Position numbers and translations under genes: made by a program
Source: a virus
DNA length: 32,258 bases
Virus record (IMG/VR): IMGVR_UViG_3300019487_000072
Span: 1 to 32,258 of that record
Reading direction: 5' to 3' (one strand)
Shown: positions 1-32,258 of the stretch, one piece after another
Layout of the letters: every line of letters starts with the position of its first letter
How positions within the stretch are numbered: the first letter of the stretch is position 1
The notes under the pieces: model-generated
What the model was told of the DNA's origin: nothing
The model's input: the letters and a program-made list of their open reading frames with translations, nothing else
Database searches by the model: none

Positions 1-19
1 AAAAGAAGGAGGACGCACG

Positions 20-406
20 ATGAAGAAGACGATTACGACGGAGGAGCGGTTCGTGAGCGGAGACGGGAATACCAGCGTTTCGGTCTGGCGGCGCGATGGC
101 GGCCCGCCGTCCGTGACATGGCAACCGCCCATCATCGTAACCGCCCCCAGTGATAGCCTATGGCGCGCCCGCGAGTTCCACGCCCTGCTCGGCGTGGCCC
201 TGGCCGCGGCAGATGGCAAGGCCGCCGAGGCGATGGAGAGTCCGAAGGACCCACCGGCCGGCCTGCTGACCACGCGCGACGTGGATGCAGCCGCCAAGTA
301 TGCGCGCGAGCGAGCCAGCCCGCCCACAGAAGTCGTCGGCAAGCTCTGCCTCGATGAGGCCCGCGACGCCTTCCTCGCTGGCGTCAAGTATGCCCGCGGC
401 AAGTAA
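20..406 (+). CDS. Hypothetical phage protein, 128 aa
   Basis: I do not recognise this protein. It starts at an ATG preceded by a strong ribosome binding site (AAGGAGG at about 6-12). The N-terminal half is polar and beta-like, with a W-rich stretch near residues 20-50. The C-terminal half is helical and Ala-rich, and ends in a basic AGVKYARGK tail. No cysteines suggest metal binding, and there is no signal peptide or TM segment. It is the first gene of a tightly packed + strand series of small genes, so an early accessory role is inferred from position only. The coding call rests on the good RBS, the length and the compact spacing to the next gene (23 bp). Confidence 0.65.
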   Translation: MKKTITTEERFVSGDGNTSVSVWRRDGGPPSVTWQPPIIVTAPSDSLWRAREFHALLGVALAAADGKAAEAMESPKDPPAGLLTTRDVDAAAKYARERASPPTEVVGKLCLDEARDAFLAGVKYARGK

Positions 407-429
407 CCGCCAGCGATCAGGAGAAGATC

Positions 430-642
430 ATGCCGACGAAGAAGAAGGCCGCGCGCTTGGAAAAATACAGCGTCGAAGTCTACCGCAGCAAGGACTGCGA
501 CTGGCGCTGGCGAGTCTGGTCTGATCGCAACGACAAGATCGTGGCGGATTCCGCTGAGGGCTATCGGCGTCTCGATCATGCCACGCGCATGGCGAGAACG
601 CTGTTCCCGACGATGATGATTCTCCGTCCGTTTCGCTTATAG
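430..642 (+). CDS. DUF1508/YegP-like small protein
   Basis: This 70-residue protein starts after CAGGAG with good spacing. Residues about 13-55 (YSVEVYRSKD, WRWRVWSDRNDKIVADSAEGY) follow the DUF1508 (YegP-like) pattern: a beta strand, a WRWR-type strand, a turn, then I(V)ADSxEGY. In cellular proteins this domain usually occurs as tandem repeats; phages often encode a single copy, as here. Biochemical function of the family is unclear. The first ten residues are Lys/Arg-rich (PTKKKAARLEK), so nucleic-acid association is possible but is inference. It lies in the early + strand gene series. Confidence 0.7.
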   Translation: MPTKKKAARLEKYSVEVYRSKDCDWRWRVWSDRNDKIVADSAEGYRRLDHATRMARTLFPTMMILRPFRL

Positions 643-668
643 CGCGATTCTCTCGGTGAGGATCGAAC

Positions 669-860
669 ATGACCGAACCAGAGACCACCTACACCTGCGG
701 CTCGTGCGGCTCGCGGAAGTTCACCATCCACAGCAGCGGCGAGCCGCTGATGATCTGCTGCGACGGCTGCACGCGGATGGCGTCCGCTCTCCGTGGCGAG
801 ACGCTCGCCGATCTGTGGAAGCGGATCACACGGCCCGAACCAACGGAGCGAAAGACATGA
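669..860 (+). CDS. Small putative zinc-ribbon protein, 63 aa
   Basis: The protein carries two CxxC knuckles, Cys10-x2-Cys13 and Cys31-x2-Cys34 (with Cys30 adjacent), about 17 residues apart. This is the layout of a four-Cys zinc ribbon. The remaining helix (residues about 36-55) is amphipathic. Small phage zinc-ribbon proteins of this sort often bind nucleic acid or other proteins, but no specific family is recognised. The start ATG is preceded by GTGAGGA. Its stop overlaps the next ATG as ATGA (857-860), so translation is probably coupled. Confidence 0.65.
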   Translation: MTEPETTYTCGSCGSRKFTIHSSGEPLMICCDGCTRMASALRGETLADLWKRITRPEPTERKT

Positions 861-1090
861 CCGAGACCGACCACGCGAGGCTCTACGCGCGCGAGCACGC
901 CGAGACCATCACCGCCAAGCCGCTCGACGACCTGCTGCGCGGCGAGATCACCCGCAAGGACTTCGCCAGGCTCATCGCCGACGAACTGCGCGGGGCCTGG
1001 CTCGAGGGCGCTGCTCACGCCTGGGCCGAGGGCAACGCGCACCTCGCCGGCATCGCCAGGATGCGCGACCGCAACGTGGGAGACCCATGA
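857..1090 (+). CDS. Hypothetical helical protein, 77 aa
   Basis: The start is taken at the ATG that overlaps the previous stop in ATGA; a longer in-frame extension upstream lies out of frame over the zinc-ribbon gene and is not needed. The protein looks all-helical, with an acidic/His-rich first half (MTETDHARLYAREHAE) and a second helix rich in Ala and Trp (GAWLEGAAHAWAEGNAH). There are no cysteines, TM segments or recognised domains. Similar short Ala/Glu-rich proteins are common in early regions of GC-rich phages. Function unknown. Confidence 0.6.
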   Translation: MTETDHARLYAREHAETITAKPLDDLLRGEITRKDFARLIADELRGAWLEGAAHAWAEGNAHLAGIARMRDRNVGDP

Positions 1091-1091
1091 C

Positions 1092-1433
1092 ATGCCCTTC
1101 CTCGTGGATCTGGGCACCGGCCTGCAAGCCAGGGCGCACTCCTCGTGCGGCAAGTGCAAGAGCGCGCTGTGCCCGTGCAAGGAGGGCATGGTCTCGGCCT
1201 CGTGGGCGTACAGGCGCTACGGGGGCCGCGCAATCTGCGAGCTGCTGGCGAAGAACTGGATCTTCCGGTTCAAGGCGAGGAAGGAGCGCATCGCTGCCGA
1301 GGAGCAGCTTGCCCGTTCGCGCAGGGCGATTCTGCGGGCAGCGACTAGGGGGATGGTCTCGCCTTCGGCTCGCCAGGAGATGGTCTCGCCTTCGGCTCGC
1401 CACTTGACAGCCAACCACCAAGAGGTATCATAG
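1092..1433 (+). CDS. Cys-motif hypothetical protein, C-terminus made of a DNA repeat
   Basis: The 113-residue ORF starts one base after the preceding stop. Residues 19-29 hold a CxxC...CxC cluster (SCGKCKSALCPC), a possible metal site. Residues 30-85 are basic and helical. From about residue 88 onward the reading frame runs through a 27-bp-period tandem repeat (encoding MVSPSAR twice), then through a good sigma70-like promoter for the next gene. The C-terminal ~25 residues may therefore be a by-product of repeat insertion rather than conserved protein. I recognise no family; the coding call is supported by the cysteine motif, spacing and frame. Confidence 0.55.
   Translation: MPFLVDLGTGLQARAHSSCGKCKSALCPCKEGMVSASWAYRRYGGRAICELLAKNWIFRFKARKERIAAEEQLARSRRAILRAATRGMVSPSARQEMVSPSARHLTANHQEVS
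1353..1402 (+). repeat. 27-bp-period tandem repeat, two units
   Basis: A 23-bp string beginning ATGGTCTCGCCTTCGG occurs exactly at 1353-1375 and again at 1380-1402, a period of 27 bp. A diverged dimer with the same 27-bp period lies at 32029-32073. The unit holds two related half-units (TCTCGCC and GGCTCGCC). Because 27 is a multiple of three, the insertion keeps the overlapping ORF open. Confidence 0.85.
1404..1431 (+). promoter_or_regulatory. Candidate sigma70-type promoter
   Basis: TTGACA at 1404-1409 is a perfect -35 hexamer, followed after 16 bp by TATCAT at 1426-1431, which matches five of six -10 bases. It lies just past the 27-bp repeat, inside the last codons of the upstream ORF, and about 40 bp ahead of the ATG at 1473. 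It would drive the 1473-onward gene series. This is the best promoter match noticed in the window. Confidence 0.55.
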
Positions 1434-1472
1434 GGCACCACGGCCGGGATGGGTCTGCACGAGGAGGCCGAC

Positions 1473-1709
1473 ATGGACAGCCGACGGGCTTACTGGTACG
1501 CGACACAGCACGCCGAGATCGCGCGGATGTGGCGCGTGATGATTGCGAGTGGTATCGCGGGGAATCCGACCGCAGCAGCATGGCGATTCGGCCATGCCGT
1601 CGAGTGCACCATCGCCCTCGCGCGCAGGTGCCGCGTGCAGCGCGTGGCGCAAGGTGTCAAGCGCGAGATCGCCGAGCAGGAGCGGATCGACAAGTGGCAG
1701 GAGGCGTGA
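1473..1709 (+). CDS. Hypothetical helical protein, 78 aa
   Basis: The start at ATG 1473 is chosen over an upstream in-frame ATG at 1449 because GAGGAGG (1461-1467) lies five bases ahead of it. The product is predicted all-helical with a mixed-charge C-terminus (VKREIAEQERIDKWQEA) and a Trp-rich middle (ARMWRVMIASG, AAAWRFGHAVECT). There is no TM segment or known motif. It is the first gene after the 1404 promoter. Function unknown. Confidence 0.6.
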   Translation: MDSRRAYWYATQHAEIARMWRVMIASGIAGNPTAAAWRFGHAVECTIALARRCRVQRVAQGVKREIAEQERIDKWQEA

Positions 1710-1794
1710 GGTGCCTCGCGTCGGGGCTGTCGCGGGTGGTTCACGCGGAACAGCGCCGGCCTCGGCGCGCTCTCAAGCCGGCGGAGGAATGGCG

Positions 1795-2055
1795 ATGGAC
1801 ACGTTCGACGGCGCAACCTATCTCGCCAACCGTGACGAGGAGCGGCTCGCACGGCAGCTAGCGCGCGTGCGCGGGGCGGTCGCTGACGGCAACTGGCGCA
1901 GCCTCGCCGAGATCTCGCGCCTGACGTCGGCTCCGCAAGCCTCCGTCTCCGCACGACTGCGCGACCTGAGAAAGCCGCGCTACGGCAGCCTGACCGTGGA
2001 ACGTCGCTACCTGCGCAACGGCCTGTGGCTCTACCGCGTCACCGGACCAGCTTGA
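1795..2055 (+). CDS. Phage winged-helix DNA-binding protein
   Basis: The 86-residue product matches a winged-helix protein seen in many GC-rich phages. Residues about 29-62 form helix-turn-helix (GNWRSLAEISRLTSAPQ, then SVSARLRDLRKPRYG), and the VERRYLRNGLWLYRV strands that follow form the wing. The family is assumed to bind DNA; its role is undefined. GGAGGA at 1783-1788 suits the ATG at 1795 (six-base spacer). A GTG at 1711 in the same frame also has CAGGAGG ahead of it and would add 28 low-complexity Gly/Ala residues, so the N-terminus is not certain. Being small and early, it could act as an early regulator (inference). Confidence 0.75.
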   Translation: MDTFDGATYLANRDEERLARQLARVRGAVADGNWRSLAEISRLTSAPQASVSARLRDLRKPRYGSLTVERRYLRNGLWLYRVTGPA

Positions 2056-2066
2056 GGAGGAGGATC

Positions 2067-2405
2067 ATGCTGCAAGAGATTCAGTCTGAAGTGCTTGCTC
2101 GGTTGGATGCGCTCTCGGCCAAGATCGGTGTCGCCGTCGATCACCTGTGGCCTGCGCTCGTGCGGTATGAGGTCGCGGCTGCGCATGGAAAACTCGTGGT
2201 GACCGCCAGCCTGTACGCCGTGGTGATTGCTGCGTGGTGCGGTGTAGTGCTCCTGTTCAGAAAGGAACACGATGCCGCGGAAATGGCGATGATTGGCACA
2301 GGCATTCTTACGACAGCCGCCATCTTTGCCACCATGATGGGACTGCCTGAGATTCTCGCGGCGTTGAGTGCACCAGAGGCCGCAGCACTCAAGGCACTGC
2401 TGTGA
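2067..2405 (+). CDS. Small two-TM membrane protein
   Basis: The 112-residue protein starts after a very strong GAGGAGGAGG site. It has an amphipathic helical N-terminus (residues 1-40), then two hydrophobic segments at about 43-64 (VVTASLYAVVIAAWCGVVLLF) and 72-92 (EMAMIGTGILTTAAIFATMM), joined by a short charged loop (RKEHDAAE). The C-terminus is a short Ala/Leu helix. The helical-hairpin topology with a charged loop would fit a holin-like or other inner-membrane protein, but it lies among early genes with no endolysin nearby. No family is recognised, so the function stays open. Confidence 0.65.
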   Translation: MLQEIQSEVLARLDALSAKIGVAVDHLWPALVRYEVAAAHGKLVVTASLYAVVIAAWCGVVLLFRKEHDAAEMAMIGTGILTTAAIFATMMGLPEILAALSAPEAAALKALL

Positions 2406-2415
2406 TAAGATCGCC

Positions 2416-2733
2416 ATGAGTCCGACGCAACGCTCGCTCGCTGACCTGCGCGCGCGTGGCTACATCGCCCGCACCGTCGAATACTGGCACGCCTACAGCA
2501 AGCACAGAATCGACCTGTGGGGCTTCGACCTCGCTGCCGCCAAGCCAGGAGAGTTCCTGCTGGTCCAGGTCACGACCGGGACCAACCACGCCGCGCGACG
2601 CAGCAAGCTCGCCGGACTCGACTCAACCCCGGTCCTGAAGCAGACCCCGATCAAGCTCCTGATCCATTCCTGGGCCAAGCGAGGGAAGGGCAAGGTGAAG
2701 CGGTGGGAACTCCGAGAAGAGAGGCTCGCATGA
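2416..2733 (+). CDS. PD-(D/E)XK nuclease-like phage protein
   Basis: This 105-residue protein resembles the small VRR-NUC/Holliday-resolvase-like phage proteins. It has an N-terminal helix (SLADLRARGYIARTVE), a strand carrying HRIDLWGFDL with Asp33, a second strand FLLVQVTTGTNHAARRSKL, and a closing IHSWAKRGKGKVKRWELRE. In active PD-(D/E)XK enzymes the second strand reads ExK; here the matching place is Gln51-Val-Thr53. The same QVT form occurs in relatives of this phage family as I recall them. Catalysis is therefore doubtful; DNA-structure binding is possible. It neighbours recombination genes (ssb, ERF). The start at ATG 2416 has only a weak RBS. Its stop overlaps the next ATG (2730). Confidence 0.6.
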   Translation: MSPTQRSLADLRARGYIARTVEYWHAYSKHRIDLWGFDLAAAKPGEFLLVQVTTGTNHAARRSKLAGLDSTPVLKQTPIKLLIHSWAKRGKGKVKRWELREERLA

Positions 2734-2825
2734 CGTACTTGCTAGCTGTCGTCTTCGCCTTCGTCGCGGTGGCGCTGCTGATCGCGGTCGATCACATCTC
2801 GGAGAAGATGCGGTGGAGGAAATGA
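2730..2825 (+). CDS. Single-TM micropeptide, 31 aa
   Basis: This tiny ORF begins in the ATGA overlap with the preceding stop. It encodes one hydrophobic segment (residues about 3-20, YLLAVVFAFVAVALLIAV) followed by a charged, basic tail (DHISEKMRWRK). The positive-inside pattern predicts N-out/C-in topology. Single-TM micropeptides are frequent in phages but the role is unknown. Translational coupling and clean TM composition support it as real despite the length. Confidence 0.5.
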   Translation: MTYLLAVVFAFVAVALLIAVDHISEKMRWRK

Positions 2826-3013
2826 CCTGTTCGTGCGAGGAGGGACTCCAGCGCGAGCCGTGGCGTTGCTGCTCGTGCGAGCGTGGGCGTGCGCGCGCGC
2901 GCCGGGTGGTGCGTGCGATCGAGATGGATCGGTTGCAGGCCGAGAGGGTGGCTGCCGCGCGACAGAGGGTTGGAGAGGCTGGAGAGTGTGACGACGAGGA
3001 GATGCACACATGA
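2813..3013 (+). CDS. Small Cys-rich basic protein, 66 aa
   Basis: GTG 2813 is chosen as the start because GGAGAA lies six bases upstream; an ATG at 2822 has a GGAGGA only one base away, which is too close. Residues 6-22 carry CSC...CCSC (CSCEEGLQREPWRCCSC), which could hold a metal ion. The rest is an Arg-rich helix (RARARRVVRAIEMDRLQAERVAAARQ), partly low complexity. It overlaps the 31-aa ORF by 13 bp and its stop overlaps the next ATG as ATGA. I recognise no family. Confidence 0.5.
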   Translation: MEEMTCSCEEGLQREPWRCCSCERGRARARRVVRAIEMDRLQAERVAAARQRVGEAGECDDEEMHT

Positions 3014-3633
3014 CCATGGCGGAGATTCGTTGCCGACTTGATGCGGGAGAGGAACTGGTTGATGGATGGACCATGAACCCGTGCGGCGTCATCGTGCATT
3101 CGCTGGCGATCATTGGCGAGGGAGCGATCTTTGGAATGGGGACGATCGTGGGCGACTTGGCTGTTGTTGGCGAGAAGGCGATCGTGGGCGAAAAGGTGGT
3201 CATTAGCGAGTGTGCGGCCGTGGGCCGCTTGGCGACCGTGGGCGATGGAGCGGTCGTGGGCAAGGGAGCGACTGTGGGCAAGGGGGCGACTGTGGGCAAG
3301 GGGGCGAACGTTGGCGCACATGCGATCGTCCACCATGGCGCGCGTGTGGGCGACAGCGTTCATGTGTGCGCTTACGCTGAGGTGCCCGCTGGGGCGATCG
3401 TGGAGACGGATGCCGACATTCTCGTCGCGTTCATCGGGCGCTTCTATCTCACCGCCACGTGCAAGCCCACGCTGCGCGTCGCGTTCGGTTGCGAGGTGCA
3501 TGGCATCCAGGAGTGGCGAGACAGCGTTGAGGACATCTCGCGGCTCCATGTGCCCGGGCAGGCCGACTTCTATATGACGCGCCTGACCGCGGCGTTCGAC
3601 TGGGTCGAGGCGTCGTTCGGCTCACCCCTTTGA
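3010..3633 (+). CDS. Left-handed beta-helix (hexapeptide repeat) phage protein
   Basis: Residues about 33-130 are a run of hexapeptide repeats of the A-x-V-G-x-x type (for example AVVGEKAIVGEK, AVVGKGATVGKG). This is the signature of a left-handed beta-helix, roughly five 18-residue coils. The C-terminal domain (residues 137-207, with FIGRFYLTATCK and RVAFGCEVHGIQEW) resembles a small domain attached to hexapeptide repeats in other phage proteins. No acetyltransferase catalytic His is evident, so an enzymatic role is not supported; the family function is unknown. The repeats KGATVGKG are near-identical at DNA level (3271-3306). GAGGAG precedes ATG 3010 and a second ATG lies at 3016. Confidence 0.75.
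   Translation: MTMAEIRCRLDAGEELVDGWTMNPCGVIVHSLAIIGEGAIFGMGTIVGDLAVVGEKAIVGEKVVISECAAVGRLATVGDGAVVGKGATVGKGATVGKGANVGAHAIVHHGARVGDSVHVCAYAEVPAGAIVETDADILVAFIGRFYLTATCKPTLRVAFGCEVHGIQEWRDSVEDISRLHVPGQADFYMTRLTAAFDWVEASFGSPL
3271..3306 (+). repeat. 18-bp exact tandem duplication in the beta-helix gene
   Basis: ACTGTGGGCAAGGGGGCG occurs at 3271-3288 and 3289-3306, and a close variant precedes it. One unit equals one hexapeptide (TVGKGA), so slippage here adds or removes one helix face without breaking the frame. Confidence 0.85.
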
Positions 3634-3657
3634 TACCTTGCTACCATGCTGTATCGT
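3630..3657 (+). promoter_or_regulatory. Candidate promoter before the ssb/ERF cluster
   Basis: TTGATA at 3630-3635 and TATCGT at 3652-3657 are 16 bp apart, in the only gap (68 bp) between the beta-helix gene and the 3702 gene. The -35 matches five of six bases and the -10 four of six. The same gap holds the 13-mer CTTGCTACCATGC (3637-3649), found again at 5903-5915. The -35 partly overlaps the upstream stop codon region. Confidence 0.35.
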
Positions 3658-3701
3658 AGGTGGCATGGAGCCTGCCTATGGTGGAGCCCAGGAGACCGAC
3701 C

Positions 3702-3953
3702 ATGAACTACGACGACTGGCTGGAGGAGCCCTACGTGCGCATGTACGCCAAGGAGGACGCGATTGGCAAGGTCGCTGAGCGCCTCCTCGACCGGAAGGGC
3801 TGGTGCGACGAGAAGGCCGCTGAGTGGCGCCAGGAGAACGAGCCCGAGGATCCCCCGAGCGGCGAGGCATTCGAGCGGTGGCTGGAGCAGGAGGCATGGC
3901 GCGAGGCCGAGAGCCTGCTTAACGAGCCGCTCGACATGGACGATGACCGATGA
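3702..3953 (+). CDS. Acidic hypothetical protein, 83 aa
   Basis: ATG 3702 is preferred over an in-frame start at 3660 because AGGAGA lies just upstream. The product is strongly acidic and Trp-rich, predicted helical (MNYDDWLEEPYVRMYAKED..., EAFERWLEQEAWREAESLLNE), and ends DMDDDR. It has no TM segment or cysteine cluster (one Cys). Its stop overlaps the ssb ATG in ATGA, so it is likely translated together with SSB. An acidic partner of DNA-binding proteins or a host-enzyme inhibitor would fit composition, but that is speculation. No family recognised. Confidence 0.6.
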   Translation: MNYDDWLEEPYVRMYAKEDAIGKVAERLLDRKGWCDEKAAEWRQENEPEDPPSGEAFERWLEQEAWREAESLLNEPLDMDDDR

Positions 3954-4378
3954 GCCTCAACCGCATCCACCTGCTCGGCATGGCGCTCAAGCGCCAGGAG
4001 TTGCGCTACCTCACGAGCGGATCGGCGGTGCTCAACGCCAAGCTCCTCGTCTCCAAGACCTACACGGACCGCGGGGGAGTCGAGCAGCGCACCGAGACCG
4101 AGGTGCCGCTCACGTTGTGGGGCAAGCACGCCGAGCAGTACGCCAACGAGGTGGCGGAGGGCGCTCCGCTCTACGTCGAGGGCGAGCTGACCAACCGCAA
4201 GCGGCGCAACGAGAAGACCGGCGGGGAGTTCGACAACGTTTCCGTCTCGGTGAGCGTGTGGCGGCTGCTGACGGCGGCGGCTGCGGGCGCATCGGCGAGG
4301 ACTCCCGCAGCGCCGGTGCAGCGTGAGCGACCTGCGCCGCACAAGCTGGACCAGGAAGAGGATGACCTGCCGTTCTGA
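3950..4378 (+). CDS. ssb: Single-stranded DNA-binding protein (SSB)
   Basis: The 142-residue protein has a typical OB fold in residues 1-108 (NRIHLLGMALKRQELRY, LLVSKTYTDRGG, TEVPLTLWGKHAEQYANE, PLYVEGELTNRKRRNEKTGGEF). A short Ala/Pro-rich linker follows, and an acidic tip ends DDLPF, the C-terminal peptide that bacterial SSBs use to recruit replication and repair partners. It should coat ssDNA during phage replication and recombination. Its length is slightly below cellular SSBs because the linker is short. It sits directly before the ERF recombinase, a common phage pairing. It starts in an ATGA overlap with the previous gene. Confidence 0.92.
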   Translation: MSLNRIHLLGMALKRQELRYLTSGSAVLNAKLLVSKTYTDRGGVEQRTETEVPLTLWGKHAEQYANEVAEGAPLYVEGELTNRKRRNEKTGGEFDNVSVSVSVWRLLTAAAAGASARTPAAPVQRERPAPHKLDQEEDDLPF

Positions 4379-4400
4379 ACGGTGGGAGAGGAGACCAGAC

Positions 4401-5357
4401 ATGAAGACATCGCAGACGATCGGCAAGCTCGCAGCCGCCATCGCGCGGGCGCAGGCGGCGATGCAGAACCCGGTGTTCGACGCCGTGAACCCGCACTTCA
4501 ACTCCCGCTACGCCACGCTCGCGGCGGTGCGCAACGCCGTGATCCCGGCGCTCTCGACGCAGGGCGTGGCGGTGATGCAGTCGGCGACATCGACCGAGCG
4601 CGGGATCCGCGTCCACACGCTGCTCGCGCACTCGGACTCCGGGGAGTGGATCGAGACGGACGGGGTCGAGGTGCCGGTGGCGAAGGAGGGCGCGCACAAC
4701 GTGGTGGCGGCGACCACCTATGGCAAGCGCGTGGACTTGCAGTCGGTGACGTGCGTGTGCGGCGATGCCGATGACGACGGAAACCATGCCGAGAGCAATC
4801 CGCCGCCGCCGCGCGCGAAGGCCAAGGCGGCCGCCGTCTCGCGTGGCTCCGCCGCGGAGGCCGAATGGATCAAGAAGATCGCAGACTGCGCGACGCTTCA
4901 GGCGCTCGCTGAGGTTGGCACCGCGGCCAAGGCGGCCGGGTGCATGTCGAGCGAGGTCATCGGCGCGGGCAAGCGGCGCAAGGGCGAGCTCGAACTCGAG
5001 GCGATGATGAACGAGCCTCTCCGTGGCGAGGGAGAGGACGGCGAAGCCCAGCGCATGTCCGCAGAGACGGTTGCCGCCCTGGAGGGCAAGCCACCGAGCG
5101 CCCGCTCGGCTGCGGCCGCGAAGAAATCCGCGCTCATGGCCGCGATCGAGACTGAGACTGCGCGGACGGCCGGCGAGTGCATGACGGTCATCACCGGCCT
5201 CGTCTCGCACTTCGGCAGCGAGGCCTGGGCGCGGCTCGTGCGGGATGGCGGAGGTACGATCGCGGCGCCGCTTTACGGGTTCGAGGGACGGCTGGATGGA
5301 CTGCGCGCCCTAGCTCAGAAGATGATCGACGCCATGCCAGCGAAGGCGGCCCCCTGA
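4401..5357 (+). CDS. ERF-family ssDNA-annealing recombinase
   Basis: The 318-residue protein belongs to the ERF superfamily (P22 Erf type). Visible family features are the N-terminal helix IGKLAAAIARAQAAMQNPVFD, the NPHFNSRYATLAAVR motif (residues 30-44), and YGKRVDLQSVTCVCGDADDDGN (107-128), the classic YGKRYxL...DDDGN block. Residues 130-230 form a low-complexity linker plus helices; residues about 255-313 form a helical tail. ERF proteins form rings that anneal complementary ssDNA, used in circularisation and recombination. The adjacent SSB and the PD-(D/E)XK-like protein fit a recombination module. ATG 4401 follows GAGGAG with a seven-base spacer. Confidence 0.88.
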   Translation: MKTSQTIGKLAAAIARAQAAMQNPVFDAVNPHFNSRYATLAAVRNAVIPALSTQGVAVMQSATSTERGIRVHTLLAHSDSGEWIETDGVEVPVAKEGAHNVVAATTYGKRVDLQSVTCVCGDADDDGNHAESNPPPPRAKAKAAAVSRGSAAEAEWIKKIADCATLQALAEVGTAAKAAGCMSSEVIGAGKRRKGELELEAMMNEPLRGEGEDGEAQRMSAETVAALEGKPPSARSAAAAKKSALMAAIETETARTAGECMTVITGLVSHFGSEAWARLVRDGGGTIAAPLYGFEGRLDGLRALAQKMIDAMPAKAAP

Positions 5358-5783
5358 CGGTCGCAGGCCCCGCCGGCCCCCTACAATCCCAGGCGAGGGC
5401 GTTCCTCGCGGGGGGCCGGCGTGGCTTTCTTCTTGCCGCGCAAGCAGAGCCGCCGCCCCGGTCCCCACCACGGCCCACGCCGTCCCGGACAGGCCCTCCT
5501 CGCCCTTCTCCCGCTCCGGCACGGCTGCCACCGGCACCCCCATCCGGTCCGAGATCCGCTCCACCTGCCGCAGCAGCGCGACCTGCGCCTCGTCCGCCTC
5601 ATGCTGGGCGCCAAGGTGCCACGTAAGCGCCACGGTGGCCCCATACGTCGTCGAATCGTAGACCGAGGTTTCGGAGGGATAATCCACCCGACCGTCCCAG
5701 GCGCCCACCGTGAGCGCGTCAGGCCCACGGCAGCCGGAGCACGAGAGGACGATCAGGAGCGGGCGGGCAAGCATGGGGGCCAT
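5310..5783 (-). CDS. Putative lipoprotein/secreted protein with C-terminal TM, on opposite strand
   Basis: This 157-residue ORF lies on the - strand inside the + strand arm. The N-terminus (MLARPLLIVLSCSGC) looks like a short signal peptide ending in an imperfect lipobox at Cys18. Residues about 24-55 are beta-rich (GRVDYPSETSVYDSTTYGATVALTWHLG), a pattern common in small phage envelope proteins. Then come a helix (EAQVALLRQVERISDRMG), a hydrophobic segment (TAWAVVGTGAAALLA, about 100-114) and a Pro/Arg-rich tail that overlaps the 3' end of the ERF gene by 48 bp. Alternative start: ATG 5774. No good RBS is seen. The opposite-strand reading is His/Pro/Arg-rich and looks like a shadow. Confidence 0.55.
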   Translation of the reverse strand: MAPMLARPLLIVLSCSGCRGPDALTVGAWDGRVDYPSETSVYDSTTYGATVALTWHLGAQHEADEAQVALLRQVERISDRMGVPVAAVPEREKGEEGLSGTAWAVVGTGAAALLARQEESHAGPPRGTPSPGIVGGRRGLRPSGGRLRWHGVDHLLS

Positions 5784-6023
5784 GCTAATCTCAGCTAGGC
5801 CGTGGTCCCTAACCGCTACGCGGCCAGGGCTCCGGCGCGGGCGCCGCTCCCCGAGAACGGCGCAGGATGGGGCGTCCCTCTCCAGCGCGCCGGGGCTTTT
5901 TTCTTGCTACCATGCCGCCGCCCGGGCTCACGCCGACAATCCGTTCATTCCTTCTTCCTCTCCATTCCTCTTGAGCACTTGGCCTGACGTGGGTCCGGGC
6001 GATTCTCACGCGAGGAGACCTAC
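5784..6023. other. 240-bp intergenic region, structured, no convincing gene
   Basis: This divergent gap lies between the - strand lipoprotein gene and the + strand 6024 gene. Its first half contains nested GC-rich inverted repeats ending in a T run (5829-5902). The 13-mer CTTGCTACCATGC (5903-5915) follows immediately, then a pyrimidine-rich stretch (about 5940-5975). No ORF with plausible composition or RBS was found. A small RNA or regulatory leader is possible. Confidence 0.5.
5829..5902 (+). terminator. Terminator-like inverted repeat with T run
   Basis: GCTCCGGCGCG (5829-5839) pairs with CGCGCCGGGGC (5886-5896) over 11 bp with one G-U pair, followed directly by six T (5897-5902). The 46-base loop is longer than usual and GC-rich enough to fold further. 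It would stop + strand transcription from the ssb/ERF operon after that RNA has crossed the antisense of the 5310-5783 gene. The long loop lowers confidence. Confidence 0.45.
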
Positions 6024-6287
6024 GTGCGCCTAGCCCTGCTAACGACCACGCTCGCGCTCGCCGGCTGCGCCACCCTGGGCGAGATCTTCGGCTCCGATCC
6101 AGACAGCGCGGCGAGCGCGCTTCAGGGCGCGCAACAGACCATCCGCGAGGTCGGGGGCCTGTTCGGGGTGAGCGGGGAGATCATCGCCGGCGGCGTCTCC
6201 ACCATGCTGCTCGCCGCCTATGCCGTATGGAGCAAGGCGACCGAGAAGTCCCGCCACGCCAAGCATTCCCGGGCAGCCACCACTTGA
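6024..6287 (+). CDS. Small lipoprotein with C-terminal TM segment
   Basis: GTG 6024 follows GAGGAG with a six-base spacer. The 87-residue product opens with a textbook lipoprotein signal (MRLALLTTTLALAGC, lipobox LAGC, lipidated Cys15). A short acidic/Ala-rich region follows, then a hydrophobic segment at about 52-69 (GEIIAGGVSTMLLAAYAVW) and a basic tail (KATEKSRHAKHSR). An N-terminal lipid anchor plus a C-terminal TM is the layout of unimolecular spanins (such as phage T1 gp11), which fuse inner and outer membranes at lysis. The linker here, about 37 residues, is short for that job, so u-spanin is only a candidate. Confidence 0.65.
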   Translation: MRLALLTTTLALAGCATLGEIFGSDPDSAASALQGAQQTIREVGGLFGVSGEIIAGGVSTMLLAAYAVWSKATEKSRHAKHSRAATT

Positions 6288-6313
6288 CGGACGCCACCAC
6301 CCTGCGCTACACT
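6284..6313 (+). promoter_or_regulatory. Candidate promoter giving a leaderless transcript
   Basis: TTGACG (6284-6289) and TACACT (6308-6313) lie 18 bp apart. The expected start of transcription, 6-9 bases after the -10, falls at about 6319-6322, on or next to the ATG at 6322. The -35 overlaps the stop codon of the preceding gene. The match is moderate (five of six and four of six). Confidence 0.35.
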
Positions 6314-6321
6314 ATGCTGGC

Positions 6322-6486
6322 ATGAGCCCAGCAAGGCGCAAGAAGCAGGAGGTCGTGGCGTGGCACATCCGCGTGCCCGTCACGCTCGACGCCGCCATCC
6401 GCAAGGCCGCCGCCGAGGGCAACCGGCCGCTCATCCGCGAGGTCATCTCCCGGCTGGAGGTGAGCTTCGCCAAGAACGGCGCCTAG
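6322..6486 (+). CDS. Arc/MetJ-type ribbon-helix-helix protein, 54 aa
   Basis: The short protein has a basic N-terminus (SPARRKKQE), one beta strand (VVAWHIRVPV), then two helices (TLDAAIRKAAAEGN, PLIREVISRLEVSFAKNG). This is the ribbon-helix-helix order of Arc-like repressors, which dimerise and insert the strand into the DNA major groove. It is probably a DNA-binding regulator. No Shine-Dalgarno sequence is visible before ATG 6322, but a promoter-like sequence sits so close that a leaderless mRNA is likely. Its TAG stop shares the palindrome CTAG (6483-6486) with the stop of the convergent - strand gene. It is the last gene of the + strand arm, so it may set the early/late switch (inference). 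Confidence 0.65.
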   Translation: MSPARRKKQEVVAWHIRVPVTLDAAIRKAAAEGNRPLIREVISRLEVSFAKNGA

Positions 6487-6800
6487 CGCGACTTCACAAG
6501 CGCGTCGATCATCACCCCGAGCTTCGCCGTCGTCGTCACCAGCTCGCGCACCTGAAGCGCAAGCTCAGAGATCTGCGTGGCGTTGCGGCTCGCCAGCGAT
6601 GCCACGATCGGGAAGTCCACCACCCGGACACTGAGCGACTGCACCGTGTCGGCATTGCTCGCAATCAGCGTCTCGATCCGCATCAGCCGCGAGTCGGTGG
6701 ACGAGCCGTACTCGAAGCTGCGCACGACATAGGCCCCTGTCGCCGTCAGCAGAAATACGATCAGCCCCGTCCACGTCGCCAGCGCCTTCTCGGCAGCCAT
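6483..6800 (-). CDS. TM plus coiled-coil protein, last gene of late operon
   Basis: ATG 6800 follows an AGGGGGA-type RBS. The 105-residue product has a single TM segment at about 9-27 (TWTGLIVFLLTATGAYVV) followed by a long helical region with heptad-like hydrophobic spacing (SRLMRIETLIASNADTVQSLSVRVVDF, ATQISELALQVRELVTTTAKLGVMIDALV). Small N-TM/coiled-coil proteins at the end of late operons are often holin-like, XhlA-like or inner-membrane spanin subunits. No endolysin is next to it, so the lysis role is a guess. Longer upstream reading in this frame lies inside the neighbouring large gene and is a shadow. Confidence 0.65.
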   Translation of the reverse strand: MAAEKALATWTGLIVFLLTATGAYVVRSFEYGSSTDSRLMRIETLIASNADTVQSLSVRVVDFPIVASLASRNATQISELALQVRELVTTTAKLGVMIDALVKSR

Positions 6801-6826
6801 GACTGTTTCCCCCTTGGCTTTCGCCG

Positions 6827-9800
6827 CTATCTCTCTTGAGCCTGCTCCATCGCCTGCTGCGAGCGACGATGCGCTCGCCGTGAGGCGGAGAAGAAGCTGT
6901 ATTCCTTGACCTCGTCCATCCCGAGCACCTGCTTCGCCTGAATCCCGGACGCCGTGTTCACCTTCTCGGGCCGGACGTAGTAGTACCAGCGACCGTCCCC
7001 AAGATCCGCGAGCGCGATGACCCCCTCGCTCCACCAGCGGTCGAACAGCTTCTCGACCGGACTCGGGCGATCGAGCGCCTTGAGCGGCAACCCTCCCACC
7101 GAGACGATGAAGTTTCGCAGCGCCGATCGCTCGTCCTCCGGCAGATCCAGTTCGGCGAGATAGGCATTGATCGGTCGCGTGATGGTGGCAGGCACGAGCA
7201 GGCCGAGCACGGGCGCGACGCGCTCGAAGCCGTCGGTCGGCAGGTAGCTGTAACTGCGCCTCGCCACCAGCTGCGCCCCGGTCCCGGTCGGGATGTTCTT
7301 CTGGAGCAAGCTCCACCACAGCGGGGTCCGCGGCCCGGTGGACTTCACGAGCGAGATGAAATACATGAGCGAGGTGATGTCCGGGTTCATCTGGCCGCCA
7401 TCCAGCGCCACGACCCTGCCCGTCTTGGTCCGACCGACCGGGAGTGCGACCTGCTGCATGATCCAGCGCACGAAGTCGGGGGCATGGCGGTAGTTGCTCG
7501 CCACGCGGCGATCCAGGTCCTCCTTGCTCACCCCCGTCACCGGGAGCAGGGCGCGCTGGGCGAGGTTGAGCACGCCCATCCAATGGGCTGCTTGCATGGC
7601 GACGTGCGCCAGCCCGCGCGTCACCAGCGCAGCCTGCGCCTTCCTGGTGTGGCGCAGCCGCGGGTCCCGGATGATCCGGTCCATCGGCGTCGGGATCTTC
7701 ACCCCGAGGATGCTCGGGCGCGGCAGGAGCCCCTTGGTCAGCAGGGCTTGCGCGACCTTCGCCCGCCAGCGCACCCAGTTCAGGAACATCGCCGACTTCT
7801 GGATCTTCCTGGGCAAGAGCGAGTAATCCAGCACGCCGCGCACGAAGTCGAACGCATCGCGCCGGGGCATCGGCCCGCTGTCTTCGATCCCCCTCAGCTT
7901 GGCGACCCTGAACATGGCGAGCGCGGCCGCTTCATCGACCCAGGCGCGTCGCGCCGTGCTCACTCTCCGGAGCAACGGCACCCTGCGCCACCATTCCGGC
8001 ACGCGCTGGATCACGGCCGCCGCCTGCAACATGCGCGGGCGCTCCCCGCCCTCGATCCGCTCGCGGATCCTCCGAGCCAGCCCGGCGCTCGCCGAGTGCT
8101 CACGCACCGTGACGTCGCTCGCGCCTCCGAACGACGCCTCCGACTCCATCGCCAGGAACTCGGCGTCCGTGGCATCCCGGGGCCGGCGAGTCGCCATCGT
8201 CTTCGCCGCGCGGATGGTCTCCCTCGCCGCCCTCACCCAGCCCACGCCGGCCTGTGCCATCTTGTACCAGTTGCCGACCCAGTCGAGCATGATCTGCGCC
8301 AGATTGAACTCGACGTTCATCGACTTCGCGGTGCTGGTGATCGTGCTGACCAGTTGCTCGAAGTCCCCGAGCGTCGGCATGGACTGGCGCACCTGCGACT
8401 CGGCGAACGGGTGCAGATAGTAGCCCTCGTACCTGCCCCACTCGCTGCCCACGAGCCGTCTGCCGCCGTTCGCGCGCACGGAGGCGCGCAGGCTCTCGCG
8501 CAACCAGATCATCGCGGAGATCTTGCCGGCGATGTCGAGCGCCGTCCCGGGCGGGGCCTTCTTGGCCGCAGCGCGCAACTTCACGATCTCAGCATCGAGA
8601 TCGCGCGCCTCCTTCAACGCCTGCTGCTGCTCCTTCGACTGCGGGCGCTCCTTCAAGAGCAGGCCCTCGCGCTCGAGGCGCTCCATCCGCGCCATCCTGC
8701 GCACCGCGCGCAACTCTTCGCCCATCACCTCGCGCATGGACTCGAGCGATGTGTCGAGCACGCGCTTGGCAAGCGCCTCCTCCGGGGTGTCCTCACGCCC
8801 GCTCAGGTGCCGGCGCAACAGCTCGCTCGACAGCGGCGACTCCACGCCACCGCGCCTTCTCACCGCGCCGAGGACGCCGCGACCGGCGAGCTCGAGCCCG
8901 CGCGCCTTCTTCGCGCGCGCCGTCTCCTCGGCAATGGCGGTGATGATCGGCATCCACTGCCCGCGCTGCTCGTGGAACAGCCTGCCGCCGACCAGTTCGT
9001 AGCCCGGCCCCGGCGTCGGCTCGCCGCGCATCTGGATGACATCCGGCTCGTCCGCGGCCGCCCCGATCCTTCTCCAGCGTGCGGTCGGGAGAAGTCCGAC
9101 CGACCACAACGCACGACCGATCGCAAGATTGACGGCCCCCTCTTCGCGCATGACCGCCACCACTTCGTCGAACGTGGCGGGGAGCAGTTTGCCGCGGAAG
9201 ATCGACGAGGCGCGCCCATCGGTCTGGTTCTCTATCCAGCCGACAGCCGCGATCTGCCGGCGAAGTTTGGCGTCCTTGCCGGCCACGCGGTCGAGCACGC
9301 GGTCGGTCGCCGCCTTGGCGGCGTTCCATCGCTCAACCAGCGGGAGCAGCTTGGCGTCGAGATCAATCTCGATCTGCTTCAAGACGCCAGACCGATCCTG
9401 CGGCTGGCGCAGGGCCGAGCGAATGTCGGCAATCAGCCCATCCATCACCGCCCTGGCACTCTCGTAGTCCGAAAGTGGCCGCGCAGGAGCGCCCACCGGC
9501 CCAACGGGCGCTCCCACCGGCCGCGCAGGAGCGGCTCCGGCCGGCTTCCCGGGGATTGACGGAATCCCGGTGGTTGCTCCGGCCTCTCTGGTCACGACCG
9601 TCCCCGGCTTCCCAGGCGCCCAGGTGACCACGGCCCTTCTTGGCGTTCCAGGTGCCCAGGTGACCACGGCGGCTCGCGGCGGCGCCTCGCCAGGGCCGGT
9701 CTCCGGCAGCTCCGCGCGCTCACGCGCCAGCTCCTTCCCCCTGGCCTCGCGGAACGGCTGGCGCGCCTCCTCGCGGGCCTCCCACTTCGTCCTGATCCTC

Positions 9801-11194
9801 GGCTGCGCCTCCACAGGACGCCCGGCTCTCATGCGCTGTGGGGGCGCGCCGACGTGCATGGCTGCCGCCGTACCGACCGTGGCGGCCGTCTTGGCAAGAT
9901 GCTCCGCCAGCGACCTCCACAGCGACTTGTCACGGTCCCTGCCCACGTCGCCGGTGATGATCTTGTGCGCCAGTCCCGCACCCTCGAACGTCGAGAGCGC
10001 GCCCGTGGTGCTGGCAAGATGCGGGCTCTTGGGGAAGGCGCGCGCCATCCGCGCCCCGGCTACCGAGGCGCCGCCCATCAGCGCAGCCTCGCCTAGAAAC
10101 TCGCCTAGGGACGGCTCGGCGCGTGCGCCAGTCGCCAGTCCGAGCGCCTGCGTGGCCGCGTTGTAGGCCGCCCCACCGGCCACCCCGCGCACCAGACTGG
10201 ACAATGTCCCGACTCCACGAGCCGCCGGGGCAAGGAACGTCGTCCCAAGCCTTGCTCCTTCGCCGACGCCGGCAATCCCGCGCCGCGCGATCGAGTCGGG
10301 GACCGCCTTCTCCTGGGCCGCCACGCCCTCTCGGTGCAGATCGTTCCAGAACGCCGCAGCCATCTCCTCCTCGGTCCACGGCGGTCGTGTGATGCCGGGC
10401 GGGCCATGCGTCACCTCCGTCCCGTAGCGGCCCAGCTGAACGTCCCTTGCCGTCTGCTCAAGCGGCCCGATTGACGTGAACGGCTTGCGCTCAAGCGGGG
10501 TGACGTGGTCCTGTTCCGGGCGCGGCAGGATCTTGATTGGCAGGTAGTCCTTACGCGCCGGCTCCGCGGACGCGGCCTGTCCGGCCTCTGCATCCTGCTG
10601 CTCGCGGAACTGGACGATGCGGCGGGCGACGTCGTTCCAGTCCGGGTTCTCGCCGTACAGACGCGACGCCATGGCGATCTGGCGTGCCCTCTCGTCCTTG
10701 TATGCCTGCCACTTCTTCGCCATCTCCGGGTCACGAGCGGCGGCTTCGTCGAACTCCTTGACCCCTGGAGTACGGCCGACGAACGGCACGTTCGAGAAGA
10801 TGTACGGCAGGCTCTGGCCGCCGCGCGTATCGCCAGCAACCCGCGCTGCGGCAGAGACGCGGCCAGGCGGCGACACGGTCGCGGACTCGAAGATCATCTC
10901 CCCGATCCGGCCCGTTCTGCCGCCAGGGCCGAACCTCTCGGGTGAAGGTCCCGCTTGCGGCGCGGCAGCCGTGGCCGGCGCTGCCGGTTCGGCCACAACG
11001 GTCCGCCCCGCCCTGATCCGTTGCGAGAGGGATTGAGTGCCACGCCCAGCTCTGATCCGCTGCGAGAGGGGCTGGGTGCCACGCCCCGCCCTGATCCGCT
11101 GTGAGAGGGACGACTGTTCAGGCGCGGCGCCCGCCTGCCAGGCCCGCCGTGCCCTGATCCGCTGCGAGAGAGTCTCGTCAGCGATCAGCGCCAC
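6827..11194 (-). CDS. Very large putative internal virion/ejection protein, 1455 aa
   Basis: GTG 11194 has GGGAGG six bases upstream and overlaps the previous gene by 17 bp. The protein opens with four LSQRIRA repeats (residues 9-64), then a Pro/Ala-rich region, a helical and Gly-rich hydrophobic stretch at about 310-390 (GTTFLAPAARGVGTLSSL, AALMGGASVAGARM), a Pro/Gly repeat zone near 510-560 (VVTWAPG repeats), then about 900 residues of mainly charged helices with some hydrophobic helices near the C-terminus (LAHVAMQAAHWMGVLNLAQ, LVKSTGPRTPLWWSLL). Size, helical nature and position downstream of the tail genes match large podoviral internal/ejection proteins. No lytic transglycosylase or polymerase motif was seen. 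Its family is not recognised with certainty. Confidence 0.6.
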   Translation of the reverse strand: MALIADETLSQRIRARRAWQAGAAPEQSSLSQRIRAGRGTQPLSQRIRAGRGTQSLSQRIRAGRTVVAEPAAPATAAAPQAGPSPERFGPGGRTGRIGEMIFESATVSPPGRVSAAARVAGDTRGGQSLPYIFSNVPFVGRTPGVKEFDEAAARDPEMAKKWQAYKDERARQIAMASRLYGENPDWNDVARRIVQFREQQDAEAGQAASAEPARKDYLPIKILPRPEQDHVTPLERKPFTSIGPLEQTARDVQLGRYGTEVTHGPPGITRPPWTEEEMAAAFWNDLHREGVAAQEKAVPDSIARRGIAGVGEGARLGTTFLAPAARGVGTLSSLVRGVAGGAAYNAATQALGLATGARAEPSLGEFLGEAALMGGASVAGARMARAFPKSPHLASTTGALSTFEGAGLAHKIITGDVGRDRDKSLWRSLAEHLAKTAATVGTAAAMHVGAPPQRMRAGRPVEAQPRIRTKWEAREEARQPFREARGKELARERAELPETGPGEAPPRAAVVTWAPGTPRRAVVTWAPGKPGTVVTREAGATTGIPSIPGKPAGAAPARPVGAPVGPVGAPARPLSDYESARAVMDGLIADIRSALRQPQDRSGVLKQIEIDLDAKLLPLVERWNAAKAATDRVLDRVAGKDAKLRRQIAAVGWIENQTDGRASSIFRGKLLPATFDEVVAVMREEGAVNLAIGRALWSVGLLPTARWRRIGAAADEPDVIQMRGEPTPGPGYELVGGRLFHEQRGQWMPIITAIAEETARAKKARGLELAGRGVLGAVRRRGGVESPLSSELLRRHLSGREDTPEEALAKRVLDTSLESMREVMGEELRAVRRMARMERLEREGLLLKERPQSKEQQQALKEARDLDAEIVKLRAAAKKAPPGTALDIAGKISAMIWLRESLRASVRANGGRRLVGSEWGRYEGYYLHPFAESQVRQSMPTLGDFEQLVSTITSTAKSMNVEFNLAQIMLDWVGNWYKMAQAGVGWVRAARETIRAAKTMATRRPRDATDAEFLAMESEASFGGASDVTVREHSASAGLARRIRERIEGGERPRMLQAAAVIQRVPEWWRRVPLLRRVSTARRAWVDEAAALAMFRVAKLRGIEDSGPMPRRDAFDFVRGVLDYSLLPRKIQKSAMFLNWVRWRAKVAQALLTKGLLPRPSILGVKIPTPMDRIIRDPRLRHTRKAQAALVTRGLAHVAMQAAHWMGVLNLAQRALLPVTGVSKEDLDRRVASNYRHAPDFVRWIMQQVALPVGRTKTGRVVALDGGQMNPDITSLMYFISLVKSTGPRTPLWWSLLQKNIPTGTGAQLVARRSYSYLPTDGFERVAPVLGLLVPATITRPINAYLAELDLPEDERSALRNFIVSVGGLPLKALDRPSPVEKLFDRWWSEGVIALADLGDGRWYYYVRPEKVNTASGIQAKQVLGMDEVKEYSFFSASRRAHRRSQQAMEQAQER
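11013..11175 (-). repeat. Four direct repeats encoding LSQRIRAGR
   Basis: On the + strand, CTGATCCG(C/T)TG(C/T)GAGAG occurs starting at 11013, 11052, 11091 and 11154. The first three are spaced 39 bp (13 codons), the fourth 63 bp. In the protein they are residues 9-16, 30-38, 43-51 and 56-64 of the 1455-residue protein. Both the DNA and the peptide are conserved, so the duplication looks recent. Confidence 0.85.
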
Positions 11195-12191
11195 CAGACG
11201 CCTCCCAGGCCGCGATCATCTCATCCTTGTCGCTCTCGCTCAGCGTGTCCTCCGTGAGACCATTCTCCGCCATCCAGTCGGCATAGAACTGGTCCTCACG
11301 GGTGACGATGCTGGCAGCAGCGCGGCGCTGCAACTCGGTGTATGCCTCGTAAGCCGGGCGCTTGTCGTCCAGGATCCTGTTCATCTCCTTCTCGCGCGCG
11401 TCGATCAACTTGAGCAGTCTCTCGGCGATCACGGTGCGCTCGGACTCGTTTGCCGTTGCAAGCGCCTCGAACCAGCCGGCACCCTCCTCGTCGCCGGCCC
11501 TGCGCTGCTGATCCGCAAGACCCCGGTAGTTGATCTCCACCTGCCCGGGCTTGAGGGCCAACTCGACGTTCCGGCGGTGCGACGCCAGAGTCGTCAGGCG
11601 CTCCGTGGCCCTCTGGTAGTCGTCGTTGCCCTGCTCCAGCCGCTCCTCTCGCCGTGCTTCATCCACCCGTCCGGCTCGCGCCCCGACTTCGGCCTCCCTC
11701 GCGCCGACCTCGCGCGCCCTAAGTCCGAGCAGGCTCTCCTCGCGCGCCTCCGCCGCGCGGCCCTCGCGCGCAGCGCGGGCCTCTCCGATCAAGCTCGTCG
11801 CCGCCCGCGGCGTCAACTGGCCCTCCGGCCTCCCGAAGATGTTGAACGTCCTGCCGAAGTTCTCGATCGCCGTCGCCGGCCGGTACTGCGCAACCTCCTG
11901 CCCGATTGCCGACTCCCACGGCTGACGACCCACTCCACCGGGCATCCCGCCGTGCGGCGGCACCGCGAACGACTGCCCCTCGGGATTGGCCTGCATCTGC
12001 GCCAATCGCTCGGCGTAGACCGCCTCGTTCGCCTGCTCCTCCGAGCGACGGCGCCGCTCACCAAGCGCCTGCACCATCGTCCCCAGGCCGAGCATGAGTT
12101 CGGCCACGTTGTTGTTGCGCATCTGCTGATGCCGGAAGCGACGCTCGGCGGAGGAGTAATACCCAGCCGTACCCGGTGAGAATCCGCCCAT
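11178..12191 (-). CDS. Coiled-coil virion-type protein, 337 aa
   Basis: ATG 12191 follows GGAGG with a five-base spacer. The N-terminal ~25 residues are Gly/aromatic (GGFSPGTAGYYSSAERRF). The body is dominated by charged Arg/Glu/Ala helices, with a very regular coiled-coil stretch at about 130-200 (AREGRAAEAREESLLGLRAREVGAREAEVGARAGRVDEARR written here in part as AREVGAREAEVGARAGR). The C-terminus is acidic (DTLSESDKDEMIAAWE). It lies between a 237-residue helical protein and the 1455-residue protein; the three together resemble a set of podoviral internal virion proteins. No sequence family is recognised, so this role is drawn from order, size and helicity. Confidence 0.6.
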   Translation of the reverse strand: MGGFSPGTAGYYSSAERRFRHQQMRNNNVAELMLGLGTMVQALGERRRRSEEQANEAVYAERLAQMQANPEGQSFAVPPHGGMPGGVGRQPWESAIGQEVAQYRPATAIENFGRTFNIFGRPEGQLTPRAATSLIGEARAAREGRAAEAREESLLGLRAREVGAREAEVGARAGRVDEARREERLEQGNDDYQRATERLTTLASHRRNVELALKPGQVEINYRGLADQQRRAGDEEGAGWFEALATANESERTVIAERLLKLIDAREKEMNRILDDKRPAYEAYTELQRRAAASIVTREDQFYADWMAENGLTEDTLSESDKDEMIAAWEASGGADR

Positions 12192-12203
12192 CGTGACCTC
12201 CGA

Positions 12204-12917
12204 TCAGCTGAGCGCGCCGATGGCTGACGCAGCTAGGTTGAAAGACGGACCGATCAGGTTACTAGGACCCACCGGCCCAGTAGACGTCCGCGTGACGCCC
12301 GCGGACTGCAACATGGCGGGAGCCAGCAATGCCTGGTAGCGTTGACTGAGCGAGTTCAGGTAGTTCCTGGACGCCTCGGCTCGCGCGGACTGCGCCTGAA
12401 GCACCGACTCTCGCGCGGCGGAGCCAAGCACTCCGGCCCGCGCCTGTCCCTCGAGCTGCAACTGCTCGGCCTGGAACGGCGAGATCGTGCCGCCGCCGCC
12501 ATAGCCGGCGCGCGCGAGCGCCTGCTCTCTCCGCCTGCGCGTGTCAGAGAACTGCGCCTCGGCCACGTCGCTGCTTGCCGCATAGAGATCGCCGGCCCAA
12601 TCCCTCCCGGCATCTCGCCGCTGCTGCTCGAGCACTGGCGCCATGTCCCCGGCGTATTGTAACGACGGGGCGAAGGCATACCTGGATGCAGACTGCCAGC
12701 CCATGAACGCTTCCGGCAGGCCATACAGACCGGACCCGATTTGATCCGACAGGTTCCTGCGGACGAACGGACCCCAGCGCGTCTCCGGGGGTACCGGGGC
12801 TCCGAAATAATCCGACGGCCGGAAGTCGGTGAAAGGACCTGTCACCGGCGCATTGCCGGTCGGTGGCGCCACGCGCATGGACGGCTGCATTGTGGCGATC
12901 TCTCGATGACTTGCCAT
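12204..12917 (-). CDS. Helical virion-type protein, 237 aa
   Basis: ATG 12917 follows AGGGG with a six-base spacer. The first ~55 residues are Pro-rich and probably extended. The middle is helical, Gln/Ala/Arg-rich (QRRDAGRDWAGDLYAASS, DTRRRREQALARAGY, FQAEQLQLEGQARAG, SARAEASRNYLNSLSQRYQALL). The C-terminus is Gly/Pro/Ser-rich and weakly hydrophobic (NLIGPSFNLAASAIGALS). This composition is typical of small podoviral internal/ejection proteins (T7 gp14-like in character, not in detectable sequence). A short palindrome CCCCTTAGGGG (12924-12934) lies just upstream and includes the previous stop codon. Confidence 0.55.
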   Translation of the reverse strand: MASHREIATMQPSMRVAPPTGNAPVTGPFTDFRPSDYFGAPVPPETRWGPFVRRNLSDQIGSGLYGLPEAFMGWQSASRYAFAPSLQYAGDMAPVLEQQRRDAGRDWAGDLYAASSDVAEAQFSDTRRRREQALARAGYGGGGTISPFQAEQLQLEGQARAGVLGSAARESVLQAQSARAEASRNYLNSLSQRYQALLAPAMLQSAGVTRTSTGPVGPSNLIGPSFNLAASAIGALS

Positions 12918-12927
12918 CTCGTTCCCC

Positions 12928-13539
12928 TTAGGGGAGTTCCGTTTCCTGCACGGTCCCGGCCGTGACCACCCCTAGCTGCTTCGTGGATACGCCTGTTGCG
13001 GCGCGATAGGCCACGTTCCCGGCGCTTGGAATCGTCCGGCTGGAGTAGCACGCGAGCACGGCAACGACCTCCTGCACCTGCGCATCGTCATCCACCTGGA
13101 AGACGGTGCGGTTGTCGTCCCAAGCATACAAGAGCACCCTCCCGCTGCGCTGCTGCTGCCCGTTCGATACCGTGATGGAGCGCGTCTTGAGCGCGAAGAA
13201 GACTTCGACCGCCCGATCAAGCGCATAGCCCTTGCCGTGCCGGTAGATCGCCAGGCCGTCCGTGGTCCCCAGGCCCTCGGCACTCGCGTCCGCCGCAGTC
13301 AGGACGTTGAACTTCGTGGACCCGGTGCGCGAGTCGATCAGGAACAGATTGGCGTCCTTGCCGAATGCCGCCCTCTCGCGCGTCTCCTTGAGAAGCGCCG
13401 TCACGGCGTCCTTGACCGAACTCAACTGGCGCTGGAGTTCGTCCACGAGCAAGCTCTGCGGACCCGTCGTAGGCAGCGCACCGTTCTGCCCCACCCGTTG
13501 CAGGCGCGACGCCAGTACATCCAGGATCTCGACGTTCAT
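12928..13539 (-). CDS. Putative virion protein downstream of giant nozzle protein, 203 aa
   Basis: The start is placed at ATG 13539, which overlaps the giant gene's TGA as ATGA; an upstream in-frame start at 13602 lies inside that gene. Residues 1-60 are helical (NVEILDVLASRLQRVGQ, DELQRQLSSVKDAVTALLKETRERA). Residues 60-203 look like a beta-rich domain (NLFLIDSRTGSTKFNVLTAADA, GRVLLYAWDDNRTVFQVDDDAQVQEVVAVLACY). A helix-plus-beta layout next to the tail nozzle gene would suit a tail needle, fibre adaptor or internal protein. No family recognised; the role is inferred from position. Confidence 0.55.
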   Translation of the reverse strand: MNVEILDVLASRLQRVGQNGALPTTGPQSLLVDELQRQLSSVKDAVTALLKETRERAAFGKDANLFLIDSRTGSTKFNVLTAADASAEGLGTTDGLAIYRHGKGYALDRAVEVFFALKTRSITVSNGQQQRSGRVLLYAWDDNRTVFQVDDDAQVQEVVAVLACYSSRTIPSAGNVAYRAATGVSTKQLGVVTAGTVQETELP

Positions 13540-16500
13540 GTGGCGACGTAGCTCCCGCGACCGCGAGGCTGCACGTCCGTCTCGATCCGCGTGACCTCCC
13601 AATGGTTGTTCGGCAGTCCGCCGTAGAGCGGGCTGTCGTAGAAGCGGTAGCGGAACCGCTTGCCGCGACCGAGCACCCCGGCCACGATCCCGCGATCAAG
13701 CGTCGGATCCAGCGTCCGCGTGGTGGCCGGCATGCCGTCGTAGCCGACCTCGGCAAGCAACGTCGTCCCCGTGGACGGGTTGAACTTCGCCTGATGGCGC
13801 AGCACGCGCATGTTGCGCACCTCGTCCCCGTAGCGGCCCGACTGCCAATCGGATGCGATCGCTCCCAGCCGCCACTCGAACCCGGCCGGACTCGACGCCG
13901 CCGCGCGCGAGTAATCGACCAGCACCCAGTTCTCGTCGTTCCACAGGATCTTGAGCGGCAGCGAGTTCACCGACCACGGAGACCCTGCGCCGTTCGTGAT
14001 GTAGAGGTTCACCCCGCGCAAGCCGTCCCCAACGACCGGGAGCGAGCTGTTCGTCACCAGCTTGAGCCGCGAATAGACCGCCGAGAACGGCGAGAGTCCC
14101 ACGTCCTGCACCGTGCCGCTGTACGGCGCGGCGACCACGCCGTCGGCGTCCACGTTCTGATCGGGCGGGTCGAACTCGAAGACGTTGCCCTGGATGGTCG
14201 TACACCAAGTCCGCTCCTGGCCGGTCGTCGGATCGGCGATGGTGGACGCGGAAAGCACGTCGCGGTTGGTCTGGAACGTGATCGCGTTGCGTCCCCAGTC
14301 CCACACGATCGCCCGGTCGTTCGCGCTGTTGGGCGAGGTGATCGTCGAACAGAACAGGATGTATTGCTGCTTGCGCCGGTGCGCAACCGCGACGAAGTTG
14401 CGGGAGGCCGCCATCTTGAGCGTCTCCCAGAACCGCATCACCCGGTCGATCGGGCGCCCGAAGATCGGCCGGAAGTTCACCCCGTCGAACAGGTACAGGC
14501 CGCGCTCCGTGGGGATGACCGCCCCGACGCCCTCCACCACCACGATGCTATGATGGCTGATGCAGCCGAGATCGTCACGCAACGACTCGATCTGCACCGG
14601 AGGAAGCGACTGCTCGGCGATCGAGATGTCGCCGCCGGCGTCGAACACCGAGTAGGTCGCCGTCCGCGTGAAGATGAACGCCCGGCCGTTGAGGACCACG
14701 CCGCCGGTCAACTCGGTGGACTGCCCGGAGGTGACGCGGATCTGATACGCCTTCGGGCAGGCGCCGGGCTGGTCGGAGAGCGAGTAGTAAAGCGTGTCCG
14801 GCGCGCCATCCACGCCGAAGTAAAGCGCCCGCGTGCCGAAGGCCAGACCGATGCGCGCGTGCTGGGGCGGCGGATAGTTGAGCCATGAGGTCAACTCGCT
14901 GCCGAGCTTCAAGTCGGTCGTCGAGTCGGTGAAGATGGCGTTGGAGACCTCGTCCCCGACCTGGTTGTTGGGGATGCGGCCGATGAACTTGAAGATCCCG
15001 CCGTTGGCCGTGGTGCGGTAGACGTTGACGTGCGACACCTGCCGCTGCACCGGACGCGGCACGTAGGCGAGCCACACCGCCGTCCATCCCGGATCGCCGC
15101 CGCCGCCGATGTCGTAGGGGGTGATGAACGTCGGCCGCGACGGCGCCCCCTCGATCCCCGTCTCCGAGTCGTAGGGGGTCACGATCCAGCCGAACTTCTT
15201 CCCGTTCGGGAACGGCGGATTGGCGCCCTCGAAGACCGCAGTGATTGCGAACGTCCCGTCGCGGTCGAACTCGCGCCACCCCGGATTCGTCTGATCGTCG
15301 CCGATGTCGCCGTACATGGGCGAGATGCCGGCGTCGGCCACCTTGTCGTTCAGGATGCGCTTGACCGCGCCGAAGCCGGTGCAGACGTAGACGGCATCGC
15401 CGAACTGGAACGCCGTCGGCAGGCGCCAGGAGGTCGTTGCCTGCTGCCACTCATCCGGGGTCGCGCACGCACCGATCGGGCGCAGATATCGGCTCGCCCC
15501 GCTGCCGTCCACCTTCAAGATGACCCCGTTCGAGATCCCATAGACCGACTGCGTGGTGAGGCCGGACGTGGACGCCTGGCGCTTCTGCCACAGCGAAAGC
15601 AGCGGCGGACGGTTCACGCGATCGAGCGCGCCGGCCATCACGCCCCCGGTCGGGAACGGGTTGATCCGCAGGTGATTCTTCAGGTAGCCGCGGTCGAAGG
15701 CACAGCAGCCCTGGCCCTCCTCGAAGTCCCAACTGGACAGCATGGCCGCGCCATCGCGCTGCATCTCCTCCGGGCTCGGGTCGCGCGTCGCCAGCTCGCG
15801 CGCCTCGCTCTCGCCGACATAGCGGTGCCACGCCTGCACCGAACCGATCAGGCCGACGAACGGGTTGTGGCCCCGATACCCGACTCCGTCGTTCACGCCC
15901 TTCACGGTGTCGTTGGTGTTGAAGGCCCAGTAGGGCCGTTCGGCGCCGAGGATGCCGATGCTGTCCACGCCCCACGAACCGAAGCGGAACGCCCACGGAT
16001 CCGGGCGCGTCGCGGCCGGGGTCGTGACGCTGTAGCCGAGCGTGAACTGGAAGCAGGAATCCCTGCCGTCTTCCGTGTCCAGGTTCGGGCTCACGTTGTC
16101 CGAGGCGGTGGTCTGCGACATCCACGGCTTGCTCGCCACCGCGCTGTTGGTGGCCTCGCGCACGCCGTTCAAGAACAACGACATGACGCGGTTGGAGGCC
16201 CCCGCGCTGTCAAACTTCACCGCGGCGATGACGACGTGCGTGGAGCCTCCCACCATCGTCGTCGTGGAGTCGAGGTTGGTGAGCACGCCGGCGCCGTCGG
16301 ACATGGTGAAGCGCAGCACCCAGTTCACCCCGTCGTGAACGATCGCCACCCGCATGATCGGCAGCACCGCGTAGCGATCCTCCGTCCCCGCCCCGCCCTG
16401 GCGCACCACGCTCAGCTCTGCAAGCGTGCGCTGGATGCTCGTCACCGCCGGGATCGAGTCGGCCCGGAACGCGAACCGCAACGACATCTCGGAGGGGAAC

Positions 16501-19500
16501 TGGAATCCGGTGCCTGACGAGGAAGTGGATCGGTTGACGTAGGCGAGTGCGTTGGGGATGCGCACGCCGCCGCAGAAGAGGCGCTGCCCGTAGCGGCTGT
16601 CGGTGTCTCCGCTGCGCATCACCTCGGAGAAGATGGTGTCCTGCGCGGCCGGTCCGGCCGGGATGAATCCCAGCGAGTACGACCCCAGCACGCCGCTGGT
16701 AGGCACCCAGGTCGCATCCGCCCCGGTGATCCATGCCTTGAGATCGGAGGCGCTGCCGTTGCGCAGGAAGCGCGGCCGGATGAATCGGTGGTTCTCCCCG
16801 GCGTTGGTGCTGCCATCCGGGTTCGCACCGATCAGCTCGGGCTTGAAGGAGTAGTAGCGTTCGAGGTCGAAGTTGCGCGCGATGCTCGAAGACAGGACGG
16901 AGGCATCCAGCGTCAACTGCTCGTCCTCGATCTCGCGCTCGACGTACCAATCCGTCGCCGCCGGCGGGGAGGACGTGACCGTGGCCCAGTTCGACGGCAA
17001 CTCGAGCGTGGTCGCGCCGCCCTGCGCGGTCTCGAGCCAGAACCGGATCTCGCTCACCGAGCCGACGAACCCCATCTCGTCGATCACCTTGTCGTTGACT
17101 GGCGCCACCGCGGCGATTCCGGCCCTTCCAGCGGCCTGGTAGGGCCGCCGTCCGACCGTAAGGGGATACTCGACCGTGGTGACCCCGTTGATGCGCAGCG
17201 TCCCGCCCACCGCCTGCGACGAGGAGACGACCGAGGCGGCGCCCTCGATCCAGTAGTACGAGGTGATGGTGGGGGAGCCACCGTCCGTGTATTTCCACGC
17301 CACCCAGACCCGCTTGCCGGGCTCGATCCACGCCCGGTTCGCGCCCGAGGAGTAGAAGAAGTCCACGCCGGCCGGCACGCCTGCGGTCCCGAGCACGGCA
17401 CCCTCGTAGAGCGTCAAGACGGCGAGCAGCCGATCCGTACTGGTCGGATCTGGGATCAATCTCAGCGCCCACTGACCGACGTTTTGCTGTCCCTTCTGGA
17501 CGACGATCGGCTTCAGGATCGGTGATGCCAGCGAGCCGGAGTAGCCGTGGATGATCGGGAGCATCTCCGCCTTGAAGCAGAACTCGATGGCCCAGTCCGG
17601 GTCGCCGTCCCGCACGTCAAGCGCGAGCGCCTGTCCCGACGCGGCGGTGCCGACCGGGATGACGATGATGCTCGGCCTCTCGTGGAAGAAGTCGCGCCGC
17701 CCCGTGCGCGGCAGGTCGATGGCGGAGGGCTCCATCAGCGCCGTCGTCAGCTCGATCGGCCGATGGAGCCACCATTCCTCCCCGACGACGCGGATGCTCT
17801 GCGCCGGCGCTCCGCCCTTGAGCACGAGGTCCGCGGAGCCCGTGAGCACGTTCTTGTAGCCGCGACGCTTGGCGAGCGTGCCGTTGGCGTGCTCCACGTT
17901 GTTCGCCACGACGGCCTCCCCGAGGCCGATGGTCTCGGGAGGGTTCAGGTTGATCCCGCCCACGGGGCGCTGCCGGACCGGCGTGTATTGCGGCATGAGT
18001 CTTAGCACCACGTCCTGCGGCAGCGCCGTGTTCTCAAGCACTACCACGGTGATTGTGAGTGCCGGCACGCTAGCAAGGCTGAGCTTGCCGGTCGATGGAT
18101 CGAACGTGACGTCGCCCACGGCGCGCGCGGACGCATCCACGCGGCGGAAGGTGATCCGCTCCGACTCCGCGCTTCCAGGCGCCCCGAGACCGAGCGTGGC
18201 CGTATCAAGCGTCCCGGACCACTTCGCCGCCGTGTCGGTCCAGTTCGCAAGCGCCACGCACACGCCGCCATCGGACGCCTTCCAGACCCCATGCACCACC
18301 CGCGGATACGCAAAGCGGTCGTAGAGCGTGTCGTAACTGAAGTAGTCGTTGGCAAACGGCCCCTGGGCCAGCCCGGTCGTGAAGTCGGTTCCTGCAACGT
18401 CGAGGACCGCGGGCGCGTGAAAGTCCCCGTATCGCAGGTACTTGAGGAGCCCGCCGCTCTCCGCGGTGATGATCTGCACCCACATGTCGCGCAGCGATCT
18501 AGCCACCGGACTCGCCGGGCCGGCTGGCTGGTAGAGACTCTCGTCCCACGGGTTCTTGAGCGAGACGACGTCGTCCTCGTAGAGCGAGAGCGTGGGGAAG
18601 GTCAGTCCGTAGACCCATTCCGAGGCGAGCACGTAGCCCTGGAAGGCGAGCAGGCCGGGATCATTGAAGAACGGGAGATTCGGGTCCAGGATCGCGGTCG
18701 AGAACTCCTGCAACAGCGAGCGGCCCATCATCTTGCCGCCATGCACGACGGCGTAGAGCGGGATGGTCAGGTAGCGGTGGATGGCCGGGTCGAATCCCGT
18801 GGTGTTCCGCCACAGCCGGCCGGCGGAGACACCGTGGAACACGAAATCGAAGCGATCCTGCGCCGTCTCGTCGATGTCCTCGCACGAGAGCCAGAAGAAT
18901 GGGGTGCGCCCGGCGGCGACTTGCGCGGTCCTCACCGATTCCTTGAGCGCCCCGAGCAGGCTTCGCAGCGCGAGCTTGTGCCAGGATCCTGCGCCGTAGG
19001 GATGCCGGACGTAGCCGCCATTGATCTTCGACCACGTCGAGTGATCGCGGTAGCACAGCGTCGCGCCGGAATGCTGAAGCGCGAGCAGCGGCTCCGAGAA
19101 CACGTCGAAGTAGCGGCCGCAGGCTGCCCACGAGTCCCACAATCCGAGCGTCGAGTTGTTCGCAAGCTGCGTCATGTGCGACGATGAGTTCACCTGCGCG
19201 TGGAAGCACGGCCCCGACGGCAGGCCGAGCAGGCGCAGAACGGCAACCGTCATGGTCGCGTCGGGCGTGACCACGGCACCCAGGCCGTCGAGGAAGTCCG
19301 ACGCCACGGTGACCGAGGCCGCTCCGAGCGATACGACTTCCGCGGATGCGAGGCGCGCGGTGGAGGAGGCCGGGATGATGACTGCGCGCAGAGTGCCGGT
19401 GAATCCGTCCGCGGATGGCGTCCCGGTCACGGTCAGCGTCTTGGTCCCGCCATCCCAGGACACGACCGGATAGATGCGCTCGCGGTAGTAGCCGCTGTCC

Positions 19501-20915
19501 TGCTCCCAGAGCCGGTCGTTGCCGCCGCCCTCGAGACGGCCGGTGCGCGACATCCGCAGCGAGCCGACCATGTCGTTGTTCGTCCACCAGCGGTACTCGG
19601 CGGAGTCGCCAAGCGACTGATGCCAGCGCGCGGTGTCCCACAACTGCGGGCCGAAGTATTGAATGTGCCAGAGCCCGAAGTTGCTGGCTCCGTCAGCGCT
19701 CTCAGCCGCCAGTCGAGCGCGCAAGCCCGTCGCGTCGGCCTCCCCGACGTGCTCGAGGGCGTAGCTGTCGGCCTCGATCACCCCGGCAATCGGTGTCCCT
19801 GGCGGCGCCCCGCAGTTCTCCCGCACCGCCTCCAGGATGGACTCGAAATCGCCGGGCTTCCCAGGCCCGGTAGAGTCGTCGAACAGCAGGTCGATGAAGA
19901 TCGAGTAGTTCTTCTCGAGCGAGGAGATGTCGGTGCGGTGGACCCTCTTCTCGACGTAGAACTCCGGGCGCAGTGCCTCCAGGCGCGCGCGGTACTGCCG
20001 GCCGATGTCCCACCATCCGTGAAACTGGGTGCAGAGCATCGGCCGCAGGCAGAAGGTGTAGCCGGATCCCAGGAAGCGGCCGTTGTTCGCCACCAGCACG
20101 CTGTCCTGCTGCGGCTGGCGCGCCTCCCACTTCAAGAGCGAGCCGGTTGACTCGAAGGTGACCGACATGACCTCGAGCGACCAGTCCTCGACCCACGCCA
20201 TCCACGCCTCGAGCGAAACGGTGTCGTAGTACCCCCAGAATCCCATCGACCAGCCCCGGCCGGACGGGTACTCCCAGGTGTTCGTGGTCAGCAGCCCGAA
20301 GCCGAAGAACGGCTCGCCTCCCACCGGGTTGTAGCGCAGGTGCGCCACCGGATCACGCGAGAGGATGCCGAACACGGTCGGCAGCACCGCGCAATCATTC
20401 GGACGCTGCAGCGGCGGCAGCAGCAGCGGAAGCGGCGTGATGGAGTCGATCGCGTACTTGGTCACCACGCCGCTCCAGTGGGCGAAGATCTGGGCGCGCA
20501 GCCAGTCCTCGCCGTTACGCAGCTCGAACGTCATCGTCACGCTCAGGCGATCCACGCCGCCGACCAGGAGATCGGTCCACGAGATCACGAGGCGCTGCCC
20601 GCCGTCGTGGCGTGTGACGCTCATCGGGCGGATGCTTGCCAGCGTCGGTGTCACCGTCGCGGTCGGGAACGGGGAGCCCGCGGTCGTGTCGAACACCTCC
20701 GCCCGCCACAACTCCGCCACCGAGTTGATCCAGTGCGTGAGCGTCGGCTTGCGCGTGAACTGCACGAGCCTCGCCCCGGTCGTGGCATCCGCGACGAAGT
20801 GGAAGGCGACCTGATCGTTCTTAAGCGTGAAGATCGCGTCCGGCAGGATGCTGCCGATGCCGACCCCGGTAAGCGCGGGGAAGACTCCTGCGCCGGTTCC
20901 GGTGACCGCGGCCAC
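13536..20915 (-). CDS. Giant tail protein: glycoside-hydrolase-like module fused to tail nozzle with LamG inserts, 2459 aa
   Basis: GTG 20915 lies four bases after the previous stop, with GGAG upstream. Residues ~1-965 look like a carbohydrate-active enzyme of the DUF6259/GH type: an N-terminal beta-sandwich with YPSGRGWSMGFWGYYD near 214-233; GWWDIGRQYRARL near 298; an alpha/beta region with CYRDHSTW near 620 and FFWLSCEDIDE near 673; and a C-terminal beta-sandwich near 880-965. From ~974 (PVGGINLNPPETIGLGEAVVANNVE...LAKRRGYK) it reads like a podoviral stabilisation/tail nozzle protein. Two LamG-like beta-sandwiches follow (about 1105-1300 and 1475-1690), then a beta-propeller-like region to the end (GERG-type blades such as VIPTERGLYLFDG). 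The nozzle role follows from position between adaptor and internal-protein genes. Catalytic residues are not proven. Confidence 0.7.
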   Translation of the reverse strand: MAAVTGTGAGVFPALTGVGIGSILPDAIFTLKNDQVAFHFVADATTGARLVQFTRKPTLTHWINSVAELWRAEVFDTTAGSPFPTATVTPTLASIRPMSVTRHDGGQRLVISWTDLLVGGVDRLSVTMTFELRNGEDWLRAQIFAHWSGVVTKYAIDSITPLPLLLPPLQRPNDCAVLPTVFGILSRDPVAHLRYNPVGGEPFFGFGLLTTNTWEYPSGRGWSMGFWGYYDTVSLEAWMAWVEDWSLEVMSVTFESTGSLLKWEARQPQQDSVLVANNGRFLGSGYTFCLRPMLCTQFHGWWDIGRQYRARLEALRPEFYVEKRVHRTDISSLEKNYSIFIDLLFDDSTGPGKPGDFESILEAVRENCGAPPGTPIAGVIEADSYALEHVGEADATGLRARLAAESADGASNFGLWHIQYFGPQLWDTARWHQSLGDSAEYRWWTNNDMVGSLRMSRTGRLEGGGNDRLWEQDSGYYRERIYPVVSWDGGTKTLTVTGTPSADGFTGTLRAVIIPASSTARLASAEVVSLGAASVTVASDFLDGLGAVVTPDATMTVAVLRLLGLPSGPCFHAQVNSSSHMTQLANNSTLGLWDSWAACGRYFDVFSEPLLALQHSGATLCYRDHSTWSKINGGYVRHPYGAGSWHKLALRSLLGALKESVRTAQVAAGRTPFFWLSCEDIDETAQDRFDFVFHGVSAGRLWRNTTGFDPAIHRYLTIPLYAVVHGGKMMGRSLLQEFSTAILDPNLPFFNDPGLLAFQGYVLASEWVYGLTFPTLSLYEDDVVSLKNPWDESLYQPAGPASPVARSLRDMWVQIITAESGGLLKYLRYGDFHAPAVLDVAGTDFTTGLAQGPFANDYFSYDTLYDRFAYPRVVHGVWKASDGGVCVALANWTDTAAKWSGTLDTATLGLGAPGSAESERITFRRVDASARAVGDVTFDPSTGKLSLASVPALTITVVVLENTALPQDVVLRLMPQYTPVRQRPVGGINLNPPETIGLGEAVVANNVEHANGTLAKRRGYKNVLTGSADLVLKGGAPAQSIRVVGEEWWLHRPIELTTALMEPSAIDLPRTGRRDFFHERPSIIVIPVGTAASGQALALDVRDGDPDWAIEFCFKAEMLPIIHGYSGSLASPILKPIVVQKGQQNVGQWALRLIPDPTSTDRLLAVLTLYEGAVLGTAGVPAGVDFFYSSGANRAWIEPGKRVWVAWKYTDGGSPTITSYYWIEGAASVVSSSQAVGGTLRINGVTTVEYPLTVGRRPYQAAGRAGIAAVAPVNDKVIDEMGFVGSVSEIRFWLETAQGGATTLELPSNWATVTSSPPAATDWYVEREIEDEQLTLDASVLSSSIARNFDLERYYSFKPELIGANPDGSTNAGENHRFIRPRFLRNGSASDLKAWITGADATWVPTSGVLGSYSLGFIPAGPAAQDTIFSEVMRSGDTDSRYGQRLFCGGVRIPNALAYVNRSTSSSGTGFQFPSEMSLRFAFRADSIPAVTSIQRTLAELSVVRQGGAGTEDRYAVLPIMRVAIVHDGVNWVLRFTMSDGAGVLTNLDSTTTMVGGSTHVVIAAVKFDSAGASNRVMSLFLNGVREATNSAVASKPWMSQTTASDNVSPNLDTEDGRDSCFQFTLGYSVTTPAATRPDPWAFRFGSWGVDSIGILGAERPYWAFNTNDTVKGVNDGVGYRGHNPFVGLIGSVQAWHRYVGESEARELATRDPSPEEMQRDGAAMLSSWDFEEGQGCCAFDRGYLKNHLRINPFPTGGVMAGALDRVNRPPLLSLWQKRQASTSGLTTQSVYGISNGVILKVDGSGASRYLRPIGACATPDEWQQATTSWRLPTAFQFGDAVYVCTGFGAVKRILNDKVADAGISPMYGDIGDDQTNPGWREFDRDGTFAITAVFEGANPPFPNGKKFGWIVTPYDSETGIEGAPSRPTFITPYDIGGGGDPGWTAVWLAYVPRPVQRQVSHVNVYRTTANGGIFKFIGRIPNNQVGDEVSNAIFTDSTTDLKLGSELTSWLNYPPPQHARIGLAFGTRALYFGVDGAPDTLYYSLSDQPGACPKAYQIRVTSGQSTELTGGVVLNGRAFIFTRTATYSVFDAGGDISIAEQSLPPVQIESLRDDLGCISHHSIVVVEGVGAVIPTERGLYLFDGVNFRPIFGRPIDRVMRFWETLKMAASRNFVAVAHRRKQQYILFCSTITSPNSANDRAIVWDWGRNAITFQTNRDVLSASTIADPTTGQERTWCTTIQGNVFEFDPPDQNVDADGVVAAPYSGTVQDVGLSPFSAVYSRLKLVTNSSLPVVGDGLRGVNLYITNGAGSPWSVNSLPLKILWNDENWVLVDYSRAAASSPAGFEWRLGAIASDWQSGRYGDEVRNMRVLRHQAKFNPSTGTTLLAEVGYDGMPATTRTLDPTLDRGIVAGVLGRGKRFRYRFYDSPLYGGLPNNHWEVTRIETDVQPRGRGSYVAT

Positions 20916-20919
20916 TGGC

Positions 20920-21345
20920 TTACGACTCCGGCAGCAACGCCGTCAGCGCGGTGATAGAAACGGTATCCCCGACCGTGATGGAGGTCGTGTTGAGGATGAT
21001 CTCGGTGCCGACCGTGCCGACGCTCAGTTGCAGGCGCGCGACGCGGTTGCGGTCGAGCACGCGGGCGAAGGATGCCGTCCCGGTCGCGTTCGCCGAGGCG
21101 TCCGTCGTGATCGCGTTGGCGATTGAGATCGCGCCCGGGTTGTTGTCGCTAGCCGCCCCGAAGGCCGGGTTGCTCATCACCAGTTCGGCGAGCAGGGCGT
21201 TGCCGCTCAAGGCGGTGTCCACGTTCGCGGGCGGCGTCCCGCTGTAGATGTTCAGGATCGCAGACGGATTCGTGCTGCCGAGATCGCAGTCATCGACCGC
21301 CTTGTCCAGCATCACCAGGGCGGCGGCATTGGTGAACGACGCCAT
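20920..21345 (-). CDS. Conserved small phage virion protein, 141 aa
   Basis: ATG 21345 overlaps the preceding stop (TGATG). The pattern IYSGTPPANVDTALSGNALLAELVMSNPAFG, then AITTDASANATGTASFARVLD, SVGTVGTEIILNTTSITVGDTVSIT is a widely shared small phage structural protein as I recall it, usually beside tail or fibre genes. It is all-beta with strong Thr/Ala/Ser bias and no catalytic motif. The family's exact virion position is not established to my knowledge. Here it sits between the head-tail adaptor and the giant nozzle protein, suggesting a tail or neck component. Longer ORF upstream in this frame is a shadow of the adaptor gene. Confidence 0.7.
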   Translation of the reverse strand: MASFTNAAALVMLDKAVDDCDLGSTNPSAILNIYSGTPPANVDTALSGNALLAELVMSNPAFGAASDNNPGAISIANAITTDASANATGTASFARVLDRNRVARLQLSVGTVGTEIILNTTSITVGDTVSITALTALLPES

Positions 21346-22085
21346 CAGAAGTCCCAGCACGAACTGGTCTCGTGGATCGTCTTGGGCTCCTGCACGTTCA
21401 TCCTGGCCAGGAAGTCCATCAACTGCCCCTCTCGCCACAGCCGCTCCTGCCGGATGCGATCGGCCTGCGGATAGGCTTCCTCCTTGTTCAGGCACATCTC
21501 GATGGCGTACTTGCCGAGGATGTCGTGAAACTCCTCGATGTTGTCCTTCCCTGACCCGCCGGCTCCGGCGACCTCCTGGAACGGAACGTGGGTGCCGGCT
21601 GCCATCGCGGCTGGGCGGTAGATGTAGCCGATGAGCAGCGAGTTGGCCGTGGTGGCCGAAGGGGTCGGCAGCAGCTCGATCTGCTTCTGGCCGTGCTGCC
21701 GGTAATACATCGGGTAGGCGGTGGTGTTTGGGCCGCCCAAGAGGAAGAAGGACCCGTCTGCGCGCGCGAGCCACTGGTGCTCGACCGTGCGCTCCACCTT
21801 GGTCAGCCTGAGCAGATTGCTGGTGGACGCCCCGAGCCCGACGATCCGATCGACTTCAAGCGTCCGATACAAGTTGGTCGGCAGGTCCACCAACGCCTGA
21901 TTCGCGGTCACCGAAAGCTGGCTGGTCGTTCGGAAGAAGTTCTCGTACTTCTCCGCGATCATCCCGTGCGTCATCAACTCGCTGTCGCGGATGTATTGGT
22001 CAATCTCGGCCTGCGTCCAGTTGCCGGTGGTGAAACTGGTTTGCAGGAAGTTGAGGACGTAGTTCTCGATCGCCGTCAGAGTCAT
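21345..22085 (-). CDS. Head-tail adaptor/connector protein (podoviral type), 246 aa
   Basis: The N-terminus is helical (TAIENYVLNFLQTSFTTGNWTQAEIDQYIRDSELMTHGMIAEKYENFF). The middle is beta-rich with VDLPTNLYRTLEVDRIVGL, QHGQKQIELLPTPSATTANSLLIGYIYRPA, and the C-terminus holds a helix block ending ALARMNVQEP-like (EFHDILGKYAIEMCLNKEEAYPQADRIR). The order, strand for a D(L)P...R(I/V)..V pattern, then a Y.R..P strand, then a C-terminal helical AIE/..A...D block, is that of phage adaptor proteins that sit below the portal. It follows the capsid gene by one small gene. It overlaps the previous gene's stop (ATGA at 22082-22085). Confidence 0.65.
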   Translation of the reverse strand: MTLTAIENYVLNFLQTSFTTGNWTQAEIDQYIRDSELMTHGMIAEKYENFFRTTSQLSVTANQALVDLPTNLYRTLEVDRIVGLGASTSNLLRLTKVERTVEHQWLARADGSFFLLGGPNTTAYPMYYRQHGQKQIELLPTPSATTANSLLIGYIYRPAAMAAGTHVPFQEVAGAGGSGKDNIEEFHDILGKYAIEMCLNKEEAYPQADRIRQERLWREGQLMDFLARMNVQEPKTIHETSSCWDF

Positions 22086-22660
22086 GCGGCATCCGCCTTG
22101 GACGGGAACAGCACCGCGGTCCGCACCCTGCTCGGGTTGCCCTGGTCAGCGATCGACATGGCATCGCTCACCGCGGCATCGGCGAGGTCTGCGATGCGCT
22201 TCTCGCGGTCAGCCTCGGCAGCCAGCGCCATCTTCGTCGCGGTGTCTGCGCCCCAGTTGCCCCCAGGCTCGAAGCGCGAGGAGTGGGAGCCCGCCAACTC
22301 GTGGAAAACCCACCCTGCCGGTGGTCGCCCGACGATCTTGTATCGGCGAGCCCCCATCTCTTCGTACAACTCCATCGCCTTGCACTCAAGCACGATGTCG
22401 ATGAAGCGGTAAAGCTGCGACAGGCCGCGCTCAACGCGCAGCGGTGCCGGCGAGAAGCGGAAGATCACGAATCGCCTGCGCACGCGATCGAAGCCCAGTT
22501 GAAGCTCGGGGTGAAGGCGCCGCAAGGTCTCGTCGAAACACTGATACCAGTGCGGCTCAGAGTGGGGACAGGAGTGGTTGACGGTCTCGATCGCCTCGAA
22601 CCGCTTGCGGCCGAGGAAGTCGTCGTACTGATTGGTGACCTCGCTGCCCCAGCAGAACAC
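22082..22660 (-). CDS. Hypothetical phage protein after the capsid gene, 192 aa
   Basis: GTG 22660 follows GGAG. The first half is rich in aromatic and charged residues (NQYDDFLGRKRFEAIETVNHSCPHSEPHWYQCFDETL, RRFVIFRFSPAPLRVERGL), suggesting a mixed alpha/beta fold. Residues about 85-125 form a helix and a beta segment (LYRFIDIVLECKAMELYEEMG, YKIVGRPPAGWVFHELAGSH). The C-terminus is an Ala/Asp-rich helix. It lies between the capsid gene and the head-tail adaptor, so a head completion or minor capsid role is possible. No family recognised. Confidence 0.6.
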   Translation of the reverse strand: MFCWGSEVTNQYDDFLGRKRFEAIETVNHSCPHSEPHWYQCFDETLRRLHPELQLGFDRVRRRFVIFRFSPAPLRVERGLSQLYRFIDIVLECKAMELYEEMGARRYKIVGRPPAGWVFHELAGSHSSRFEPGGNWGADTATKMALAAEADREKRIADLADAAVSDAMSIADQGNPSRVRTAVLFPSKADAA

Positions 22661-22685
22661 GGAACCAGCTCCAGGTGAAATGGAT

Positions 22686-22719
22686 CCCTGCCGGGAGCCA
22701 AGGAAGGCCCCCGGCAGGG
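22686..22719 (-). terminator. Perfect 10-bp inverted repeat after the capsid gene
   Basis: CCCTGCCGGG (22686-22695) and CCCGGCAGGG (22710-22719) are exact reverse complements with a 14-base loop, in the 73-bp gap after the capsid stop. No T run follows in the direction of transcription, so it is either a weak/partial terminator or a 3' stabiliser that raises capsid mRNA relative to the genes downstream. Confidence 0.5.
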
Positions 22720-22733
22720 GGTTGTGGCCTAGA

Positions 22734-24236
22734 TCACGAACTGGCGAAGTCCGAGGCGAGGAGGGCGTGAGCCGCAGCGTGGGCGTTGCGCTTGTTCGTC
22801 ACGCACTCCCAGGTGTGCTCCAAGGTGCCCTCGATGAACGGCGAACGCTCGAACATGCGCCACATGAGCCCGTCGTGCTCCATGAACCGCAGGTCGTGCC
22901 ACTCGCTGATCTCGAGGTAGTGGCTGTTGAGCGAGAGGCAGGTGGCCGCGAGCTGCGTGGTCACGTCGCCCGGGGTCATGCGGTAGCTCGGCGCGTACCG
23001 GCTCGGGATGACCGGCCGATCGGCGTACTCGGGGAACTTGCGGCTCTCCGCGTTCTCGCGGAATCCGCCGCCGGTGTTGCCGGTGACCTCGGTCGTGTTG
23101 ACGGTCCTGCGCACGCCGAGCAGCGTGTTCACGAACTCGGTGCGCAGTCCGAACGTGGTCACGAACAGGTCCGGCAGTTCTCCGCTCGAGATCTCGGGCA
23201 TGTCGAGCATGGACTGCATGATGAAGTTGTTGATCGTGCGCGCAATGGACGAGCGGCTGTTGAACGCCTGCCAGTCCAGTTCGCCCCCAGTGTTGGCCGA
23301 TCCGGGCGTGGCGGTGTGCGGACCGGCGAACTGCGTGGTGGCGTTGATGCCGAACAGGCCGCCGATCGTGGTGCCGTTCTCCATCGGCGTGTCGCAGTCG
23401 AACGCGAGGCCCGTGAGCCCCATCGGCTCGTAGCGCACCGAGGCATCGCGGGCGCCGACGCGCGACGTCGTGTTGATGTTGTCGTTGCCCTTGGTGAACA
23501 CGTCGCCCTGGGCGAGGTTGGTGGCGGTGATCGTGCCGCCGTCGATCGCGCCGAGGATGATGGTCGCGGTCGATCCGCTGACGCTCACGTTCACGACCTT
23601 GACGCAGTTGGTGGCGGCCGTGCCGGCCGAGACGATGGTGCGCTGGGTGGCGCCGGCCGTGCGCGCGGTCCAGCCGTTGATGAACTGATCCCTGGCGAAC
23701 TTGCGGCCATCCTGGAAGTTGTCGAGAACGACGGTGATCTGGTTGGCGGCGACCGAGGGGGTGCCGGAGACCACGCCGAGCGTGCCGGAGCCGTCGCCCA
23801 TGAGGATCCGCTCGTTCTCGTTCATAAAGTCGTTGCCGGTGCGCGTCGCGGCCTCGGTCAGGACGCGGGCGTAGGCGGCCGCGGAGCCCTTGGTGCGGTT
23901 GATGGCGGCCATCGAGACCTGGGCCGACCAGTAGCCGGTGCGACCCTGCTTCAACCCCTGCCGGTAACGCTGGGTCCCTGCCGACGCCCACTTGCCCTCG
24001 GGGTCCTGGAACGTTCCGGTCGCATTGCGGCCGAGGTGGACCGCGAAGTTGCAGGTGCGGGGCGGCATCACGCCGGACGGGTAGGGACCCGTCGAGCCGA
24101 TAGTGACCCCGCCGCCGTCGGCGGGCCGCTTGGGGATCCACTTCCAGATCCGCGTGTCGTTGTTCTTCAGCTCCTCGATGACGCCGACGTACACCGTCTT
24201 CATGGCGTCTACGAACGTGCTCAGATTCTCGGCCAT
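22734..24236 (-). CDS. Major capsid protein (HK97-fold type), 500 aa
   Basis: The protein follows the scaffold gene, is 500 residues long and has the composition of a capsid protein of podovirus-type phages. Features include the N-terminal helix (NLSTFVDAMKTVYVGVIEELKNND), an extended loop-like stretch (ADGGGVTIGSTGPYPSGVMPPR), a long helix (SMAAINRTKGSAAAYARVLTEAATRTGNDF), a central beta-rich insertion (about 170-260), and a C-terminal beta/alpha block with PVIPSRYAPSYRMTPGDV and LRFMEHDGLMWRMFER. It should form the icosahedral shell. A hairpin after the stop suggests special mRNA handling. ATG 24236 has GAGG nine bases upstream. Confidence 0.82.
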   Translation of the reverse strand: MAENLSTFVDAMKTVYVGVIEELKNNDTRIWKWIPKRPADGGGVTIGSTGPYPSGVMPPRTCNFAVHLGRNATGTFQDPEGKWASAGTQRYRQGLKQGRTGYWSAQVSMAAINRTKGSAAAYARVLTEAATRTGNDFMNENERILMGDGSGTLGVVSGTPSVAANQITVVLDNFQDGRKFARDQFINGWTARTAGATQRTIVSAGTAATNCVKVVNVSVSGSTATIILGAIDGGTITATNLAQGDVFTKGNDNINTTSRVGARDASVRYEPMGLTGLAFDCDTPMENGTTIGGLFGINATTQFAGPHTATPGSANTGGELDWQAFNSRSSIARTINNFIMQSMLDMPEISSGELPDLFVTTFGLRTEFVNTLLGVRRTVNTTEVTGNTGGGFRENAESRKFPEYADRPVIPSRYAPSYRMTPGDVTTQLAATCLSLNSHYLEISEWHDLRFMEHDGLMWRMFERSPFIEGTLEHTWECVTNKRNAHAAAHALLASDFASS

Positions 24237-24262
24237 GGATCAGATCCTCGTGGGTTGGCCCG

Positions 24263-25255
24263 TCAGACCTCGGACGCCATCTTGGGCGCCAGCATCTTGG
24301 CGAGCTTCGTGGCGTAGTGATCCTCGATCTCGGCGAGCGAGGCGTTCGCCCGCGGTCGAGACTGAGGCTCGGGCGTCCCACGAACGCTCGTGGTCGGGCC
24401 CTTCATTCCGGGCGGCGCGGACTTGTTCAGCTTCTTGCGCTCCTCGCGGTACTCGTTCACCGCAGCATCGCGCAGGTCGCCCCAGAAGGCCGCCTCCTTC
24501 TTGACCTGCTCCTGCACGACATTGCGCAGGGCCCTGGGGTCGAACACGTTCAAGGACTGCGGATCCTCCTGCACCCTGCGGAAGATCGACTCGACCACGC
24601 TCTGCGTGGCCTTCTCGGCGATCCCGAGCTTGCGCAGGCGCTCGCTCTGGAACACCGGGGTGCGCTCGATTGCCTCGATCGCCGCGTTGGTGACGCGGCT
24701 GTGGCCGTCGCCGAAGGCGTACTGCTGGTAGCCCTGCTCGAGCCGTTCCAGCCGCTTGACCACCTCGGATCCCTGGCCAACTTGAGTCTCGTAGGCGGCC
24801 GGTGTGCGCGGCGCGCTTGAGCGCGCGCGAGTGCCGGCCATCTTGAGTAGCTGAAGGGCCATCTCCGAGTTGTCATCCGCGGCGAGCGAGGCGGCGGTGT
24901 CGAGGAGCTGCTGGTCGCGCTCGAAGGTCGCGTTGACCTTGGCCTCGAGTTCAGCAAGCCTTTCTTCGCGGCGCGCCACCGATTCGTTGCGAAGGTGCGA
25001 CTCTCGCCGCATGGCCCTCGCGTTACGCCCGGTCTCCACCAGCTCGCGGATCTCCTCGGCGCTGAGGCCGAGTTCCTTGAGGGCGGAGTAGGGGTCATGC
25101 TCGGCCTTTGCCGCCTTGTCCTCGCCGCCCTGTTCGCTCTGTTCCGGGGGGCTCTCGCTCTCCGGATCGGGAGGCGTGGGCGCGCCTGGAGCTGGCTCAC
25201 GCTCTCCCTCAAGCGCCTTGGCTACGATCGCCTCGTACTTCTTCTCGTCTACCAT
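24263..25255 (-). CDS. Scaffolding-type protein, 330 aa
   Basis: ATG 25255 follows AGGAG with an eight-base spacer. The N-terminus (residues 10-55) is acidic and Pro/Glu-rich and probably disordered (PPDPESESPPEQSEQGGED). The body is nearly all helix with a coiled-coil stretch (SHLRNESVARREERLAELEAKVNATFERDQQLLD). The C-terminus is basic and helical (YREERKKLNKSAPPG, YATKLAKMLAPKM). Placement directly before the major capsid gene, high helicity and a charged C-terminal region are typical of scaffolding proteins, which shape the procapsid and leave before DNA packaging. No protease domain was seen in it. Confidence 0.75.
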   Translation of the reverse strand: MVDEKKYEAIVAKALEGEREPAPGAPTPPDPESESPPEQSEQGGEDKAAKAEHDPYSALKELGLSAEEIRELVETGRNARAMRRESHLRNESVARREERLAELEAKVNATFERDQQLLDTAASLAADDNSEMALQLLKMAGTRARSSAPRTPAAYETQVGQGSEVVKRLERLEQGYQQYAFGDGHSRVTNAAIEAIERTPVFQSERLRKLGIAEKATQSVVESIFRRVQEDPQSLNVFDPRALRNVVQEQVKKEAAFWGDLRDAAVNEYREERKKLNKSAPPGMKGPTTSVRGTPEPQSRPRANASLAEIEDHYATKLAKMLAPKMASEV

Positions 25256-25305
25256 GTCGTGTTCTCCTGGGCGCCTGGGCCCGATTGCCCGGTTGGCCCG
25301 TTTGG

Positions 25306-25740
25306 TCAGGTGTATCGGCCGGACGGGGAGCTGGCTCCGCCGCCGCGGCAGATCGCCACGAACTCGAGCCGGCCGGCGTTGACGGAGGTGGCGTTGGCAA
25401 CCTCCGTCTCGGACGGCTGCGCGACGCCAGGGGATCCCGTGGTGCGCCCGAGCAAGAACAGCTTGATGGCGCCGTTGGTCGGGACGTAGCGCGCGGCGGC
25501 CTCGCCGGTGGCGATCTGGGCATCGGAGATGCCGCCCATGAAGGCGATCGCGCGCACCGTGTTGATGCCGAAGGCGAGGCGGAACTGGCCCATGAGCCGG
25601 CGTGCGCGCACGTTGGCATCAGCGTTCTCGCCGATGCCGCCGGTCAGATAGGTGTCCGCGCCACCCCAGGTGATCGTCCCGCGGCAGCGCACGTCGGCGC
25701 CGCACGTGGTGGTGCTGATCGCGGTGACCGTGGCTGCCAT
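25306..25740 (-). CDS. Small tandem-paralogue virion protein C, 144 aa
   Basis: The product is beta-rich with a Gly/Ala/Thr-rich composition, and carries an N-terminal CGADVRCRGTITWGGADTYLTGG segment. Its C-terminal third (IKLFLLGRTTGSPGVAQPSETEVANATSVNAGRLEFVAICRGG; pattern hxLxxxGxxG...V...E(T/V)E...N) lines up with the ends of the two genes upstream. The three sit head to tail between portal and scaffold, one base apart. Position and size fit head decoration or minor head proteins; the function is inferred. The start ATG 25740 lies immediately after the previous stop. Confidence 0.6.
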   Translation of the reverse strand: MAATVTAISTTTCGADVRCRGTITWGGADTYLTGGIGENADANVRARRLMGQFRLAFGINTVRAIAFMGGISDAQIATGEAAARYVPTNGAIKLFLLGRTTGSPGVAQPSETEVANATSVNAGRLEFVAICRGGGASSPSGRYT

Positions 25741-25741
25741 G

Positions 25742-26212
25742 TCAATGCACCTTCGTCGTGCCGCGCCCGAACAGCACGCACGTCAAGAACAGGTTGTTGA
25801 GGATGCCAGCCGTTCCCAGCAGTTCGGTCTCGTTCTCCTGCACGATCGGGTCGGCGCCGCTGCCGCCGACGCTGCGCAGTTCGAGATACTGCCCGGACCG
25901 GTTGAAGACCACCTTCACCTTGCCGGTGGGTACTTGCGTGTCCGAGGAGGAGCCGAAGCACTCGGCATTCTCGACGAACCTGAAGCCCCAGTTGTTGAAG
26001 GTGGAGAATCCCTCCGGCGTGTGCCGGAAGCTGGTGGTGAGGTGATTGGTCGGGTCGTAGGTCGTTCCGGCGATGCCGCCCACGGCGGTCGCGTCGAACG
26101 TGATCAAGGCCACGCCGCCGATCAGGCCATCGCCATACTGGAGGATGGTGTCGGCGCCGGACGGGTTGGCCCCGCTCGCGCCCAGGTCGTTCAGCTTGCT
26201 CACGTTCATCAT
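25742..26212 (-). CDS. Small tandem-paralogue virion protein B, 156 aa
   Basis: This beta-rich 156-residue product has an N-terminal part with Gly-rich loops (LGASGANPSGADTILQYGDGLIGGVALITFDATAVGG). Its C-terminus (YLELRSVGGSGADPIVQENETEL...NNLFLTCVLFGRG; written in part) aligns with protein C (QPSETEVANA...AGRLEFVAICRGG) and protein A (VNDNEVNNGTAFAAACNGEARIL). There is one intervening base to each neighbour. Probable minor head or decoration protein by location; no characterised family recognised. Start ATG 26212 (a second ATG follows directly: MMN). Confidence 0.58.
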   Translation of the reverse strand: MMNVSKLNDLGASGANPSGADTILQYGDGLIGGVALITFDATAVGGIAGTTYDPTNHLTTSFRHTPEGFSTFNNWGFRFVENAECFGSSSDTQVPTGKVKVVFNRSGQYLELRSVGGSGADPIVQENETELLGTAGILNNLFLTCVLFGRGTTKVH

Positions 26213-26213
26213 G

Positions 26214-26630
26214 TCAGTTGCGCTCGCGGTAGAGGATTCTGGCCTCGCCGTTGCACGCTGCGGCGAAGGCGGTCCCGTTGTTCACCTCGTTGTCATTGAC
26301 GATGGAGGTGCCGTTGTTGCCGCGAGTGCGCAGTTGGACGCGCTGGTTCGACAGCAGGGACATCCCCAGTTTCCCGGTGGCGAGCGCCGCCGTGGCGACG
26401 TCGTTGCTCGGCATCAAGAACACGACGTTCTTCGCCCCGCCGTAGGCGCGAGAGAAGTCGGTGTTGGTGTCGGAATGCACGAGCAGGCAGCGATCCGTGG
26501 TCGAGTAGGTCGTGCCGGCCGGAATCGTGATCTTGGCGAACGCCTCGCGCAGGCCGTTGTCGTACTGGACGATGACGGAGCGACCCGAGGGATCCAGGAT
26601 CGGTTCGACGGTGAGGTTGATGACTGCCAT
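26214..26630 (-). CDS. Small tandem-paralogue virion protein A, 138 aa
   Basis: ATG 26630 lies 12 bp downstream of the portal stop. The product is beta-rich with Asn/Thr-rich loops (INLTVEPILDPSGRSVIVQYDNGLREAFAKITIPAGTTYS in part as PILDPSGRSVIVQYDNG). The final strand-loop-strand (VQLRTRGNNGTSIVNDNEVNNGTAF) shares its G..G....(V)..(N)E pattern with the two genes below. No catalytic motif, signal peptide or TM segment is visible. Role inferred from synteny as head-associated (decoration, completion or minor capsid). Confidence 0.58.
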   Translation of the reverse strand: MAVINLTVEPILDPSGRSVIVQYDNGLREAFAKITIPAGTTYSTTDRCLLVHSDTNTDFSRAYGGAKNVVFLMPSNDVATAALATGKLGMSLLSNQRVQLRTRGNNGTSIVNDNEVNNGTAFAAACNGEARILYRERN

Positions 26631-26642
26631 GAGATCCCTTGC

Positions 26643-28712
26643 TCAGGAGAATGGTTGAAGTCCGCGCGACTCCGGGGCGGGTTGCCCTGGCGGCGGGCCG
26701 GCACCCCTCTGCGGCGGACCTTCGCCCTCGAAGTTGGTCTCTTCCGGCGGCACGAGCCCCGCCTGCGGCATCCCCGGCGGCAGGGACGCGCCGGCGGTGG
26801 GCATGGCGATCTGGTAGTGCCCGAGGCAGTGGCCGTCGATCAGGGCGCGGATGATGGGCGGCGCATTCTTGTATTCGTCGCTCTTGCGCATCTTGTTGTG
26901 CGTGACGAGATGGACATCCTGATCCTGGTAGGGCGTGGGCGGCTCGATGGCCTCGCCGAGCAGCATCCTGCGGTTCTCGAGCATCGCCTCGCGCTCGTCG
27001 ATCGACTTGTCATCGGCCAGCCGGCTGTCGTCCTCCATGCCCAGCATCCGCCACACGCGCACGCGGTCCTGGGAATCCGCGGCGCTCAGCCAGCGCTCGC
27101 CGGGCGCGAGCATGGCGAGCAGCTCAAGCGCCATCGCCTTGCTCTTGGGCTGCATCGAGTCCACGTCGATCGAGACATCCGTGTTCCCGAGCAGGTCGGC
27201 GCCCTTGAACTCGACCACGTCAAACTGGTTGCCGCGCCCGACGATCTTGATGAGACGGTCCTCGATCGCGTAACGCTGGAGGTATTCGAGCACCAGCGTC
27301 CCCCACTCCGTGAAGCCATCCACCATGCGTTCGATGACGGGGCTGCGGTTCTGGTTCTCCTGCTCGATCAGGGACAGGTAGGCGCGGCCGGAGATCTTGC
27401 CGGAATACTGGCCGCGTCCGGGGCCGAAGGAGGAAGTCACGCGGTCGAAGTCCGCGATGACGGAGGAGCGCAGGTCGGGGATGCTCGCCGGCAGCGGGGG
27501 CGGGGCCAGCCAGTTTGGGCGCTCGATGCCGTTCCACTTCACGCGCTCGCCGATCTCGGTGATGAAGGCGGTATCGGGCAGGCCGTTGGTGCGGTGTTCG
27601 AGAAGCGCCGCATTGGCGGTCTTGACGACGTGCTCGATCTCTTTGTTCTGGACCCGGTTGTAGGTGCGCTGGAGCGGCACCATGTTGTCGAGGTTGGGCT
27701 GGCCGTAGAGGCCGTCCATGTTCAGTTCGTCGCGGATCCAGATCAGCGAGCGCTTGCCGGATGGGTGGGGGTTGTCACCGAGGAAGAGGACCACACCGTT
27801 GCATTCGATGATCAGCCGGCCGCGCGGGTAGTAGATCGACGGCGTCTCGACGAGGCGGCGCGCGAAGCACCAGTTACGCCATTCCTCGCTGCCGCTTGAG
27901 CTGTCTCCTCCCCCGAACATGCCGAGGCGGTGGAAGAACCACCGGCTGCGGTCGCGGCCGTAGCCGTCGCGGATGATCCCGGGCGGGACCATCGCGGCCT
28001 TGTCGGGGAAGTGGCGTTCGACCCACTCGATCCGTCTCGGGCGGGCGTCGATCCACCAGGTCAGGTCATCGGGCCGCGTGGCATAGGTGTCCACGAAGAC
28101 GTGGAAGGGGGAGAGCACCTCGGTCTCGATCTCGCCGTCCCATTCGACGTCCTCCACCTCGAGGATCTCGCCATCCGTGGTCATGATCTGGCGCGGCTCG
28201 GCGATCATTTCGCCGCCATGGGGGTCCCAGCCGACAGCGAGGAAGGCGTTGCCGGTGGTCTTCAGGCTCTGGAGCAGCTCCCACTTCTTCTGCGGCATCC
28301 GCAGGAAGTCCCAGTAGTGGGCGAGGGCCTTCTCGGCGACGTTGGCGGCCTGGAGGTCTTCGGGGTCGGTAGTCTTGGGGCGGGACTTGAAGCGCGGCCG
28401 GAAGGAGCCGATGTTGGAGATTTCCTGACGGGTGTACGGGCGGCAGAGGTTGTGCGCGAGGCGGGAGCGCCAGCGCAGAGTCGAGGCCGTGGGGCGCACG
28501 AGGGAGCGCGAGACCGGGTCCACGTCGAAGAACTGATACCCCGCGACGAAGGCGCGATTGACCTCCCATTGGGCCTCGAGCCGCAGCCGCAGCGGGTCGG
28601 AGGGGGCGAAGCGACGGTCGAGTTCGGCCAGCGCGGCCTTTTCCTCATCGGATGGGCTGTACGGCGCCGTCTGGGAGCGGCGCAGGTCGCGCGGGTGGGT
28701 GAGTACGTTCAC
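26643..28712 (-). CDS. Portal protein, 689 aa
   Basis: The protein is of podoviral portal size and layout. After an N-terminal acidic helix it has HNLCRPYTRQEISNIGSFRPRFKSRP, a central WNW/clip-type region (DPHGGEMIAEPRQIM, VLSPFHVFVDTYATRPDDLTWWIDARPR), the characteristic long region with VVLFLGDNPHPSGKRSLIWIRDELNMDGLYGQPNLDNMVPLQRTYNRVQN (written in part), DFDRVTSSFGPGRGQYSGKISGRAYLSLIEQENQNRSPV (in part), and a Pro/Gly-rich disordered tail (GMPQAGLVPPEETNFEGEGPPQRG). It forms the dodecameric ring through which DNA enters. It precedes capsid genes and follows terminase in the usual order. Start is GTG 28712; the RBS is weak. Confidence 0.82.
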   Translation of the reverse strand: MNVLTHPRDLRRSQTAPYSPSDEEKAALAELDRRFAPSDPLRLRLEAQWEVNRAFVAGYQFFDVDPVSRSLVRPTASTLRWRSRLAHNLCRPYTRQEISNIGSFRPRFKSRPKTTDPEDLQAANVAEKALAHYWDFLRMPQKKWELLQSLKTTGNAFLAVGWDPHGGEMIAEPRQIMTTDGEILEVEDVEWDGEIETEVLSPFHVFVDTYATRPDDLTWWIDARPRRIEWVERHFPDKAAMVPPGIIRDGYGRDRSRWFFHRLGMFGGGDSSSGSEEWRNWCFARRLVETPSIYYPRGRLIIECNGVVLFLGDNPHPSGKRSLIWIRDELNMDGLYGQPNLDNMVPLQRTYNRVQNKEIEHVVKTANAALLEHRTNGLPDTAFITEIGERVKWNGIERPNWLAPPPLPASIPDLRSSVIADFDRVTSSFGPGRGQYSGKISGRAYLSLIEQENQNRSPVIERMVDGFTEWGTLVLEYLQRYAIEDRLIKIVGRGNQFDVVEFKGADLLGNTDVSIDVDSMQPKSKAMALELLAMLAPGERWLSAADSQDRVRVWRMLGMEDDSRLADDKSIDEREAMLENRRMLLGEAIEPPTPYQDQDVHLVTHNKMRKSDEYKNAPPIIRALIDGHCLGHYQIAMPTAGASLPPGMPQAGLVPPEETNFEGEGPPQRGAGPPPGQPAPESRGLQPFS

Positions 28713-28721
28713 CGGGTCGGG

Positions 28722-28750
28722 TTTCTATCCCACCCTATCCAGGTTGTAAA
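28722..28750 (-). promoter_or_regulatory. Weak candidate promoter ahead of portal
   Basis: On the - strand, TTTACA (28750-28745) and TAGAAA (28727-28722) are separated by 17 bp. They occupy the 49-bp gap before the portal GTG, the widest gap in the terminase-to-scaffold section. The -35 matches five of six bases and the -10 about four of six. Spacing of the -10 to the start codon is short (about nine bases). Confidence 0.22.
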
Positions 28751-28761
28751 GCCTGCGCGGC

Positions 28762-29538
28762 TTACTTCTTGAACGGGTTGCGCATGAAGCGCCCGAGCGC
28801 CATGGCCGTGTCTTTGGCAGGGTGTCTTGAGTCCTTGTAGGTACGCGAGGCACCCAGTGCGCCTCCTGCACCCCCGAGGATGCCGCCGATGACGGCTCCA
28901 ACGGGTCCATACGACAAGCCACCAAGCGCGCCCGATGCTGCGCCGGTCCCGCTTGAGACCATCTGGCGGTTGAACGCCTTCTGGCGCAGATCATCGACCT
29001 TGGACTCTGGCATGTTGGGGTTCTGGCGAATGACCCGGTTGATGTCGCTCGCGCTTTTGAGTCCCTGTTCGATGCCCTGATAGGAGCCGTAGAGGGTTGA
29101 GGCCACGCCAAGCACCGGCCCGGCCACGCCTGCAACCTGGCTTAGTGTGGACCCGGCTACACTGGTAGCGGCCTGCGTGGCGCCGATCTCGCTCTGGCTC
29201 AATAGGGTGGCGAGAGCTGCGCCTTCATTGGTTGCGGTCGCGGTCGCGGTGGAGATGGTCGGTCCCGCGGAGCTTGCCATCCAGTTCGTGACCAGCTGCT
29301 TGCCGGTCTTGACGAGGAGGGCGGCGCCAACGTTCGCGGTGCTTTCTAGGTTGTCTTGAGCCTGCGCCGCGAGCGCGTTGCGCAGCGCCATGCTGGTCGC
29401 GGCATCCTGCGCATGCTGCATGGCGGCCTGCTGATAGGCTTGACCCCAGCCGGCAAGCCTTACGTCCCGTGGCTGCTCTCCCTGTGCCCGCGGGCCGACG
29501 GTGCGCAGGAACGGGTTGTCCAGCCCAAGGTCGGTCAT
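28762..29538 (-). CDS. Gly-zipper, membrane-active virion-type protein, 258 aa
   Basis: ATG 29538 overlaps the previous gene's stop in ATGA. The N-terminal half is Ala/Gln-rich helix (QAYQQAAMQHAQDAATSMALRNALAAQAQ). The centre has Thr/Ser/Val-rich hydrophobic stretches (AGPTISTATATATNEGAALATLL, VAGVAGPVLGVASTLYGS). The C-terminal part carries a glycine-zipper hairpin (GTGAASGALGGLSYGPVGAVIGGILGGAGGALGAS in part) followed by a basic tail ending NPFKK. Gly-zipper membrane segments plus basic tails recur in podoviral DNA-ejection proteins that form a conduit across the cell envelope. Location between terminase and portal, rather than after the tail genes, is unusual. Function inferred. Confidence 0.6.
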   Translation of the reverse strand: MTDLGLDNPFLRTVGPRAQGEQPRDVRLAGWGQAYQQAAMQHAQDAATSMALRNALAAQAQDNLESTANVGAALLVKTGKQLVTNWMASSAGPTISTATATATNEGAALATLLSQSEIGATQAATSVAGSTLSQVAGVAGPVLGVASTLYGSYQGIEQGLKSASDINRVIRQNPNMPESKVDDLRQKAFNRQMVSSGTGAASGALGGLSYGPVGAVIGGILGGAGGALGASRTYKDSRHPAKDTAMALGRFMRNPFKK

Positions 29539-29936
29539 TGCGCGGGTCCGTTGCGGTCGAAGTCGAGCGTGGTGAGAACCGGGCGCTCGGCCTCGGCGCG
29601 GATGGCTTCACGGGCCTCCCTGGCCTTGTCTGCGGCCGCGGAGGGAGCGGGGCCGTCACTGCCGGGGCTTTCCGCGAAGTGCTGGCGAGTCGCGTATTGC
29701 GCACCCTCGACCAATCCCGACCTGTCGCGCATGTTCCCGTAGTTGTTGGGCGCCGTCATCGCCATCCAGCGGTCGAGCACCTTGTCGCTGTTGCGCATGA
29801 AGGACTTGATGCGTTCATCGGTCTGCGCCATGAGGCGCATGATCTCGCGCATGAAGACGCGCGTGCTCCACGCCGAGGAGAGCACGAGCACGGCGAGCAG
29901 CAGGGAGAGCACGATCTCGGATGCGGTGACGTTCAT
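29535..29936 (-). CDS. Single-TM protein between terminase and ejection-like gene, 133 aa
   Basis: ATG 29936 overlaps the terminase stop in ATGA; an upstream in-frame start at 30008 lies in the terminase gene. The protein has one TM segment at about 8-24 (IVLSLLLAVLVLSSAW) after a short extracytoplasmic N-terminus, then a helical region (RVFMREIMRLMAQTDERIKSFMRNSDKVLDRW) and a charged, Ala/Glu-rich C-terminus. An N-TM/coiled-coil protein in a late operon can be holin-, spanin- or injection-related. No recognisable family. It stands directly upstream of the Gly-zipper gene, with coupled translation. Confidence 0.6.
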   Translation of the reverse strand: MNVTASEIVLSLLLAVLVLSSAWSTRVFMREIMRLMAQTDERIKSFMRNSDKVLDRWMAMTAPNNYGNMRDRSGLVEGAQYATRQHFAESPGSDGPAPSAAADKAREAREAIRAEAERPVLTTLDFDRNGPAQ

Positions 29937-31549
29937 GGTTCCTCCCAATCGCCTCTCATGGCGTTCGCGCCGCCGGGTACCAGGAATCTCGTGGCCTGAG
30001 AGTACCACCTTTCCGCGGCGGCCGTCTTCCTGGGCGCGGCGGTAGCCGGATCGACCGAGGCGCAGATGTATAGGAACGTGTCGATCATATGGTCATCCCG
30101 TTTGACCGGCTCCTCGGTCTGCGGCTGCTCATCGGAGCGACGGGTCTTCCAGCGGTAGCGTTGGATCTCGCTGATGAAGTTCTCGCAGTCCGAGGTCACC
30201 TTGAACCGCGTTTGCATGTTCTCGTCGAGCGCGATCAGGGCGGCGGCGGCAGGGATCTGGTCCTTCTTGCGCCCGGCCCGGTAGGCCGGGTTCACGCGCA
30301 CTCCGGCCGCGACGAAGAGATCTGCGATCGAGCGTCCCGAGCCGGCGAGCGTGTACGCGAACGCCGAGGGGTCGATCAGCGTGTATTCGTAGGTTTCCTT
30401 GCCGGAGAGGGCCTTCACCTTCTCGGCGATGCGCGGGACCTCGAGCTGGACCTCGTAGAGTTCGCGGTAGAGGTAGAGCGTGCCGTCGTTCACGGCATAC
30501 CAGCCCACCGCGCAGGCGTTGTGGTAGCCGGGGTCGATGACCCGCCACTTCGGCCATTCCGCGATCAGGGCGGGATCCAGCGGCGGGATGACGTGCTTGG
30601 CGAGCGAGAAGTGGGGGAAGACGAGGCCGCCGGAGCGGGCGGCGAAGTCGCCCTCGTATTCCTGCCGCCAGACGTCCGATTGTCTGCCGTTGTACTTCGC
30701 GGCCTGGGCGTTCGCCCACGCCTCGTCGTGGTCCTCGTCCGCGCGCCAGTTCAGATCGCAGACGGTGGTGTTCGTCCGCGTCTGCCAGATCTTCATGCCC
30801 TTCATGGGCTCCTGATAGGACTCGATCCTGATCGGGGCCTTGTAGAGCGTCTCGAAGAACCCCGGCGCGGCGGTGGAGATGATCCAGAGCATCCCGCGCT
30901 CGCCCAGTGCCGGCAGCAGGGCGAAGTAGGCCTGTCCTGCGTCTTCCTGGTAGGCCATCTCGTCGGAGACGAAGTAGCGCCAGGTGTATTGTCGGACCTG
31001 GGCTTCTCCCTGGGGGATGGCGTGGATGTCGGAGTCGTTGTCGGGGAAGCGCAGGTGCAGGAAGCGCGGTTCGCAGGGAGCCTCTTCCCGCGCCACGGCC
31101 GGCAGGCGCTCCCACATGCCGAAGATGCGCTTCAACATCTGATCGGTGTCTTCGGCCTTCTTGCCCTGCCAGCCGCAGCGCACGGCCTTGCCGGTGATCG
31201 CGTGCCACAGGAGCATGGCGCAGGCGAACCACGACGCCATGACCTGTCTCGACTTCAGCATGACGTGGATCTTGTCGGCGCTCTTGGCATCGGTCGAGAG
31301 CCACTGATCGAGCATGATCCGCAGGTACTTCTTCTGCGGGAACGGACGGTACTCCTCGCCCTCCTTCGCCAGTTCGTTGCGGGTGAGGGCGAGGTGGGTC
31401 AGGAAGTACCAGGGGTCCTCCTGCGCCGCCTTCCAGTTCCACGCTTCCCAGGCGGCGCGCAGCTCTACAAGCGCGAGGGTGGAGGTCTCGTGCGCGATCT
31501 TGGCGCGCAGGACCTCAAGCGACTGAGCCGTTTTGCTGGTCAGCGCCAC
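29933..31549 (-). CDS. terL: Terminase large subunit
   Basis: The 538-residue protein has an N-terminal ATPase domain with the deviant Walker A motif LKSRQVMASW (about 98-107), Walker B YFVSDE (192-197, Asp196-Glu197) and a coupling motif WIISTAAPG (222-230). The C-terminal RNase H-like nuclease domain carries acidic positions at VIDPGYHN (Asp339), LIDPSAF (Asp393) and DDHMID (Asp486, Asp490). It cuts concatemeric DNA and drives packaging through the portal. The start is GTG 31549 and the first 35 bp overlap the putative small terminase. The deviant Walker A (KSRQ type) is common in this group. Confidence 0.92.
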   Translation of the reverse strand: MALTSKTAQSLEVLRAKIAHETSTLALVELRAAWEAWNWKAAQEDPWYFLTHLALTRNELAKEGEEYRPFPQKKYLRIMLDQWLSTDAKSADKIHVMLKSRQVMASWFACAMLLWHAITGKAVRCGWQGKKAEDTDQMLKRIFGMWERLPAVAREEAPCEPRFLHLRFPDNDSDIHAIPQGEAQVRQYTWRYFVSDEMAYQEDAGQAYFALLPALGERGMLWIISTAAPGFFETLYKAPIRIESYQEPMKGMKIWQTRTNTTVCDLNWRADEDHDEAWANAQAAKYNGRQSDVWRQEYEGDFAARSGGLVFPHFSLAKHVIPPLDPALIAEWPKWRVIDPGYHNACAVGWYAVNDGTLYLYRELYEVQLEVPRIAEKVKALSGKETYEYTLIDPSAFAYTLAGSGRSIADLFVAAGVRVNPAYRAGRKKDQIPAAAALIALDENMQTRFKVTSDCENFISEIQRYRWKTRRSDEQPQTEEPVKRDDHMIDTFLYICASVDPATAAPRKTAAAERWYSQATRFLVPGGANAMRGDWEEP

Positions 31550-32099
31550 GGTCTACCACTCTGCCTTCGATCAGTTTGAGCGGCGTGTCGGACACCCGTT
31601 CGAGGTCGAGGATGCCGGCGTCGATCATTTCCTGCTTCCACTTCTGCATGGTCGCCTCGTCGGGCAGCTTGCGCTCGTGCTTGACGGTGGAGGAGTCATG
31701 CCCGTTGGCGCGCCGCAGCATCTCGAACATGTGGACGATCGAGCGTTCATCGTCAGCGACCATCATGTAGTCGAAGACCATCTTGTTCCATTGTGCGAGG
31801 ACGGAGACTTCTCCCCGCGCGATTGAGGCGACGCGCTTGACCTCTTCGTAGAGGTCGGATTGCAGTTCTCTGAACGCCTCGAGCCGGCCGATGCGCCGCC
31901 AGACCTGCCGAGCGCGGGTCTCGGCCATCTCGGACGTCACCCCGGTTCGCCGGTAGAGTTCGACGAGTTCCGGCGGAGGATAGAGCCTCTCCTCGATCCT
32001 CTGGATCATGCGCCGAGCGCGCGGAGACGGCCCCGCCTGCGGCTCTCCAGGACAAGGTCTCGCTCCGCTCGCCCCCGGGTGCTGGCTGTTCGCGTCCAT
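31515..32099 (-). CDS. Putative terminase small subunit, 194 aa
   Basis: This gene precedes and overlaps terL, the usual place of the small subunit. The start is taken at ATG 32099; GTG 32186 and ATG 32010 are alternatives. Residues ~15-35 come from a repeat-like, Pro/Gly/Arg-rich stretch (GEPQAGPSPRARR), so a start at 32010 would give a cleaner protein beginning IQRIEERLYPPPELVELY. The body is helical (SEMAETRARQVWRRIGRLEAFRELQ, DLYEEVKRVASIARGEVSVLAQWNK). The C-terminus (EATMQKWKQEMIDAGILDLERVSD) is charged. DNA recognition at packaging initiation is the expected job; no sequence motif proves it. Confidence 0.5.
   Translation of the reverse strand: MDANSQHPGASGARPCPGEPQAGPSPRARRMIQRIEERLYPPPELVELYRRTGVTSEMAETRARQVWRRIGRLEAFRELQSDLYEEVKRVASIARGEVSVLAQWNKMVFDYMMVADDERSIVHMFEMLRRANGHDSSTVKHERKLPDEATMQKWKQEMIDAGILDLERVSDTPLKLIEGRVVDRGADQQNGSVA
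32029..32073 (+). repeat. Diverged copy of the 27-bp-period repeat dimer
   Basis: GGCCCCGCCTGCGGCTCTCC begins at 32029 and GGTCTCGCTCCGCTCGCC at 32056, again 27 bp apart. They line up base for base with the dimer at 1355-1401 apart from a few substitutions and one small deletion. Read on the - strand it encodes the GEP/SP-rich stretch of the putative small terminase. Confidence 0.65.
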
Positions 32100-32258
32100 C
32101 CTCAGCTTCTTACACGATTCTCGGTCAGGGATTGCTGCTCTGGCTTTCGCGGAGCGCGCAGCGCATGGCTCGAGCACGAGAACCACGGTGCCGTTCTCAA
32201 GTAAGGCTTGGGCGGGACGCCGTCCTGTCCGGCGCCGCCATGCAGGGGCCCCACCGAT

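Follow-up and report, generated by a model that had tools for sequence, protein, structure and literature searches.

A 2459-residue phage tail nozzle with a beta-rich insertion and a probable glycoside-hydrolase-like N-terminal region

Can an enzyme that degrades a surface glycan be built into the tail nozzle of a short-tailed phage? In podoviruses, depolymerases usually come as separate spikes that can be exchanged. A sequence-only reading of the window, here the whole linear IMG/VR virus record of 32,258 bases, had proposed that one ORF joins a glycoside hydrolase (GH)-like enzyme to a nozzle in a single protein, possibly replacing a separate tailspike. We give slightly better than even chances to a related reading, in which the ORF encodes a short-tailed-phage nozzle that was enlarged twice, by a probable GH-like N-terminal fusion and by a beta-rich insertion.

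A giant ORF in a podoviral late module

The 2459-residue ORF is uninterrupted, as had been reported, and runs on the minus strand from 20915 down to 13536 with a GTG start. All of the motifs quoted from it earlier are present: YPSGRGWSMGFWGYYD at residues 216-231, CYRDHSTW at 621-628, WLSCEDIDE at 675-683 and NNVEHANGTLAKRRGYK at 1005-1021. GC content by codon position was coding-like over the full length of the ORF (GC3 0.77-0.97). Codon usage correlated with that of the other late genes at r 0.98 for residues 1-965, 0.98 for residues 966-1780 and 0.94 for residues 1781-2459. Therefore, this is not a chance ORF.

The ORF belongs to a podoviral late module. Genes for the large terminase subunit, portal, head protein and SU10-type adaptor, a phrog_3758 gene and the giant ORF follow one another on the same strand (Table 1). 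They are followed by further late proteins without family matches, and an Erf-type recombinase is encoded on the opposite strand at the left end of the window. The terminase showed only a distant relationship to known phages, and tblastn with the head protein found nothing in the phage collection. The C-terminal part of the giant protein, the head protein and the portal were each used for scans, none of which found a relative. Since the fusion comes from a single contig without any relative, it is unreplicated.

Several other genes in the window deserve mention. Three small tandem proteins are encoded after the portal on the minus strand (26214-26630, 25742-26212 and 25306-25740). Paralogy is clear for the first two (z 8) and weaker for the third; all three are possibly involved in head decoration. 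A late protein of 1455 residues (6827-11194, minus strand) had no Pfam or PHROG match and is perhaps an internal virion or ejection protein. Among the early genes, 3010-3633 on the plus strand encodes a left-handed hexapeptide-repeat protein (Hexapep, 2.3e-10) that matches phage families without an assigned function.

Table 1. Features of the giant ORF and of the neighboring late genes, with positions in the window.
Feature	Positions	Strand	Evidence
One ORF of 2459 aa joining an enzyme-like N-terminal region to an enlarged tail nozzle	13536..20915	-	coding-like GC3, uniform codon usage
N-terminal region, residues 1-965, GH-like by motif order and weak DUF6259 collinearity	18021..20915	-	global alignment z 3.9-4.3
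D604 codon (GRYFDVF), candidate catalytic nucleophile	19104..19106	-	alignment to GIYLDQ Asp; putative role
E679 codon (SCEDIDE), candidate acid/base	18879..18881	-	near DUF6259 Glu; putative role
ATG of M974, matching the first residue of free-standing nozzles; possible internal start	17994..17996	-	nozzle N-terminus alignment
Nozzle N-terminus, residues 974-1023	17847..17996	-	residues 982-1023 align with UFV-P2 nozzle 9-50
Insertion in nozzle, residues 1024-1780, beta-rich, two LamG/ConA-like modules by reading	15576..17846	-	absent from free-standing nozzles
Nozzle core (propeller region), residues 1781-2459	13536..15575	-	phrog_3287 1.2e-15 and phrog_511 3.2e-8 (query 1780-2459); 9nwi_Y 4.9e-5
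Nozzle tip-type domain, residues ~1896-2026 (Fn3/Ig-like by reading)	14838..15230	-	Amaethon nozzle alignment
Garland-type tail protein, directly upstream of giant ORF	20920..21345	-	phrog_3758 1.6e-29; pLDDT 90 model; Foldseek 9rkv_A 2.9e-8; profile 3.7e-17; PMC12796354
SU10-type adaptor (ring on which nozzles assemble)	21345..22085	-	PF24175 2.5e-13
Major head protein	22734..24236	-	phrog_14242 8.8e-20
Portal protein	26643..28712	-	phrog_156 2e-23
Terminase large subunit	29933..31549	-	phrog_2 4.2e-29

An enlarged nozzle and its junction

The assignment of the C-terminal part to a nozzle is borne out by PHROG and PDB nozzle matches, by alignments to free-standing nozzles and by the SU10-type adaptor encoded two genes upstream. 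In a search with the whole protein, residues 2037-2249 matched phrog_3287 at 1.9e-17 and residues 1945-2145 matched phrog_511 at 2.2e-7, and both families were found again with the C-terminal part as the query. The best solved relative by sequence was 9nwi_Y (six chains). A nozzle profile that included the window protein matched 9nwi, 8jov, 7z47_G (1005 aa) and two chains named nozzle. Its length, its family and PMC9509320 indicate that 7z47_G is the SU10 nozzle. Within the core, residues 1896-2026 aligned to residues 236-354 of the Amaethon nozzle with a score of 115, where the best shuffle reached 49. The protein thus combines a core profile match, an N-terminal segment ahead of the propeller and a place beside the adaptor in a podoviral late module. 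By analogy with its relatives, it would form a hexamer, in six copies, with a seven-bladed propeller. In SU10, the platform domain touches the adaptor, and nozzle domains interrupt the propeller between blades 2 and 3 (PMC9509320).

An insertion of roughly 755 residues, overlooked in the earlier reading, splits the N-terminal segment of the nozzle from the propeller. Residues 1024-1780 have no counterpart in the free-standing nozzles that we compared (486-711 aa) and gave no Pfam, PHROG or PDB family match, nor a match to a LamG/ConA profile. The two halves of the insertion resemble each other weakly (10 of 300 shuffles were as good). They read like two LamG/ConA-type sandwiches, and these beta-rich modules possibly bind glycan.

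The UFV-P2 nozzle aligns over its residues 9-50 with residues 982-1023 (none of 300 shuffles was as good), and we therefore place the ancestral nozzle start at M974. An out-of-frame TAA lies five bases before this ATG, and the neighboring genes stand similarly close together. A small indel may therefore have joined two adjacent genes into the present frame. The same two features, and the coincidence of M974 with the start of free-standing nozzles, also speak for two adjacent genes today, one for an enzyme-like virion protein and one for a nozzle from M974. These would either appear as one ORF through a one-base assembly error or be fused and also translated separately from ATG974. We regard this as improbable. 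The frame looks protein-like to about residue 963, which would confine an error to some 27 bases (near codons 962-970), the codon statistics continue through the junction, and no strong Shine-Dalgarno sequence precedes ATG974. Much less credible still is an assembly chimera of two different phages near 18000, the break that the sequence-only reading had named as fatal to its claim. A singleton contig without relatives leaves room for such a chimera, but no composition break was found at the junction, and GC and codon usage are uniform across the ORF. In addition, the structural genes occur once each and in normal order on either side, and the junction falls exactly at a gene start. On these grounds, we rejected a random chimera near 18000. 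We treat the ORF as real, and its product as a real and unusually large nozzle whose enzyme part is probable.

The N-terminal region and the enzyme reading

Residues 1-965 had no match in Pfam, PHROGs, NCBIfam or the PDB, even at E-values of 5-10. No relative of this region was found by exact-peptide scans of viral and bacterial genome contigs, by tblastn against plasmids and phages, by a DNA search for the motif GWWD-x4-YR, or in whole records of viruses with the garland-type gene. The order of its motifs (YPS..YYD, GWWD..YR, YFD, CY..H, CED) recalls what we take to be the arrangement in DUF6259 proteins, and this likeness was used as a lead and then tested. Searches with the whole protein and its segments gave no Pfam match to DUF6259 (PF19773) at E-values up to 5-10, and a genome search found none in the window.

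As a query for a reference protein, we used a 72-residue string of DUF6259-style motifs. It retrieved one protein on a Subdoligranulum record, which Pfam assigns to DUF6259 at 9e-34. Comparisons of the N-terminal region (residues 1-965) with this verified protein by BLASTP, hhalign and phmmer were not significant. An end-free global alignment of residues 1-975 with the same protein, with cheap gap extension, scored z 3.9-4.3 against shuffles, whereas 185 control proteins had a mean of -0.3, a standard deviation of 1.1 and a maximum of 3.2. The signal fell to 2.6 at gap costs of 10/1 and was lost at ordinary gap costs (z 0.04 and 0.8). Terminases carrying intein/LAGLIDADG insertions, tail proteins and a protein without a Pfam family scored highest among the controls, and none of them is an enzyme of this type. 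Since the best controls are unrelated terminase and tail proteins, the global alignment score is suggestive and not proof. As a separate observation, LAGLIDADG/intein-like insertions were seen in the terminase genes of two viral contigs (L018:4999-7608 and L022:2799-5783, plus strand).

The alignments also bear on the candidate catalytic residues. In 13 of the 24 alignment settings, though not in the PAM250 alignments, D604 paired with the GIYLDQ Asp of the DUF6259 protein, and C621 paired with the ACYC Cys in 18 of 24. In many of the 24 settings, the Glu of the MTEN motif and E679 lay about three residues apart. A DNA pattern search found no further DUF6259 proteins, and the phages that were searched held no clear one. 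A single-sequence AlphaFold model of residues 1-968 had a pLDDT of 32 and was uninformative on the fold.

What stands of the earlier GH claim is therefore weak collinearity with one DUF6259 protein (z about 4), in which a putative catalytic Asp coincides, while it gained no family, profile or local match. Residues 1-965 probably have a GH-type fold; enzymatic activity of this putative enzyme is less likely than the fold. Alternatively, the region could extend the nozzle in a structural or receptor-binding role and not be an enzyme, comparable to the extra domains and fiber dock of the SU10 nozzle. No enzyme family was detected in residues 1-965, nozzles with large non-enzymatic additions are known (PMC9509320), and phrog_14417, part of which is nozzle-like, carries the name 'tail fiber protein; host specificity'. 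All three points fit such an extension. However, the DUF6259 collinearity exceeds that of all 185 controls, the putative catalytic Asp is often paired, and the motif order reads like DUF6259, and we consider a purely structural extension possible but rather unlikely.

The adjoining tail gene, a proposed mechanism and known systems

The phrog_3758 gene bears on the earlier statement that no other fiber or spike gene is visible. Members of its family are encoded in late or tail regions in phages of Mycobacterium, Vibrio, Rhizobium, Rheinheimera and Agrobacterium, and many viral contigs have them too. The product of 20920-21345, modeled with 46 sequences, resembled 9rkv_A, a tail-fiber entry from Agrobacterium phage 7-7-1, in both fold (TM 0.73) and profile (Table 1). 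The tail of phage 7-7-1 has a long fiber, a short fiber and a small garland protein, gp014, around the fibers (PMC12796354). The size of chain 9rkv_A, 141 residues, makes it most likely that it is gp014, and the window protein is probably a garland-protein homologue. Since a fiber-associated component is encoded directly upstream of the giant ORF, the claim that fiber machinery is absent is weakened. Moreover, the record is a linear fragment, so a gene's absence from it says little. The statement is unsafe, and the replacement of a separate tailspike is unsupported, with the genome incomplete and a probable fiber-associated gene adjoining. The phrog_3758 family, so far annotated only as 'virion structural' or hypothetical in many phages, could be named in this way across several phage types.

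Direct evidence covers the ORF and its coding character, its homology to nozzles, where the fusion lies, the inserted stretch, and the adjoining adaptor and garland-type genes. The following mechanism builds on these. About 970 residues of a probable GH-like enzyme would have been fused ahead of the ancestral nozzle start codon, and a beta-rich stretch of about 755 residues, whose modules possibly bind glycan, placed between the N-terminal segment and the propeller. Judging from the homologues, the nozzle hexamer would sit beneath the adaptor ring. The N-terminal module would then lie near the adaptor or platform, roughly where other podoviruses dock spikes or fibers, and the inserted modules on the propeller's outer face. 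The modules would bind surface polysaccharide and the enzyme would trim it before or while the nozzle opens, after which the genome would pass. In its full form, this means a glycan-degrading enzyme held covalently in the nozzle in six copies, with inserted carbohydrate-binding modules and a garland ring nearby, so that one protein performs both clearance and channel opening without separate tailspikes. We offer this only tentatively and think it doubtful as a whole. If true, a nozzle-fused enzyme fixes host specificity in the channel protein, receptor processing could be coupled to channel opening, and depolymerases of this kind escape searches for free-standing spike genes.

The proposed task, breaking down surface glycan at the tail, is that of podoviral tailspike depolymerases, but these form trimeric beta-helix spikes of their own that dock on the tail and are not fused to the nozzle. 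The literature that was searched yielded no precedent for an enzyme fused to a nozzle. DUF6259 (PF19773) proteins share a similar motif order and, in one member, weak collinearity over the whole length, without a significant profile or local match; unlike them, the 2459-residue protein stands in a phage virion context. The garland protein gp014 of 7-7-1 (PDB 9rkv) is like the product of 20920-21345 in sequence and fold, but it surrounds the fibers of a contractile tail, whereas the window gene sits beside a nozzle gene in a podoviral module.

Among nozzles, the LUZ24-like (phrog_3287; PDB 9nwi; 513 aa) and KF-1/Amaethon-like (phrog_511; about 605-630 aa) proteins have an alignable N-terminus and core, and their genes likewise follow head and adaptor-position genes. 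They have neither the N-terminal enzyme-like region nor the 755-residue insertion and are four to five times shorter. The nozzle of Kuravirus SU10, gp17 (7z47, 1005 aa; PMC9509320), which is hexameric in SU10, also combines a platform and propeller with added domains and an SU10-type adaptor. It has gained Ig-like nozzle domains, placed between blades 2 and 3, and a fiber dock loop, with no enzyme in front, and it is less than half as long as the 2459-residue protein. Even without enzymatic activity, a nozzle of this size with additions at two positions would widen the lesson of SU10 on the cargo that a nozzle tolerates.
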